Origin: Candidatus Stygibacter australis
Lineage (GTDB): Bacteria > Cloacimonadota > Cloacimonadia > Cloacimonadales > TCS61
Direction: 5' to 3'
Assembly: GCA_030765845.1 (NCBI GenBank)
Contig: JAVCDJ010000037.1
Span: 1 to 59,469 of the forward strand
DNA: 59,469 nucleotides
Shown here: positions 1-59,469 of the stretch, one piece after another
Layout of the letters: every line of letters begins with the position of its first letter
How positions within the stretch are numbered: position 1 is the first letter of the stretch
Notes under the pieces: model-generated
Seen by the model: only the letters and a program-made list of their open reading frames with translations
Databases searched by the model: none
Told to the model about the DNA's origin: nothing
Made by a program: the position numbers and the translations under genes

Positions 1-375
1 AGAAGATAAAAATACTAATAATTATTAATAGCCTTATTGATCAAGTGGTGGTGGGTATTATCAATTTGATATACTGGGTGATATATCTTATCTTTTTGAT
101 AAGATTAGAGGAGCTGTGATTTAATCTTAATAAAGTAAGTAGCTGGAGAGTGAAAGTCTGAAGAATTAGATATAAGAGATCAATTTACTAATGTTATTGT
201 GAGGGGATGATCAGAATTAGTATCCACGATCATTTCCTATTTCAGTGTCGATACCAGTTACTTTAATGGTTCCGTCATCATTTGCCAGAACAGAGTAGGT
301 CCCGGAAGCAGTTGTGGAAATGTTACCAGACCAGTGGAGATAAAATTCCAGTTGTGCCTGATCTGCTGTGGTGAT
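1..375. repeat. Direct repeat copy 1 (3' end of pilin-like gene plus flank)
   Basis: This stretch is nearly identical to 936-1340 and may extend left of the window. The first ~225 bases differ at only about two positions. On the minus strand it carries the C-terminal part of the pilin-like protein seen at 1115-1519. A 29-nt deletion has occurred between two GAAATGAT direct repeats present in copy 2, so the reading frame is shifted and ends early. The copy diverges from its partner near 375, inside the coding part. It is a partial gene duplicate and probably non-functional. Confidence 0.85.
217..375 (-). pseudogene. Truncated copy of pilin-like protein C-terminus
   Basis: The minus strand encodes the same stretch as the intact copy (QAQLEFYLHWSGN followed by SGTYSVLANDDGTI). 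Compared with the copy at 1115-1519 it lacks the N-terminal membrane segment. It has also lost 29 nt between short direct repeats, so it ends in GNDRGY instead of the longer tail. No start codon or ribosome-binding site of its own is visible. I read it as a decayed fragment left by duplication. Confidence 0.7.
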
Positions 376-382
376 AGGTTCA

Positions 383-526
383 ATGAAAGAGAAGAAGCTG
401 AGAAAGGAAAAACGACCACTTACTCCAAGAGAGATCAAATTTAAAGTTGTTTCGCAGTTAATGCTGACTGGTTTAATTGCTTTTGGAGCTGTTTTATATT
501 GGGTTACTTATTTTGTACTTAGATGA
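383..526 (+). CDS. Small basic single-pass membrane protein (47 aa)
   Basis: A 47-residue frame opens with a Lys/Arg-rich stretch (MKEKKLRKEKRP). It then has one hydrophobic helix at about residues 25-46 (LTGLIAFGAVLYWVTYFVL) and ends in Arg. The composition is typical of a small inner-membrane protein with a cytoplasmic basic tail. The upstream SD is weak and the start lies at the right edge of the duplicated block, so it could be the remnant of a longer gene cut by that duplication. The bidirectional hairpin at 574-602 sits 48 nt after the stop. Function unknown. Confidence 0.45.
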   Translation: MKEKKLRKEKRPLTPREIKFKVVSQLMLTGLIAFGAVLYWVTYFVLR

Positions 527-573
527 TTTAATAAACTATTTATTCAGAATCGAAAAGGTATTATAAAAAATAA

Positions 574-609
574 AACCGGCAAGCTTTTCAACTTGCCGGT
601 TATTTTTGT
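574..609. terminator. Bidirectional rho-independent terminator
   Basis: AACCGGCAAG (574-583) pairs with CTTGCCGGTT (592-601) around an 8-nt loop. On the plus strand the stem is followed by TATTTTTGTTT. On the minus strand it is followed by a T-rich tract (TTATTTTTTAT). It can end both the small membrane-protein gene and the micropeptide operon, which converge here. Confidence 0.85.
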
Positions 610-628
610 TTCTTTCGGGCTTTCATGA

Positions 629-691
629 TCACCCCCGTGTATAACGACTGCGTTTTTCCTGCCATCTGCTAAGCAATGAAGTTCGTCTCAT
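629..691 (-). CDS. Tandem micropeptide 3 (20 aa, cationic)
   Basis: Third of three homologous tiny frames. It starts at ATG 691, which overlaps the TGA of the previous frame (ATGA). An AGGAGG-type SD lies inside the end of that frame. Of its 20 residues, 7 are Arg/Lys, and it carries the shared core L-L-S-R-W-Q-E-K-R-S-R-Y. A further 8-codon frame (MKARKKQK, starting in the TCATGA context at its stop) follows but lacks the conserved Trp. Secretion, membrane insertion or RNA binding cannot be judged from the sequence. See finding. Confidence 0.6.
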   Translation of the reverse strand: MRRTSLLSRWQEKRSRYTRG

Positions 692-756
692 CTTGAGCCT
701 CCTTGGTATTTTTGTTTTCTATTTCTCCAGATACTGATCAGGTTTTGCTTTTTCAT
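688..756 (-). CDS. Tandem micropeptide 2 (22 aa, cationic)
   Basis: Second of three tandem frames. ATG 756 overlaps the TGA of frame 1, and AAGGAG lies about 9 nt upstream. Aligned without gaps to its neighbours it shares M-K-x-x-N-L-I-S-x-W-x-x-R-K-x-K-Y, with Trp at position 10 in all three. The last residues (QGGSR) are encoded by the SD of the next frame, so translation of the three is probably coupled. No known family recognised. Confidence 0.6.
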   Translation of the reverse strand: MKKQNLISIWRNRKQKYQGGSR

Positions 757-824
757 CTTGCATTTCTCCTTGGGAATCTTGCTTTTCTTTCGTTCCAGCG
801 AGTAACAAAGTTTCTTTCTTTCAT
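753..824 (-). CDS. Tandem micropeptide 1 (23 aa, cationic)
   Basis: First frame of the micropeptide operon. It has a strong SD (GGAGG, 832-836) 7 nt before ATG 824. The 23-residue product holds 9 Arg/Lys and the same core as the two following frames (N-F-V-T-R-W-N-E-R-K-x-R-F). It begins about 30 nt after the inferred sigma-54 start site. Three ideal SD-start pairs, ATGA overlaps and conserved residues are hard to get by chance, so I believe the frames are translated although each is only 20-23 codons. Confidence 0.65.
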   Translation of the reverse strand: MKERNFVTRWNERKARFPRRNAR

Positions 825-862
825 TTTCTTGCCTCCACATTATCAATTTCACTGTTTATAAG

Positions 863-879
863 AGCAATCATCGTGCCAA
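863..879 (-). promoter_or_regulatory. Sigma-54 (RpoN) promoter, perfect -24/-12
   Basis: On the minus strand this reads TTGGCACGATGATTGCT. It matches the RpoN consensus YTGGCACGrNNNTTGCW at every defined position, with GG and GC 12 nt apart. Transcription would start near 852 and run into the micropeptide operon. RpoN promoters need an enhancer-binding activator; none is encoded in this window. Confidence 0.8.
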
Positions 880-890
880 GCTTAAAATTA

Positions 891-912
891 GTGTATTAAT
901 GCGGTAATACAC
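891..912. promoter_or_regulatory. Inverted repeat upstream of the sigma-54 promoter (candidate activator site)
   Basis: GTGTATTA (891-898) and TAATACAC (905-912) form a perfect 8-bp dyad with a 6-nt spacer. It is centred about 50 bp upstream of the predicted start site of the micropeptide operon. Its placement suggests an enhancer-binding protein site, although such sites usually lie further upstream. The role is inferred. Confidence 0.45.
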
Positions 913-935
913 CTGTGTTATTATGTTGATATATA

Positions 936-1340
936 AGAAGATAAAAATACTAATAATTATTAATAGCCTTATTGATCAAGTGGTGGTGGGTATTATCAAT
1001 TTGATATACAGGGTGATATATCTTATCTTTTTGATAAGATTAGAGGAGCTGTGATTTAATCTTAATAAAGTAAGTAGCTGGAGAGTGAAAGTCTGAAGAA
1101 TTAGATATAAGAGATCAATTTACTAATGTTATTGTGAGGAGATGATCAGAATTAGTATCCACGATCATTTCGGCACGAACTGGATTTTCATTATCATTTC
1201 CTATCTCAGTGCCAATACCAGTAACATTAATGGTTCCGTCATCATTTGCCAGAACAGAGTAGGTCCCGGAAGCAGTTGTGGTCGTGTTACCAGACCAGTG
1301 GAGATAAAATTCCAGTTGTGCCTGATCTTCTGTCGTAATA
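936..1340. repeat. Direct repeat copy 2
   Basis: Partner of 1-375. It contains the complete 3' end of the pilin-like gene and about 180 bp of its downstream flank. The near-identity of the non-coding flank shows that the duplication is recent or kept uniform by conversion. The micropeptide operon and the 47-aa gene lie between the two copies. Confidence 0.85.
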
Positions 1341-1561
1341 GTGGGTGCTCCACCGCCCATACTGACTGGAGTCCGCCAGAACCTGAGAGCTTCAGTACCC
1401 AGGAAATTAAGGTCAGTTACCAGTAGCTGGCGGTTAGTATTCTGCGACTGGTTTTGAAAGATGAAAATACCAAGAGCTGTCCCCACAGCAACGAGGACAA
1501 CACTCAGAATAACTAGCAAATTTGATTAGTACCCAATTTAAACTCCCTTTTAGCGAGATAA
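1115..1561 (-). pseudogene. Pilin-like single-TM protein, probably frameshifted near its start
   Basis: The main frame (1115-1519) gives a hydrophobic helix (LLVILSVVLVAVGTALGIFIF) followed by a polar, periplasmic-looking domain with FWRTPVSMGGG. From memory, the R-x-P-x-S-x-GGG pattern after a short TM helix recurs in small pseudopilin-like proteins of related bacteria. No good start codon precedes the helix. The -1 frame directly upstream reads ISLKGSLNWVLI and joins smoothly to NLLVILS if one A of the CAAATTT run (about 1520) is removed. K-G-S-L before a long helix resembles a prepilin cleavage site. A real single-base frameshift, a sequencing error or a TTG start at 1519 are all possible. 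Confidence 0.5.
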
Positions 1562-1775
1562 CCAGGTAGATGTATGATAACAGTATAGCAAAATACCTGA
1601 TGCTGTTTAATAAAGCAGCAAAGAGAACAAGAATATCAGTCAAAATTATGTCAATAAGTTTTTGAACTAAAATAAAATATGAATAAAAAAAGATGATTGT
1701 GAGCTTTTACTTTACATGAAATACTGAAAAAGATAAATAGGTATTTAAAGATAAAAAATATTTAAAGGGGTATTG
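1562..1775. other. Intergenic region before the PHP gene
   Basis: A+T-rich spacer between the minus-strand pilin-like remnant and the plus-strand PHP cluster. A short frame on the minus strand continues the pilin-like N-terminal side with hydrophobic residues but no recognisable start. I see no clear promoter; AAAGGGG at 1764-1770 is the SD of the next gene. Confidence 0.4.
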
Positions 1776-2612
1776 GTGAAGATGGATAAGCTCGATTTAC
1801 ATATCCACACCAGTTATTCTGATGGGGTGTTTTCACCGCGGGAATTGCTGGAGATGCTGCAGCAATACAGCTATGAGCTGATTTCCATAACCGATCACGA
1901 CACAATCGAAGGATGCATTCAGGGGATGAAACTGGCAGCACATTATGACATTCGGATACTGCCCGGAGTGGAAGTGAGTTCACTCTGCTGGGGTAGAGAC
2001 GTTCATATACTGGCTTATGGATTTGATGTGAAAAATAAATCATTCAAATCATTTCTGCATGGTATAGAGAAAGGCAGGCTAAAGCGAGCTAAGAAAATCG
2101 TAAAACTGCTTGCAGCTTTGGGAATGTCACTTGATTTTCGTGATGTTATCAATCTTACTGGTAAGCTGAACCTGGTAGGCAGACCGCATATTGCCAGGGC
2201 ATTAATTGATGCAGGCTATTGCCGTGATACCCGTGATGTTTTTGATAATTATATTGGCGAAGGAAAAAGTTGCTATGTGCCCAAACCAGCTCCTGAAGCA
2301 GAATTTGTAATTGAAGCGATCAAAAAAGCCGGAGGAGTATCTGTGCTGGCTCATCCCTATATCTACAGGGATGATGATCTGGTGCAGCACCTGATCGATA
2401 TTGGTATTCAGGGTCTGGAAGTATTTTACAGTCGGCATACTGTTGATGAAACTGCCAGATATAAAAAGATGGCAGATGAACATGGTTTGATAAAAACGGG
2501 TGGCAGTGATTTTCACGGGCATGGCTCAGACTTGAATTTTTTTGGTTTTTTCAGTGCTCCATCATCAGTGGCAGAAGATCTGAGTGAATATATTAAGAAG
2601 TGCGGGATATGA
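1776..2612 (+). CDS. PHP-domain metal-dependent phosphoesterase
   Basis: The N-terminus carries the PHP motif I signature DLHIHTSYSDG. It is followed by ITDHDT, an internal GVEVSS segment, a GRPHIARAL stretch and a C-terminal GGSDFHG. These are the His/Asp metal ligands of the PHP family that hydrolyses 5' nucleoside bisphosphates or small oligonucleotides (YciV/RnmAM type). Length (about 278 aa) is normal for the stand-alone enzyme. AGGGG (1766-1770) favours GTG 1776, with ATG 1782 as alternative. It is the first gene of a plus-strand cluster and its stop overlaps the next start. The substrate is not certain from sequence. Confidence 0.85.
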   Translation: MKMDKLDLHIHTSYSDGVFSPRELLEMLQQYSYELISITDHDTIEGCIQGMKLAAHYDIRILPGVEVSSLCWGRDVHILAYGFDVKNKSFKSFLHGIEKGRLKRAKKIVKLLAALGMSLDFRDVINLTGKLNLVGRPHIARALIDAGYCRDTRDVFDNYIGEGKSCYVPKPAPEAEFVIEAIKKAGGVSVLAHPYIYRDDDLVQHLIDIGIQGLEVFYSRHTVDETARYKKMADEHGLIKTGGSDFHGHGSDLNFFGFFSAPSSVAEDLSEYIKKCGI

Positions 2613-3172
2613 GTAAATTTCAAGAATATCTGAATATTAACGAAAGGAAGGGATTCCCTCGTTCCTATTGGTTTAACAGATTTATTCGCTGGTTCACGAT
2701 TATATTCTCCCTCCTGGCAATTGTCTACGCTGGCTGGCTGATTTTTAACAAAGTGGATGCAGATTCATCTGCTTTCACTAAGTTAGTACCTTTTTTAATT
2801 ATTTTTTTTGCTTTAAATTCTCTACTGCGCAACCTTTTTACACTTAATAGACTTATTTTCCGGCAGGAAGGGATGGAATTTACTTACCTGCTGAAAAGAA
2901 ATGTGTATATACGCTGGGAAGATTTTGTATCCATTAAACTCACCAAAGCTCGACGAAGGATCCTGGATGTTCATTATAGGGGAAGTGATGGTGAGCTGAA
3001 ATTGCAGGAGTTAACCATGGCTTTTCCTAATATGCTGGAGATATTGAATGCAATTATTGAAATGGTGCCGCAGGCAGAACTTGATGATTTTGTGGGCAGC
3101 ATTGCTGTAGCAAAAGAAGAAAAGCGAAAAGCCGAAAATATTAAGGGTCAATCAAAAGACGATAATGCCTAA
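2609..3172 (+). CDS. Two-TM membrane protein with PH-like C-terminal domain
   Basis: ATG 2609 overlaps the preceding TGA (ATGA), which fixes the start better than the upstream GTG. About 187 aa. Two membrane helices at roughly residues 26-45 and 60-82 are followed by a soluble part with NVYIRWEDFVSIKLTKARRR. That pattern resembles bacterial PH-like/YcxB-type membrane proteins. The C-terminal tail is highly charged (KEEKRKAENIKG). It is translationally coupled to both neighbours. No specific function can be given; it may accompany the glycosyltransferase that follows. Confidence 0.6.
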   Translation: MSKFQEYLNINERKGFPRSYWFNRFIRWFTIIFSLLAIVYAGWLIFNKVDADSSAFTKLVPFLIIFFALNSLLRNLFTLNRLIFRQEGMEFTYLLKRNVYIRWEDFVSIKLTKARRRILDVHYRGSDGELKLQELTMAFPNMLEILNAIIEMVPQAELDDFVGSIAVAKEEKRKAENIKGQSKDDNA

Positions 3173-4445
3173 GGTTTTAATTATCACATACTACTGGCCG
3201 CCTGCGGGTGGACCAGGAGTGCAACGGTTACTGAAATTCGTTAAATACCTGCCTGAATTTGGTTGGGAACCAATAGTTCTCACGGTTGATATAGGTAATT
3301 TTCCAGCTTATGACCACAGTTTGATCTCCGAAATACCATCTGATGTGAAAGTATATCAAACAAAGAATTATGAACCTGATGTGATTTATAGAAAGTTTAC
3401 CGGGAAAAAGGAAGATAATATTCCTGTAGCAGTTTTGGCTGCCAGGAAATTGAACTGGAAGATGCGTATTGCCCACTGGATAAGGCTTAATTTATTTGTT
3501 CCTGATGCCAAAATCGGCTGGATAGCCTCAGCAGTGAAGACAGCTGGCAGGATTATCAGAGAAGAAAATATTGATCTTATCTATTCCAGTTCTCCTCCTC
3601 CAACCACTCATCTCATTGCGCAGAAACTGAAGAAAAAATATAACCTTAAATGGATAGCGGATTTCCGTGATCCCTGGACAAAGATACATTATTATCATAA
3701 GGCAAATCGCTGTTTCCTGGCAAAATACCTGGATGAATATCTCGAGAGGAAGGTTTTGCAGGAATGCGATGGTGTGACCACTGCCAGCAGTATGTTTCAG
3801 AAGCTGTTGCCGATAGAAGATGGTAAGCCGCGTGAAACGATCACAAATGGCTATGATGATGAAGTGATCAATGCTAAGGTTGAAAAGGGAAAAAACTTTG
3901 TCCTCCTGCATGCTGGAGGCATTACATCAAATAGATTCTATTTTGAATTCTTTGAGGGACTTCAAAAATTCCTTGCTGATCATGAAAAAAGAGCAAAAAC
4001 ACAGTTAGTGCTGGTAGGAAAAGTTAATAACGAGATAGTTGATGAGATCAGAAAATATGTTCCGCCAGAGGTTTTGCAGATTAGTGGTTATCAGCCACAT
4101 AACAAGGCTTTATCGATGATGGGATCAGCCTCAGTGAACCTGATATTTCTGGAGAAGCTGGCAAATTATCAAGGCCATATACCGGGTAAGATCTTTGAAT
4201 ATATCGCTATGCAGCGTCCCGTGCTGGGAGCAGGAGATCCTGAAGGTGATACCGCAAAGATTATAAGGCAAAGTGGTTGTGGAAATGTATTTGCTGCTGG
4301 CTCTGACTGGCTGGAAATAATTAATAATGCCTTTGAAAACTGGATGAATAATAATGAAATTAAGGTTGATGATAAGTATATTGAGCAATTTCATCGTCGT
4401 CAGCTAACAAATAAACTGGCAGATTTCTTTGGAGAAGTATTATGA
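3165..4445 (+). CDS. Glycosyltransferase, GT4-like (GT-B fold)
   Basis: 426 aa. The N-terminal Rossmann half starts KVLIITYYWPPAGGPGVQRLLK, the usual nucleotide-sugar GT4 opening with the glycine-rich loop. The middle carries DLIYSSSPPPTTHLIA and WIADFRDPW. The C-terminal half has QISGYQPH and PGKIFEYIAMQRPVLG, the donor-binding E-x7-E-like region. The start overlaps the upstream gene by 8 nt, and AAGGG lies inside that gene. With the adjacent C5-epimerase-like gene it probably serves assembly of an exopolysaccharide or a modified glycan. Donor and acceptor unknown. Confidence 0.85.
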   Translation: MPKVLIITYYWPPAGGPGVQRLLKFVKYLPEFGWEPIVLTVDIGNFPAYDHSLISEIPSDVKVYQTKNYEPDVIYRKFTGKKEDNIPVAVLAARKLNWKMRIAHWIRLNLFVPDAKIGWIASAVKTAGRIIREENIDLIYSSSPPPTTHLIAQKLKKKYNLKWIADFRDPWTKIHYYHKANRCFLAKYLDEYLERKVLQECDGVTTASSMFQKLLPIEDGKPRETITNGYDDEVINAKVEKGKNFVLLHAGGITSNRFYFEFFEGLQKFLADHEKRAKTQLVLVGKVNNEIVDEIRKYVPPEVLQISGYQPHNKALSMMGSASVNLIFLEKLANYQGHIPGKIFEYIAMQRPVLGAGDPEGDTAKIIRQSGCGNVFAAGSDWLEIINNAFENWMNNNEIKVDDKYIEQFHRRQLTNKLADFFGEVL

Positions 4446-5437
4446 CGGAAAATAAAAAGATATTTATGTTAAAAAAGTTCCTGCATGATCTGAATACGCC
4501 CAGATTGCGTTATCGGATCGCAGATGATGTAAAGGGTAATGAGTTGGGGTATTATTACTTTGTGTTTGATGAGAAACGGGTTTCCAGTGGTAAAGACCAG
4601 AAACTTCTTAATCATTTTGATGAAAATGGTATTCCGGTTAATAAGACCTATATAGATGTGGAAGGTGAGGAATATGTCTATTTTCCCATCACAATTGGTC
4701 AAATGGGACTGGCGGTATTTCACACCTGGCTGAAAAGAGGTAAGGAAGAAGACAAGGAACGCTTCCTGAAGTACCCGCACTGGTTTGAGACTAATGCCGA
4801 AGAAAGTCACAAATATGGTGCCCGATGGCTTACAAATGTGCCACTACCTCAATATCACAATTCTGGTCCCTGGCAATCAGCATTTTCCCAGGCAAGAGCA
4901 ATAAATATTCTCCTTAGGGGCTATCAGCTTACAGACAACGAAGACTGGGCTGATCTGGCACGGCTGGCACTGACTCCATTTACTTTTCCAGTGGAAGATG
5001 GGGGAGTTACCAGTATGATAAAGACAGCGCCATTTTATGAGGAATATCCAGCTGAAGCACCAACAATGGTCTTGAACGGTATGATCTTCGCCTTATTCGG
5101 TATCTATGATTATATTAGAGTATTTCCTGACGATAAGCTTGCAGCGGAGCTATTCAATACGGGTATCCAGACCGTGGAGGATATATTACCGATATACGAT
5201 CTGGGATATTGGAGCAGGTATAATCTCTGCCAGGCAGACTGGTATCCTGAGATCGACCCAGCCACTATTCAATATCAGCGACTTCATATTGCCCAGTTAA
5301 AGGTTCTCTATAAAATTACAGAACAACCAGTTTTTCGGAAATATGCCTACCTGTTTCAGAAACAGGACAATATCATCAACGCCCTGCGGATGTATTCTCT
5401 AAAATATAAATCCCTGAAGAAGATCAACAGGTTGTAG
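4442..5437 (+). CDS. D-glucuronyl C5-epimerase C-terminal domain-like protein
   Basis: 331 aa. The core matches the GLCE C-terminal fold: WQSAFSQARAINILLRGYQLT, then FPVEDGGV, PTMVLNGMIFALFGIYDY, and near the end the conserved YQRLHIAQLKVLY. In animals and some bacteria this (alpha/alpha) barrel epimerises uronic acids inside a polymer (GlcA to IdoA), and it is also found in alginate-type pathways. No signal peptide is visible, so it would act in the cytoplasm unless exported otherwise. ATGA overlap with the glycosyltransferase suggests a joint function. Its stop lies 1 nt from the end of the convergent gene. Confidence 0.75.
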   Translation: MTENKKIFMLKKFLHDLNTPRLRYRIADDVKGNELGYYYFVFDEKRVSSGKDQKLLNHFDENGIPVNKTYIDVEGEEYVYFPITIGQMGLAVFHTWLKRGKEEDKERFLKYPHWFETNAEESHKYGARWLTNVPLPQYHNSGPWQSAFSQARAINILLRGYQLTDNEDWADLARLALTPFTFPVEDGGVTSMIKTAPFYEEYPAEAPTMVLNGMIFALFGIYDYIRVFPDDKLAAELFNTGIQTVEDILPIYDLGYWSRYNLCQADWYPEIDPATIQYQRLHIAQLKVLYKITEQPVFRKYAYLFQKQDNIINALRMYSLKYKSLKKINRL

Positions 5438-5438
5438 C

Positions 5439-8400
5439 TTACCTGAGTAAAAGCATTTTCTTATTGCATCTGATAATACCATCAGTTTTTAAAGAATAAA
5501 AATATACCCCACTACCTACTAATCTATTTTTGTTGTTATCCCCTGACCAAGAGACGCTGCCCTGTCTTGTAATTTCTGGATCTAGGACATAGGTTTTTAC
5601 TTTTTGCCCTTTAATATTATAGATAATGATTTCGGCTTCAATAACTTCTACTAATAAATCGTACTCAATTATTGTAGCTGCTCTGAAGTTAGAATCCAGG
5701 AATAAGGGATTAGGATAATTTTGGGATAACTGGTTAGAATAAGGAATCTCATTTTGATCTTCAGATGATGGGACAACAGTAACTTCAATAGGGATAACGA
5801 TATTTTGAGCTTCAGGATCATTTGTTTGCATAACAAGGTTTGTCTGGTAGGAACCCCCTAAATCAAGCCAGGCAGTATCAACCTGCAGATTGAAAACATT
5901 GCTTTCACCACCCTCAACGACCAATGACTCAGTATCGATGCTACTCCAGTCATTAATAGGTGCTTCAGATTGAAAATGATCAACAGCAGGAAATGGAGTA
6001 GTGTCAATTCCACTATCTGTTATTTCCTGCCAGTTAAACAGGCTATTAAAAGTCCAGTAAGCAGTGAGATTTTCTGAATCTGGATCAACACTATGATACT
6101 GGTGATCAAGAATTTCCAGGGGAGTCAAGTCTCTATCCCAAAAACGCACTTCATCCATCATACCATTAAAGGATGACTTCAAAATTCCACTATATCTGTG
6201 CGCTCCAATATCAACATTGTCTACCCCGGAAGTATATCCCCCTGATTCATTATTAATCTCAGTAACCTTTAATAGACCGTCCTGATAGAGATTTATAAAA
6301 TCTTCGTTAACAGTCACGGCATAATGATGCCAATCACCAAAGGGTGGAGCAGGAGTATTTAATACTGTGCCAGTACTATTAGCACCCTGCAAAGTGAATG
6401 AGTTATTACCTGAAATTGTTCTCGTGTGGAAGGTCATGATAGCCCTGTAGTCTTCGGGTTCATTGTCCCTTTGTTCATAGATTGTGTTCGTTTCCCATAC
6501 ATGAAATCCGGGACCATCCATCCGTGCCCAGGCTTCAATGGTGAATTCTTCACCAGTGATAACAGGTTGAGAAAGATTCAGATATCCACTACTAAATAAA
6601 GCCCCATTTCTGGAATTATAGAAACCTTCCAGGTGAGCTGAAACGCATAATGTCCCATCTCCAGTATTGCTGATATCAATAGGGAAGCAGTTTATTTCAT
6701 CTAATTCCGCATCAAAACAGTGTAAAGTGCTATCAACTTCTATTATGGGTGGAAATACTACTATTCCCATTACTGGTATTATGAATGTATTTGAATTAAT
6801 TGAGTTACTGATAATTGTCAGCGTTGCGCTAAATTCCCCGATTTCATCAATCAGCAAGGTAAGGAGCAGATTTTGTTCATCACCAGGGTCAATCACGATT
6901 GGGGAAAAATCTGAAATAAGATTTGGGGATGAACTGACAACTTCTGTAATTTCCAGAGGTGCAGTACCATCATTTTCCATTATCAATTCATAGGTTGCTT
7001 CATAATTGCAATAGACTTCACCAAAGTTAATAATATCTTCATCAAAATCTATTAAAGGGGCAGAGACAACTACATTCAAGCCATAGTTCCAAACCAGTCC
7101 ACCGCTGATGATTTCAAGGTTAAACTGTAATTCTTCCAGAGGGGGATAGTTTTCACTGATACAGAAATTTAATCCAATAATGTTTTCAGCCAATGATCCT
7201 GGTAGAATTTCAGTGATCAATATTTCATTATCAATAAATTCAATAAATGAGTTATTTTCGCAACTCATTATTAAATTGATCACTTCAGTGGGTTCATTTC
7301 CAATATTCCATAAATCTAATGAAAGAGAAATTGTATCTCCAGGAGTCACAAGTTCCTGCCCGGTTGAATTAATAAAACGATAATCATCGATCACAACCCA
7401 GGCAGAATCCTCAGGTACTGGTTGTCCGCTTATCATCAAAGCACTTTGATCACCAAGTTGGGAACCAGTATCAGGATAATCATTATTATAAGTATATTGC
7501 AGTCCATGTCTGCCAGTTTGATCTTCAATGCCAATAGTGGCATATTGCCCGTGATTGGCATCATGTATTCCCTCATAATTTCCGGCATTAGTATTATTGA
7601 AATCCTTATACTGGAATTTCATAATATTATTACCATTTGAGCTGGGATAATAATCCCTATCATAAATAATTATTTCAAATGTTTCCTGACTGTTGTCCCA
7701 GTCATTTCGCAAGCGATCCCACTCGATAATGAAAAAGTGCTCTGCCGGGTTGTAATAATAGTATATACCGCTAATATTATCCGTATTAACCAGGTCATCC
7801 CAGAATACAGCAATTATCGGTGAAATTCCACCTTCACCTGGAATAGCCCAGTTCATAAAAGATGCACTTTCAGTGATTCCTGGAGCTACCCAGCCATTTG
7901 AACAGACAGTAACACAATCATAATCAAAATCATAATATCGGAAAGTAAAAGGCAGCATAACCGTACAGGAAGCACCCTCATCACCTGAGTCATAAAGAGG
8001 CAATTCCGGGCAATCATTGATCTCAATCCAGTCATAAGCAAGTTCTTGATATTCCGAGTCATTTTCATCGTAAAGGCAATACCCGAAAGCATCAGGTCCG
8101 GTTGGTTGATCAATACCGGTTTCACCAATACATACCTCCAATTCAATAGATTGCTCAAAACCATCGGGATTGCTCATGCTCAAGATCAAAGTCTCATTAT
8201 TCCCAGCAATAAATTCCTGGGCAATATCTAATACAATTGAGTTAGTAGATTGATATATCTCTTCTGGCTGAAGATTTTCAAGGGAGATGATATTGTCAGT
8301 GATCCACACGATATTACTTGCTGTGCTGAATTCCAGGCTAATATTTGTTAATACATAATCACCCGAATTTGTGATCTCATAATCAAAATATATTTCTTCT

Positions 8401-10523
8401 CCCGGCTCTGGAATATTATTATTATTATCAGTGAAACTGAAATCAATTAACGAAAATTCGAGAAATGTAACTGGAAGTTGGTATGAATCAGAGAATGAGT
8501 AATTATCCGACTGTACGGTGATTCCGATTATTTTTTGTAGATCACTATCAGGATTACATTGATATTCCAATTCAATTCCATCAATCAATACAGTCTCATC
8601 TGGCTCAAGCTGTTCAATGAGTATTTCTCCATTAGTAATGATAATTTCTTCTGAATTACTGAACAACGTTATTTCCACTGGAGAAATGGTATAGTCACTA
8701 TTATTCATTAATTCAAAAGCCAAATTTCCAGTTTCACCTGGCTCAAAACTTCCATTATTTCCATTATCATAAAATGTAAGATCACTAATTGACAGATCAT
8801 ATTCCGAATCAATATAAATTGTATCCTGCCTGGGATAAAAATTATTACCATTCACTGTAAGAATATATTCATCTGAATCCAGGTCAGCTATATCAAAATA
8901 GGCAAAGCCATCCTGATCACTGTAACTAAAATGCTGTTCATCATTAGATGCATTATACAGGCAGCAGTACAGATCACAAGCCGGATCAGCATATTCATTT
9001 AGTACCTGTATGCCAATATTATTCATGCTGCTGGCATAATGATTTTCACAAGCAATAGATAATTCTCGCGGAAAGCCCTGCCAAACTGCTACTGATGGGT
9101 CTCCCATCAGATTATTCCAATATGAAAACTTTGTCGATGATTGATCAGGATTTTGGGGATAATTTAAGAACAAAGACGTTTTTCCTCTTGTATGAGAAGC
9201 TCCCATAGTCTGCAATTTGTCCGAAAATAAACCATAAGCTACTCCAGTTACAAAGCAGTTATTGAAGCAGGTATGGGTAGTGATTGTTGCTGTTCCAATT
9301 GCTCCAATTGCTCCCCGGGGATTTGATGGTGAGCCGGCTTGTAAAAAAGCTTCACTGCGGCAGCCTTCTGTTCCTGCAAAATCTCCTGTAGCACAGGTAC
9401 TGATAACTGCAAAAGGAAGCATCATCCCATTGGTTAAATAATTTGCGGTACCGTCATACCAGCCACTCATCCCTCCATAACCGCGATAATTAAAGTAACT
9501 CACACCCATATCAACCATTAACCTCATTGCAGGTTGAAACGGATAATCATATAATTCCAGATAATCATATTCTGGATAGTTATGCTCTATCGATTCACGG
9601 ATATTTATATTGGTATATACACAAGACATACCAGAAGATGTAGGGTCTCCAACCAGTAATGCCCTGCTGAACCAGTCAGGGTTGTCTATATATGGTTCTC
9701 GTTCATACATGACAGTTTTATAGACAATTGATTGCCACTGCAATATATTATCAAAGGAGAGCCGGCCAATATGAACATCAGAAATCTGATCTTCTCCAGC
9801 CAGAGTAGTGTAGTAATGATCACCTTCTCCGTTGCCAAAATAAGAAGTTGGTATATTATAGTTTCCTCCGGCATCGCCAATAAGGCAGACATATTCAGGG
9901 GGGTCTTCCCAGGTATCATAAGCATTCTGGATATAGTCTTTTATTGACTGACTTGAAGGGTTATTAGCAGCATATTGATAAACCTTAAACCCTTTCTGTT
10001 TTTTCCATTCCAGTAAATAATCAAATGCCTGCCAGAAAGAAGGTTCATCAGTATCTGGATAAATATAAAGAATATTTGGCTGAGCTGGTTCCACATCTCG
10101 CCAGTTTTCACGTTCTGCGAGTTCGGGAAAAAGAGCTATATACATCTTTAAAAATGATTCCGCAGGTCTGTATAGTTCTACTTCCTCCTGGCAATCACCT
10201 TCTAAAACAATCTGAAGACTATCTCCAGCTACTAAATTTTCTGCAGGGGATATAGTTAGAATAGAGAACTCAAGATCACGCAATTGCATCACTGAACTGA
10301 TTTCCACCTCACAATTAGTGCTGCCTGCAGTTATATAATTTTCTCCATTAATCACAGGCAATAATTGATGAAATACACTATCTGATTCCGCCTCAAGAAT
10401 TATTTTTCCTAAAATAGTCAGACCATTATCGGATTCTGTATGAAAATTGTTCAATTCTGAAACAGAACTGAATAACGCTAATGCTAATGCTAAAAATATA
10501 AATAAAGCCAACCTTACTTTCAT
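5439..10523 (-). CDS. Secreted C25 (gingipain-like) protein with LamG and T9SS sorting domain
   Basis: 1694 aa; GGGAGG lies before ATG 10523. Signal peptide 1-20. A C25 domain spans about 150-485 with CLIGDAGG, HIGRL and STCATGDF, giving the nucleophile Cys377. The position of the catalytic His (gingipain GHG) reads Gly-Tyr-Gly (Tyr349), so proteolysis is doubtful unless another His substitutes. After it come several Ig/BACON-like beta domains with repeated 'DNGNNGSFEPGE' and 'DNNNNIPEPGE' motifs, then a LamG/concanavalin-like domain (about 1320-1480). The last ~85 residues (NYPNPL, YNIKGQKVKTY, GSGVYFYSLKT, KMLLLR) are a FlgD-like type A type IX sorting domain. Expected to be exported to the surface. 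No room is left for a terminator against the convergent gene. Confidence 0.88.
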   Translation of the reverse strand: MKVRLALFIFLALALALFSSVSELNNFHTESDNGLTILGKIILEAESDSVFHQLLPVINGENYITAGSTNCEVEISSVMQLRDLEFSILTISPAENLVAGDSLQIVLEGDCQEEVELYRPAESFLKMYIALFPELAERENWRDVEPAQPNILYIYPDTDEPSFWQAFDYLLEWKKQKGFKVYQYAANNPSSQSIKDYIQNAYDTWEDPPEYVCLIGDAGGNYNIPTSYFGNGEGDHYYTTLAGEDQISDVHIGRLSFDNILQWQSIVYKTVMYEREPYIDNPDWFSRALLVGDPTSSGMSCVYTNINIRESIEHNYPEYDYLELYDYPFQPAMRLMVDMGVSYFNYRGYGGMSGWYDGTANYLTNGMMLPFAVISTCATGDFAGTEGCRSEAFLQAGSPSNPRGAIGAIGTATITTHTCFNNCFVTGVAYGLFSDKLQTMGASHTRGKTSLFLNYPQNPDQSSTKFSYWNNLMGDPSVAVWQGFPRELSIACENHYASSMNNIGIQVLNEYADPACDLYCCLYNASNDEQHFSYSDQDGFAYFDIADLDSDEYILTVNGNNFYPRQDTIYIDSEYDLSISDLTFYDNGNNGSFEPGETGNLAFELMNNSDYTISPVEITLFSNSEEIIITNGEILIEQLEPDETVLIDGIELEYQCNPDSDLQKIIGITVQSDNYSFSDSYQLPVTFLEFSLIDFSFTDNNNNIPEPGEEIYFDYEITNSGDYVLTNISLEFSTASNIVWITDNIISLENLQPEEIYQSTNSIVLDIAQEFIAGNNETLILSMSNPDGFEQSIELEVCIGETGIDQPTGPDAFGYCLYDENDSEYQELAYDWIEINDCPELPLYDSGDEGASCTVMLPFTFRYYDFDYDCVTVCSNGWVAPGITESASFMNWAIPGEGGISPIIAVFWDDLVNTDNISGIYYYYNPAEHFFIIEWDRLRNDWDNSQETFEIIIYDRDYYPSSNGNNIMKFQYKDFNNTNAGNYEGIHDANHGQYATIGIEDQTGRHGLQYTYNNDYPDTGSQLGDQSALMISGQPVPEDSAWVVIDDYRFINSTGQELVTPGDTISLSLDLWNIGNEPTEVINLIMSCENNSFIEFIDNEILITEILPGSLAENIIGLNFCISENYPPLEELQFNLEIISGGLVWNYGLNVVVSAPLIDFDEDIINFGEVYCNYEATYELIMENDGTAPLEITEVVSSSPNLISDFSPIVIDPGDEQNLLLTLLIDEIGEFSATLTIISNSINSNTFIIPVMGIVVFPPIIEVDSTLHCFDAELDEINCFPIDISNTGDGTLCVSAHLEGFYNSRNGALFSSGYLNLSQPVITGEEFTIEAWARMDGPGFHVWETNTIYEQRDNEPEDYRAIMTFHTRTISGNNSFTLQGANSTGTVLNTPAPPFGDWHHYAVTVNEDFINLYQDGLLKVTEINNESGGYTSGVDNVDIGAHRYSGILKSSFNGMMDEVRFWDRDLTPLEILDHQYHSVDPDSENLTAYWTFNSLFNWQEITDSGIDTTPFPAVDHFQSEAPINDWSSIDTESLVVEGGESNVFNLQVDTAWLDLGGSYQTNLVMQTNDPEAQNIVIPIEVTVVPSSEDQNEIPYSNQLSQNYPNPLFLDSNFRAATIIEYDLLVEVIEAEIIIYNIKGQKVKTYVLDPEITRQGSVSWSGDNNKNRLVGSGVYFYSLKTDGIIRCNKKMLLLR

Positions 10524-10840
10524 TACAACCTCCCAAAATACTTATATCTAATCTATTGATTTAATATGATATAAAACTATATTCTACGGAGACTTCCCAC
10601 AAAGATGATTAACTTGTATGTATATGACAAAACCACGTTATTATCGTCAAGTAAATTATTATTTACTTGGGAAGATAAAATTCTTGAATTAGTAGTTGAG
10701 ATTTAATTTCTGATGCTAATTAATGGGAATTGGAAGAGATCAAAGTCAATCCTGTAAAGCGGATTAACGGTGACTTTGGTAGATATAATTTGACAACATT
10801 TTTTAATATAAAATAGAAGAAGATAAAGGTGTTGTAAGAA
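10524..10840. promoter_or_regulatory. Divergent intergenic region with palindrome
   Basis: This spacer separates the C25 gene (minus) from a glycosyltransferase (plus). CAAGTAAAT (10648-10656) and ATTTACTTG (10661-10669) form a perfect 9-bp inverted repeat, an operator-like site. A TTGACG hexamer precedes it on the minus strand, and a TTGACA at 10790 points to the plus-strand gene, but neither has a convincing -10 box at normal spacing. Promoters must be here but I cannot place them surely. Confidence 0.4.
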
Positions 10841-12076
10841 ATGGATAAAAAAAATAATTATAGAATAGGGATGGTTCTGGATGACAGATTCCCTCCGGAT
10901 GGCAGAGTAGAGAAGGAAATCAGGAGTCTAACTTCAGCGGGTTTCACTGTTTTTCTGCTATGTTTCAGATTTGGAGATGAAAATGAGGAATCTGATTTCT
11001 ATGGTGCAAAAATAATCAGGATCAGGATAAATCGCAAACTAAGTCGCAAACTAAGGGCATTAACGAATACAATATTTGATATATATACTGCTTACTGGTG
11101 CCGTAATATGGTAGAATTTGTGAAGAAATATAATTTAGAGATATTGCATATCCATGATTTGTATTTAGTGGGCGCAGCGTTGAAAGCAAAAAAGAAGTTA
11201 GGGAATGGTGTAAAAGTCTGTGGAGATTTGCATGAGAATTATGCTGATGCATTGAAGTATTACAAATTTTCAAATACTTTTCCGGGAAACATCCTGATTT
11301 CAGTTAAAAAATGGCAGCTAACAGAAAAGAAATGGCTTTCGCAGTTGGATAGGGCAGTTGTAGTGGTAGAGGAGATGAAAAACAGGATAGCAGGAGATAT
11401 TGCTTCTGAACAGGTATTTGTTTGCGAGAATTGTCCAGAGATAGTTTCATTTCAGGGGGAAAAAAATGATAATAAAATTATAGAAAAATATAAGGATAAA
11501 TTTGTGCTATCCTATATTGGTGCTTTTGACTGGCATCGAGGAATCGATACTCTTCTAAGGGCTATAAGTGAATTAAAAACAATTGAAAATTTAGTAGTTT
11601 GTATAGTAGGAACAGGGAAGATAGCTCTTGAGTTGGAAGCTTTAGCAGTTAAACTGGGTATCAGAGAAAAGGTCTATTTTGAAGGATGGCAGCCACCAGA
11701 TATACTTCCAGATTATTTCCGCATAAGTAATATCGGGATCATACCGCATAAAAAATCAGTTCAGACAGATAATTCCAGCCCGAATAAATTATATCAATAC
11801 ATGTATTATGAAGTTCCAGTAATAGCCACCAATTGTATGTCATTAGAGCGAATATTAAAAGAAACAGGAGCAGGATTGATATATCAAAGTGATAATCATC
11901 AGGATCTGACTATTCAGATAAAAAAGCTATTTAATGATGTGGAATTGAGAGAAAATATGAAACTAAAGGGGAAAAGGGCTATTATAGAGAAATATAACTG
12001 GGAAACAAGCAGTGAAGGTCTCGTGAAAATGTATAATGATTTAAGTATTACAAGTAAAATTAAGGTAGAGAATTGA
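10841..12076 (+). CDS. Glycosyltransferase, GT4 family
   Basis: 411 aa. The N-terminus (RIGMVLDDRFPPDGRVEKEIRSL) is the usual GT4 acceptor half. HIHDLYLVGAAL and CGDLHENY follow, then the C-terminal donor half with LSYIGAFDWHRGIDTLLRA, VGTGK and SPNKLYQYMYYEVPVIATN, the E-x7-E-type region. No membrane segment. An AAAGGTG SD lies 9 nt upstream. It stands alone, followed by degenerated sugar-gene fragments, so it may be the last working member of an older polysaccharide cluster. Substrate unknown. Confidence 0.85.
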   Translation: MDKKNNYRIGMVLDDRFPPDGRVEKEIRSLTSAGFTVFLLCFRFGDENEESDFYGAKIIRIRINRKLSRKLRALTNTIFDIYTAYWCRNMVEFVKKYNLEILHIHDLYLVGAALKAKKKLGNGVKVCGDLHENYADALKYYKFSNTFPGNILISVKKWQLTEKKWLSQLDRAVVVVEEMKNRIAGDIASEQVFVCENCPEIVSFQGEKNDNKIIEKYKDKFVLSYIGAFDWHRGIDTLLRAISELKTIENLVVCIVGTGKIALELEALAVKLGIREKVYFEGWQPPDILPDYFRISNIGIIPHKKSVQTDNSSPNKLYQYMYYEVPVIATNCMSLERILKETGAGLIYQSDNHQDLTIQIKKLFNDVELRENMKLKGKRAIIEKYNWETSSEGLVKMYNDLSITSKIKVEN

Positions 12077-12090
12077 TACATAAATAACGG

Positions 12091-12498
12091 ATAGAGTATA
12101 TTTTATATCATTTGAGCTTACTGGTAGGGCTTGATGGAGTAAGAGATTATTTTGTAATTGGTGATGAATCAGAGGTAACTGAGAAGTGCATATATTTTCC
12201 ATTGAGTAATAATAATCTTGATGAAAAGAAAGTAATCTATCTTGATGATGATATTCCGATATTGTTTCCTGTTAGTGATCTTTTTCGTTATTATAAGCAG
12301 GAAGGTGGGATCATAGTATTTGATCATGATCTTCTATCAGGAGCATTTTATCTATTATCAGGTATGCAGGAAAATGGGTTAAATACGGAAAGACCTTTAA
12401 ACCGTTATTCCTGGCAAAACTCTAAACAGAAGAAATTAAAAATTACAGCAAAAACCAGTGGTAAATTATTCTTTAGAGATAATAATCGAAGCTATTGA
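12091..12498 (+). pseudogene. N-terminal fragment of a polysaccharide deacetylase-type protein (DUF7033-like)
   Basis: The frame after stop TAA 12085 reads RIEYILYHLSLLVGLD. It continues with GGIIVFDHDLLSGAFYLLSGMQE and NRYSWQNS, a pattern I associate with the N-terminal domain of FCB-group polysaccharide deacetylases. It lacks an ATG (the first candidate is TTG 12112) and stops after about 130 codons, before any NodB-type catalytic motif (no HxxxH, no TFDD). I read it as a decayed leftover; a short functional protein starting at TTG is less likely. Confidence 0.5.
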
Positions 12499-12513
12499 GA
12501 AGTTTCAAATTCG

Positions 12514-12630
12514 CTAAATCCTAAATGCCAGCACATTGACTTTAAAGCCATTAGCAGCCAGAAACTCAGCTTCTTTTCGAATTCTTGAGTCACTAGTATA
12601 TTCATTTTCCAATATTATGCCAATTTTCAT
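12514..12630 (-). pseudogene. N-terminal fragment of a GT4 glycosyltransferase
   Basis: ATG 12630 has a GAGG SD and opens a perfect GT4 N-terminus (MKIGIILENEYTSDSRIRKE), but the frame stops after 38 codons at LAFRI. The working gene at 10841 continues for another 370 residues after the equivalent point. It lies next to another truncated sugar gene and just left of the MITE-like element, so this is a scar of rearrangement. Confidence 0.6.
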
Positions 12631-12743
12631 TATTACCTCTTTATAACAATTATACTTCTTTGATAAAAAAATATTATCGATTTTATTGCAAGAGATATTA
12701 TCACCCCCTAATTTTAATAAAATTATTTGGACAATCAACTAGA

Positions 12744-13076
12744 GAGACTGTTCAATATAAGTAATTGAAAATTATAAAGAAAAGTAATTTTTGGCAGAAA
12801 AAAATGCACACATCCATCATATATGTCAATTTTTGTGAAATTGACATATTCCCTGAAGGGGAATAACTATAATAGCCCCGGGTTTTCGTATTTCGACAAC
12901 TCGGAGTCAAATTTACCACCTGCGTCTTCCCCTCCCCCAAACACCGGCGCAGCCGGTGTTTGGGGGAGGGGAAGTGGTTTTTGGCATCAACCCCAGGTAG
13001 TCACTTCGTGCCAACCTGGGGCTATTATTGTAAATCCCTTTCAGGGATAAACAATAATAAAAATTTGAACAGTCTC
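12744..13076. mobile_element. MITE-like element with nested palindromes (333 bp)
   Basis: GAGACTGTTCAA (12744-12755) and TTGAACAGTCTC (13065-13076) are perfect 12-bp terminal inverted repeats. Inside, 12853-12884 and 13017-13049 form a second, imperfect ~32-bp inverted repeat (both with CCCTGAA and AATAGCCCC). The centre is a perfect palindrome with 23-bp arms (12926-12948 and 12952-12974) around GCA. No transposase frame fits. I see no clear target-site duplication. It resembles a non-autonomous transposable element, and its insertion region is full of truncated genes. Confidence 0.6.
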
Positions 13077-13389
13077 CAAAATCGAGGGATGTGTGATTGC
13101 AAAAAACCATGAATCCCCCTGTTTTTTATATATTCAGGGTATGTTTCTAATAGATAATTGACAAGATAAGTAAGACTTGCAGCGCTGATGGTACTCCGGG
13201 TGCTGCGAGAACTATGGGCAGTTATCTGTTGCTGTCTATGTATTTATTTTCAGCAGTTTTTTTATACGGAAGAATGGGTGATAGTGGTCGTCATCTGCGC
13301 CGCACCTGTGATTACACCGGCGCTGCACATATGACTTAGCAGCAGAAAATATTTTAATTTCGGGGGGATGCCAGATTGCAAAAAACATC
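13077..13389. other. Intergenic region with a 5S rRNA-like fragment and a hairpin
   Basis: 13171-13236 contains AGCGCTGATGGTACT (13181-13195), the highly conserved 5S rRNA loop-D/E sequence. It is followed by CGGGTG, GAGA and GTTGCTG in the order of a 5S 3' half, but the segment is degenerate and no 5' half is seen. GCGCCG (13297-13302) and CGGCGC (13318-13323) form a separate hairpin. I found no credible gene here. Confidence 0.35.
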
Positions 13390-13419
13390 TTGACAAAAAT
13401 TAGAGTTAGCAAATATTAT
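13390..13419 (+). promoter_or_regulatory. Sigma-70-type promoter of the surface-sugar operon
   Basis: TTGACA (13390-13395), an 18-nt spacer and TATTAT (13414-13419) match the housekeeping consensus well. It lies about 130 nt before the dockerin-like gene. All following genes to 22872 face the same way and are mostly overlapping, so this may drive the whole cluster. Confidence 0.55.
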
Positions 13420-13551
13420 TGATATAGTAATTAATAGGTTTTTATATATAATGGTGAATAGGTTAAAATGGCGCAATAAGAATAGTAGAGATGTATTTTC
13501 TGATTGCTAAAAAAAAATCATTTTTTAAGATATTAAAAGAAAAGGTATTTT

Positions 13552-14115
13552 ATGAACTTACAACGTTTGTATTTATTGCTTTTACTGCTGATATTTGTTC
13601 TTCCAGTTGTAGCAGCAGTTGGCTGGGATGTATCAGACCAGGTGCTGCTTTCTTCCATGGAAGAGGATTTAGGGCATATTGGAGAATGTATTTCCAGCCT
13701 GGTGTATCTTTCATCTATGAGTGAGGAGGAGAACCATGTTGGTATTGGAATATCAGAAATTATCTATTTATCGTCAATGGAGGAAGAGCTTAATATTGGT
13801 GAAGGAATTTCTGAGATGATTCTTTTAAGTTCTCTGCATTATGGCGATGTAGATAATAATACCGAGGTGGAAAGCTTTGATACTTCTTTGATTTTGCAAT
13901 ATGCAGTTGATCTAGATCCAGCACCAGAAGCACCTCTACCCTGGGAAAATTGGAGATTAACTGTAGCAGATGTGAGTGACGCTGGTTTTGTTGGAGCATA
14001 CGATGCGGCGTTGATATTGCGCTATGTTCCCGGTTTAATTGATGTTTTTCCGGTTGAAGGCGAACCGGTAATTGATAGAGTCAGGGGACTATTAAAATGG
14101 AAGATTTCAAGATAG
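13552..14115 (+). CDS. Exported protein with three LSSM repeats and a dockerin-like domain
   Basis: 187 aa. Signal peptide about 1-22 (LYLLLLLLIFVLPVVAA). Residues 23-97 hold imperfect ~23-residue repeats, each ending in V/I-x-L-S-S-M-E/S-E-E. Residues 98-170 form a dockerin-like pair. The first loop, DVDNNTEVESFD, followed by TSLILQYAV, has the Asp/Asn pattern of a calcium loop. The second, DVSDAGFVGAYD followed by AALILRYV, is weaker. The same pair occurs in the 2130-aa protein at 34537. The C-terminus overlaps neuB by 19 nt. A cohesin partner could be the modules in the giant protein at 41049. No sorting domain is seen. Confidence 0.7.
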   Translation: MNLQRLYLLLLLLIFVLPVVAAVGWDVSDQVLLSSMEEDLGHIGECISSLVYLSSMSEEENHVGIGISEIIYLSSMEEELNIGEGISEMILLSSLHYGDVDNNTEVESFDTSLILQYAVDLDPAPEAPLPWENWRLTVADVSDAGFVGAYDAALILRYVPGLIDVFPVEGEPVIDRVRGLLKWKISR

Positions 14116-15152
14116 GTAATCGAATAATTGGTAATGCGCATAAGTGTTTTCTTATTGCAGAAGCAGGAGTAAATCATAACGGAGATTTGGAAACTGCCAG
14201 GAAATTGATAGATATTGCAGTTGATGCGGGTGCTGATGCTGTGAAATTTCAGACGTTTATTACTAAGAATTTATTGTTAAATGATATTGAAAAAGCACCA
14301 TATCAGAAAGTGACATCTAAAAAAGATGAATCTCAAACTGAAATGATCAAACATTTAGAATTAGATAGGGATTTTCATCTCCAATTAGTCGATTACTGTT
14401 CAAAAAAGCAGATAATATTTTTATCCACACCTTACTGCTTAGAAAGTTTAGACTTACTGGTAGAGTTAGATGTTCCTGCAATAAAGATTGCCTCAACTGA
14501 CGCCACTAATTTAATTTTTTTGGAGCAGGTAGCAAAATGCAAAAAACCAATTTTACTATCAACGGGGATGTGTTCTTTAGCTGAGATAGAGCAGGCATAT
14601 CAGTGTTTGAAACAAAACGGTTGCCAGGACATTTCAATATTTAAATGCACTTCAAATTATCCAACAGAGGCTGTCGAAGTAAATTTAAGAGCAATTCTAA
14701 CACTGAGAAATGCATTTGATGTAGTGATTGGTTTTTCAGATCATACTGAAGGAGTGGGAGCATCTCCTTATGCAGTCACAATGGGTGCAAAGATAATTGA
14801 GAAGCATTTTACAATTAGCAAAGATATGAAAGGACCTGATCATAAGGCTTCGCTAAATCCTGATGAATTACGGAAATGGGTGAAAGAAATTAGAAAGGTA
14901 GAGGTAATGCTGGGAAGCAAAAGTGTATATCCAACAGCAAGCGAACAGCTCAACAAAAATTATTTACAGAAAAACTTAGTGGCAAAATCGAGAATTGAGA
15001 AAGGTGAACTCCTTACCAAGGACAAGTTAGCAGCCAAAAGAACAGGTGGAATAGGTATAAGAGCAAATGCGTACAAAGAAATTATTGGGTCTCGTGCAAC
15101 AAGGACTATCGATGAAAACCATCCAATAATGTGGAGTTACTTTCAGGACTAA
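14097..15152 (+). CDS. neuB: N-acetylneuraminate (nonulosonate) synthase, NeuB family
   Basis: 351 aa, normal length. The N-terminal TIM barrel has FLIAEAGVNHNGD, AVKFQTF, KIASTD, LLSTGM and FKCTSNYP, then GFSDHTEG and IEKHFT. The C-terminal SAF/antifreeze-like domain starts near residue 285. It condenses phosphoenolpyruvate with an N-acyl hexosamine (ManNAc or a 6-deoxy diamino derivative) to a nonulosonic acid in the cytoplasm. AGGGG precedes ATG 14097, which lies inside the dockerin-like gene. Sequence alone does not separate sialic, legionaminic and pseudaminic synthases; no NeuC, LegG or PseBCG homologue is in the window. Confidence 0.92.
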   Translation: MEDFKIGNRIIGNAHKCFLIAEAGVNHNGDLETARKLIDIAVDAGADAVKFQTFITKNLLLNDIEKAPYQKVTSKKDESQTEMIKHLELDRDFHLQLVDYCSKKQIIFLSTPYCLESLDLLVELDVPAIKIASTDATNLIFLEQVAKCKKPILLSTGMCSLAEIEQAYQCLKQNGCQDISIFKCTSNYPTEAVEVNLRAILTLRNAFDVVIGFSDHTEGVGASPYAVTMGAKIIEKHFTISKDMKGPDHKASLNPDELRKWVKEIRKVEVMLGSKSVYPTASEQLNKNYLQKNLVAKSRIEKGELLTKDKLAAKRTGGIGIRANAYKEIIGSRATRTIDENHPIMWSYFQD

Positions 15153-15787
15153 TGAAAGCAATTAAGAAGGATCTATTAATCTTAGGTGCTGGTGGTCATT
15201 CTCGTGTGCTCATCGATACAGCAGAGCTTTTAGGATATGTGGTTTTAGGAATAGTAGATGTAAATTATTATGGGCAGGAGGAACGAATATTGGGTTATCC
15301 TGTAATCGGAGATATATCTGCCTTATCTTCATATAGCGTAGAGACAACTGAAATAGTTATTGCATTCGGCGACAATGCTAAGCGCAGAGAGTATTTCACA
15401 AAGGTAAGAGAAATGGGTTTCAATGTACCTGCTTTAATACATCCTTCATCAGTTTTATCGAAATATGTAAAGCTGAAGGAAGGAGTGTTTATTAATGCAG
15501 GAGTAATAGTTAATGCATTGGCAGAAGTAGAGGAGAATAGCATAATCAATACAGGCTCGATTATTGAACATGAAGTAAAAATCGGAAAAAATAGCCATAT
15601 TTGTCCTGGAGTGAGAATTGCTGGAAGAGTTATGATTGGTAATAATACTTTTGTTGGAACCGGTTCAACAATAATAGATAAGATCACAATTGGTGATAAT
15701 GTAATAATTGGTGCTGGTTCGGTAGTAATCCGTGATATAAAATCCAACTCAAAGGTTGCTGGCATTCCGGCAAGAGAGTTGAAATGA
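15152..15787 (+). CDS. neuD: NeuD-family sugar O-/N-acyltransferase
   Basis: ATG 15152 overlaps the stop of neuB (TAATG), which I prefer to the upstream GTG 15131. About 211 aa. The N-terminal Rossmann-like part begins LLILGAGGHSRVLID. The C-terminal left-handed beta-helix shows hexapeptide repeats (INAGVIVNALAEVEENSIINTG, then GKNSHICPGVRIAG, GNNTFVGTG, GDNVIIGAGSVV). Family members transfer acetyl groups to sialic-type sugars or amino sugars from acetyl-CoA. Here it may acetylate the nonulosonate or the 4-amino sugar made downstream. Confidence 0.85.
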   Translation: MKAIKKDLLILGAGGHSRVLIDTAELLGYVVLGIVDVNYYGQEERILGYPVIGDISALSSYSVETTEIVIAFGDNAKRREYFTKVREMGFNVPALIHPSSVLSKYVKLKEGVFINAGVIVNALAEVEENSIINTGSIIEHEVKIGKNSHICPGVRIAGRVMIGNNTFVGTGSTIIDKITIGDNVIIGAGSVVIRDIKSNSKVAGIPARELK

Positions 15788-16638
15788 TATATCTCTCTAC
15801 AGCATGTTCAAGTCATCATAAGATTAAGGATTCGATAATTGAAATGGCAAAATGTGGATTTAATCGAATTGAATTATCTGGCGGGACTGACTATTATCAA
15901 GGGATTTTTGCTGACTTAGTGAATCTCAAGAAAGAATTAAATCTTCATTTCCGGCTTCATAATTATTTTCCACCACCCCAAGAGCATTTTGTACTGAATT
16001 TAGCTTCTCTAAATGGAGAAATATTTCAAAGAACAATAAATCATTATCTAACTGCAATTGAAATGTCTCATGAATTAGGATGTAGTAAGTTAGGAATACA
16101 TGCCGGATATTTAATTGACATTGAAAAAGAATATCTTGGTAAAACAATTTCAAATGCTGGAATTATCGACAAAGTTAAATCAATGGAACAATTTTGTGTG
16201 GGATGGAATATTTTGAAAGAAAGAGCAAATGGTTTGGAGTTATATATTGAGAATAATGTAATTTCCCAAAACAATTACAATAGCAATAGAAATTCAAATC
16301 CATTTATGCTGACAAATTATGAAGAATACAAAGAACTAAGAGCTTTGATAGATTTTCGACTACTACTTGATGTAGGACATCTATTTGTGAGCTCGAATAC
16401 ATTGGGATTAGATTTCAAAGAAGAATTAAATAATATGATAACTGAATCAGATTATTTACATATAAGTGATAATAATGGATTTTCAGACCAAAATAAAGGT
16501 TTAAATCCGCAGGGAATAATCTATTCGAATTTAAAAAAAATGAATTTAACCGGTAAGACAATCACATTAGAAATTTATGGTGATATGAATGAAGTGAGTA
16601 ATAGTACTCAATTGCTGAGAGAGGATTTGTTGATATGA
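15784..16638 (+). CDS. Sugar phosphate isomerase/epimerase (xylose isomerase-like TIM barrel)
   Basis: 284 aa. Features of the AP-endonuclease-2-like barrel are visible: [53 protein letters not shown] and ITLEIYG. They supply the Glu, His and Asp metal ligands. Start and stop overlap both neighbours (ATGA). Such proteins occur in nonulosonate clusters, and this one might provide the missing isomerisation of the NeuB substrate, but that is inference. It could equally act on another sugar. Confidence 0.75.
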
Positions 16639-17666
16639 AAAAAGCATTAATAACGGGAGTTACAGGGCAAGATGGATCATATCTTGCCGAATTTCTATTA
16701 AATAAAGATTATGAAGTGCATGGTTTACGTAGGAGAACCAGCTCATATAATTTGGAAAATATAGCTCACTTAGAGCTTGATCCACATGAAAAGAATAAGA
16801 AATTTTATTTGCACTATGGTGATCTAACTGACTCAAGTAACTTAAATCGGATAATTGAGAAAGTAGAGCCGGATGAGATATATAATTTGGCAGCCCAGTC
16901 CCATGTACATGTTTCATTTCAGGTGCCAGAATATACAGCAGAAGTTGACGCTATCGGGACATTGAGATTGCTGGATGCAATTCGAGATACAGGAATTAAT
17001 ACAAAGTTTTATCAAGCATCAACGAGTGAATTGTTTGGTAAAGTGGTTGAGACACCACAGAGTGAGCAAACGCCATTTAATCCTCAGTCTCCGTATTCAA
17101 TTGCGAAATTGTATGCGCATTGGATCACCAAAAATTATCGTGATGCTTATGATCTTTATGCTTGTAACGGGATACTATTTAATCATGAATCTCCACGGCG
17201 CGGAAGGTCATTTGTTACCCGCAAAATATCAACTTCAGTAGCACGAATTTATTATAAGAAGCAAAATAAAATGTATCTTGGAAACTTGAATTCACGAAGA
17301 GACTGGGGATATGCTCCAGACTATGTGGAGGCAATGTGGTTGATGTTACAGCAACAACAACCAGCTGATTATGTAATAGCATCAGGTACAAATCATTCCA
17401 TCAGGGACTATGCGGAAGCAGCTTTTAAAATGATCAATATTGAAATTGCCTGGAGTGGGACTGGTATTGAAGAAAAAGGGATAAATAAAAAAACTGGTGA
17501 AACGCATGTTGAGATAGATCCATATTATTTTAGACCAACGGAAGTAGAAGTATTATTGGGAGATCCATCAAAGGCAATGCGCGAATTAGATTGGAAACCT
17601 AAAGTGAATTTTAATAAACTGGTTGAGATAATGGTAGAAGCTGATCTTGCCAGAGAGAAAGCATGA
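16635..17666 (+). CDS. gmd: GDP-mannose 4,6-dehydratase
   Basis: 343 aa short-chain dehydrogenase. It has [15 protein letters not shown] (NADP-binding GxxGxxG), [12 protein letters not shown] (NADP phosphate-binding Arg residues typical of Gmd), [22 protein letters not shown] with the catalytic Thr/Glu region, and [10 protein letters not shown] as the YxxxK dyad. [12 protein letters not shown] and [19 protein letters not shown] are Gmd-specific. It converts GDP-mannose to GDP-4-keto-6-deoxymannose. Overlap with both neighbours supports an operon. With the next gene it should yield GDP-perosamine or a similar 4-amino sugar. Confidence 0.95.
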
Positions 17667-18769
17667 TGATACCGATTGCGAAAGCCTGTTTATCTGGGAA
17701 TGAGCGTAAGTATATAAATAATTGTATTGATACTCAGTGGATATCTTCATCAGGAAGCTATGTAACCCAGTTTGAAGAAGTCAATAGTAAATATTACGGT
17801 ATGAAACATGCAATTGCAGTATCCAATGGAACCTCGGCATTACATTTAGCCCTAATTGCGTTAGGGATAGAAAAAGGTGATGAAGTAATTATTCCTGCAT
17901 TTACTTTTGCAGCCACGATTAATGCGATTCTATACGTAGGAGCTACACCTGTAATGGTAGATGTTTATAAAGAGATCTGGACAATAGATGCTGAATTGTG
18001 CGAAAAAGCCATAACGAAAAGAACAAAAGCAATTATCCCTGTGCATATCTATGGACATCCTTGTAACATGGAAAAGTTGACTGAGATTACAAGAAAGCAT
18101 GAGTTATTTCTTGTGGAGGATTGTGCTGAAGCCCATGGTGCGAAATATAAAGACAAAAAAGTTGGGTCTTTTGGCGATATCAGTTGTTTTTCGTTTTTTG
18201 GCAATAAAATAATAACTACTGGTGAAGGTGGGCTGTGTCTAACAAATTCAATGATTCTGAATGAGAAAATGAGAGTTTTACGCGATCATGGAATGAGTAA
18301 GAAAATCAGGTATTGGCATGAAAGAATTGGGTATAATTATAGAATGACCAATTTACAGGCATCCATAGGGGTTGCACAAATGGAAGAAATGGAGAACATA
18401 TTAATCAAACGTGCTAATATTAAAAATTACTATAGACAATTATTAAAGAAAAAAGATTATATCGTATTGAAACCAGAAAATGAAATTATTGATAGTGTAA
18501 ACTGGTTATTTTCATTTCTTATCGAAGGAGATGAAAATATTGAATTAAGTGTCATGCAGGATAAATTGCAAGTCAAAGGTATTGAAAGTAGAAGGTTATT
18601 TTATCCACTTTATCAAATGCCGCCTTATAAGGAATTTAATGTAAATTATCTTAAAAACACAGAAGAAATATCTAAGAAAGGGATTAGTTTACCAACTTTT
18701 AATGACCTTAAATATGAGGAAATTGATTACATCGTGAAATCATTTACGCAGATCATAGAGGAAAATTAG
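17663..18769 (+). CDS. DegT/DnrJ/EryC1/StrS aminotransferase, GDP-perosamine synthase-like
   Basis: 368 aa PLP enzyme. It has [70 protein letters not shown] and the PLP lysine in [13 protein letters not shown], and then RDHGMS and [16 protein letters not shown]. Its position directly behind gmd suggests GDP-4-keto-6-deoxymannose as substrate, giving GDP-perosamine. The start overlaps the gmd stop (ATGATGA). A different 4-keto sugar cannot be excluded from sequence. Confidence 0.88.
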
Positions 18770-18770
18770 C

Positions 18771-19589
18771 ATGGAAGTATTAGGAATAATTCCAGCAAGA
18801 GGCGGAAGCAAGGGAATTCCCGGAAAGAATATAAAGTTATTGTCAGATAAACCATTGATTGATTACTCAATAAAAGCAGCTCAAAATTCAAAGTTACTAA
18901 ACAAATTTATTGTTTCCACTGATTCCGATGAGATTGCAAATATCTGCAAACTCAGTGGAGCAGAAGTTCCTTTTATACGACCTGAAGAATTTGCCAGAGA
19001 TGATACACCTGATCGACCAATGATATTGCATGCATTAGAATACTTGAAGGAAAATCAGAATTATATTCCTGATATGGTTGTTTTACTAAGACCGACTACA
19101 CCCTTTAAGACAGGAGCAATAATTGATGAGTGCATTACAAAGCTGTGTGAAAATAAAGAATATTCAAGTTTAAGAACAGTAACACAAACAGAGGGAGTTC
19201 ATCATCCATATTGGATGTTTAGCAATAAAGATGGCTTTCTTAAAACATTCATAGATGGTATAAACTTAACCGAATATCATAGGAGACAACTTCTTCCGGA
19301 ATGTTATCGGTTGAATGGAGTCGTTGATGTCTTAAGAACTGATAATTTACTGAAATATAATGATATATACGGTGATAAAGTAGGGTATATTAGCTTATCA
19401 GAATATGATTCAATTGACATAGATAACCAATTTGATTTTGATTTATGCGAATATATATTAAGAAATGTAAAAAGTAAAATCAGCGGACTTTGTCCGAATG
19501 TAAAATTGAAAATTGGTGAAGCTTACGCTTCATCTAAAACAAAAGTAAGAGAAGAGATAAATGAAAGTAGTAAAATTAAATATATTTAA
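18771..19589 (+). CDS. neuA: CMP-nonulosonate cytidylyltransferase
   Basis: 272 aa. The start IIPARGGSKGIPGKNIKLL is the CMP-KDO/CMP-NeuAc synthetase P-loop-like motif. It is followed by STDSDEIANI, RPEEFARDDTPD, VVLLRPTTPF and DIDNQFDFDLCE with the acidic metal-binding residues. It activates the NeuB product with CTP for transfer. The C-terminal ~40 residues are Lys-rich and not typical. GAGG lies 9 nt before the ATG. It completes a NeuB-NeuD-NeuA core separated by the GDP-sugar genes. Confidence 0.9.
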   Translation: MEVLGIIPARGGSKGIPGKNIKLLSDKPLIDYSIKAAQNSKLLNKFIVSTDSDEIANICKLSGAEVPFIRPEEFARDDTPDRPMILHALEYLKENQNYIPDMVVLLRPTTPFKTGAIIDECITKLCENKEYSSLRTVTQTEGVHHPYWMFSNKDGFLKTFIDGINLTEYHRRQLLPECYRLNGVVDVLRTDNLLKYNDIYGDKVGYISLSEYDSIDIDNQFDFDLCEYILRNVKSKISGLCPNVKLKIGEAYASSKTKVREEINESSKIKYI

Positions 19590-19697
19590 CAGAATGTTAA
19601 ATCACCTGTTTTGTTGATAAAGCTATGATTTAAAACACCCAAAAGGTTTCAAGGAAAAAATGAATCGCTCAGGTTAGGTATTATTTAAAGAGGTTTA

Positions 19698-19922
19698 ATG
19701 GTATTTTTAATATCAAACATAAAAATACCCAAAGCAAGGCATTTGGGTCAGCTCTGGTTTAGAGGAGATTTTATTTATTCAGAAAACTCAGCTAACATAT
19801 TAGAGGGGCACATCCTGAAACCCGAGAAATTCAATATTAAAGATTTTTTATATAGCCATCTAAATAATGAGCAATGCGTGGGAATTGATACATTATTAAA
19901 AAGGAATTTTAATTATGAGTAA
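19698..19922 (+). CDS. Small protein of unknown function (74 aa)
   Basis: I do not recognise it. AAGAGG lies a short way before ATG 19698, and its stop overlaps the next gene by 8 nt, which argues for real translation. It has no signal peptide or membrane helix and no cysteine cluster. Residues 42-48 (KFNIKDFL) resemble residues 4-11 of the next protein (QFNIEDFL), so it could be a truncated relative of something that once joined that gene. It may also be a C-terminal fragment of a lost sugar enzyme; the 108 nt upstream hold no frame that continues it. Confidence 0.4.
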   Translation: MVFLISNIKIPKARHLGQLWFRGDFIYSENSANILEGHILKPEKFNIKDFLYSHLNNEQCVGIDTLLKRNFNYE

Positions 19923-21360
19923 ACAATTTAATATTGAGGATTTTTTAGCTTTTGAGATAAAGTATAAACTGTTTACTCGAAAGTATAAAAATTTACACTA
20001 CTGGGCATATATCCGATTTATCCTTTATTATGAAATATATAGAGAAAAACATTCAATAGGTCCCAACCAGTCAAGCATATTTAACTATACAAAGCTCCAA
20101 AAAATATTTATTGTCATCAAAAATATTGGTTGGGCACTAATTCGCAATCCTTTTTTGTATAAGGGCAAAAGGGAGCTCTTGATCTTTAATCAGCAAAGAC
20201 GGGTAATGCTTGGGCGAGAGTATGTTGACCCTCTGTTTGACACCTGGGTCAAGCAAGAAAAATCATTTTCATACGTGATGTTAGAGGATAATCATTTGGG
20301 AACGCATTTTCCCGTATCTGATAAAAATAATTTACTCTATCTTGATTACTTTATACTTCTAAGGAAAATAGTAAGAAGCTTTTTAAGAGTTAATACTACC
20401 AATTTAGCCAATGAAATATGTGATTTGATAGAATCTGAATTTTACGTAAAAATCAATAAGAAGCAATTGTCTTTTAAGCTGGATTCACTTTACGTGGAAA
20501 ATCAATATCTGAGAGCTCTTTATAAAAAATTATTAGTAAGGTATATGCCAAGAGCCTTGCTCATTAATTGTTATTATAATTTTACAAAAATGATATTTAT
20601 TGAATTAGCTCATGAAATGAAAATTCCTGTCATTGAATTTCAACACGGTTCAATGGGAAAGGAGCATTTAGCATATAACTATCCAGAGGACATAAGAATA
20701 AATTCTTTTCCTGACTATATATTTGTTTGGGCAAAGTTCTGGAAGGATATAACAAGATTTCCAATAGAGAAAGACAAAGTAATCGTTACAGGCTATCCCT
20801 TTTTCGAACAACGAATAATAGATGAAAAAGAAAAATTAAATAAGAAGACAAATATAAAACCGGTAATACTATTTATATCTCAAGGAACCATTGGCAAAGA
20901 TTTAAGCAAAATAGCTGTTGAATTATTTTCTATGGAAAAAGAAAACTATGATATTATATATAAATTGCATCCAGGTGAATACCACCAATGGAGAAAAAAA
21001 TATCCCTGGTTAGTTTCATCTGGAATCAAAGTTATTGATAACAGTAACAAAGATATTTATCAGTTTTTTTCTGAAATTGATATTCAGATCGGAGTATATT
21101 CTACTGCTTTGTTTGAGGGATTAGGGTTTGATTTATTAACAATCATAGTTCAATTACCTTTTTCAAGTTTGATGGAAGATGCTTATCAGCAGGGATATGT
21201 ACTAAAAGCCAAAGACTGTTTTGACATTGTTGAAATACTTAAAAGCCAACAGAGGAAGAAGAAATTTACAGAAAACAAATTTTGGGAACCTGATAGTGTG
21301 AATAAGATCACTGAAAGCCTTCATGTGATACTCAATAATCAAAATGATAATCAATCATAA
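19915..21360 (+). CDS. Capsule-type glycosyltransferase (HP-motif GT-B, polysialyltransferase/KpsS-like)
   Basis: 481 aa, no membrane helix. The C-terminal half has FQHGSMGKEH, PDYIFVWAKFWKD, KDKVIVTGYPFFE, YDIIYKLHPGEY and QIGVYSTALFEGL. The HP motif followed about 50 residues later by a Ser/Thr motif is the pattern of CMP- and CDP-dependent GT-B enzymes such as bacterial polysialyltransferases, KpsS/LipB and CDP-glycerol transferases. A CMP-nonulosonate donor made by the neuA product would fit. AAGGA lies 9 nt upstream. Assignment to a specific family would need a profile search. Confidence 0.6.
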   Translation: MSKQFNIEDFLAFEIKYKLFTRKYKNLHYWAYIRFILYYEIYREKHSIGPNQSSIFNYTKLQKIFIVIKNIGWALIRNPFLYKGKRELLIFNQQRRVMLGREYVDPLFDTWVKQEKSFSYVMLEDNHLGTHFPVSDKNNLLYLDYFILLRKIVRSFLRVNTTNLANEICDLIESEFYVKINKKQLSFKLDSLYVENQYLRALYKKLLVRYMPRALLINCYYNFTKMIFIELAHEMKIPVIEFQHGSMGKEHLAYNYPEDIRINSFPDYIFVWAKFWKDITRFPIEKDKVIVTGYPFFEQRIIDEKEKLNKKTNIKPVILFISQGTIGKDLSKIAVELFSMEKENYDIIYKLHPGEYHQWRKKYPWLVSSGIKVIDNSNKDIYQFFSEIDIQIGVYSTALFEGLGFDLLTIIVQLPFSSLMEDAYQQGYVLKAKDCFDIVEILKSQQRKKKFTENKFWEPDSVNKITESLHVILNNQNDNQS

Positions 21361-21381
21361 TACGGAAAACATCAAATAACT

Positions 21382-22872
21382 ATGATAAAAAAGATCAGGA
21401 GTTCCATCAAACAGTCTTTTTACTACGGGATCGGTAATGTCGCAGTTAAATTTGTGGGATTGATATTACTGCCGATATATTCCCGTAAGTTTGCTATTGA
21501 AACCTATGGCTTATTAGCTTTATTTGAAGTTTTTGCTGAAATTGTTATTGCGTTTTCATCTTTAGGAATTATGGGTGGATTTAACCGTTGGTATTGGGAT
21601 CAAGATTGTCAAAGTAAACAGAAGTCTTTGTTTTTTACAACTCTGCTGTTTTCAATATCATCTACATCAATTTTTTTATTAGTTTCCTCCTGGATTATTT
21701 GCCATTATTCGATGCCGATATTTAGTGTTGAAATCGGTACTGGCTTGATGTTGATTTATTTAATCAATATATTCTTTCGTGTTATAGTGAATCGATTTTT
21801 GCAGCTATTGCAAATAAGACAATTAGTTAAAAAACAGACCAAATATGTATTGCTAAATATGGGAGTAGTACTAATAAGCACTTTATTTTTTATCTTGGTG
21901 CTTAACATGAATTTAGAAGGTATATTCTTAGGACAGATATGTGGAAACCTTATAGTTATTATTTTAATTCTTCCCACCATCTTAAGCGAGATGGAATTTA
22001 AAATTGAGTGGAAGCTCCTGAAAAAAATTATAGTTTATTCTTATCCTTTGGCAATTTCCGGTGTAATGTCAATAGTTATGACACTTAGTGATCGATTTAT
22101 ATTGAAGCATTTCTTTACTTTAGGAACAGTAGGACAATATTCGCTGGCATATAAGATTTCCAGCATGGTAAAATTATTTGTGGTGAGGTCATTTTTAAAG
22201 TCATACAGCTCTAAATATTATCTTGAAATAAATGATGAGATGCATAACAAGTTTTTCTACAAATCAGTTACTTATTTCACTTTTATATCTATATACAGTA
22301 CTTTAGTTCTTTGTGTTCTAAGTGGATTGTTAATAAAGGTTTTACTTAATAACGAAAATTATATTGACTCACTAATTATTGTTCCATATTTATTGATCGG
22401 AATAGTGTTGGAAGGCATACGTGCCATGTTAACGATGCCGTTGATGAAACTAAATAAAACAAAAATTATTTCATTAGTTTCGATTGGTAGTGGATTGTTA
22501 AACGTAATATTGAATTTTTTGCTTATTCCCTTTATGGGATCAATTGGGGCGGCTTTAACAACTGCTATTTCTAAAGCAGTTGCTGTCACTATATTTTTGA
22601 TCTACAATAGAAAGTATGGATATCGCGATTATGAGGTTGTCAAATACCTAAAAGCAATTTTTGTAGGTGCTGGATTGATCTATATCTGGATAATTATCCC
22701 TGAATTATGCATCTTTCTAAGAATTGTAATTGATCTGATTATACTTATTTTGTATCCGGTAATTTTAAATTTTATCGGTTTTTTTGAAAAAAGCGAGATA
22801 AAAATGATTAAACAATCTTATGTTAAATGGAGTAAGCTGTCTAATATTGTAGCTCATTTCAAAGGGAAATAA
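21382..22872 (+). CDS. Polysaccharide flippase, Wzx/MATE-like
   Basis: 496 aa with about 12-14 hydrophobic helices throughout. It has the typical opening SFYYGIGNVAVKFVGLILLPIYSRKFAIETYGLLALFE, read here as two segments around the first helix, and a central LAISGVMSIVMTLSDRFILKHF. This is the Wzx/RfbX oligosaccharide translocase pattern. It would flip the lipid-linked repeat unit made by the upstream genes across the inner membrane. No Wzy polymerase is seen next to it. The SD is weak, and coupling with the gene 21 nt upstream may help. Confidence 0.85.
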   Translation: MIKKIRSSIKQSFYYGIGNVAVKFVGLILLPIYSRKFAIETYGLLALFEVFAEIVIAFSSLGIMGGFNRWYWDQDCQSKQKSLFFTTLLFSISSTSIFLLVSSWIICHYSMPIFSVEIGTGLMLIYLINIFFRVIVNRFLQLLQIRQLVKKQTKYVLLNMGVVLISTLFFILVLNMNLEGIFLGQICGNLIVIILILPTILSEMEFKIEWKLLKKIIVYSYPLAISGVMSIVMTLSDRFILKHFFTLGTVGQYSLAYKISSMVKLFVVRSFLKSYSSKYYLEINDEMHNKFFYKSVTYFTFISIYSTLVLCVLSGLLIKVLLNNENYIDSLIIVPYLLIGIVLEGIRAMLTMPLMKLNKTKIISLVSIGSGLLNVILNFLLIPFMGSIGAALTTAISKAVAVTIFLIYNRKYGYRDYEVVKYLKAIFVGAGLIYIWIIIPELCIFLRIVIDLIILILYPVILNFIGFFEKSEIKMIKQSYVKWSKLSNIVAHFKGK

Positions 22873-23530
22873 ATTGCTTGCTGCAGTGTAATTACACAAT
22901 AGTTAAGTTACAGCTTATTAAGCAGATAAGTTATTTTAGGGATTAAAGTACTTAATAATATTTTTGGAGCGCTTATATTTAAATGAAAAATTATCATAAA
23001 TAGAGATGCTGGATACTGAGGGCTTAAGCCAAACAAATATAGCCAAATACCTATTTTTATCTAAAACAACAGTGATGAAAATGTATTTGAATTTAAGTCT
23101 CGTAGAAGTTAAATGGATACTGCTTTCCAAATCCAGACTAATTAAATTCGATATAGCTATAAATTTTATAAAATATGGATTTTCACGGATAGAATATATA
23201 CCAGAGGTTATGAATTTGAAGTCCAGTAAATTGTATCCTCTTATTACTTTCAAAAATCATATTTAGCAATTTTTTCTTCATTGCAGGTAGAAATGCATGA
23301 AGTTTCTTTTCATATTTTTCCGACCGGTTATTTTCTAATATTAATTCACCCAATACGAATTGCTATAAATCCAGATTGCTATAGTAAATATACTACGAAG
23401 GGAAAAGTTTTGCTAATTTAAGAATAATTTTATTGCCAGTTATTTGGTATACTGATAAATTCGTAATGTTATTATATCCTTTTAGTTAGGGGTTTTTAAG
23501 AATATTGAAAAATAACATGGGAGTAAACAG
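22873..23530. other. Gene-poor spacer (658 bp) with possible HTH remnant
   Basis: A+T-rich. GTGTAATTACAC (22886-22897) is a perfect 12-bp palindrome just after the flippase gene. The plus frame 23006-23266 contains GLSQTNIAKYLFLSKTTVMKM, which looks like a helix-turn-helix of a transposase or regulator, but it has no SD and no further recognisable domain. I treat it as a possible remnant. No terminator is evident. Confidence 0.35.
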
Positions 23531-25981
23531 ATGAATAAAGAGAAAAAGGTGACATGGATTAGTCGATCTAAAAGTAAAAGTTTTATACACCAATGGAGAA
23601 ATTTGCTGCTTTTTACACTGTGTTTTGTACTGATTTTAATTATCCTATTTCCTATGGCATTTAAAGGTTTGCGTCCAGGTGGCGTTGACGTATTGGGTTC
23701 CATAGGTTCATTACACCAGATACGTGAATATCATAAAAAAACCGGTGAAGACGTACTTTGGAATACTAATATATTTTCAGGGATGCCTATATATCATCGT
23801 AATAGCGGCAAAGCATTCAGTTTTGATTCCATTATACATCGTTATTTTGCCAAAATTATCTATTTGAATATCTGGCTTTATCTGGTGGGATTTATCGGCA
23901 TGTTCTATTTGCTGAGATTTTTTAAGCTGAGCTGGTGGACTTCGGCTTTCTGTGCTTTGGGGTTTATTTTGATCCCACACTATATGTCCATACTCTCAAT
24001 TGGTCATTTTCAGAAATTCCGCCCGGTAATGTATATGCCCTTAGTTATTTTCTTCTTTGTCAGTTTTATTAATAAAAAGAATCTGTTATGGCTGATCGGA
24101 TTTATATTTAGTTTCTCAGTTCAAATTCGCACACATCATTATCAGGTGATATTTTACCAGATCATTATCCTGGTTTTTCTGGGTCTTTTTTATCTGATAA
24201 ATCTGATCAGGGAAGGGAAAATAAATGTTTTAGTTAAAAAGATACTGCTGCTGATCCCAGCCTGCGTACTAATTATTGGTATGGTAGCTCAGCCATTATT
24301 CGTAGCAGGGGAATATACTCCATATTCCATTCGAGGAGGTACAGGAGAAGAGGGTTCCAGCGGATTGGATACAAGTTATGCAACCAGTTGGTCGATGCAT
24401 CCGCTGGCGATTTTTAATTGGACAATGCCCCGCTTTTTTGGTGGTACTTCTCAGGAAACTTATGAAGGCGGTGCTGTACCTCAGCTTACAGGGAAGAAGA
24501 TACCGGGTTACTGGGGTTATATGCCCTTCACGCAGACTTATGATTATATTGGGATAATCCTGGCATTTCTGGCACTCACGGGTTTGATAGCAAACTGGAA
24601 AAAGCCTGTTATCAAGCTATTCAGCGGATTATTTTTACTATGTCTGCTGCTTTCATTCGGCAGACATTTTCAGGCTTTCTATAATATATTTTTCTTGTAT
24701 GTGCCGGCTTTTAATAAATTCCGAGTACCGGCAATGTTGCAGCTTGTAATGTTCCTGCTGACTGTTATTTATGCCGGTTTTGGACTGGAGAGTATCTTCA
24801 AGGGTGATATTAAGCTGAAAAAAACGATCATTATTGTAACGGTCTTATTAGTGCTTTCAGGATTAGTTCCCTATTTATTTGGTGGTTCATTTCAAATGAT
24901 AAAGGGAGATGAAATTTCTCAGTACGGCGCTGACACTGCAGGATTGATTGCCTCAGCCCGTCTTGATATGATGCATTCTGACGGATTAAGATTGATTTTA
25001 TACACTTTAGCCTGTGCCGTGATCACCTGGCTATTCCTTACTAAAAAGCTGAAGCCTGCACTATTTATGATAATACTTCTGGGTTTGATGTTATCAGATC
25101 AGGTGCCGTATATGATCAAAGCTGAGGGGGAATTGAATAATCCCAAAGCCTTGGAAAATTCACATTTTCGCATGACAAATACTGATAAGAAGTTATTACA
25201 GGATACAGGTTATTACCGTGTTTTTCCTCTTACGGAGAATCCCTTCAATTCCAATGATTATTCATATTATCATAATTCCATTGGTGGGTATAATGCAGCT
25301 AAACTAAGGATATATCAGGATATTATCGAATCATGTTTATATAAAGGAAGCGATCCTCAGTTGCCCTTGAACTGGAATATTCTCAAGATGCTGAATACTA
25401 AGTATATCATCAGTTCTCAGGCATTACCGGAAGATCATCTGATCCTGCATTATTATGACAAATCAAAGCAGATGATCACCTATTTGACAGATTTTGAAGC
25501 GAAACCAGCCTGGTTTGTGACAGAGTATGAGGTTAAGCCTGATAGAGAAGAGCGCTTTGATGCTCTAAATGATCCGCAATTTGATGCTTATCAAACAGCG
25601 ATTCTGGAAGAAGATCCCGGGATAAATATTACAATGCCCAATGATAGTTCAATAGAGCTGGAAGAAGCATCTTATAATTATATAAAATACAAAGTTTCTC
25701 ATGATGTCCCTGCTCTTTTTGTGGCTTCAGAAATATATTATCCTAAGGGCTGGAAATGCTATGTTGATGGAACGGAAGTGGCTATCTATAAAACGGATCA
25801 CGTATTGCGTTCAGTATTTCTTGATCAGCCGGGTGAGCAGGAAGTGATCTTTAGATTTGAACCAGAAACATATCTGAGATACCTGGCTATTTCCCAAATA
25901 TCTCACGCAATTGCCTGGTTACTGCTGGCGGGATTAACAGTATATTATATCATCCGGAAAAGGAAGAATAAAGTATCATAA
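23531..25981 (+). CDS. YfhO-like polytopic membrane protein
   Basis: 816 aa. A basic N-terminus is followed by a first helix (LLLFTLCFVLILIILFPMAF) and then GGVDVLGSIG, WNTNIFSGMP and about 12 further hydrophobic helices up to residue ~530. A soluble C-terminal beta domain (FVASEIYYPKGWKCYVDG, VFLDQPGEQEVIFRFEP) precedes a last helix. This is the layout of the YfhO family, GT-C-type proteins linked to glycosylation of lipoteichoic acids or exported sugars in other bacteria. GGGAG lies before ATG 23531. The next gene, a GT2, starts right after the stop. Confidence 0.8.
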   Translation: MNKEKKVTWISRSKSKSFIHQWRNLLLFTLCFVLILIILFPMAFKGLRPGGVDVLGSIGSLHQIREYHKKTGEDVLWNTNIFSGMPIYHRNSGKAFSFDSIIHRYFAKIIYLNIWLYLVGFIGMFYLLRFFKLSWWTSAFCALGFILIPHYMSILSIGHFQKFRPVMYMPLVIFFFVSFINKKNLLWLIGFIFSFSVQIRTHHYQVIFYQIIILVFLGLFYLINLIREGKINVLVKKILLLIPACVLIIGMVAQPLFVAGEYTPYSIRGGTGEEGSSGLDTSYATSWSMHPLAIFNWTMPRFFGGTSQETYEGGAVPQLTGKKIPGYWGYMPFTQTYDYIGIILAFLALTGLIANWKKPVIKLFSGLFLLCLLLSFGRHFQAFYNIFFLYVPAFNKFRVPAMLQLVMFLLTVIYAGFGLESIFKGDIKLKKTIIIVTVLLVLSGLVPYLFGGSFQMIKGDEISQYGADTAGLIASARLDMMHSDGLRLILYTLACAVITWLFLTKKLKPALFMIILLGLMLSDQVPYMIKAEGELNNPKALENSHFRMTNTDKKLLQDTGYYRVFPLTENPFNSNDYSYYHNSIGGYNAAKLRIYQDIIESCLYKGSDPQLPLNWNILKMLNTKYIISSQALPEDHLILHYYDKSKQMITYLTDFEAKPAWFVTEYEVKPDREERFDALNDPQFDAYQTAILEEDPGINITMPNDSSIELEEASYNYIKYKVSHDVPALFVASEIYYPKGWKCYVDGTEVAIYKTDHVLRSVFLDQPGEQEVIFRFEPETYLRYLAISQISHAIAWLLLAGLTVYYIIRKRKNKVS

Positions 25982-25982
25982 G

Positions 25983-27008
25983 ATGGAGAAGCTGATATCA
26001 ATAATAGTACCGGTTTACAATCGGGCTGATGAGATAAAGGATTTTCTGGGATCATTTTGCAGTCAGACAGTTCAGACAGGCTTTGAGATCATAATAGTTG
26101 ATGATGGTTCCACAGATGAACTTGATCAGGTATTGGAGAATTTTACTGAGAGGTTGGCAATTCGCTGTTTTCACCAGCAAAATCAGGGTCCTGGAGCTGC
26201 GCGTAATCGAGGAATGGCAGAAGCTGAAGGTGAATTGATGGTATTTATAGATTCTGACTGCACAGTACCGAATGATTATATCAATCAATTGCAGCAGGCA
26301 CTTGATCAAGAAAATTTTGATGCCTTTGGCGGTCCTGATACGCAGCGGGATGATTTCCCTCCATTTTTGAAAGCGGTTAATTATTCCATGACATCTTTTA
26401 TCGGAACAGGGGGTACGCGAGGTTCTGCCAAAGGTAGTGTCGCTAAATATTATCCCCGCAGTTTTAACATGGGGATCCGCAGAAGAGTATATGATAAGAT
26501 AGGTGGCATGAATGATCTCAGGCATGGACAGGATATGGAATTTTCCAACCGGATCTATAATGCAGGATTTAAAATTATTTTTCTACCTGATCTCAAGGTT
26601 TTTCATAAACGGCGTACAAATCTCAGGCGATTTTATAAGCAGATATTCAATTGGGGCGTAACGAGAATTAATCTGGGAACAATAGACCCTCAGATGTTGA
26701 AACCGGTACATGCTTTACCTGCAATAATACTGCTTATATTTCTGGTAACAGTGTCAGGCAGCATTTGGTTAAGGAACCTGCGTTATCTACTCTTATTTGA
26801 AGTAGCAATGGGGCTGATAATTGCCTTATTTTCCTTTATCCAGTCTTCTGTTCGAAATCATTCTCTGCTGGTGGGGATATTGTCCGTGATCACATTATTC
26901 ACTCAAGTGCTGGCATACGGTATGGGATTTATAACTGGCTCGATCAAGAAGATATTTTTGCCACATGGAGCCTGGGTTTCAGGATTCACCCGTAAATATT
27001 ATAAATAA
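25983..27008 (+). CDS. Glycosyltransferase, GT2 family, membrane-anchored
   Basis: 341 aa. The GT-A domain starts ISIIVPVYNRADEIKDFL and has IIVDDGSTDE, GPGAARNRGM, VFIDSDCTVP (DxD) and GGPDTQRDDFPP. FNMGIRRRVYDKIGGMND and GQDMEFSNRI follow, covering the catalytic acceptor region. Three hydrophobic helices close the protein. It lies 1 nt after YfhO, so the pair may cooperate: the GT2 would charge a polyprenyl phosphate and the GT-C protein use it. Donor unknown. Confidence 0.88.
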   Translation: MEKLISIIVPVYNRADEIKDFLGSFCSQTVQTGFEIIIVDDGSTDELDQVLENFTERLAIRCFHQQNQGPGAARNRGMAEAEGELMVFIDSDCTVPNDYINQLQQALDQENFDAFGGPDTQRDDFPPFLKAVNYSMTSFIGTGGTRGSAKGSVAKYYPRSFNMGIRRRVYDKIGGMNDLRHGQDMEFSNRIYNAGFKIIFLPDLKVFHKRRTNLRRFYKQIFNWGVTRINLGTIDPQMLKPVHALPAIILLIFLVTVSGSIWLRNLRYLLLFEVAMGLIIALFSFIQSSVRNHSLLVGILSVITLFTQVLAYGMGFITGSIKKIFLPHGAWVSGFTRKYYK

Positions 27009-27071
27009 AAAAAAGCACTCCCCCGAAATTGATTGCAATTGTGTCAGAGCTGAATTATTACATTAATCCAT

Positions 27072-27270
27072 TCTCATTAACCACCAACTTTAGTTGGTGG
27101 AATATATATACGAACGATGTGTAGTCACTTTAGTGACTTCAATATATTTTATATATAATTATGTAATTATCAAATAAATAATTTAAGGATAGATTTCTAA
27201 AAGTGGCTGAAGCCACTATATGTTTATGTTATATTCCGCTCACCCGATTAAAAATCGGGTGTTAATGAGA
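27072..27270. repeat. REP/REPIN-like element of four hairpins
   Basis: TCTCATTAA (27072-27080) and TTAATGAGA (27262-27270) frame four short perfect hairpins: CCACCAACT/AGTTGGTGG (27081-27100), AGTCACT/AGTGACT (27123-27138), AGTGGCT/AGCCACT (27202-27217) and CACCCGAT/ATCGGGTG (27241-27261). Loops are TT, TT, GA and TAAAA. This is the architecture of REP/REPIN-type elements moved by IS200-like (RAYT) transposases; no such transposase is in the window. The rest of 27009-27414 is A+T-rich and empty. Confidence 0.6.
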
Positions 27271-27361
27271 TTGAGAAAATTAACAACTGAGATGATGTTT
27301 AACTTATATAATATCATATTGTTAGACAATATAATTCCCAAAAGCAGGGGGACTATTGTAT

Positions 27362-27388
27362 AAAAAAAACCTCCCGGATGGGAGGTTT
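27362..27388 (-). terminator. Rho-independent terminator of the translation cluster
   Basis: AAACCTCCC (27367-27375) and GGGAGGTTT (27380-27388) pair around GGAT. On the minus strand the stem runs into an eight-T tract, right after the ferredoxin gene. Confidence 0.88.
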
Positions 27389-27414
27389 AATTAATATTAC
27401 ACCAGAGTGATCAG

Positions 27415-27606
27415 TTATTTACCCTTGATAGCCTCTATAGGGCAGGCAACTTTGCATTTTCCACAATTGATGCAGGCATCGGTGATGATATATTGTTCTT
27501 CACCTTCTTCAATAGCAGATATGGGGCACACATCCAGGCAGATACCGCACATGATGCACTCGCTGGTGATAAAATAATAGACTTTTTTCTCATTCTTTTT
27601 ATCCAT
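27415..27606 (-). CDS. 2[4Fe-4S] ferredoxin
   Basis: 63 aa. Two clusters, CIMCGICLDVCP and CINCGKCKVACP, give the classic CxxCxxCxxxCP pair binding two [4Fe-4S] clusters. Length is usual for a clostridial-type ferredoxin. It acts as a soluble low-potential electron carrier in anaerobic metabolism. It lies 5 nt after frr in the same direction and ends at a strong terminator, so it is the last gene of the translation cluster, an unusual but simple arrangement. Confidence 0.93.
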   Translation of the reverse strand: MDKKNEKKVYYFITSECIMCGICLDVCPISAIEEGEEQYIITDACINCGKCKVACPIEAIKGK

Positions 27607-27611
27607 TTGAG

Positions 27612-28169
27612 TTAAACTTCCATAATTTCGTTTTCTTTAGTTTTTGCAACTTCCGAGATCTTATCAGTCCATTTATCAGTGATCTCCTGAATTTTTTTCA
27701 TCCCGAGTTTGAGATCATCTTCAGTAATATCACTTGATTTTTCCTTATTTTTGAGATCATCATTAGAGTCACGTCTAATGTTTCTAACAGCAATTTTCCC
27801 TTCTTCAGCCATTTTTTTAACCTGCTTCACGATGTCTTTTCTGGTTTCTTCTGTAAGCGGTTGAAAGGGAAGCCTGATAACGTTTCCGTCATTTTCCGGA
27901 GTAACCCCGATATTCGAAGCCAGGATAGCCTTTTCGATCAAGGGAAGTGAAGTTTTATCCCATGGTTGAATAACAATTAATCTTGGCTCAGGGATAGTGA
28001 CATTGCAAAGCTGTTTGATTGGTGACTGCTGTCCATAGTAATCGATCGAAATATTATCCAGGGCAGCAGTATTTGCTCTGCCGGTTCTGGTTGTAGCGAA
28101 TTTCCTGAGTACAGCATCATAAGCTGCTTCCATATTCAGGTCAAATTCGAGAATTATTTCATCCATCAT
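27612..28169 (-). CDS. frr: Ribosome recycling factor
   Basis: 185 aa when started at ATG 28169, which has AGGAG 7 nt upstream; a longer start at 28190 lacks an SD. It has LRKFATTRTGRANTAALDNISIDYYGQ, IPEPRLIVIQPWD, GVTPENDGNVIRLPFQPLTEETRKDIVKQVKK and AVRNIRRDSND, all RRF hallmarks. With EF-G it splits post-termination ribosomes. It follows pyrH in the conserved order. Confidence 0.97.
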   Translation of the reverse strand: MMDEIILEFDLNMEAAYDAVLRKFATTRTGRANTAALDNISIDYYGQQSPIKQLCNVTIPEPRLIVIQPWDKTSLPLIEKAILASNIGVTPENDGNVIRLPFQPLTEETRKDIVKQVKKMAEEGKIAVRNIRRDSNDDLKNKEKSSDITEDDLKLGMKKIQEITDKWTDKISEVAKTKENEIMEV

Positions 28170-28205
28170 AAAAGAACTCCTTTGGGGCAATCACCCCGAT
28201 TGATC

Positions 28206-28922
28206 TCAGGCATGCACAAGTGTGCCGACTGAGGGCTCCAGAATAGCCTTAAGTATCATTGCCGGGTCAGAGATATTAAATATCTTGATGGGCATCATAT
28301 TATCCCTGGCAAGTGAAAAGGCTGTCATATCCATGATCTGCAGCTGATCGGCAAGTGCCTGATCATAAGTTACATCTTTAAGCAGTACGGCATCTTTATT
28401 CTTTTTAGGATCAGAAGTGTAAACTCCATCGACCTTAGTACCTTTAAGGACAAGGTCTGCATTCAATTCAACCGCTCTCAGAACCGCTGCTGTATCTGTG
28501 GTGAAAAAAGGATTCGAAGTTCCGGCGCAAAAGAAACAGATATTTCCTTTATTAAAAGAATGAAGAGCAGTTTCTGCCGTAAAAAATCTTACTATCTTAT
28601 CACATTGAACAGCCGAGAATATTTCAGCCCGGTGGTTCTTTGTATTTAATATATCCGCCATCAGAAGCGTATTTTGAATAGTTGACAGCATGCCAATATT
28701 ATCAGCGGTAGAGCGGGTGATTTTATCACCAAGAGAGGATGAACCCCTGAAAATATTACCGCCACCAATCACAACACCAATCCGGAAACCCTGGTTTCGA
28801 ACAGAGATGATACCCTCAGCGAGTTGCTCAACAATATTATAATCAAAGCCGAAACCACGCTTACCGGCAAGTATTTCACCGGAGAGTTTAAGTATTACGC
28901 TACCAGGTTTAAAGACTGACAT
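28206..28922 (-). CDS. pyrH: Uridylate kinase
   Basis: 238 aa from ATG 28922, which nearly touches the tsf stop. It has SVILKLSGEILAGKRGFGFD, GVVIGGGNIFRG, DNIGMLSTIQNTLLM, FCAGTSNPFFTTDTAAVLRA and GTKVDGVYTSDPKKN, matching bacterial UMP kinase of the amino-acid kinase fold. It phosphorylates UMP to UDP. Length normal. A GGGG/CCCC mini-hairpin lies between it and frr. Confidence 0.97.
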   Translation of the reverse strand: MSVFKPGSVILKLSGEILAGKRGFGFDYNIVEQLAEGIISVRNQGFRIGVVIGGGNIFRGSSSLGDKITRSTADNIGMLSTIQNTLLMADILNTKNHRAEIFSAVQCDKIVRFFTAETALHSFNKGNICFFCAGTSNPFFTTDTAAVLRAVELNADLVLKGTKVDGVYTSDPKKNKDAVLLKDVTYDQALADQLQIMDMTAFSLARDNMMPIKIFNISDPAMILKAILEPSVGTLVHA

Positions 28923-28924
28923 GA

Positions 28925-29518
28925 TCAAGCACCGAGTGAGAATCTGACAAATCTGCTTATCTGGATATTTTCACCCAACGTCACAATGGCGTCAGTAATA
29001 ATGTCCTGAACAGTTCTATCAGGGTCTTTTACAAATTCCTGGCTGAGCAGGCAATTGGTCTTTTTGTATTTATTAATCTGACCTTCCACAATACGATCAA
29101 CGATTTTTTCCGGTTTGCCATCATTAAGAGCCTTATTGCGATAAATCTCTGATTCCTCATCGATTTTGGATTGATCGAGTCCGGATTCATCAATTGCCAG
29201 AGGATTAGTTGCAGCAATATGCATAGCTATATTCTTACACAATTCCACAAATATTTCATTACGGGCTACAAAGTCAGTTTCGCAATTCATTTCCAGTAAA
29301 ACACCAAGTTTACCATTGGCATGAATATATGAATATATAAGACCCTCACGGGTTGTTCTTTCGGCTTTTTGGGCGGCTTTGCTGATACCTTTTTCTCGCA
29401 GATATTTCACAGCAGCTACACGATCGCCATTAGTTTCCTGGAGCGCCTTTTTACAATCCATCATGCCGGCTCCAGTGGTTTTTCTTAATTCCATTACATC
29501 TTTTGCAGATATATTCAT
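28925..29518 (-). CDS. tsf: Elongation factor Ts
   Basis: 197 aa, the short form lacking part of the C-terminal coiled-coil module of the E. coli protein. The N-terminal UBA-like VMELRKTTGAGMMDCKKAL, the core KYLREKGISKAAQKAERTTREGLI and EMNCETDFVARNE with the EF-Tu-contacting TDF are all present. It acts as nucleotide exchange factor for EF-Tu. GAAAGGAG is the SD. Confidence 0.97.
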   Translation of the reverse strand: MNISAKDVMELRKTTGAGMMDCKKALQETNGDRVAAVKYLREKGISKAAQKAERTTREGLIYSYIHANGKLGVLLEMNCETDFVARNEIFVELCKNIAMHIAATNPLAIDESGLDQSKIDEESEIYRNKALNDGKPEKIVDRIVEGQINKYKKTNCLLSQEFVKDPDRTVQDIITDAIVTLGENIQISRFVRFSLGA

Positions 29519-29565
29519 TATTAAACTCCTTTCAAATCTATTCTGTAATATAAAATCAGATAAAG

Positions 29566-29593
29566 GGGACTGAAAAACTGATCTTCCAGTCCC
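29566..29593 (-). terminator. Hairpin between rpsB and tsf (attenuator or weak terminator)
   Basis: GGGACTG (29566-29572 on the plus strand) pairs with CAGTCCC (29587-29593) around a 14-nt loop. On the minus strand the T tract after it is poor (CTTTATCTGATTTT). It may lower transcription of tsf relative to rpsB or stabilise the rpsB transcript end. Confidence 0.5.
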
Positions 29594-29606
29594 GTTAAAA
29601 TATTTT

Positions 29607-30395
29607 CTAAGAACCTTCAGGTTCGTTATTTTCTTTTTCTACGTCAGCTTCGGTTTCTGTCTGCTCAGTTTTGGCTTTTGCATCGGCATCGGGATCACTG
29701 GCACCTTCTGTAAGAATACCACGTCCTTCAATAATTGCATTTGCCATAATATCACTGATCAAATCAATTGCCCTGATAGCATCATCATTAGCAGGGATCA
29801 CATAATCTACGAGATCGGGGTCGCAGTTTGTGTCAACCATTGCCACGATTGGGATACCAAGTTTACGGGCTTCATTGATAGCGATACTTTCTTTCATAAT
29901 ATCAACTATAAACACGGCTCCTGGAAGTACATCCATAGCACGGATACCGCCCAGAGCATTGTTGATCTTTACAAATTCTTTGCCGAGTTTGTTATGTTCA
30001 AGCTTAGTGAACTGACTGATAGTGCCATCTTCGACGATCTGTTCATAATAATCCAGCTTTTCAATCCTTCTGCGGATAGTTTTCATATTTGTGAGCATTC
30101 CACCATACCAGCGGTTTGCCACAAAGAAAGATGCTGATTTTTTAGCTGCATTTCTTATCGCGTCTTTTGCCTGCTTCTTTGTGCCGACAAAAAGAACACT
30201 TTGACCATTGGTGACTGTCTCACGAATGAACATAAAAGCTTCATTCACAGCGTCCAATGTTTGTTTAAGGTCAAGAATATGGATACCATTTCTTTTAATA
30301 AAGATATACTTATCCATCTTGGGATTCCATTTATAGGTCTGATGACCAAAGTGAACCCCGCTTTCGAGAAGTTGCTTCATAGTTACAACTGACAT
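29607..30395 (-). CDS. rpsB: Ribosomal protein S2
   Basis: 262 aa. It has [68 protein letters not shown] and [26 protein letters not shown], all S2 signatures. The acidic C-terminal tail is longer than in E. coli. AAGGAG lies before ATG 30395. The 111-nt gap to rpsI holds small hairpins (for example CGGTG/CACCG) and could be an S2 autoregulatory leader, which is only an inference. Confidence 0.97.
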
Positions 30396-30506
30396 ACTAT
30401 CTCCTTAATACGGTTATAATACCACAGGCCTCGGGCAATACAATCCACCATCCGGTGAACACCGCTTTGCCGTGAACAGGTCTGTTTGAGTTGCCATCAT
30501 GGCTGT

Positions 30507-30893
30507 TTAACGTTTTGAGAACTGGAATCTTTTACGTGCTTTAGGCTGACCGGGTTTCTTGCGTTCAACCATACGAGGGTCACGAGTAAGGAATCCACCT
30601 TTTTTCAGGGTACCGCGTAATTCTTCATCGTACTTTAACAAAGCACGTGAAATACCGTGTCGGATTGCTCCGGCTTGACCGGAAAGTCCACCACCGCGAA
30701 CATTGACCTTAATATCTACCTTATCAGAAAGGCTTACGATATTAAGTGGCTGTTCTACAACCATTTCCAAAGTTTCGCGTGAAAGATAATTCTTCATAGT
30801 TCTGCCGTTTGCGGTACGCTTGCCTGTCCCTGGGGTAAGTCTTACCCGGGCAACTGCATTCTTCCTGCGACCAATTGCATCAAAATACTGCAT
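30507..30893 (-). CDS. rpsI: Ribosomal protein S9
   Basis: 128 aa. [26 protein letters not shown] at the start, [20 protein letters not shown] in the middle and the basic C-terminal [18 protein letters not shown] are canonical for S9. The final Ser-Lys-Arg reaches toward the P site. AGGAGG precedes the ATG. It lies 11 nt after rplM. Confidence 0.98.
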
Positions 30894-30904
30894 TAAATTT
30901 CCTC

Positions 30905-31336
30905 CTAATCAAGTGTAAGTGATTCAGGCTTCTGTGCCTGATGTGGGTGATTTTCACCAGCATAAACTTTTAGCTTCTGAAACAACTGTCTGCCGAGGAT
31001 ATTCTTGGGTAACATACCTTTCACTGCATGACGAATGATCTCTTCCGGCTTCTCTGCCATCATCCGCTTGTAGGATATAGTTTTTAACCCATCCGGGTAA
31101 CCGCTGTAACGCTGGTAAGTCTTCTGCAATTCTTTATTGCCAGTAAGACGAACCTTTTCTGCGTTGATCACGATCACAAAATCCCCAGTATCCAGATTGG
31201 GCGCAAAATAAGGCTTGTTCTTGCCTCGTATCACACTTGCCACTCGCGTGGCAAGACGACCCAATACCTGGTCAGTCGCATCAACTATGTACCAATCTTG
31301 CTGGATTTGATCCGCTTTTGGTATCAATGTTTTCAT
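30905..31336 (-). CDS. rplM: Ribosomal protein L13
   Basis: 143 aa from ATG 31336 with AAGGAG at the right distance; a longer frame upstream lacks support. It has [54 protein letters not shown] and VKGMLPKN, diagnostic of L13. First gene of the minus-strand cluster. Confidence 0.98.
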
Positions 31337-31774
31337 TTCGACTCCTTTATATAACTTTCGAGACAGCAAAAATTTTATTAACCTGTTTTACTGTCAAGGG
31401 TTTAATGATGATATTAATTCATCTTCAACCTATATAAGCCCTGAATAACCCGTAAGTCCTATACAACCTATAGGTACTATACCCCTGATTTCAGAACTTA
31501 GATGAGGTAGAAATTTCAATATATATTTCCTGAAACACTCTCCCAAAAACAGCCTGTCAAGAACCAAACAGGCGTAACAACAAAGCACAATCTAACAAAA
31601 AAATGTCACTATGTGCTTTGTTGTTCCACTTCCCGGCCACCTTAAGACAGGGAAGATAGCTAAAGATATGATAAATAGTAGGATATGCAGTGATATGGCA
31701 AGTTTACATAATATTCAAGTTAAAATAAGATTAAATTGCATAATTAAGATATTATTTGGGGGTAAACGTTAAAA
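31337..31774. promoter_or_regulatory. Upstream region of the translation cluster with short repeats
   Basis: On the minus strand TTGACA occurs just upstream of rplM, with A+T-rich candidates for a -10 box at suboptimal spacing. 31433-31486 is a degenerate 9-bp periodic repeat (TATAAGCCC, TATACAACC, TATAGGTAC and so on). ACAACAAAGCACA-type arms at 31576-31589 and 31612-31625 form a perfect 14-bp inverted repeat with a 22-nt loop; it could be a REP-like unit or a structured RNA. Confidence 0.4.
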
Positions 31775-31891
31775 ATGTTAAATCTGGTAAGTAAAACCAA
31801 TTTACAGAGATTGATAGACATGTTTCCGGGAGGGAAAACACCGGGTTTTTCAAAAGTGTATCAGGCGGATGAAATGAAAGGTGAGAAATAG
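31775..31891 (+). CDS. Possible small protein (38 aa)
   Basis: A short frame starting MLNLVSKTNLQRLIDMFPGG and ending in KGEK. GGGGG lies about 13 nt upstream, further than ideal. No membrane helix, cysteine or known motif. It could be a real small gene or a fragment; the 100 nt between it and the M23 gene hold nothing else. Confidence 0.2.
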   Translation: MLNLVSKTNLQRLIDMFPGGKTPGFSKVYQADEMKGEK

Positions 31892-31994
31892 AGAAAAATA
31901 GAGAATGATAACCTCGGCAGCAGAAAATAAACTTGTCAGGAAAAAAGGATTGCCAGAAATTTCAGATGAATAAAATTTGCATGCTGGAGGCAAG

Positions 31995-32765
31995 ATGGGA
32001 AGTAGATCTGTGATACTGGTGATACTGCTTATAATAATACTGGCCGGGATAATTTTGTTTGATCAATTGCGGATAGGACGGCTGGAAGACACTTTAAGCA
32101 AGATAATGATACTATCCTACAGTGGAGATTCTCTGGTAGTATATCATCCCCTGAAGCTGGAAGAGAACGAGCTGTTCGTCACGCCTTCATTTGTAGATAA
32201 TTTTACAAAATATAAATCACCTTTCTGGGATGGTATCCGGGGAGATAACAGGAGTTTTCAAAATCTGATCAATGAATATGTACATAATCGGAATCAGGAT
32301 CATTATGGGTGTCCGCGTTCAGGCAAAGGTATCAAGAGAATACATGAAGGTATCGATTTATTTGTTCCGGAAAACACCGAGGTTTATCCCCTGGGAGATT
32401 ATGGGGTAGTGATTGACGTGAGTCATAATCCCAACCATCTGGAATGGGTAGAGGGTGAGAATGAGAAAGGTGAACTGGACAGTATTCAGGTGGAATATGG
32501 CAAGATAGTGAAGGTATTATATCCTGAGGGATTGATCTCGACCTATGTTCATTTGAATAAGGTGAATGTGGATATAGGAGATGAAGTACATGGAGATACA
32601 GTTTTGGGATTAACAGGAGTAACTGGGAATCTGGTGCGCTCGGGCAAGGCATCGCATCTGCATCTGGAATTACGTTATCTGGATGGCAGTTCATTTGATC
32701 CGCGTCACCGGCTTCATTATCGAGGCACATCATTTGCGGATTTTGTGAAGATGTTGAAGATGTGA
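31995..32765 (+). CDS. M23 family metallopeptidase, membrane-anchored
   Basis: 256 aa from ATG 31995, which has GGAGG just upstream. One N-terminal membrane helix (VILVILLIIILAGIILF) anchors it. The LytM domain has HEGIDLF (HxxxD zinc ligands), a conserved STYVHLNKV His and SHLHLELRY (HxH), so all catalytic residues are in place. Family members cut peptide cross-links of peptidoglycan or act in envelope protein maturation. No SH3 or LysM domain. The adjacent DUF1573 gene is also exported, which hints at an envelope role for both. Confidence 0.88.
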   Translation: MGSRSVILVILLIIILAGIILFDQLRIGRLEDTLSKIMILSYSGDSLVVYHPLKLEENELFVTPSFVDNFTKYKSPFWDGIRGDNRSFQNLINEYVHNRNQDHYGCPRSGKGIKRIHEGIDLFVPENTEVYPLGDYGVVIDVSHNPNHLEWVEGENEKGELDSIQVEYGKIVKVLYPEGLISTYVHLNKVNVDIGDEVHGDTVLGLTGVTGNLVRSGKASHLHLELRYLDGSSFDPRHRLHYRGTSFADFVKMLKM

Positions 32766-32831
32766 GTCGTGAGTCGTGAGTCGTGAGACGTGAGACGGGA
32801 GACGGGAGACGGGAGACGGGAGAAGTGAGAA
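32762..32831. repeat. Heptanucleotide tandem repeat (10 units)
   Basis: GTGAGTC x3, GTGAGAC x2, GGGAGAC x3, GGGAGAA and GTGAGAA follow without interruption, starting at the stop codon of the M23 gene. The unit drifts step by step, as expected from slippage. Copy number could vary between strains and would alter the spacing to the next gene. Confidence 0.9.
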
Positions 32832-32847
32832 GATAGGAGTTTTATAA

Positions 32848-33915
32848 ATGAGTAAATTAATTTTGATCGTGATAATGTTGATAAGTGTGGTATTTATTTT
32901 TGCAGAGGCTAAATTTGCTCCGGCATTACGGGAATATGATTTTGGTGAGATCTATGAGAAAGATGGACCGGTGAAATACAGTTTTGAATTTACCAATACC
33001 GGGGATGAGCCATTGCTGCTGATAGACGTTCATGCCGGCTGAGGCTGCACAACACCCAGTTGGTCAACTGGAGATGTTTTACCCGGAGAGAAGGGATTTG
33101 TGATGATAGAATTTGATCCGAAGAATCGGAGCAAAGTATTTCATAAATCAGTGCGGGTAACCACAAATGGTAATCCCCGGGAAGCGGTGTTGCGGATCAA
33201 GGGATATATAATCCCCGATCCTACGAATTTGCGTAAGCGGGTTGGAGATTTACAGATAACCCGGGCGGAATTCAATTTTAGCGAGATTTTGGATACGGAA
33301 ACGAAACTGGATTCGCTAATGATCAAAAATGATGGACCAGCCGAGATGTCATTGAAGTTAGAAGAAGATGAGATCCCCCCAAATATGGAAATAATAATTG
33401 ACCAGCCGGAATTAGGGGTGGGGGAAACCACCTTTATTCATAGTAAAATATGGGGAGATAAAACGGGTAAATATGGTTTCAGCCGGGCGCGGGTGAAGTT
33501 CTGTGATGACAATAATCCCCAGAAGACACTTGGTAATCTTCAGATCACTTGGTCACAAAAAGAGGATTTTGGTGCCTGGACCAATGAACAGAAGTCAGTA
33601 GCACCGGGTTTGAGATTCAAGCAGACAACATATAATTTTGGGGAAGCCAGTTACACTGAAGATATAATCTGCGAATTTTCTTTCAGTAATCGGGGCAAGA
33701 GCGATCTGATCATCAGAGATATTCGGTTGTCAAGCTTTGTGGAGATATTGAGTTATGATGAGAGTGTTCCTGCGGGAGGAGAGGGGAAATTGTCATTTAA
33801 GATCAATCTTGAACGGGCAGTAGGAGATTTTATCAGATATGTGACCGTGATCACGAATTGTCCTACCCAGAGCAGCAAAAGATTGACCATAAAAGGGAAA
33901 GTTATTGACAAATAA
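32848..33915 (+). CDS. DUF1573-type exported protein with in-frame UGA (candidate selenoprotein)
   Basis: Read through TGA 33040-33042 it gives 355 residues. Signal peptide 1-19. A DUF1573/ASH-like beta domain spans about 20-135, and a second related one follows after residue 220. The family consensus is ASCGCTTP-x-W; here the frame reads HAG-UGA-GCTTPSW, so UGA replaces the first conserved Cys and yields Sec-Gly-Cys. CCAGTT-GGTC-AACTGG (33056-33071) forms a hairpin with a GGUC loop starting 19 nt after the UGA, like the E. coli fdhF SECIS loop. AGGAG precedes ATG 32848. Without readthrough only 64 residues remain. The alternative is a recent TGC-to-TGA nonsense mutation. Confidence 0.7.
33056..33071 (+). 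promoter_or_regulatory. Candidate bacterial SECIS hairpin
   Basis: A six-bp perfect stem with a GGTC tetraloop begins 13 nt after the in-frame TGA. AACA (33051-33054) and TGTT (33075-33078) can extend the stem past a small internal loop. Distance from UGA to the apical loop (19 nt) and guanines at the first loop positions fit the usual bacterial SECIS rules. It lies inside coding sequence, as bacterial SECIS elements do. Confidence 0.6.
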
Positions 33916-34536
33916 TTGAGCAGATATTTAATTTGGTAGAGTAGAGTAAAGAGATCAATTAGAGAGAAGAGAGAGATATATAGCAATTAAACCAGAATGA
34001 GTAGTATGATTTTTGACCTGTGAGGGGTCGTAATTTTAATCAAATGGGAGAAAAATATCAAAATAATAGTGAGAGCAGTATATTCTGTGCAGGGAGCAGA
34101 GAATTAATTTGTAAGGTAATGTTATTGTGGTAGTTATGAGATTGGCTATAAGGAGTGATAAATGGCGTGTAATTTTGGAAGGGAGTGTAATCAATGAAGA
34201 TAGCGAATTATCGATGTAGAGAGGATATGGGTTAGTCTGGAAATAATGAATAATAATTATTTGACAGTTTTTTTAAAAAATGGAAAAAAGGTAAGAGGGA
34301 ATAATAAGAGTTCTAAGAATGGGAAAGTAATGGAAGTAAGGAAAAAAATATGAGGAGCCAAGTGGAAGAAAATTGATAATGAGAAACATTTTAGGAATAG
34401 AAGTCAGGCAAAGAGTAAGAAAAAGTTTAATCGCCACTATCGCAATGAAGTTGGAGCGGGAGGAGTACCCTTCTGCTTCTAAAGAAGACCCAAAAAAAAT
34501 GAAAAAGTTAATTTTCAATTTCAAAGGAGAGACTTT
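33916..34536. other. 621-bp spacer before the giant surface-protein genes
   Basis: Purine-rich on the plus strand, with runs of GAGA near 33950 and long A/G tracts from 34270. TTGACC near 34012 and TTGACA at 34261 could be -35 boxes, but no convincing -10 follows either. A 13-codon frame at 34499-34540 overlaps the next start (see findings). No other gene seen; AAAGGAG is the SD of the next gene. Confidence 0.4.
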
Positions 34537-37500
34537 ATGAAAAAGTTGATTATTGCAGTATTACTGGTTTGCGTAGGATTACTAATAGCAGACCCGATTC
34601 CAATTGGAGAAGGCATGGAAACAGGTACCTATCTTCCAATGGAACCTTATTATGGTTACACCTATTCACAGGTAATTTATACCGCAGATGAAATAGGTGG
34701 AGCAGTTGACATCGAGAATGTAGCCTGGCATTTTAATGGAAACAGTGCCTGGGTAGAAGACTGTACAATTTATATGGGACACACAACTCTTGATGAGTTT
34801 GGTGTATATCCGAGCTGGATGCCACTAACAGAACTGACAGAAGTCTGGACTGGTGGATTTTCAGTAATGGATTTTGATCACTGGGTAACAATAGAGCTTC
34901 AGAACATTTTTGCCTATAATGGAACAGATAATCTGGTAATAGCATTAGATGCTAATACCCCGGGTTATCACAGTTCATTGGACGAGTTTTATGGATCTAC
35001 AACAACCCTGAACCGTTCAATTTATTTCTGCAGTGATTCAAATAATCCTGATCCTGCTAATCCTCCTACCGGGACTTACAGAGATGATCCTAATCCTATA
35101 GAAGAAGCTCATCCTACAGACAAGGAAGTAATGAGAGCAGCAGGTGTTCAGCCATACATAGCTAATATCATTCTTAATAATGATGCAGTTATGCCGAGTG
35201 GATTTGTATCTGGAGAAGTTGTTGATTTCGATACCAATGCTCCCATCGAGGGTGCTACTGTATTAGTCGGTAATTTTTCAGGGACAACAGATGCTACGGG
35301 ATTTTATGAAGTCGAAGTAATGGTTGAGGGTACCTATGATGCAATAGCATCAGCATACGGATATTTCAATAGTACCGTTTCAGGCGTAGAAGTAATATTC
35401 GATCAGACAACTACAGTAGATTTTGCTCTGGAAGTATTTGAGACAGCGGGAACAAGCTGTGCAGATCCTTATGTGATAGATGCCTTACCTTTTGTTGAGA
35501 CAGGAATGACCACAGAAGGATTTGGAAATGATTATACCAGCACCATGGCTTGTGCAAGCTATTACATGGGTGGTGATGATTTTGTATTTGCTTATACACC
35601 AGAAGAAAATATGTCGGTAGATATTGCATTAACAAATACAGATACCTATACAGGACTTTTTGTAATCCAGGGATTTGTAGATGATCCAACAGCAGTATGC
35701 GTAGCTCAGGCTGGGGCTTCTGCAGGTAACCCCATGTTAGAAGACGTGATCTTACCAATGGGTGAGACTTATTATATAGTAGTATCAACCTGGCCAGCAC
35801 CATATTTTACTCCCTTTGATATTGCAATAACAGCTAATGAACCACCAACATTTGGAAGTCTGGATGGAACAGTGACAGCACTTGATGGCGGAGCAGCAAT
35901 TGAAGGTGCTGTAGTAACTGCTGGTGGATTTAGCGAAATAACAGATATAAATGGATATTACATGTTCGCAGGTCTGGAAAGCGGTTTATATGATGTATCA
36001 GTAATGGCTGATGGATATTATGGAGCAACTGAGATGGGTGTAGAGATTCTGGAAAATCAGACTACTACAGTTGACTTTGCTCTGGAAGTATTTACAGATA
36101 CTGGTGACACGATTTTGGATCCCATCGTAATTGATGCTTTCCCATATTTCATGTCAGGAGATATTTCTCTTTATACAGATTACAGTACAGGAGCTGGTTT
36201 AGAAGGCTCACGTGCAGGACAGGATATTTTCTACGAGTTCACAGTTACAGAACCATCTATTATGGATCTTCACAGTTGCGGATCAGAATTTGATACATAT
36301 ATGCACTTATATGACAGTGCATATACACGTATTGCCTATGATGATGATGGCTGCAGCAGTTGGGGTTCAGGTAGCACTATGGCTTCATGGATCAATGATG
36401 GTAATGGCTTCTTAGTTCAACCAGGAACCTATTATATCTGTAATGAAGGATATTCATTTGTTGCCGGATATAGATATTTTGAATCTCATTTTGATATATT
36501 GCCACCTCCACCAATGGGAAGCATTGATGGAACAGTGACAGACCTTGTAACCGGCGAACCAATAGTCGGAGCAAATGTGACAATAGACGGTACAACCCTG
36601 ATGACAGATGATATGGGATATTATATGTTAACTCTGGAGTTAGGATTTTATGATATAGCAGTTTCCTTAACTGGTTATAATCCTGATGGAGCTACAGGAG
36701 TGGAAGTGCTTGAAGATCAGACAACTACAGTCGATTTTGCACTTGATCCAATTACAGGTGTAGTATTTGAGCTTACAAGCGATTCCTGGGGATACGAATG
36801 CACATGGAACGTGTGGGATGTAGCGAATAGTGAACTTGTTTGGGCAGCTGATTGGACATTCCCAGGCAATAATATGACAATGACCGTATCAGAAGATCTT
36901 CCTGATGGCAGTTATATAGTATATGTACATGACAGTTATGGAGATGGTGGTACATCAGGTATCGTCAGTAAAGAAGGCGTGGTACTTGTAGAATGGTTAG
37001 GTGGAGATTATGGATATGAAGGTGAATTCCCATTCATCTTAGGACCAATATTATTTGGTGGACTGGAAGGAATAGTAACCGACAACTTTACAGGCAATCC
37101 AATTGACGGAGCCACTATTATGTGTGGTGGATATTCTGGAATGTCAGATGCTACAGGATATTACAATATACCAGATGTTCTGGTAGGTACATATATAGTT
37201 ACATGTGATGTAGCTGGCTATACAGGACAGGAAGCACTGGATGTAGTAATTGCAGAAGATGTAGTAGCAACTCAGGATTTTGCTCTTGATATCATTATGG
37301 CAGAGCCAACTAACCTGGTAGCAACAGTTGACGGATATGATGTAGGACTGGCATGGACAGAACCATATGTTCCACCAACAGATATGCTGCATTGGGATGA
37401 TATGACTAATTTTGATGCTATTGGATTAACCGGTGGCGGAACATTCAGCGTAGCAGTCAGATTCACACCAACAGAACTGGCACCATTTAATGGTTTAGTA

Positions 37501-40500
37501 ATGGATAACGTTACAGTATATATCAACGATCTGCCAACAGCAATGACTTTATATGTATGGACTGGGGAAAATGCAGCTAATGTACTGGTTCAGCAGACAG
37601 TAACTCCAGTAGGACTTGACTGGAATAACTTTGTATTGAATACACCAGTAACAATTGACGCAAGTCAGGAATTATGGATAGGATACGAAACAACCTCAGT
37701 ATCTGGAGCAGAATTTACCTCTGGTTGTGATGGTGGTCCTGCTGTAGCTGGTTTTGGAGATATGATCAGTTTAGACGGTTTAAACTGGGATTCAATGAGT
37801 ATATCCTATGGTCTGGATTACAACTGGAATATCTGGGGTGGAATCGCTGGAGAACCTGGAAGAAACCAGGTATTAGCACGTCCACAGCCATGGCATCCAG
37901 AAGCAATTCAGGTAGATAACAGAGTAGAATTCGCAACAGCCGGATATGGCGAGGTAGCTCGTCCATTTACCGGATCATATAATGTATATAGAGATGACGT
38001 TGTGATAGCAACATTGTCAGAGACAACCTATGATGATCTGGGACTGGCTGCAGGCATATATGAATATTATGTAACTGCAGTATATGATGAAGGTGAATCA
38101 CCAGAAACTAATCATGTAATAGTAGAGGTTGGAATGGTTGACGTATCAGTTGATCCAACTGTAATAAGTGAGACCCTTGATTATGGCTTAACCTCAGATC
38201 ATAATATTTTATTGTCTAATGATGGAGATGCAAACTTCTATTGGGCAGGATCAGTTAATAATGTAGTTCGCTTCAGCGTTCCAGAGATGAAACCACGTCC
38301 AGCAGGAAAGACAAATAATGGTGCTGATATGAATTCTGATCTTATGATGTTTGACGTTCCAGCTTCCCGTGACATGTGGGATCTTCTGGATACATTCACA
38401 ACTGACGTAGTTAGTCAGGCTGGTATTGAATTTGACGGAACCTATTACTACACAGCAGTGTGGAATCTTGATGTTATCAATAAGTTTGACATTGATGGCA
38501 ACTTCATCGAAAGTTTCGCAATTCCAGGCGTTTCAGGCTTAAGAGATCTGGCCTATGATGGAGAATATTTCTATGGTGGAGCAGCCGGAACCGCTTTATG
38601 GCAGATGGATTTTGAAACCCAGACATTGGTATCAACAATCACATCACCTATGGCAGTTCGTGCAATTGCTTATGATGATGAAAGTGATGGATTCTGGGTA
38701 AATAACTGGAGTACAGATATCACCTTAGTAGGCCGTGATGGAAGTATTTTGGATAGTTTCCCATGCTCATTAACATTAAATAGTCTTTATGGCTTAGCTT
38801 ATGATAATTATACAGATGGCGGACCATACGTATATGGATTCAGCCAGGCAGGAAGTGGCTGCGTGATCTCACAGTACAATATCGCAACAGGTGCTGAAAC
38901 CGGTGTTACGCATGATGTACTTTTAGATGTAGGTGCAGCTGGTGATTTAGCTGGTGGAATGTTCACCTCAGCAGATCTCATTCCTGGAACCTTTGTAATT
39001 GGTACACTTAATCAGACTACTTATACAGTGGCAATTTATGAATTAAGTCCGGCATCAACCTGGTTAGATATTGTACCGACTAGTGGAACATTAGCACCAG
39101 GCGAAAGTATCAATATCACAGCCACCTTTAATGCTATTGAACTTCCTGGACTTACTTACTTTGCTGACATAGTATTCACTGATGGTGCAGCAATGGCAGC
39201 AGTAGCTGCTGATCTTACAATAACAGGTAGTATTCCAACAGCAGAGATCACAGTTGATCCTCTGGAATTTGACGTAATGGTACCAGTTGACGGGTTGGCA
39301 GAATATACTTTGAATATTGGTAATCTGGGAGATCTGGATCTGGAATATGATGCAGAGATCATGTATTATGAGGGTCGGTCAGTAGTAGAAGCTTATCCTC
39401 AAAGTGCAGATTACTGGACAGGCTCAACTGATGGAACCAGCTTTACATCAACCAGCATGATCAATGGAGTCAACTTAGAAGATGGCTGGGCTATGTTTGA
39501 TGTTTCTGGAATTCCAGATGGAGCAGTTATAAATAGTGTTGATTGCAATGTATATGTAAATGACGCTTATTATTGCTGGTGGTCAATCACACCATGTACC
39601 CTTGATCCACTGACAACTGATGCAGCAACCTTGAGTGCACATATAATTGCCGGAGAAGGTACAGGAGTTGCATATTCATACAATAATGAAGCCTACACTT
39701 TTGCAACCGGCTGGCACACATATACTCTTGGTACAACAGTAATTGCTGATCTGGAAGCTGCTTTAGCTCAGGACTGGTTTGCCTGTGGTATGACATCACG
39801 TGATAATTCAATTTCATATTGGATAAACATTGATGGCTGGAATGAAGCAAATCCACCATCTCTGACAATAGACTATACTGTTCCAATCAACCCATGGGTA
39901 ACTTTTGGTGGTGACATGATGGTTGATGGAATAGTAGCAGTAGGTGCTGGTGCAGACATGCACACCCTGAACTTTGATGCCGCCGGACTTATGGATGGCG
40001 ACGTAATGATGGGTGAGATCATGATCACCAGTAATGATCTTTATAATACAGAGATCATAGTTCCAGTTACCATGACAGTAGGTGCAGCTTACATGTATGG
40101 AGATGTAACCGGTGACGAAGTAGTAGATGCCTTTGATGCAGCTAACGTACTTCAGTTCACGGTTGGCATGGATCCAGTGGGCGCTCCCTTACCATGGACC
40201 TGGGAATTAATTGCAGGTGACGTTGATGGCAATGGATCTCCTGAAGCCTATGATGCCGCTCTTATCCTTCAGTACGCTGTTGGTATGATCGATATCTTCC
40301 CAATAGAAGCCAGAATAGATTCACCAGTAGCTGATGTAAGCATGACAGTAGAAAATGGCGAACTTGTATTTAGCACAACAGGCGATCTTTATGGATTCAG
40401 CGTGATGACAGAAACTGAATTAATCAGTTTCCAGGCACCAGTGACCGAATATCTTCATGCAGTTAATGGCAATGCAATCGCATTGGCAAGTGCTGAAGCG

Positions 40501-40929
40501 ATCAGTGGTGAATTCCTGCGTATTCCATATGAGAAAATTGCTGAAAGTGGTGAATTTACAATGACCATGACAGTAAATGGTATCAGTAGTGAGAATACAT
40601 ATAATGTAGAGGATTTGGAAGTAGCTCCAGTAGTAAATGCAGTATTGAAAAACTATCCTAATCCGTATAATCCAAACTTAAGCAGAGGAAATGGTATAAC
40701 AATCTCGCTGTCAGTGGCAAATAATAACACACCAGTGACGGTTAGTATTTATAATGTAAAGGGTCAGTTAGTGAACAGCCTTGTAAATGAGACGGTAGCA
40801 AGTGGAATTCACGACTTCGTATGGAGTGGTAAAGACAAGAGCAATCGTCTAGTATCTTCAGGAATATATTTCTACAAAGTGAAGATAGGCGAACTAAATG
40901 AAACCCACAAGATGATAATGCTTAAATAA
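34537..40929 (+). CDS. Giant secreted protein with CarboxypepD-reg, dockerin-like and T9SS sorting domains
   Basis: 2130 aa. Signal peptide 1-18. Four carboxypeptidase-regulatory-like domains (about 221-300, 442-518, 661-738, 843-920) share G-x-V-T, P-I-x-G-A-x-V and D-x-x-G-x-Y-x. Between them lie PPC-like segments. A FN3/galactose-binding-like region follows to about 1200, then a propeller-like stretch (1280-1510), a DNRLRE-like part (1620-1780), and a dockerin-like pair (1852-1925) with loops DVTGDEVVDAFD and DVDGNGSPEAYD. The end (NYPNPYNPN, YNVKGQLVNSL, SGIYFYKVK, MIMLK) is a type IX sorting domain. No enzyme domain is visible. Likely surface scaffold or adhesin whose dockerin may bind cohesin modules of the next two proteins. 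Confidence 0.85.
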   Translation: MKKLIIAVLLVCVGLLIADPIPIGEGMETGTYLPMEPYYGYTYSQVIYTADEIGGAVDIENVAWHFNGNSAWVEDCTIYMGHTTLDEFGVYPSWMPLTELTEVWTGGFSVMDFDHWVTIELQNIFAYNGTDNLVIALDANTPGYHSSLDEFYGSTTTLNRSIYFCSDSNNPDPANPPTGTYRDDPNPIEEAHPTDKEVMRAAGVQPYIANIILNNDAVMPSGFVSGEVVDFDTNAPIEGATVLVGNFSGTTDATGFYEVEVMVEGTYDAIASAYGYFNSTVSGVEVIFDQTTTVDFALEVFETAGTSCADPYVIDALPFVETGMTTEGFGNDYTSTMACASYYMGGDDFVFAYTPEENMSVDIALTNTDTYTGLFVIQGFVDDPTAVCVAQAGASAGNPMLEDVILPMGETYYIVVSTWPAPYFTPFDIAITANEPPTFGSLDGTVTALDGGAAIEGAVVTAGGFSEITDINGYYMFAGLESGLYDVSVMADGYYGATEMGVEILENQTTTVDFALEVFTDTGDTILDPIVIDAFPYFMSGDISLYTDYSTGAGLEGSRAGQDIFYEFTVTEPSIMDLHSCGSEFDTYMHLYDSAYTRIAYDDDGCSSWGSGSTMASWINDGNGFLVQPGTYYICNEGYSFVAGYRYFESHFDILPPPPMGSIDGTVTDLVTGEPIVGANVTIDGTTLMTDDMGYYMLTLELGFYDIAVSLTGYNPDGATGVEVLEDQTTTVDFALDPITGVVFELTSDSWGYECTWNVWDVANSELVWAADWTFPGNNMTMTVSEDLPDGSYIVYVHDSYGDGGTSGIVSKEGVVLVEWLGGDYGYEGEFPFILGPILFGGLEGIVTDNFTGNPIDGATIMCGGYSGMSDATGYYNIPDVLVGTYIVTCDVAGYTGQEALDVVIAEDVVATQDFALDIIMAEPTNLVATVDGYDVGLAWTEPYVPPTDMLHWDDMTNFDAIGLTGGGTFSVAVRFTPTELAPFNGLVMDNVTVYINDLPTAMTLYVWTGENAANVLVQQTVTPVGLDWNNFVLNTPVTIDASQELWIGYETTSVSGAEFTSGCDGGPAVAGFGDMISLDGLNWDSMSISYGLDYNWNIWGGIAGEPGRNQVLARPQPWHPEAIQVDNRVEFATAGYGEVARPFTGSYNVYRDDVVIATLSETTYDDLGLAAGIYEYYVTAVYDEGESPETNHVIVEVGMVDVSVDPTVISETLDYGLTSDHNILLSNDGDANFYWAGSVNNVVRFSVPEMKPRPAGKTNNGADMNSDLMMFDVPASRDMWDLLDTFTTDVVSQAGIEFDGTYYYTAVWNLDVINKFDIDGNFIESFAIPGVSGLRDLAYDGEYFYGGAAGTALWQMDFETQTLVSTITSPMAVRAIAYDDESDGFWVNNWSTDITLVGRDGSILDSFPCSLTLNSLYGLAYDNYTDGGPYVYGFSQAGSGCVISQYNIATGAETGVTHDVLLDVGAAGDLAGGMFTSADLIPGTFVIGTLNQTTYTVAIYELSPASTWLDIVPTSGTLAPGESINITATFNAIELPGLTYFADIVFTDGAAMAAVAADLTITGSIPTAEITVDPLEFDVMVPVDGLAEYTLNIGNLGDLDLEYDAEIMYYEGRSVVEAYPQSADYWTGSTDGTSFTSTSMINGVNLEDGWAMFDVSGIPDGAVINSVDCNVYVNDAYYCWWSITPCTLDPLTTDAATLSAHIIAGEGTGVAYSYNNEAYTFATGWHTYTLGTTVIADLEAALAQDWFACGMTSRDNSISYWINIDGWNEANPPSLTIDYTVPINPWVTFGGDMMVDGIVAVGAGADMHTLNFDAAGLMDGDVMMGEIMITSNDLYNTEIIVPVTMTVGAAYMYGDVTGDEVVDAFDAANVLQFTVGMDPVGAPLPWTWELIAGDVDGNGSPEAYDAALILQYAVGMIDIFPIEARIDSPVADVSMTVENGELVFSTTGDLYGFSVMTETELISFQAPVTEYLHAVNGNAIALASAEAISGEFLRIPYEKIAESGEFTMTMTVNGISSENTYNVEDLEVAPVVNAVLKNYPNPYNPNLSRGNGITISLSVANNNTPVTVSIYNVKGQLVNSLVNETVASGIHDFVWSGKDKSNRLVSSGIYFYKVKIGELNETHKMIMLK

Positions 40930-40942
40930 AGCATAATAAATG

Positions 40943-40980
40943 CCGGGGCGGTTAACCGCCCCGGTGTTTTTTCTTTTTTT
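40943..40980 (+). terminator. Rho-independent terminator
   Basis: A perfect GC-rich palindrome (CCGGGGCGG-TTAA-CCGCCCCGG, 40943-40964) is followed by TGTTTTTTCTTTTTTT. It separates the two giant genes, so they are transcribed independently or with reduced readthrough. A weaker CAGCA/TGCTG hairpin follows near 40984. Confidence 0.92.
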
Positions 40981-41048
40981 AGCAGCATGAGGGTGCTGTT
41001 AAAAAAAGGGAAAGCCTTAAAAAAATAATAATTTAACAGGAGGGATAC

Positions 41049-44000
41049 ATGAAGCGAGTTATAGTTTTTAGTTTTCTTTTATTAGCAATAATGTTTATTT
41101 ATGGTCAATTCGAGAATACCATAATAACAGTATCAGATGCAATGGTAGAAGAGGGCGACACATTATGGATTGAAGTAAGCACGACAGAAGTATTAGATGA
41201 ATGGGATGTGATAGCATTCCAGTTTGATCTGGCATTTGACGAAAGTTTGATTCAGTATGAGGGCGTGGCACTGGGAGAGATGCCATTACCTGCAAACCTG
41301 ATAGCCAATGAATATGAGCCAGGGATATTACGTACAGCATATGCAAACTATTTGAATATCTCGGGAACAGGAACTCTTGTAATAATAGAATTTATTGCCA
41401 TCGGAGAAGGTGTAACAAGCTTAGACATTTATGATTTCAAGTATAACTCAACATTCCTTTTGGATGAAAATCAAATTGACGGTAACGTAACAGTATTGGT
41501 ACCTAATCCATTTTCAGATGTAATCGTCAGTGTTGATTCACCAGTAGCAGGCTTGGTAGAGAACTTTGATCTGGCAATTCTAACCAGTGAACTAACCACA
41601 GAGATGGGTGGTATATCCTTCCAGTTTGAGCTGATATATGACCCCGAAATGATGACATTTACAGGGAATTATGCATTAGGCGACGTGCCAAATCCGGGAA
41701 ATTTGATCGCAAATGAAACGGGACCTGGCGTAGTAGTAGTAGCTTATGCGAATGTGATGCCGATTACCGGTGTTGGTTCTCTATGTACTTTGGAATTTGA
41801 ACCAGCAGGTGAAGAGGGAGAGTCAATTGTTAGTCTGGATTATTTCAGATATAATTCAACTAATTTATTAAATCTGGAATCCGGTACAGTTTATTTTATG
41901 GGTGGACCACAGGAAATAGAAGTAAATAAAGATATGGTACCTGGCTGGAACTGGTTTTCTTTGAATGTAGCCGGTGAAGACATGACAGCCAACGGGGTTT
42001 TGGCTTCAATTGGTGAGGATGCTTCCAATATTAAAAGCCAGACCCAGAGTGCAATTTATTATGCAGGAATGGGCTGGTATGGCAGCCTCACATCAATTAA
42101 TAATTTAACATTTTATAAAATTGAAGTAGAAAACAGCACTACATTAACATATACGGGAATTCCAGTAGATCTGGCAGCGACCACATATAGTTTAACAAGT
42201 GGCTGGAACTGGATATCCTATGCACCACAACAGGCAGAGGATATTAATTATGCACTGGAGACAGTAGTGAATGGTTCCAACATCAAAAGTCAAACCCAGA
42301 GTGCGATATATTATACGGGTATGGGCTGGTATGGTAGTTTGACAACGCTTAATCCTTTGGGTGGTTATATGCTTCAGATGAATGCACCAGAACTCTTAAA
42401 TTATCCTGAACCTCCAGCAATGTCAGCAGAAAATTTAGATAACAATTCTGTGGAAACATTAAGTCAAAACCGTCAATTACGGGACGTTCCAGCGTGGAGT
42501 GTAAATCCTGCTGCTTATGAATATAATGGGTTTATTTGGGGTCAAGTCCTGGTAGACGGGGTTTCAGCAGATGATGTAAATGACCTGGTAGCAGTATTTG
42601 TAGGTGATGAATGCCGTGGATTAGCTCAGCAGAGTGATAATAGCGTTCAGAATTTCGATCCAGTGCCTTTTGGTTATATTGCTTTTATGCCACAGGTATA
42701 TAGTAATGTAACGGCAGGAGAGACCTTAACATTTAAATATTATGATGCCAGTGCAGATATGGAATATGACGTAATAGGAGATTTAGCCTTTACTGCTGAC
42801 ATGGTAGTAGGCGGGGGCTTTGATCCTTATATATTTGAGGTAAGTGCAACACCACCTCCAGAACCTCATTTTGAGACAGTCTGGGCAGGGGATCCATTAT
42901 ACCCGCATAATATAAGTGTATTAACAGCAACAATAAATGGAACAGCATTAGAAGCAGGAGATGAAGTAGCAGTCTTTGATGTGGATGGGAATGATGATGA
43001 AATATGCGTGGGAGTTACCACGGTTGCAGGAGCAGCACCTTATGTAGTGTCAGCTTCCTGGGATAGTTATATGACACCAACCATAGTTGACGGATATGTA
43101 ATAGGACATCCAGTTATCTACAGAATTTGGGATGCAAGTGCTGAAGTCGAGTTGACAGAGATAATTTCAACCCCAATTCCTACTTGGACAGGATTGTATG
43201 TATTCCAGGGAAATACGCAGGTATTGCTGGAAGCAAGTGGAGGAAATTTACCACCCGTAGCAGATGCTGGAGAAGACCAGATGGTGATTGAAGGTGATCT
43301 TGTTCAGTTAGATGGAAGTGCATCTTATGATCCTGATGGAGAGGAAAGTAGAGAAATACCAGACTGGAGCGTAAATCCAGCTGCTTATGAATATAATGGA
43401 TTTATCTGGGGTCAAGTCCTGGTAGACGGGGTTTCAGCAGATGATGTAAATGATCTGGTAGCAGTATTTGTAGGTGATGAATGCCGTGGATTAGCTCAGC
43501 AGAGTGATAATAGCGTTCAGAATTTTGATCCAGTGCCTTTTGGCTATATAGCCTTTATGCCACAGGTATATAGTAATGTAACGGCAGGAGAGACCTTAAC
43601 ATTTAAATATTATGATGCCAGTGCAGATATGGAATATGACGTAATAGGAGATTTAGCTTTTACTGCTGACATGGTAGTAGGTGGAGGTTTTGCTCCTTAT
43701 ATATTTGAGGTATCAACTGTGGTAACTTCAGATCTTGATTTTCTCTGGACAGCACCTGATGGAGTGATATTGAGTGATCCCACTGCGGTTCAACCAACAT
43801 TCACCGCGCCTGATGTGACAGAAACTACTCTTTATACTATATCTTTAATTGTTAGTGATGGAGAAGCCTGGAGTGATGCCGATGAAGTAGTTATTACTGT
43901 AGAGAATGGTAATATTGCTCCAATAGCTGATGCTGGTGAAGATCAGATGGTGATTGAAGGAGACCTGGTTCAATTGGATGGAACAGCGTCTTACGATCCT

Positions 44001-47000
44001 GATGCTCCTATCGAAAGCAGAGATGTACCTGATTGGAGTATTAATCCACCAGATTTTGAATATAGTGGAACAATCTGGGGAGTAGTAAACGTAGATGGTA
44101 CTTTATCAGTAGATGTAAATGATATGATTGGTGTATTTTTTGGTGAAGAATGCCGAGGAATAGCACAACAAAGTGACGGTTCCGTACAGGATTACACAGC
44201 TTTGCCATTTGGTCATGTAGCCTTTATGCCAATGGTGTACAGCAATGTAACAGCAGGTGAGACATTAACATTTAAATATTACGATGCCAGCGCAGATATG
44301 ATCTATGATGTGGAAGGAACAGTGGATTTTGTGGCAAATATGACAATTGGTAATGGATTTGATCCCTTTATATTTACCGTGACCACCATATTTATCCCTG
44401 ATCTGGATTTTGTTTGGACGGCACCTGATGGTATTGAATTGAATGATGTAACATCAGCAATACCAACATTTACAGCTCCCGAAATTGACGAAGAAACTCC
44501 TTATACCTTCTCTTTGATAGTTAGTGATGGAGAAGCCTGGAGTGAAGCTGATGAAGTTGTGATCACAGTTCAGAATGGCAACGAAGCACCAGTGATAGAA
44601 TTACCACCAAACTTTACGTTTGATGAAGATGGCAGCCTGGGAGTAGATTTTGCTGCTGAAGGTTATATCTGGGATCCGGATTTGAATGATCTCACATTGA
44701 CCGTGGAAGGTAATGTTAATATTAATGTAGAAATAACGGGTGGAGCTGTAATATTCTCAGCATCTGAGAATTGGTACGGTTCAGAGATTATGACATTCAC
44801 AGTTGACGACAATGAGGCAAGACTTATAGCTAGTGATGATGTGGAAGTGATAGTGAATCCAGTGAACGATCCTCCAGTATTTACCTATGCAGAGCCAGAG
44901 ATAGGCTTTGATGAAGATGAAGATATAATGGTAGATTTTTCCAGCTATATCAGTGATGTAGATGAAGATGAATTAGTAATGTATCTGGATGGATTGGATG
45001 ATATAACAGGTGATATTGAAGGATTTGTAATAACCTTTAGTGCTGCTGCTAACTGGAATGGAACCGATGCAATAATCATCGGAGTTTCAGATCAGCAAGG
45101 CAGAGAAGTTGCAGAAGTAAATGTAGATATCGTGGTATTACCAGTAAATGATGCTCCGGTAATTGACTTACCTGAGATGCAGGAAATTGATGAAGATGGC
45201 AGTCTGGTGCTTGATATTACTCCTTTCGTGAGTGATATTGACGGAGACGTGCTGGAAATTTCCGATCTCTCAGTATATGATAATGGCGAATGGGAATTAG
45301 CATATTATGGACTTATCGCATATATAACTCCTGCAGCAGATTATTATGTAACTTGTGATGTGGAGATCACAATAACTGATAACGCAGGCCGTGAGACAGC
45401 AAGCGATATGTTCCAATTAGTAGTGAACCCTGTAAATGATGCACCATATCTGATCATGGAACTTCCAGATCTGGAATTTGATGAAGATTTTGAAGAGACA
45501 TGGCTTGATCTGAGTGAATATTTTGGTGATGTAGATGAAGATGTATTAACCTATACGGCAGATTATAATGCTGCAGAAATTATGATTTCATTTACAGACA
45601 ACCAGATGTATCTTTATAGTGTAGAGAACTGGTCAGGAACAGCAACAGTTACAGTAACGGCTTCAGATAATGTTGGTAGAGATATAATCGCAGATACATT
45701 TGAGATTCTGGTCAATGCTGTGAATGATGAACCTTATTTGATCATGGAATTAGTAGATTTGGAATATTACGAAGATTTCGAAGAAACATCATTTGATTTG
45801 AATGAATATTTTGCAGATGATGATAATGTATTAACATTTTCGGCAGAATATAATGCAGAAGAGATCATGGTTACTATAGCAGATAACATGATGTATCTGG
45901 GCAGTGTAGAAAACTGGTATGGATTGGCAGAGGTGACAATTACAGCTTCCGATAATATGGATAGGGCAATAATCACAGACACATTTGAAGTACTGGTGAT
46001 TAGCGTAAATGATGCACCTTACTTATATAATATGATAGATGATATGGAAATGGAAGAGGATTTTGAATCTGAGACATTGATTCTTTCTGATTATTTTACT
46101 GACCCTGATGGAGATTTGAATAACTACTGGGCAGTATGGGAAGAAGGAACTGTCAATATTGAAATCATTGAGGTTGAATTATCTATAACCTCAGTTTTAG
46201 ACTGGAATGGTCAAATTGATGTAACCGTGTATGTGGAAGACAATATGGGTGATCAGGCAGATTTCACATTCCAAATTACAGTACTTCCTGTGAATGATGC
46301 ACCAGAAATAGATCTTCCGGAAATGTTAAGTTTTGCTGAAGATGGTATGCTGGAAGAAGATTTTAGTGTTTATATTGAAGATGTGGAAGAAGATGCACTG
46401 TTATTGACATTTGACGGTAATGAAAACGTAATTGTGGAAATAACCGATTTAATGGTGACTTTTAGTGCAATAGAAAACTGGAATGGCAGTGAAGAAATTA
46501 ATTTTGCTGTTTATGATTTACCGGAAGGCAGACTGATGGCAGAAGATATGGTCATTGTCGAGGTAACTTCAGTTAATGATGATCCAATAGCAATGCCAGG
46601 CGGTCCTTATGGAGCCGAGGCGGATGCAGAGGGATTTGCAGCGATCATGCTTGATGGCAGTGGATCATATGATATTGATGGTGAGATAGTATCCTGGGTC
46701 TGGAACTGGGAAGGTGGTTCAGGTGAAGGAGAAACATTTGCAGCCATATTTGCGATAGGTGAAACTCCAGTGGAATTAACAGTAACAGATAACGAGGGTG
46801 GAATCGGAACTGAAACCACGATAGTGAATGTTACTGAACTCGGTAATACACCTCCTATTGCTGAACCAGATATGTATAGTGTATTTGAAGATGAAGTTCT
46901 GATGGATAATGTGCTTGCAAATGACCAGGATCCTGATCAATATCCAGAGCCTTTAACTGCTGAATTAGTGGCAGATGTAAGCAATGGTGTATTGGAATTA

Positions 47001-50000
47001 CTGGGAGATGGCAGCTTCACATATACCCCTGCAGCGAACTGGAATGGTGAAGACATGTTCAGTTATCGGGCTTATGATGGAATGGCATATAGTTCAGAGA
47101 CAGAAGTAGCAATTACAGTAATGCCGGTTAATGATGCACCTGAGATGGTGATGCAGCCGGAAGATATTAATCTGGCAGAAGATTTTGAGCCATACGAATT
47201 CAGTTTAGTCGGATATTTCAATGATATTGATAATGAAGTACTGGATTATGTAGTTAATAATAATGTAGAAGAAATTGCGATTGCTGATATGGGTGATGGC
47301 GTATATGAAATTACTCCAATTGCAAACTGGAATGGTGAAAGCTATGTGGGAGTAACCGTAACAGATGGTGAATATGATGTAGAAAGCAGTTTCGTGGTAT
47401 ATGTGGAAGCTGTGAATGATCCTCCTTATGTTTACAATGAGATTCCTGATATGGAACTTGATGAGGATTTTGAGTCCGTAGTATTAACATTATCAGATTA
47501 TTTCATGGATGTAGATAATGATATACTTGGCTACTGGCTTGAATATGATCTGGAAGCCGTAGTAATTGAAATTGCCAATGATGAATTGACTTTATCATCA
47601 ATAATGGACTGGAATGGTGAACTTGATATTACAGTCATCGCTTATGATGAATGGTACCCGCAAGAAGATGTATTCCATCTGGTTGTGAATCCTGTGAATG
47701 ATGCACCAACGATTGATTTGCCTGAGATGTTAAGTTTTGATGAAGATGGGATGCTGGAAGCAGATTTCATGGACTACATTGGTGATATTGACGGAGACGT
47801 ATTAGCATTAACCGTAGAAGGCGGGACGGAAGTGGCAGCGTCCATTGAGGGTTATATAGTAACCTTCACAGCCAGCGAGAACTGGTTTGGCGAGGAAGTT
47901 CTTACCTTTACAATCGATGATGCAATGGGAAGACTTACAGCCAGTGATGATGTGATCATTTCTGTGGGATCGGTTAACGATAACCCCGTAGCTATGCCCG
48001 GCGGACCCTACAATGGACAGGCTAATACCGAGGGTTATGCAGAGATAGAGCTTGATGGCAGTGGATCTTATGATATTGATGGTGAGATAATGAGCTGGGA
48101 ATGGAGCTGGGAAGGTGGCTATGGAACAGGAGAAACCTTACTGGCGGAATTTCCGGCCGGAGAAACCATTGTTACTTTAACTGTGATGGATAATGAACAG
48201 GGCGTTGATGAAGAGACAACAACTGTCAATGTAAGTGAATATGTTAACATACCTCCGATTGCCGAGCCTGATATGTTCACCTTAGATGAAGATACATACG
48301 AATTTACAGGTAATGTACTGGTTAATGATTATGATCCTGATGAATATCCTGAACCATATTTAACTATGGAAGTAGTAACATCTCCTTCGCATGGATTGAT
48401 GGGTTGGGATGAATACGGGAGTTTTCTTTATTGGAGCCTAGAGCCTGACTTCAATGGCGAAGACATGTTCACTTATCGGGCTTATGATGGAGCGGCATAT
48501 AGTCAAGTGGTAGAAGTGACATTTACAATAATGCCTGTAAATGATCCACCTGAGATGGTGATGCAGCCCGAAGATATCAATCTGGCAGAAGATTTTGAGC
48601 CCTACGAATTCAGTTTAGTCGGATATTTCAATGATGTTGATAATGACGTACTGGAATATGCAGTTGATTATAATATTGAAGAGATTGAGATTGCTGATCT
48701 GGGTAATGGCGTCTTTGAAATTACTCCAATCGCAGACTGGAATGGTGAAAGCCTTGTAGGAGTAATCGTAACAGACGGTGAATATGAAGTAGAAAGCAGT
48801 TTCATGGTATATGTGGAAGCTGTAAATGATGCCCCAGAGCTGGTAATGCAGCCTGACGATATATATCTGGCAGAAGATTTTGAGCCATACGAATTTAGTT
48901 TAGCAGGATATTTCAGTGATATTGATAACGAAGTGCTGGAATATGCAGTAGATTTTAATGCCGAAGAAATTGAGATTGCTGATCTGGGTAATGGCATTTT
49001 TGAAATCACTTCTTTGGAAAACTGGAATGGTGAAAGCTATGTGGGAGTAACCGTAACAGATGGTGAATATGAAGTAATGAGTAATTTCATGGTATATGTA
49101 TCATCAGTAAATGATGAGCCAGTCGCCGAGGCAAACGGACCATATTATGAACAGGCAGATGAAGAAGGGAATGCTGAAATAACGTTAGATGGCAGCGGTT
49201 CTTACGACATCGATGGTGAAATTGCAGCCTGGGATTGGAGCTGGGAAGGCGGTAGCGTCAGTGGTGAGATGCCTATGGCAGTTTTTGCTACTGGTGTATT
49301 TGAAGTAATGCTGACAGTAACTGATAATGAAGGTGGAATAGGCACAGATATAGCAACTGTCACAGTATCAGGCTATGAAAACATGGTACCTGTTGCTGAA
49401 GCAGATAGTTTTGAAGGTGAAGAAGATACTTCCATCTCTGGCAATGTTCTCTATAATGATGTAGATCCAGATGAATATCCGGAAGCAATGACAGCTGATC
49501 TGATCACAGATGTAAGCTGGGGAGTTCTGGCGCTTTCAGCAAATGGAGACTTTGTATATATGCCTAATGAGAACTGGAATGGAGATGACAGTTTTGAGTA
49601 CAGGGCATTTGATGGAATAGATTATAGTGAACCAGTAATGGTAGCATTAACCGTAATCCCCGTAAATGATATGCCATATCAGACAGGGGATCTGGTAGAT
49701 ATCTACCTGCTGGAAGATTTTGAGCCATATCAACTTGATCTAACAGGATATTTTGGAGATGTGGAAGAAGATGAATTAATTTATGAATATACTTTCACAC
49801 CAGAAGAAATCGTATTAGTATTTGATCAAAGCGCCATGATAGAAATTCAGTCAGTAGAAAACTGGAATGGAGAAAGCTGGGTAGGTGTAGCCGTGAGTGA
49901 TGGTGAATATACGATAGATACCAGCTTCACAGTTTATGTGGAATCAATAAATGATGAGCCAGTAGCCGAGGCTAATGGACCTTATTACAGTCAGGCAGAT

Positions 50001-53000
50001 GAAGAAGGGAATGCTGAAGTAATGTTAGACGGCAGCGGTTCTTACGACATCGATGGTGAAATAGTAGCCTGGGATTGGAGCTGGGAAGGTGGTAGCGTCA
50101 GTGGTGAGATGCCAATGGCAGTTTTTGCAACTGGTGTATTTGAGGTAATGCTGACAGTAACTGATGATGAAGGTGGATTTGGAACTGATCTAGCAACCGT
50201 CACAGTATCAGGCTATGAAAACATGGCCCCTGTAGCTGAAGCAGATAGCTTTGAAGGTGAAGAAGATACTTCCATCTCTGGCAATGTTCTATATAATGAT
50301 ATTGATCCAGACGAATATCCGGAAGCAATGACAGCTGATCTGATCACAGATGTAAGCTGGGGAGCTCTGGCGCTTTCTGCAAATGGAGACTTTACATATA
50401 TGCCAAATGAGAACTGGAATGGAGATGACAGCTTTGAATACAGGGCATTTGATGGAATAGATTATAGTGAACCAGTAATGGTTGCCTTAACCGTGATTTC
50501 AGTAAATGATATACCATATCAGACAGGAGATCTGGTAGATATCTACCTAATGGAAGATTTTGAGCCATATCAACTTGATCTAACAGGATATTTTGGAGAT
50601 GTGGAAGAAGATGAATTAATTTATGAATATACTTTCACACCAGAAGAAATCGTAATAGTATTTGATCAAAGCGCCATGATAGAAATTCAATCAGTAGAGA
50701 ACTGGAATGGAGAAAGCTGGGTAGGTGTAGCCGTGAGTGATGGTGAATATACGATAGATACCAGCTTCATGGTTTATGTAGAATCAGTTAATGATGATCC
50801 AGTTATCGAATTGCCAGACAGCTTTACAATGGACGAAGCAGTACCATTTGAAGTAGATTTTGCAGAATTTACCAGTGATTTTGATGAAGATGTACTGGAA
50901 CTGACTGTAAGTGGCAATGAATATATCAATGTGTTGATAGAAGGATTGAATGTAACCTTTGATTCTCCCAGCTGGTACGGTGAAGAATTATTGACCTTCA
51001 CGATAAATGACAATATGGGAAGAGCTATCGATACTGATGATGTGTTATTGATAGTAAGACCGGCATTATTTGAAGCAGAGATCACAGTAGGTTCAGCAAC
51101 CGTTTTAGAGGATGAACTTTTCACAATAAGCGTAAGCACAACAGAATTGTACGATTACTGGAATGTGATCAGTTTTGAATTTGATATAAATTATGATGCA
51201 GAATCATACGAATATGTAGGATACGAGGCAGGTAATGTGCCTAATCCTAATGCGATGCTGCTGGTGAATAATAGTGCCCCGGGAGTGCTTGCAGTGGCTT
51301 ATGCTGATGCAATAGTAATGTCCGGAATCGGAGACCTTGTAATATTTGAATTTATGGCAGTTAATGCAGGATTAAGTGAGATCAATGCAGTAGATTTCCA
51401 TTATAATTCAACCGAGATATTTAATGTAATACAGGGTATGGTGGAAGTGATTGATGTAAATCATCCACCAGTTGCTGATGCCGGAATGGATCAAAGCCCA
51501 TATGAGCTGGAACCCGTTATGCTGGATGGAACAGCTTCATATGATCCTGACGGACAGGATCTGGATTATGAATGGATAGTTCCAGATGGTATCGAATTAG
51601 ACGATCCCATGAGTGCAACACCAGGCTTTATAGCCCCGGAAGTTATTGCAGACGAGGAATTTGTATTTACCTTAAACGTAAGTGATGGTGAATATACAGA
51701 TAGTGATGAAGTAATAATTACAGTATTGAATATCAATCATCCTCCGGTAGCAGATGCAGGAGAAGATCAGATCGTTGAAGAAGGTAATTTCGTTCAATTA
51801 GATGGATCGGGATCATTTGATCCAGATGGCATTGTATTCAGAGATGTACCAGACTGGATGATAAATCCACCTGATTATGAATATAGTGGATTTATCTGGG
51901 GAATGCTGATGCTTAATGATGTACCAGGTGATGATGTAAATGACATGATTGGAGTATTTGTAGGAGACGAATGCCGTGGAATCGCCCAGCAGAGTGATAA
52001 CAGTGTACAGGATTATACAGAGCCATTTGGTCATATAGCCTTTATGCCACAGGTTTTCAGCAATGTGACAAGTGGTGAGACATTAACATTCAAATTATAT
52101 GATGCCAGTGCAGGAATGATCTATGATATAGATGAAACTCTGGACTTTGTAGCTGATATGACTGTGGGAGATGGTAATGATCCATTTATTTTCACGGTCA
52201 ATGAAGAACAGCCTACAGGTCTGGAATACAGTTGGATAGTGCCAGCAGGTATTTTCCTTGAGAACGCTGACGGTCCTAATCCCACATTCATTGCTCCTGC
52301 AGTAAATGAAGATACAGATTTTGTGATAACTTTAGAGGTATCTGATGGTGAATATACTGACACTGATGAAGTGATGATCACTGTAATGGATGCTGAGATA
52401 CCGGAAATAATTGCAGAAATTACAGTAACTTCAGGAGTTGCTGAGCCAGGTGAATCGGTAAACATTGATGTTCTTACAACTTATATTGACCCATTATGGA
52501 GTGTATTCAGTTATGAATTCTGGTTAGAATATAATGATGCTGAATTGAGTCTTGATGGCTGGTCACTTGATGGCACAATTGTAAATCCTGATGGTGAATT
52601 AGAAGTTATTTTTGAACGTGGTGTAGTAAACATAAAATTCGTAAGCCAGGTAAGTTCCGGTGGAAGGGAATATATCCCAATCGAAGGTGCAGGTAGTTTG
52701 ATCAACCTGGAATTTACATCTCTCACAGGTGGTCAGTCTCCATTAGAAGTTTATGATTTCACTTTTAACTCTGTGGAGGTTGGAGTGATCAACCAGGGTG
52801 TGATCAATAACAATGGTCCAACTGTACTGATTCCAATTCCCTTACAGACAGTATTTGAGGATTTTGGATCATTTACACTTGATTTAGATGGCTATTTCAT
52901 TGATCTTGATGAAGGTGATGAATTAACCTATATAAATATAGAATCAGGAGATGGCATTGAATGGGGCTTACTGGATAATGTATTAACGATAAATTCTGTT

Positions 53001-56000
53001 GATAACTTTAATGGTACTATTCCAATGTCAGTAACAGCCTGGGATGGTTATACTGATTCGTTAACAGTAACTTCAGAATTTGATATTGTAGTTACACCAG
53101 TGAACGATGTTCCGGTGATAGATCTGCCTGAGATGTACAGCTTTGCAGAAGATGGTGAACTGATAGTAGATTTTGCACCATTTATCAGTGACGTGGATGG
53201 AGATGGATTGACATTAAGCGTAACGGGTAATGAAAATATCACTGCTGTAATAACTGGTACAATGGTAACTTTTGGAGCCCTTGAGAATTACTTTGGAAAT
53301 GAGACATTGACCTTTGCAGTTGATGACGGTGTAGATCGCGTGACAGCTACCGATGATATTTTGATTGAAGTAACCTCAGTAAATGATCTTCCAGTTGCAG
53401 ATGCAGGTGTGCCTATAAATGCTATGGCAGGTCCAGAGGGTATTGCTCTGATAACTTTAAATGGAAGCGGTTCTTATGATGTTGATGGTGAAATAATTGA
53501 ACATTACTGGAGCTGGGATGGTGGAGAAGCCTACGGTGAGAATCCACAGATAGAGCTTGCACTTGGCAACTACACTATTTCATTGTTGGTCACTGATAAT
53601 GAGGGTGGTACAGACAGCGACAATGTTCAAGCATCTGTGGCTCCATATAGTGGAACAACTCCAATTGCTTATCCAGATAATTATGAGGTAGATGAAGACA
53701 TGGTATTGATCGTATCTGCTGCTGAAGGAATTCTGGCAAATGATATTGATGATGGATATCCTGAGCCACTTACTGCTTTGATGATTGAAGAACCAACAGT
53801 AGGTACCTTAATCTATAATTCAGACGACTGGGATGGCAGCTTTGAATACAGTGCACCGGCTAACTGGTATGGAATAGTGAGCTTCAGTTATGTAGCTTTT
53901 GATGGAGGAATCTTCTCAGATCCTACTGAGGTGACAATTATCGTGAACAGCGTAAATGATCTACCAGTAGCTGATGCAGGTGGTCCTTACGAAGCAGTAG
54001 CTGAAGTTAATGGCGAGGCAATTGTGACATTATCCGGTTCAGGAACTGATGTTGATGGTGAAATAGTTCTTTATGAATGGTATTATAATGACGAAATGAT
54101 AGGATCCGGATCTGTAATTGATTATGGATTTGGAGTTGGAGACCATGAAGTAACTTTGATAGTAACCGATGATGAAGGCGGTACTGGAGAAGATATAGCA
54201 ACTGTGATCGTAAGTGAATATATCAATATTATACCAGTTGCTGTTGATGATTATTACTCAGTATATGAAGATGATGTACTGGTAGTAGATGCCGGGGCCG
54301 GTGTTTTGATCAATGATTATGATCCAGATGAATATCCCGAAATACTAACTTGTGTATTAGTAGAGCAAAGAGATTTCAACCTGATGGAAGATGGTTCATT
54401 TGAATATACACCTGCACCTGACTTCAATGGTTCAGTGAATTTTGAATATTATGTAACTGACGGTGAAGCGGTTTCTAATCTTGCAACGATCTATATTGAT
54501 GTAATGCCAGTAAATGATCCACCAGTAATAGAGCTTCCAGAAGAATTCACATTCCTGGAAGATGAAAGTCTGGAATTAGATTTCTCAGAATACATTAGCG
54601 ATATTGACAGTGAATTTTTGACATTGTCAGTTTCCGGTAATATAATGGTGCTGGTAGCTATTGAAGAATATATGGTGACAATATCAGCAGAAAGTGACTG
54701 GTATGGCAATGAGACATTGAGTTTCACGATCAGTGATAATGAAGCAAGGTTGTTTGATAGTGATGATGTGATAATTAATGTAACTGCAGTAAATGATGCT
54801 CCAGTTATAAATGAATATTTGCCCGTAGAAACAGATATCACCATTTATGATGATGCAATAATAGATTTCTATGTGGATGCAGTAGATATCGATAGTGATC
54901 TAGAATACAGCTGGACTTTCAATGGTGAATTTATGCCTATTATGGGTAATATCTTTACCCCGGAATTTACTGAAGAGGGTGATTACGTTATTGTAGTAGA
55001 GATCACTGATGGTGAATATCCTGTGATGATCACCTGGTCAGTACACTATCTATTAGCTCCTGACTGGGTAGTAGTTACCTATGATAACTTTACTAATGCC
55101 CATGGTTATGTAACAGTTGATGGTTTATCTGCAGATATAGGTGACATGATAGGTGCCTTTGTGGATGGAGAATGCCGTGGAATGGGTACAGTAAATGGAT
55201 CATCAAGAGTTAATTTCCAAATTTATGGAGATATAGTAGAAGTAGTAAACTTCAAGTTCTGGGATCTGGAAACAGATAGTATTTATGATCTGGAGTACTT
55301 TACACAGACTTATCCAGGTGGAAATATAGGATCAGTACCAAATCCATTACCTCTGGCAGTTACTACTGGAGAGGGACCGGGCTGGGTTCCAGTTATTTAC
55401 ACAAATAGCACCATTGTATATGCACTTGTAACTATCGAAGGAGTAGATGCTGAAGAAGGAGATATTGTTGCAGCTTTTGTAGGAGATGAATGTAGAGCAG
55501 TAACTCAAGTACAATTATTGACCCGTGAAGCAATTGCTTCTCTGGTAGTACAGGGTGAGATTGTCGAGACAGTTCATTTCAGAATCTGGGACAGCAGCGA
55601 AGATATAATCTATAATGTTGCTACAACAATCCAGTCAAATCCAGGAGGTGTAGTAGGATATCCACCAGATGAGATATTGCTTGATGGATCAAACTTATCT
55701 GATGTAACACAGACCTTAGATCTCAATGGGGGCTGGAATCTAGTATCATTATATGTCAGACCAGTAGATATGAGTGTGGAAACAATATTTGCACCGATCA
55801 TGGAAAACCTGATGAAAGTGAAAGACATTTACAGCAGTTATGATCCATCCTTACCTTCAGTATATAATACACTTCAGGAACTTGAAGATGGTTCAGGATA
55901 TTATGTAAAAGTAAGTGCAGTATCTGTACTTGATGTTACAGGATCTATATTGGATCCAACACAAACTCAAATTGATCTTAGTGCTGGCTGGAATCTGGCA

Positions 56001-56837
56001 GCATATGTGAATCAAACAGCAATGGACGTAGAAACAGCCTTTGCAGGATTAATTAATGCTGGAACTTTATTGAAGGTTAAAGATATATTCTCAAGCTATG
56101 ACCCAAGTCTGCCATCAGCATATAATACATTAGTGAATATGGAGCCAGGTAAGGGTTATTATGTGAGAGTTTCAAGTGACACAACCTTCTATTATCCGAT
56201 GGCAACTCGTAATAATCACAGTCAGTCTGATGAGTTATCTGAATCAATTTGGTCACCTGTAATTTATACAAACAGTATGATCGTCTATGTACAGGTAGAT
56301 CTAACAGGTAGTGAAGGGATGATCCTGGGTAGCTTTGCTGGAGATGAATGTCGGGGAGTATCACGGATAAGAGAATACAACGGAGCCAATATTTCATCAT
56401 TAGTTGTAAATAGTGAGCAGCCGGAAGAAATCGGCTTCAGGATATTTGATCCATCCAGCAGAGAGGTTTATGAGTGTAACGAAGTAATCATTTCAAATCC
56501 CGGAGAGGATTATAATGGCATGCCAACTTTGACAGTCAATAATGGGGATGATGTTGTGACGGTGAGTGGATTAACCAGTATTTATCCTAATCCCTTCAAT
56601 CCAGAGACCAGTATCAGCTTCTATCTTGAGACAGATCAGTTTGTAAGCGTAAAAGTTTACAACGTCAGAGGACAGTTAGTAAAGACAATTATTAACACTG
56701 ATATGACAGCAGGAGAACATATTCTGACTTGGAATGGCAGTAATGACCATGCAGCAGGATGCACTTCTGGAGTTTACTTCGTAAGATTTATAGCTGATGG
56801 AGTTCAGGAAATACAAAAGGTTATTTTAATGAAATAA
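41049..56837 (+). CDS. Giant repeat surface protein with cohesin-like, PKD, cadherin-like and T9SS sorting domains
   Basis: 5262 aa; AGGAGGG before the ATG; signal peptide 1-19. Cohesin-like modules lie at about 22-151, 157-285, 3341-3468 and 3785-3920 (V-x-x-G-D/E-x, a-F-x-F-D-L-x-Y/F-D, and I-s-G-x-G-x-L). Residues ~290-460 and ~4895-5055 hold WNW/WNL repeats. Seven GDECRG modules are centred near 519, 809, 1032, 3638, 4706, 4811 and 5097; the second to fourth interrupt PKD-like domains. From ~1180 to ~3340 cadherin-like/tandem-95 repeats (VNDAP-x linkers, x-DEDG) alternate with PKD repeats. The C-terminus (IYPNPFNPETS, YNVRGQLVKTI, SGVYFVRF) is a type IX sorting domain. Very acidic, low in Cys, no enzyme motif. 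Probably a calcium-binding surface scaffold or adhesin. Confidence 0.88.
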   Translation: MKRVIVFSFLLLAIMFIYGQFENTIITVSDAMVEEGDTLWIEVSTTEVLDEWDVIAFQFDLAFDESLIQYEGVALGEMPLPANLIANEYEPGILRTAYANYLNISGTGTLVIIEFIAIGEGVTSLDIYDFKYNSTFLLDENQIDGNVTVLVPNPFSDVIVSVDSPVAGLVENFDLAILTSELTTEMGGISFQFELIYDPEMMTFTGNYALGDVPNPGNLIANETGPGVVVVAYANVMPITGVGSLCTLEFEPAGEEGESIVSLDYFRYNSTNLLNLESGTVYFMGGPQEIEVNKDMVPGWNWFSLNVAGEDMTANGVLASIGEDASNIKSQTQSAIYYAGMGWYGSLTSINNLTFYKIEVENSTTLTYTGIPVDLAATTYSLTSGWNWISYAPQQAEDINYALETVVNGSNIKSQTQSAIYYTGMGWYGSLTTLNPLGGYMLQMNAPELLNYPEPPAMSAENLDNNSVETLSQNRQLRDVPAWSVNPAAYEYNGFIWGQVLVDGVSADDVNDLVAVFVGDECRGLAQQSDNSVQNFDPVPFGYIAFMPQVYSNVTAGETLTFKYYDASADMEYDVIGDLAFTADMVVGGGFDPYIFEVSATPPPEPHFETVWAGDPLYPHNISVLTATINGTALEAGDEVAVFDVDGNDDEICVGVTTVAGAAPYVVSASWDSYMTPTIVDGYVIGHPVIYRIWDASAEVELTEIISTPIPTWTGLYVFQGNTQVLLEASGGNLPPVADAGEDQMVIEGDLVQLDGSASYDPDGEESREIPDWSVNPAAYEYNGFIWGQVLVDGVSADDVNDLVAVFVGDECRGLAQQSDNSVQNFDPVPFGYIAFMPQVYSNVTAGETLTFKYYDASADMEYDVIGDLAFTADMVVGGGFAPYIFEVSTVVTSDLDFLWTAPDGVILSDPTAVQPTFTAPDVTETTLYTISLIVSDGEAWSDADEVVITVENGNIAPIADAGEDQMVIEGDLVQLDGTASYDPDAPIESRDVPDWSINPPDFEYSGTIWGVVNVDGTLSVDVNDMIGVFFGEECRGIAQQSDGSVQDYTALPFGHVAFMPMVYSNVTAGETLTFKYYDASADMIYDVEGTVDFVANMTIGNGFDPFIFTVTTIFIPDLDFVWTAPDGIELNDVTSAIPTFTAPEIDEETPYTFSLIVSDGEAWSEADEVVITVQNGNEAPVIELPPNFTFDEDGSLGVDFAAEGYIWDPDLNDLTLTVEGNVNINVEITGGAVIFSASENWYGSEIMTFTVDDNEARLIASDDVEVIVNPVNDPPVFTYAEPEIGFDEDEDIMVDFSSYISDVDEDELVMYLDGLDDITGDIEGFVITFSAAANWNGTDAIIIGVSDQQGREVAEVNVDIVVLPVNDAPVIDLPEMQEIDEDGSLVLDITPFVSDIDGDVLEISDLSVYDNGEWELAYYGLIAYITPAADYYVTCDVEITITDNAGRETASDMFQLVVNPVNDAPYLIMELPDLEFDEDFEETWLDLSEYFGDVDEDVLTYTADYNAAEIMISFTDNQMYLYSVENWSGTATVTVTASDNVGRDIIADTFEILVNAVNDEPYLIMELVDLEYYEDFEETSFDLNEYFADDDNVLTFSAEYNAEEIMVTIADNMMYLGSVENWYGLAEVTITASDNMDRAIITDTFEVLVISVNDAPYLYNMIDDMEMEEDFESETLILSDYFTDPDGDLNNYWAVWEEGTVNIEIIEVELSITSVLDWNGQIDVTVYVEDNMGDQADFTFQITVLPVNDAPEIDLPEMLSFAEDGMLEEDFSVYIEDVEEDALLLTFDGNENVIVEITDLMVTFSAIENWNGSEEINFAVYDLPEGRLMAEDMVIVEVTSVNDDPIAMPGGPYGAEADAEGFAAIMLDGSGSYDIDGEIVSWVWNWEGGSGEGETFAAIFAIGETPVELTVTDNEGGIGTETTIVNVTELGNTPPIAEPDMYSVFEDEVLMDNVLANDQDPDQYPEPLTAELVADVSNGVLELLGDGSFTYTPAANWNGEDMFSYRAYDGMAYSSETEVAITVMPVNDAPEMVMQPEDINLAEDFEPYEFSLVGYFNDIDNEVLDYVVNNNVEEIAIADMGDGVYEITPIANWNGESYVGVTVTDGEYDVESSFVVYVEAVNDPPYVYNEIPDMELDEDFESVVLTLSDYFMDVDNDILGYWLEYDLEAVVIEIANDELTLSSIMDWNGELDITVIAYDEWYPQEDVFHLVVNPVNDAPTIDLPEMLSFDEDGMLEADFMDYIGDIDGDVLALTVEGGTEVAASIEGYIVTFTASENWFGEEVLTFTIDDAMGRLTASDDVIISVGSVNDNPVAMPGGPYNGQANTEGYAEIELDGSGSYDIDGEIMSWEWSWEGGYGTGETLLAEFPAGETIVTLTVMDNEQGVDEETTTVNVSEYVNIPPIAEPDMFTLDEDTYEFTGNVLVNDYDPDEYPEPYLTMEVVTSPSHGLMGWDEYGSFLYWSLEPDFNGEDMFTYRAYDGAAYSQVVEVTFTIMPVNDPPEMVMQPEDINLAEDFEPYEFSLVGYFNDVDNDVLEYAVDYNIEEIEIADLGNGVFEITPIADWNGESLVGVIVTDGEYEVESSFMVYVEAVNDAPELVMQPDDIYLAEDFEPYEFSLAGYFSDIDNEVLEYAVDFNAEEIEIADLGNGIFEITSLENWNGESYVGVTVTDGEYEVMSNFMVYVSSVNDEPVAEANGPYYEQADEEGNAEITLDGSGSYDIDGEIAAWDWSWEGGSVSGEMPMAVFATGVFEVMLTVTDNEGGIGTDIATVTVSGYENMVPVAEADSFEGEEDTSISGNVLYNDVDPDEYPEAMTADLITDVSWGVLALSANGDFVYMPNENWNGDDSFEYRAFDGIDYSEPVMVALTVIPVNDMPYQTGDLVDIYLLEDFEPYQLDLTGYFGDVEEDELIYEYTFTPEEIVLVFDQSAMIEIQSVENWNGESWVGVAVSDGEYTIDTSFTVYVESINDEPVAEANGPYYSQADEEGNAEVMLDGSGSYDIDGEIVAWDWSWEGGSVSGEMPMAVFATGVFEVMLTVTDDEGGFGTDLATVTVSGYENMAPVAEADSFEGEEDTSISGNVLYNDIDPDEYPEAMTADLITDVSWGALALSANGDFTYMPNENWNGDDSFEYRAFDGIDYSEPVMVALTVISVNDIPYQTGDLVDIYLMEDFEPYQLDLTGYFGDVEEDELIYEYTFTPEEIVIVFDQSAMIEIQSVENWNGESWVGVAVSDGEYTIDTSFMVYVESVNDDPVIELPDSFTMDEAVPFEVDFAEFTSDFDEDVLELTVSGNEYINVLIEGLNVTFDSPSWYGEELLTFTINDNMGRAIDTDDVLLIVRPALFEAEITVGSATVLEDELFTISVSTTELYDYWNVISFEFDINYDAESYEYVGYEAGNVPNPNAMLLVNNSAPGVLAVAYADAIVMSGIGDLVIFEFMAVNAGLSEINAVDFHYNSTEIFNVIQGMVEVIDVNHPPVADAGMDQSPYELEPVMLDGTASYDPDGQDLDYEWIVPDGIELDDPMSATPGFIAPEVIADEEFVFTLNVSDGEYTDSDEVIITVLNINHPPVADAGEDQIVEEGNFVQLDGSGSFDPDGIVFRDVPDWMINPPDYEYSGFIWGMLMLNDVPGDDVNDMIGVFVGDECRGIAQQSDNSVQDYTEPFGHIAFMPQVFSNVTSGETLTFKLYDASAGMIYDIDETLDFVADMTVGDGNDPFIFTVNEEQPTGLEYSWIVPAGIFLENADGPNPTFIAPAVNEDTDFVITLEVSDGEYTDTDEVMITVMDAEIPEIIAEITVTSGVAEPGESVNIDVLTTYIDPLWSVFSYEFWLEYNDAELSLDGWSLDGTIVNPDGELEVIFERGVVNIKFVSQVSSGGREYIPIEGAGSLINLEFTSLTGGQSPLEVYDFTFNSVEVGVINQGVINNNGPTVLIPIPLQTVFEDFGSFTLDLDGYFIDLDEGDELTYINIESGDGIEWGLLDNVLTINSVDNFNGTIPMSVTAWDGYTDSLTVTSEFDIVVTPVNDVPVIDLPEMYSFAEDGELIVDFAPFISDVDGDGLTLSVTGNENITAVITGTMVTFGALENYFGNETLTFAVDDGVDRVTATDDILIEVTSVNDLPVADAGVPINAMAGPEGIALITLNGSGSYDVDGEIIEHYWSWDGGEAYGENPQIELALGNYTISLLVTDNEGGTDSDNVQASVAPYSGTTPIAYPDNYEVDEDMVLIVSAAEGILANDIDDGYPEPLTALMIEEPTVGTLIYNSDDWDGSFEYSAPANWYGIVSFSYVAFDGGIFSDPTEVTIIVNSVNDLPVADAGGPYEAVAEVNGEAIVTLSGSGTDVDGEIVLYEWYYNDEMIGSGSVIDYGFGVGDHEVTLIVTDDEGGTGEDIATVIVSEYINIIPVAVDDYYSVYEDDVLVVDAGAGVLINDYDPDEYPEILTCVLVEQRDFNLMEDGSFEYTPAPDFNGSVNFEYYVTDGEAVSNLATIYIDVMPVNDPPVIELPEEFTFLEDESLELDFSEYISDIDSEFLTLSVSGNIMVLVAIEEYMVTISAESDWYGNETLSFTISDNEARLFDSDDVIINVTAVNDAPVINEYLPVETDITIYDDAIIDFYVDAVDIDSDLEYSWTFNGEFMPIMGNIFTPEFTEEGDYVIVVEITDGEYPVMITWSVHYLLAPDWVVVTYDNFTNAHGYVTVDGLSADIGDMIGAFVDGECRGMGTVNGSSRVNFQIYGDIVEVVNFKFWDLETDSIYDLEYFTQTYPGGNIGSVPNPLPLAVTTGEGPGWVPVIYTNSTIVYALVTIEGVDAEEGDIVAAFVGDECRAVTQVQLLTREAIASLVVQGEIVETVHFRIWDSSEDIIYNVATTIQSNPGGVVGYPPDEILLDGSNLSDVTQTLDLNGGWNLVSLYVRPVDMSVETIFAPIMENLMKVKDIYSSYDPSLPSVYNTLQELEDGSGYYVKVSAVSVLDVTGSILDPTQTQIDLSAGWNLAAYVNQTAMDVETAFAGLINAGTLLKVKDIFSSYDPSLPSAYNTLVNMEPGKGYYVRVSSDTTFYYPMATRNNHSQSDELSESIWSPVIYTNSMIVYVQVDLTGSEGMILGSFAGDECRGVSRIREYNGANISSLVVNSEQPEEIGFRIFDPSSREVYECNEVIISNPGEDYNGMPTLTVNNGDDVVTVSGLTSIYPNPFNPETSISFYLETDQFVSVKVYNVRGQLVKTIINTDMTAGEHILTWNGSNDHAAGCTSGVYFVRFIADGVQEIQKVILMK
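42490..42846 (+). repeat. GDECRG module DNA repeat, first copy
   Basis: Nearly identical at DNA level to 43360-43716, at an offset of 870 bp (290 codons). The longest identical runs span the segment coding VLVDGVSADDVNDLVAVFVG. Recent in-frame duplication. Confidence 0.85.
43360..43716 (+). repeat. GDECRG module DNA repeat, second copy
   Basis: Second copy of 42490-42846. Here the module sits inside a PKD-like domain, after its SYDPDG segment, whereas the first copy stands free. Confidence 0.85.
49101..49940 (+). repeat. 840-bp tandem repeat, unit 1
   Basis: Unit 1 of a head-to-tail duplication at exactly 840 bp (280 codons). It covers one PKD domain, one tandem-95 repeat and one cadherin-like repeat. 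Differences to unit 2 are mostly silent or conservative. Confidence 0.88.
49941..50780 (+). repeat. 840-bp tandem repeat, unit 2
   Basis: Unit 2 of the duplication. The block following it (from VNDDPVIELP) no longer matches, so the array has two copies only. Confidence 0.88.
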
Positions 56838-56849
56838 CCTGAAATAATC

Positions 56850-56880
56850 CGGGGACGGCTCAGCCGTTCCCGGAGCTTTT
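56850..56880 (+). terminator. Rho-independent terminator
   Basis: A GC-rich stem CCGGGGACGG-CTCA-type loop-CCGTTCCCGG (one G-T pair) is followed by AGCTTTTG. It ends the 5262-aa gene. The T tract is short, so it is weaker than the one at 40943. Confidence 0.75.
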
Positions 56881-56938
56881 GAAATTGGAAATTATTAGAA
56901 TCGAACCAGGACTAAAAAAATTTAAAAAAAGAGAACAA

Positions 56939-57022
56939 ATGAATTATAAGAAAAAGAAGAGAAAAGAAATGAAAAAATTATTAAAAGAAAAAAAAAAGAT
57001 ATATATGGGAGGCGTTTTATGA
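56939..57022 (+). CDS. Possible Lys-rich leader peptide (27 aa) coupled to the next gene
   Basis: A 27-codon frame, over half Lys/Arg, starts MNYKKKKRKEMKKLLKEKKK. Its TGA overlaps the start of the next giant gene (ATGA), and the SD of that gene is inside it. Its own SD is weak (AAAGAGA). In a purine-rich spacer such a frame can arise by chance, so translation is uncertain. Confidence 0.25.
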   Translation: MNYKKKKRKEMKKLLKEKKKIYMGGVL

Positions 57023-59469
57023 AACATTTACGCTTGGCAATAGTGATTTTATTTTTATTTACAATGTCATATTTAATTGCAGAACCAGATTGGAGTCCAG
57101 TGATTTATACGGATACTGGCTCAACTTTTTATGGAGATGTAACTATCGACGGTGTCGCCGCTGGTCCTGATGATTTGTTTGGTATTTTTGTGGGTGATGA
57201 ATGTCGAGCAATTGCGAACCCTGGAATTGGGGGTCACGTATATGGACTAACAGTGCAGTGTCAAACAGGTACAACAGAGACACTTAGTTTTAGAATCTGG
57301 GATGCAAGTAATGATGTAATCTGTGATGGTGAAGAAACACATGAAGTAACTCACAACGAAGGAAACATAATGTTTAATGTAAATGCAATAACACCTGAAA
57401 TTTTAGATTCAGAGATAACCCTGGGGAGTGCTGCTGGAAATCAGGTAACAGATTTCACGGTAGAATTATCAAGTTACCAGGGTATAGCAATTGACTGGAA
57501 TATTAATAAAATAGAATTTGAAGTCCATTTTACAAACTCATTACTGGCATTGACAAATTATAACACTACAGATATGCTTGCTTCAGGAAATACGGTATCT
57601 ATCAGTGGAACATCGTCACCAGTTACAGTGACAATAAATTCAGGTTCAACAATTTCCGGGGTAGCACCAATAATAGGTTTGACATTTACACCTCAGGGCA
57701 CTGGTGGTACCAGTGCTTTAGATATTCAGAATTTTACATATACTGATACAGGAGCTTCAGAATATTCAATAACTAACCTGATAGATGGTGAAGCTGTAAT
57801 CACTTACGAGAATTTCTTACCTTATGTGGTATTAGAAATTCCTGATCAGTATGAAGCTGAAGATTTCGTTGCCTATGATCTTAATTTAAATGACTATTTT
57901 AGTGATGATAATAATGATATTTTAAGTTATAGTGCAGTTTTTGATAGTACAGAAATTACAATATCAATATTAAATTCCATCTTGACCTTCAGTCCGATTA
58001 ATTACTGGAATGGCACCTCAGTTGTAAGTATTACGGCAGATGATCAATATCGGGCGACAGTGTCTGATACATTTAATGTTATAATCTCAGCAGTAAATAA
58101 CGCTCCTGTGATAGCTCTGCCTGCGAGTTTCAGTTTCGCAGAGGATCAGACTTCAATAGTAGATTTTACCGGTTACATCAGTGACGTGGATGGGGACACA
58201 CCTATATTAAGTGTTTCTGACAATGTAAATGTAACAGTTAATATAGTTGGATATAATGTAACATTTGGGGCAGCAGCAGACTGGAACGGCAGTGAGACGA
58301 TCATATTTACAGTGGTTGATATAGAGGTTCGGGCGACTGCCAGTGATACTGTAGAAATAATCGTAACACCAGTAAATGATGAACCGGTAATAACCAATTA
58401 TAGTCCCACAAATTTAAATGTAAATATTCCAGTTGATAGTTTGCAATTATTTAGTATTATAGTGCTTGATATCGATACCGATATGGATAGTCTGGTATAT
58501 ACCTGGTATGTAGATGGTGACGAGCAATTAGAACAAAGTAACAATTTCAGTTATGCTTTCCCAAGTAATGGTTCATATACAGTTACGGGTTCAGTTTTTG
58601 ATGGAGAATATACAGCAGAAAACACCTGGAATGTATTTGCCTACGTGGGCAGTGCCACCCTTGAAGGTTCTCAGATATCGATACTTCCTATCGAAATTCA
58701 TAATGGTCCAGATTTCAGTTTTGAAGTATTAACCAGTTATATTGATGATCTTTGGGATGTAACTTCATTCAGTTTTGGTTTATCTTTTGACAGTACTTTG
58801 GTTGAATATTCAGCAATTGACACTGGAGTTGTATCTGCTGGTGGAATTTTTTCTGTAACAGATAGCGGTGATTCAATATACGTTTCCTATAGTGGTGGAG
58901 ATGTAATAGGGGCTGGTGCTATTACAGAATTAACTTTTAATACATTAGTGCCGGGAACTACAGTATTAACCATAACGAATTTCCTCTACAATGCGACAGG
59001 AATAACAGATATCACTAATGGAAATTTGACTGTTTTAAATGATGCTCCAGTGAGTCTTGGCATAGAGAATTTTAATAAGAATGAGGATTTTTTAGATTTC
59101 AGTTTTGATCTTGATGATCATTTTAATGATCAAAATGGAGACATCTTGAGTTATTCGGTTGTTTTTGATAGTACAGAAATTGGAATAACTTTGAATGATG
59201 TTAATGGTGAGTTAACTATTTCATCGATATTGTACTGGTATGGCACCTCAATTGTGACCGTGACAGCTACCGATGAATATGCTGCTTTCGTTCAGGAAGA
59301 ATTTTCAGTAATTGTGAGCTCTGTCAATAATCTGCCGATTATAGTTAATCCTATAGGTAATTTCACAGAGGTGGAAGATTTTGAAACTTTCACGGTAGAA
59401 TTAGAAAGTGTTTTCTTTGATGTTGAGGATAATGATCTGGATTATCAGGAGAATTTAGTTTCAGGTCAG
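57019..59469 (+). CDS. Giant surface protein, cohesin-like and cadherin-like repeats (3' end outside window)
   Basis: Open for 817 codons to the window edge, no stop. GGGAGG before ATG 57019; signal peptide 1-21. Residues ~22-125 form a GDECR module (GIFVGDECRAI, FRIWDASNDV). A cohesin-like module spans ~130-255. Two cadherin-like repeats follow (each ending in VNNAP or VNDEP), then a PKD-like domain (~455-540), a second cohesin-like module (~545-675; SFGLSFDSTLVEYSAI, GAGAITELTF) and further cadherin-like repeats. The architecture repeats that of the 5262-aa protein, so it is a paralogue. A type IX sorting domain would be expected at the missing end. Confidence 0.82.
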   Translation, partial: MKHLRLAIVILFLFTMSYLIAEPDWSPVIYTDTGSTFYGDVTIDGVAAGPDDLFGIFVGDECRAIANPGIGGHVYGLTVQCQTGTTETLSFRIWDASNDVICDGEETHEVTHNEGNIMFNVNAITPEILDSEITLGSAAGNQVTDFTVELSSYQGIAIDWNINKIEFEVHFTNSLLALTNYNTTDMLASGNTVSISGTSSPVTVTINSGSTISGVAPIIGLTFTPQGTGGTSALDIQNFTYTDTGASEYSITNLIDGEAVITYENFLPYVVLEIPDQYEAEDFVAYDLNLNDYFSDDNNDILSYSAVFDSTEITISILNSILTFSPINYWNGTSVVSITADDQYRATVSDTFNVIISAVNNAPVIALPASFSFAEDQTSIVDFTGYISDVDGDTPILSVSDNVNVTVNIVGYNVTFGAAADWNGSETIIFTVVDIEVRATASDTVEIIVTPVNDEPVITNYSPTNLNVNIPVDSLQLFSIIVLDIDTDMDSLVYTWYVDGDEQLEQSNNFSYAFPSNGSYTVTGSVFDGEYTAENTWNVFAYVGSATLEGSQISILPIEIHNGPDFSFEVLTSYIDDLWDVTSFSFGLSFDSTLVEYSAIDTGVVSAGGIFSVTDSGDSIYVSYSGGDVIGAGAITELTFNTLVPGTTVLTITNFLYNATGITDITNGNLTVLNDAPVSLGIENFNKNEDFLDFSFDLDDHFNDQNGDILSYSVVFDSTEIGITLNDVNGELTISSILYWYGTSIVTVTATDEYAAFVQEEFSVIVSSVNNLPIIVNPIGNFTEVEDFETFTVELESVFFDVEDNDLDYQENLVSGQ

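Follow-up and report, generated by a model that had tools for sequence, protein, structure and literature searches.

A probable exported selenoprotein of the OS_HP2 (DUF1573) family and its relatives in Cloacimonadota

The window analyzed here is the whole 59,469-nucleotide stretch of contig JAVCDJ010000037.1 from Candidatus Stygibacter australis, an uncultured anaerobe whose genome is a 3.8-Mb draft in the phylum Cloacimonadota. A DUF1573 gene in the window is interrupted in frame by a TGA, which is very probably read as selenocysteine (Sec, U). The gene, its parts and its neighbors are as follows.

31977..32765, + strand: upstream M23 peptidase gene, ending in TGA
32836..32840, + strand: AGGAG, ribosome-binding-site-like by sequence reading
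32848..33915, + strand: putative Sec-containing DUF1573 (OS_HP2-type) gene, 355 codons, ATG at 32848 to TAA at 33913-33915
32848..32910, + strand: predicted signal peptide, residues 1-21 (MSKLILIVIMLISVVFIFAEA), with Lys3, then a hydrophobic run to AEA; residues 2-17 are helical in the structure model
32929..33207, + strand: first DUF1573/ASH (PapD-like Ig) domain, bearing U65, from the domain search and structure model
33040..33042, + strand: UGA, predicted Sec codon, U65 of the U-G-C motif, from the frame, the motif and homologue comparison
33046-33048, + strand: Cys67, second residue of the U-G-C motif, from the sequence
33056..33071, + strand: predicted SECIS hairpin CCAGTT-GGTC-AACTGG, 6-bp stem, 19 nt after the UGA
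33062-33065, + strand: apical loop GGUC (GGTC) of the hairpin, from the sequence
33619..33903, + strand: last DUF1573/ASH domain, without a Sec/Cys motif, from the domain search and structure model
34537..40929, + strand: downstream giant secreted protein of 2130 residues with a C-terminal sorting-type tail
41049-56837: second giant secreted protein of 5262 residues with a C-terminal sorting-type tail, rich in repeated domains

The TGA at 33040-33042 is codon 65 and the only internal stop codon in the frame. It lies in the context GCC GGC TGA GGC TGC ACA ACA CCC (A-G-U-G-C-T-T-P). Beyond the TGA, the frame has no stop in 289 codons, whereas the two alternative frames have 24 and 25. The dN/dS ratios on the 3′ side of the UGA are 0.12 and 0.19 against the relatives L018 and L019, respectively, and those on the 5′ side are 0.29 and 0.27. 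These values indicate that purifying selection acts on the sequence downstream of the UGA.

The host genome carries the components for Sec decoding. The tRNA-Sec gene scores 59.9 bits, above the gathering score, and is also called as tRNA-SeC by ARAGORN. SelA, SelB and SelD are matched at 538, 278 and 362 bits, respectively. The selD gene has an in-frame TGA of its own (L105, G000:C64:29051-29971), suggesting that SelD is probably a selenoprotein too. The selB gene is split into two frames in the host assembly by one base missing after AAG CC (L001 1471-1480, G000:C228). Since most relatives, among them the congeneric G089, encode SelB in a single full-length ORF, this frameshift is likely an assembly error or a recent lesion. 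A Cloacimonetes-type tRNA-Sec has been reported (PMC5330540). An exported Cys-rich protein, possibly DsbD-N-like and ending in GCGGCMHPCDE, is encoded directly after the tRNA-Sec gene (L009 1026-1478).

When 125 genomes of the phylum were searched with the protein, 34 matches were obtained in 30 of them. A TGA lies inside 33 of these matches, the exception being a fragment that starts after the site. A single UGA occurs within this motif in each of the 33 homologues covering the site, from 29 genomes; it gives U-G-C in 32 of them and C-G-U in one, and a Cys/Cys version was found in none. Homologues in Bacteroidota have C-G-C at this site. The nearest named relative, Ca. Stygibacter frigidus, shares 81% identity over the protein, and some homologues are only about 28-30% identical. 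When Sec is written as Cys, the residues invariant across the 33 homologues are N50, V61, U/C65, G66, C/U67, T68, S73, N93, R94, K100 and G119. Tandem pairs of these genes occur in four genomes (L023, L025, L034/L098 and L037), sometimes one with and one without a rhodanese domain. Within Cloacimonadota, Sec is used without exception in this family, with one natural Sec/Cys swap in the motif, and both are among the new observations here.

The recurrence of the UGA bears on whether it is a true stop, in which case the gene would be a truncated pseudogene or a Cys gene with a sequencing error from TGC to TGA. This explanation would fit a frame that is intact but for a single stop, as well as the origin of the sequence from a metagenome assembly in which selB, at least, also has a frame error. 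However, the same UGA is conserved in independent genomes across genera and families of the phylum, and the low dN/dS downstream, the covarying hairpin described below and the Sec machinery also argue against a stop. This explanation is refuted by the conservation, and its probability is practically nil.

Matches to tRNA-Sec of at least 52 bits are found in 23 of the 29 genomes with a Sec-DUF1573 gene, as against 38 of the 96 genomes without one (counted by hand; Fisher p = 0.0002, kinship uncorrected). The match is absent in six gene-bearing genomes, five of which are 61-92% complete, while the sixth is in 680 contigs. In the large family f2, where tRNA-Sec matches never exceed 47.5 bits, no Sec-DUF1573 gene is among the matches.

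The frame is open through the UGA in all relatives, which could also result from a changed code, with UGA read as an ordinary amino acid, or from plain readthrough. TGA is, however, the normal stop of the pyrH, tsf and M23 genes in the window, indicating that the genetic code is unchanged. In addition, the UGA stands where the family CGC motif has its first Cys, the hairpin is conserved, and selA, selB, selC and selD are present. The code-change reading was rejected on the basis of the stops, the hairpin and the machinery, and non-Sec decoding by either route is highly improbable.

The SECIS of E. coli fdhF has a GGUC apical loop. The hairpin in the window resembles it as a bacterial SECIS right after the UGA with the same loop, whereas the conserved stem of the window type is short (5-6 bp). 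Among 31 aligned sequences, the GGUC loop is invariant, the upper five pairs are standard pairs in every sequence, and three of these five are changed on both sides (A-U to G-C, U-A to C-G and U-A to A-U). The covariation score was reached by none of 500 shuffles, and every slid control scored lower. Several of the paired changes alter the encoded amino acid on one strand of the stem but are synonymous on the opposite strand, as in Trp-Ser TGG-TCA to Arg-Ser AGG-TCT, suggesting that selection acts on RNA pairing and not on the protein alone. We also built a covariance model from which the window and the three relatives nearest to it were excluded. This model finds the window hairpin at 52.3 bits, and across the phylum it detects 33 sites at 46 bits or more, the next match being only 22 bits. 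The hairpin is not a chance occurrence, since UGA and hairpin recur together in 33 genes of 29 genomes and three stem pairs covary. No Rfam family matches the locus, as would be expected of a bacterial SECIS that has not been curated.

A pattern scan flags the hairpin as terminator-like. An intrinsic terminator would nevertheless be hard to reconcile with its position inside a conserved coding frame, the invariance of its loop and its spacing of 19 nt from the UGA, which is fixed except in the motif-swapped L044. The terminator reading was rejected, and its likelihood can be regarded as negligible. In L044 (genome G056, C287, − strand), the motif is C-G-U, with Sec at the second position, and the same hairpin follows at 13 nt. 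This shift suggests that both motif sites matter, and the natural swap with an unchanged hairpin at 13 nt instead of 19 nt bears on SECIS spacing. Two rhodanese-like repeats without a catalytic Cys follow in L044.

Taken from sequence comparisons, decoding of the UGA at codon 65 as Sec is very well supported. The initial annotation, made from the DNA alone, had described an otherwise intact 355-codon frame with one TGA in place of a conserved Cys and a GGUC-loop hairpin directly after it, and had named the checks by which a selenoprotein gene could be recognized. Its description of the frame holds. The selA, selB, selC and selD genes it pointed to are all in the genome, albeit with the split selB; homologues carry UGA in the phylum and Cys in Bacteroidota; a model trained outside the window clade recovers the hairpin, which is conserved with covariation; and no further inactivating mutation lies downstream in the window copy. 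The selenoprotein reading is borne out by the machinery, the conserved UGA, the covarying hairpin and the Bacteroidota CGC.

The family, on the other hand, had been taken as one without known selenoproteins, and this part of the initial annotation does not stand. The NCBIfam model NF041425 (OS_HP2), characterized by a U-G-C motif within a DUF1573 domain, recognizes the window protein, which has the same domain and the same motif, at 105.2 bits against a cut-off of 100. Single domains of the protein alone fall below the cut-off. The model matches all 33 relatives (E 0.001), and the general DUF1573 match of the window protein is 153 bits. The founding protein of OS_HP2 reportedly came from an Olavius symbiont in the 2007 selenoproteome survey. 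The GOS survey gives pfam07610 with a UxC motif in two Sec and 354 Cys sequences (PMC2398784), and two reviews list DUF1573 UGC as a selenoprotein (PMC9312934, PMC13188914). The family is OS_HP2/NF041425 (DUF1573/PF07610, UGC motif), on record since the 2007-2008 selenoproteome surveys, and is not new as a selenoprotein family, judging from the published motif and the score above the cut-off. We hold with high confidence that the window gene encodes an exported, Sec-decoded protein of the OS_HP2 type; this confidence covers identity, not function.

The OS_HP2 model covers a single 98-residue domain, whereas the Cloacimonadota proteins run to about 355 residues and include at least two recognized DUF1573/ASH domains. 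They also have no Cys form in the phylum and mostly occur with rhodanese; none of these features is mentioned in the available parts of the OS_HP2 descriptions. NF041425 matches in stop-free Cloacimonadota proteins were considered as Cys versions and rejected; each is either a second domain encoded by one of these same genes or a weak match to part of a long protein. In the literature search, no paper was found that treats Cloacimonadota and selenoproteins together. DUF1573 and rhodanese were found named together only in the two reviews, where the available text gives them as separate selenoproteins (PMC9312934, PMC13188914). Relative to searchable papers, the phylum-wide conservation and the rhodanese link in most relatives are new. 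They confirm across a phylum a selenoprotein family for which the GOS survey had listed no more than two Sec sequences. Since stop-based gene calling splits UGA genes, Sec-DUF1573 genes are likely mis-annotated in these genomes.

A structure model was obtained from a four-sequence alignment. Ig-like domains are confidently predicted at about 23-122 and 255-352, and the middle part has low confidence. The model places Sec65 in the first domain, in a loop joining two strands and two residues before Cys67, with a block pLDDT of 84-88 around the site. Foldseek matches are the ASH/PapD-like domains of HYDIN and CEP192, including the HYDIN PapD-like domain 2e6j with a TM of 0.78 by target length. 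A PDB sequence search with the window protein gave no match. The model supports a PapD/ASH Ig-like β sandwich for the first and last domains. The likeness to HYDIN/ASH domains lies in the Ig-like fold, in sequence and structure matches; in eukaryotes, the proteins bearing these domains serve as scaffolds of cilia or centrosomes.

The neighborhood of the gene was compared in 21 loci, several of them on short contigs. An M23 peptidase gene lies upstream in seven, so the adjoining peptidase pointed out in the initial annotation is real and conserved there, and a very large secreted protein is encoded beside the Sec gene in 13. Between the M23 and Sec genes in the window lies a short tandem repeat of gtgagtc / gggagac units (32766-32830). 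Short CxC motifs are able to mimic disulfide isomerases. These neighbors, the motif and the lack of a rhodanese in the window clade would suit a Sec protein for general disulfide exchange or isomerization acting on exported proteins such as the giant secreted neighbors, rather than for sulfur transfer. However, large sorting-tail proteins are common in Cloacimonadota genomes, which makes the linkage to the giant neighbors weak, and the rhodanese association across three families points elsewhere. A role in disulfide exchange is a serious possibility, short of an even chance.

The rhodanese association should be noted in detail. A Pfam rhodanese domain is found C-terminal to the DUF1573 part in 18 of the 33 proteins. 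The loci with such a fusion are as follows.

L022, L025-L027, L029, L030, L032-L037, L039, L042, L098: C-terminal rhodanese fused to Sec-DUF1573

In three class-level relatives (L096, L102 and L103), a separate rhodanese of 145-146 residues with a lipobox-like signal, a predicted lipoprotein, starts directly downstream, next to or slightly overlapping the end of the Sec gene. Counting fusions and neighbors together, rhodanese accompanies 21 of the 33 genes, in three families. That some lineages have a fusion and others an adjacent gene argues that rhodanese and the Sec-DUF1573 protein work together. Most of the fused rhodaneses keep the normal Cys (CKSGxRS), and a few have lost the catalytic Cys (L023 18-1478, L025 1501-2916). 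The models rhodanese_LYCAU NF041203 and TsoB NF045694, which describe selenoproteins with a rhodanese-like domain, match the rhodanese part of 17-18 relatives. In their published motifs (CxU; UxxxxU), Sec is in the rhodanese/DsbD protein itself, whereas here it is predicted in the DUF1573 domain. In the subclade that the window gene forms with the three relatives closest to it (L017-L020), rhodanese is neither fused nor adjacent.

These observations suggest that the protein would most likely serve in the envelope as an exported selenol/thiol protein that acts on persulfide or disulfide. The envelope redox role put forward in the initial annotation is in this sense plausible, though rhodanese gives a better hint of function than the peptidase does. 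In the proposed mechanism, Sec65 would be inserted at the UGA under the guidance of the SECIS hairpin 19 nt downstream, and the protein would then be exported. Sec65 and Cys67 would form a reversible selenenylsulfide pair exchanging electrons or sulfane sulfur with an envelope persulfide or disulfide partner. The partner may be the fused or adjacent exported rhodanese in most relatives; in the window clade, a different thiol or sulfur protein, likewise exported, may take this part in trans. We propose this sulfur-relay role tentatively, at about the same odds as general disulfide exchange; the window gene without a fused or adjacent rhodanese and the few fused rhodaneses without a catalytic Cys count against it. 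A more specific form, in which Cloacimonadota possess an obligately selenium-dependent envelope sulfur relay, is somewhat less likely. There, the exported Sec-Gly-Cys ASH protein and a fused or lipoprotein rhodanese would reduce or pass on sulfane sulfur, and the system would be lost, not converted to Cys, upon loss of the Sec machinery. With these findings, an unnamed DUF can be tested as an envelope redox protein whose concrete partner would be rhodanese.

CxC pairs can also bind soft metals. The U-G-C motif might accordingly bind a metal or metalloid (Hg, As, Se or Cu) in the envelope with no redox turnover, and metal-related selenoproteins, such as one for mercuric transport, appear in the same survey (PMC9312934). 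No metal-transport neighbors were recognized in the loci examined, however, and the rhodanese link points to sulfur, making metal binding quite unlikely.

With regard to sulfur metabolism in the host, exported rhodaneses are encoded elsewhere in the genome (L107, L108; G000:C277:8230-11601), beside a YeeE/YedE-like sulfur transporter. A signal-peptide rhodanese in a sulfur gene cluster has been described for Ca. Stygibacter, with selenium unmentioned (PMC8542988). In one lipoprotein of the G000:C277 rhodanese cluster, Thr replaces the catalytic Cys.

Follow-up and report, generated by a model that had tools for sequence, protein, structure and literature searches.

Most of what is known of cellulosome-type assemblies comes from bacteria that lack an outer membrane. 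To our knowledge, how enzymes of such an assembly would reach the surface of an outer-membrane bacterium has not been addressed so far. The closest described system is the cellulosome-like complex already proposed for Candidatus Stygibacter (Cloacimonadota), a genus of uncultured anaerobes (Williams et al., 2021; PMC8542988), to which genome comparison assigned our host; thus, the core finding, a cellulosome-like docking system in this genus, is already known. G088, which was placed in this genus too, shares an identical stretch of 3565 bp with the Ca. S. frigidus MAG JAVCCT01. As far as the available excerpts of that paper go, the two complexes share dockerins on GH18, GH57, S8 and C25 cargo, a multi-cohesin scaffoldin (3755 aa there, 3777 aa with a sorting domain here), a 944-aa dockerin protein and a sorting domain for attachment. 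The excerpts name a few dockerin proteins and a single scaffoldin, and they make no mention of a 5262-aa scaffoldin, two dockerin classes, sorting-domain replacement, cohesin-sorting-domain genes or the module that we call X. They also report CBM2/CBM3 in the scaffoldin, which Pfam did not find in our 3777-aa protein, perhaps because the InterPro superfamily used there may include cohesins. What is new here is the existence of two dockerin classes and the replacement of the sorting domain by a dockerin in four enzyme families.

Other known systems share some of these features. As in the type I clostridial cellulosome, a multi-cohesin scaffoldin is combined with duplicated-loop dockerins, often at enzyme C-termini, and the folds match; unlike in clostridia, type IX sorting domains stand in place of SLH or sortase anchors, and the cargo is mainly peptidase and other hydrolase; neither a cellulase family nor CBM3 was found. 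The planctosome of Nemodlikiaceae is also a proposed cohesin-dockerin complex for polypeptide degradation and includes an M14 carboxypeptidase, but it has few modules and a lamin-tail-domain anchor, and the available part of its description mentions no type IX sorting domain (Andrei et al., 2019; PMC6461901). ANME archaea likewise have non-cellulosomal, numerous dockerin proteins and up to five cohesins per protein; they differ in their archaeal S-layer envelope, transporter-type cargo and lack of an outer membrane (PMC9012536).

The whole stretch of DNA that we analyzed (the window, 59,469 nucleotides) contains the following features.

13552..14115, + strand: P0004, 187-aa secreted protein (Pfam Dockerin_1 above cut-off; own-genome profile, 106 bits); signal peptide, four repeats of ~20 aa (..LLSSMEEE..) and a terminal dockerin, without a sorting domain
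13840..14061, + strand: dockerin of P0004, second loop partly degenerate
34537..40929, + strand: P0001, 2130-aa surface protein (Pfam, translation); carboxypeptidase-regulatory-like domains, dockerin, module X, type IX sorting domain
40096..40308, + strand: dockerin of P0001, two Ca-binding loops (own-genome profile, 89 bits; AlphaFold pLDDT ~98)
40309..40644, + strand: module X of P0001, modeled as a beta-sandwich between dockerin and sorting domain
40645..40926, + strand: type IX sorting domain of P0001 (FlgD_ig / Por_Secre_tail; Pfam; Ig-like predicted fold)
40938..40969, + strand: strong intrinsic-terminator-like hairpin between P0001 and P0002
41049..56837, + strand: P0002, 5262-aa scaffoldin (Pfam, own-genome cohesin profile); four cohesins, cadherin-like/Big_9 and PKD repeats, type IX sorting domain
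41127..41435, + strand: cohesin 1 of P0002, aa 27-129 (own-genome profile, 118 bits; predicted structure)
41559..41822, + strand: cohesin 2 of P0002, aa 171-258 (own-genome profile, 90 bits)
51084..51389, + strand: cohesin 3 of P0002, aa 3346-3447 (own-genome profile, 107 bits)
52422..52757, + strand: cohesin 4 of P0002, aa 3792-3903 (own-genome profile, 48 bits)
56580..56825, + strand: C-terminal type IX sorting domain of P0002 (Por_Secre_tail; Pfam)
57019..59469, + strand: P0003, second cohesin protein, 817+ aa, cut by the contig end
57424..57729, + strand: cohesin 1 of P0003, divergent, aa 136-237 (28 bits, E 6e-8)
58696..58980, + strand: cohesin 2 of P0003, aa 560-654 (48 bits, E 3e-14)

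Both dockerins contain two Ca-loop repeats, and in one of the P0004 loops, DVSDAGFVGAYD, ligand position 5 is occupied by Ala. Pfam Dockerin_1 matched aa 97-159 of P0004 (23.9 bits; cut-off 22.9) and aa 1854-1913 of P0001 (21.5 bits when the protein was scanned, 27.0 bits when the genome was searched). Helices were predicted at 12-22 and 51-61 of the P0001 dockerin model (AlphaFold); profiles and predicted fold thus give the pair of EF-hand-like loops, with a helix after each, that marks type I dockerins (PF00404). On P0002, Pfam reported two cohesin stretches per half of the protein, while a profile built from cohesins of this genome found exactly four modules. The same profile detected both P0003 cohesins, which Pfam alone did not report; since P0003 is truncated, further cohesins may be present. 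AlphaFold models of the window modules reached a pLDDT of 95. The first P0002 cohesin was modeled as a beta-strand jelly roll that, together with the profile match, places it in the cohesin family (PF00963); all 50 of the 50 listed PDB matches were cohesins or cohesin-like modules, the best being an Archaeoglobus non-cellulosomal cohesin (2xdh, TM 0.82). The dockerin pairs that the first-pass annotation placed in P0004 and P0001 (starting at 13552 and 34537) were therefore borne out by Pfam and own-genome profiles and, for P0001, by the predicted fold. Its count of four cohesins in the 5262-aa protein and two in the next was correct by the own-genome profile, and the predicted structures contained both the two-helix dockerin and the cohesin jelly roll. 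A single operon of P0001 and P0002 is countered by the strong hairpin between these adjacent genes, which are probably separate transcripts.

Genome-wide, we listed 40 dockerin proteins and 30 cohesins, taken from selected contig stretches, so that modules too weak for a Pfam search may be missing. At E <= 1, the host genome gave 44 Dockerin_1 and 28 Cohesin matches, which excludes chance; an artefact of repeat composition is also ruled out by the profiles, folds and counts. The multi-cohesin scaffoldins carry 13, 4 and 3 cohesins. Four cohesin proteins have a sorting domain: P0002, the 3777-aa protein with 13 cohesins (C10), a C10-family peptidase with three (C157) and a 252-aa protein (C249). 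Dockerin-bearing cargo includes peptidases (gingipain-like C25, S8 and M14), a PAD homologue, GH18, GH57, endonuclease I and starch-binding modules. Across the scaffoldins and dockerin proteins, apart from seven short or partial ones without a scan or other domain, Pfam found no GH5, GH9 or GH48 and no CBM3; within that scope, the genome combines a cellulosome-like architecture with neither cellulase or hemicellulase cargo nor a cellulose-binding module on a scaffoldin. The function of the assembly, which the first-pass annotation had left open between adhesion, glycan and protein degradation, is narrowed by the cargo to peptidases, glycosidases and the like; the substrates would be protein, chitin-like glycan and starch.

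The host genome also encodes type IX secretion homologues, SprA (SprA_N, 84 bits) and a PorV-like protein, and at least 150 C-terminal sorting domains. These homologues and P0002, which ends in such a domain, support the earlier proposal of a non-cellulosomal surface complex tied to a type IX-like system. The dockerin proteins fall into two classes: 23, including P0004, end in a dockerin without a sorting domain, and 16 have both; the remaining protein is cut by a contig end, leaving no intact third class. Among proteins whose 5′ end lies inside the contig, signal-peptide-like N-termini were present in 14/15 and 10/12 of the two classes. P0001, P0002 and the other dockerin-plus-sorting-domain proteins resemble type IX cargo in carrying the C-terminal domain in cis, but the 23 dockerin-terminal proteins lack it, and a large set of cargo-type enzymes has a dockerin instead. 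A cellulosome-type surface assembly tied to a type IX system stands as the best reading, with the qualification, overlooked at first pass, that over half of the dockerin proteins have no sorting domain. As 16 proteins keep their own, the dockerin must serve something else there, such as cross-linking.

To compare these enzymes with their relatives, we examined orthologues in four families, in which 17 were dockerin-terminal and 65 sorting-domain-terminal (5 and 22 for PAD, 4 and 2 for GH18, 5 and 23 for M14, 3 and 18 for S8). Dockerin-terminal forms were confined to genomes with 21 or more dockerins, and sorting-domain forms occurred in genomes with three or fewer. For GH18, M14 and S8, the point at which the alignment breaks lies in most cases no more than ~20 aa from where the dockerin begins, and likewise from where the sorting domain begins. 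This comparison shows a repeated substitution of the type IX sorting domain by a dockerin, which suggests that a scaffold partner supplies the surface tag. Our literature search found no description of such a substitution. The clean exchange in four families is a natural experiment that makes the question of export testable.

Gene order links the two module types. The row PAD-dockerin, cohesin, cohesin-sorting-domain was found in four genomes (G000, G088, G089, G083); in G000 the gaps are short, with no terminator-like site between genes. A dockerin gene followed by a multi-cohesin gene was found at L099, L100, L102 and L105 and in Bacteroidetes MAGs (L174-L176), and such adjacency recurs across phyla.

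We think it probable that these proteins form a type IX-anchored cohesin-dockerin surface complex in which the cohesin partner supplies the address in trans, by a route of export left undecided. Giant scaffold proteins (P0002, the 13-cohesin protein and P0003) carry the cohesins, and the sorting domains of the first two would route these proteins via the type IX translocon to the cell surface and anchor them there. Some 40 dockerin proteins, many with peptidase, glycosidase or adhesin-like repeat regions, would plug into the cohesins by Ca-dependent binding. As the dockerin of the 23 dockerin-terminal proteins lies at the C terminus, where the sorting domain usually is, the cohesin partner would give these proteins their surface address. 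They could meet the partner in the periplasm and be exported together with it, or leave by another way and be captured at the surface; both this location and the order of export and binding are put forward as what we infer. If right, many enzymes would be displayed modularly on the outer-membrane surface with one anchor. G117 misfits a tag in trans: its sole detected cohesin protein, beside 24 dockerins, is a cohesin-dockerin without a sorting domain, unless a gene is missing from this 93% complete genome. The hairpin that parts P0001 from P0002 and the 16 dockerin proteins with a sorting domain of their own also weigh against this reading.

Within this framework, the dockerin may be a detachable type IX sorting tag, with a small cohesin protein that has a sorting domain binding the enzyme in the periplasm and the folded pair exported via SprA, a possibility about which we are somewhat doubtful. 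If true, it would mean outer-membrane secretion with an address in trans and one anchor for many interchangeable enzymes. Tat hitchhiking, in which a signal-less subunit travels folded with a signal-bearing partner (PMC9251779 and its reference 179; PMC4273604), involves another membrane and another machine, and the analogy is hypothetical here. Alternatively, by the second of the two routes above, dockerin-terminal enzymes might cross the outer membrane otherwise (type II-like secretion, vesicles or lysis) and then be bound by surface cohesins, the dockerin standing in for the sorting domain in anchoring but not in export. Clostridial dockerin enzymes are indeed exported before they assemble outside the cell, and absence of the sorting domain is all that is shown for the enzymes here. 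We nonetheless consider this rather unlikely, since the same enzymes carry a sorting domain in dockerin-poor relatives, the type IX system normally needs that domain in cis (PMC9251779), and the cohesin-sorting-domain gene beside the PAD gene fits early pairing at least equally well.

The dockerin-terminal enzymes might instead be held in the periplasm by cohesins without a sorting domain, and so form no surface complex, as a 157-aa cohesin protein adjoining the PAD gene and another on C70 would allow. This is improbable: the large scaffoldins and the third gene of the PAD row have sorting domains, and S8, gingipain-like C25 (here with a propeptide) and GH18 hydrolases are typically extracellular. 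Finally, cohesins and dockerins could be vestigial or purely structural, non-pairing spacers in repeat-rich adhesins; most genomes of the phylum with these modules have just one dockerin and one to three cohesins, and the best structural match is an archaeal non-cellulosomal cohesin. We give this very little credence, as 39 dockerins share a mean column identity of 66%, with loops mostly intact, a degree of conservation beyond that of neutral spacers, dockerin genes recur beside cohesin genes, and replacement of the sorting domain occurs in precisely the dockerin-rich genomes.

Module X recurs in the dockerin-plus-sorting-domain proteins of the host genome, and in other lineages a true cohesin occupies its position. 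A fold search with the whole model containing it returned only generic multi-domain Ig-type matches. HHalign probabilities were 11-21% against cohesins and 48% against the modules that hold this position in other lineages, a set that itself matched cohesins at 99%; decoys reached at most about 2%. Position, weak profile similarity and the beta-sandwich model point towards a second cohesin that would act as a built-in cap, but with sequence and fold matches this equivocal we set that reading of module X aside.

The first-pass annotation had placed dockerins in the proteins starting at 13552 and 34537, four cohesins in a 5262-aa protein and two in the next, and these counts were exact. The four proteins are:

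13552-14115: P0004, a short secreted protein with a dockerin at its end
34537-40929: P0001, with the C-terminal order dockerin, ~110-aa module X, type IX sorting domain
41049-56837: P0002 (5262 aa), with cadherin-like and PKD repeats around cohesins at aa 27-129, 171-258, 3346-3447 and 3792-3903, and a sorting domain at the end
57019 to contig end: P0003, with two cohesins (weaker matches)

AlphaFold prediction recovered the proposed cohesin fold and two dockerin helices. The dockerin-X-sorting domain region of P0001 was modeled at pLDDT 94.7, with both dockerin helices present, and the first P0002 cohesin at pLDDT 95.4. All 50 PDB matches listed for the cohesin model were cohesins or cohesin-like modules, the best among those listed being 2xdh, a non-cellulosomal cohesin of Archaeoglobus; profile searches of PDB sequences matched mostly cellulosomal cohesins and dockerins. 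Module X, a beta-sandwich in the P0001 model, lies between dockerin and sorting domain in 15 proteins of the genome and in one cut by a contig end. Four MAGs (L170, L174, L175 and L177) carry a recognizable cohesin at this position, and direct profile similarity between X and cohesins is weak (11-21%); we offer descent of X from a cohesin only as a suggestion.

In the 3.82 Mb genome (95% complete) of which the window forms one contig, we identified 40 open reading frames with a dockerin and 30 cohesins in all. The scaffoldin richest in cohesins (3777 aa) contains 13, together with a sorting domain. Among the other cohesin proteins, a C10-family peptidase carries three cohesins plus a sorting domain, a 252-aa protein joins a cohesin to a sorting domain, and adhesins have a single cohesin each. 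Dockerins are borne by C25 (four), S8 (two) and M14 peptidases; by PAD-like, GH18, GH57, endonuclease I and CotH proteins; by proteins with starch-binding CBM20 and X25; and by adhesins with beta-helix and PKD modules. No cellulase or CBM3 was seen in the dockerin proteins and scaffoldins that were scanned against Pfam. The type IX machinery comprises SprA and PorV-like proteins, along with at least 150 sorting domains. Within the 13-cohesin scaffoldin (L072:3807-15137, minus strand), a run of about five cohesins is present twice in nearly identical form, an internal duplication.

A cellulosome-like complex with the same cargo types was already inferred in Ca. Stygibacter by Williams et al. 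(2021; PMC8542988), and the basic finding is therefore published. Their complex includes a scaffoldin of 3755 aa and a dockerin protein of 944 aa; the window's genome likewise encodes a 944-aa dockerin protein. Among named records, the closest are Ca. Stygibacter frigidus and two Tobar13.5m-series MAGs. Over 3565 bp, G088 (placed in the window's genus) shows no difference from the S. frigidus MAG, and 100% matches link G089 to Tobar13.5m-G52, G083 to Tobar13.5m-G51 and G060 to GMC3.metabat2.36.

What is new relative to the published complex is an exchange of dockerin and sorting domain. The dockerin proteins with an intact C terminus fall into two classes (a contig end truncates one more): in 23 the dockerin lies inside the last ~45 aa, and in 16 it is followed by a linking module and a sorting domain, the member on contig C70 having a different linker instead of X. 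We looked up orthologues of four dockerin-terminal enzymes across the phylum. PAD is dockerin-terminal in the window's genome (G000), G088, G089, G083 and G092, ends in dockerin-X-sorting domain in G060, and has only a sorting domain in 22 others. GH18 has the dockerin in G000, G088, G089 and G083 and the sorting domain in G102 and G093; M14 has the dockerin in G000, G088, G089, G083 and G117 and the sorting domain in 23; S8 has the dockerin in G000, G088 and G083 and the sorting domain in 18. These make 65 sorting domains, a few cut by contig ends, among genomes with a fetched locus. For GH18, M14 and S8, most alignments end ~20 aa or less from both dockerin and sorting domain; thus, one C-terminal element replaced the other. 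PAD homology ends at the dockerin, and the sorting-domain versions have an extra 100-260 aa ahead of the sorting domain; the window's genome also retains a PAD paralogue with a sorting domain (contig C89). Since G117 and G092 belong to other genera, replacement seems to have occurred more than once.

Proteins leave through the type IX system in folded form, and a folded C-terminal domain is required (PMC9251779). A cohesin partner bearing a sorting domain would give dockerin-terminal enzymes their surface address, whether the two are exported together or the enzyme is captured once outside. Sequence and prediction directly give the modules, folds, classes, replacement and gene neighborhood; a surface assembly whose address is supplied in trans is probable, and co-export specifically is a tentative proposal. 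In G000, G088, G089 and G083, the dockerin-terminal PAD gene is directly followed by two genes, the first encoding a cohesin protein and the second a protein with both cohesin and sorting domain, and no terminator-like site was found within this row in G000. G092 has 21 dockerins; just two cohesin proteins were found in it, each with a sorting domain at its end. G117 is an exception, as the only cohesin protein found there is a cohesin-dockerin protein without a sorting domain. The P0001-P0002 order, a dockerin protein followed by a multi-cohesin protein, is retained in relatives and in Bacteroidetes MAGs; in the window, a terminator-like hairpin lies between the two genes.

Among 125 genomes of the phylum, 68 had a cohesin match and 70 a dockerin match, and only G000, G088, G089, G083, G060, G092 and G117 had more than 20 dockerins. 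The remaining dockerin-positive genomes mostly have one, in many of them inside a ~965-aa M14-like peptidase. Two genomes are strongly unbalanced: G116 (23 cohesin and 4 dockerin matches) and G117 (24 dockerin matches and 1 cohesin match). Cohesin-dockerin-X proteins like those of Stygibacter occur in Bacteroidales/Bacteroidia MAGs (L136, L141, L147, L148 and L158); the modules therefore cross phyla.

P0004, in which no Pfam domain other than the dockerin was found, has a paralogue at L064:9672-10358, also a short dockerin protein, with a near-identical signal peptide and LLSSMEEE-type repeats. Both are possible cohesin plugs or regulators. At 5439-10523 (minus strand), the window encodes a gingipain-like C25 peptidase with a LamG domain and a sorting-domain-like tail; it lacks a dockerin, in contrast to the C25 peptidases elsewhere in the genome that carry one. 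A putative sugar-acid gene cluster (14097-19589) begins 18 bp before the P0004 gene ends and, from translations read by eye, encodes a NeuB-like synthase, a NeuD-like acetyltransferase, a GDP-mannose dehydratase-like protein, an aminotransferase and a CMP-sugar synthetase-like protein. Across the glycan export genes at 18001-24000, GC content is 31%, compared to ~40% further downstream, resembling a horizontally acquired surface-polysaccharide island.
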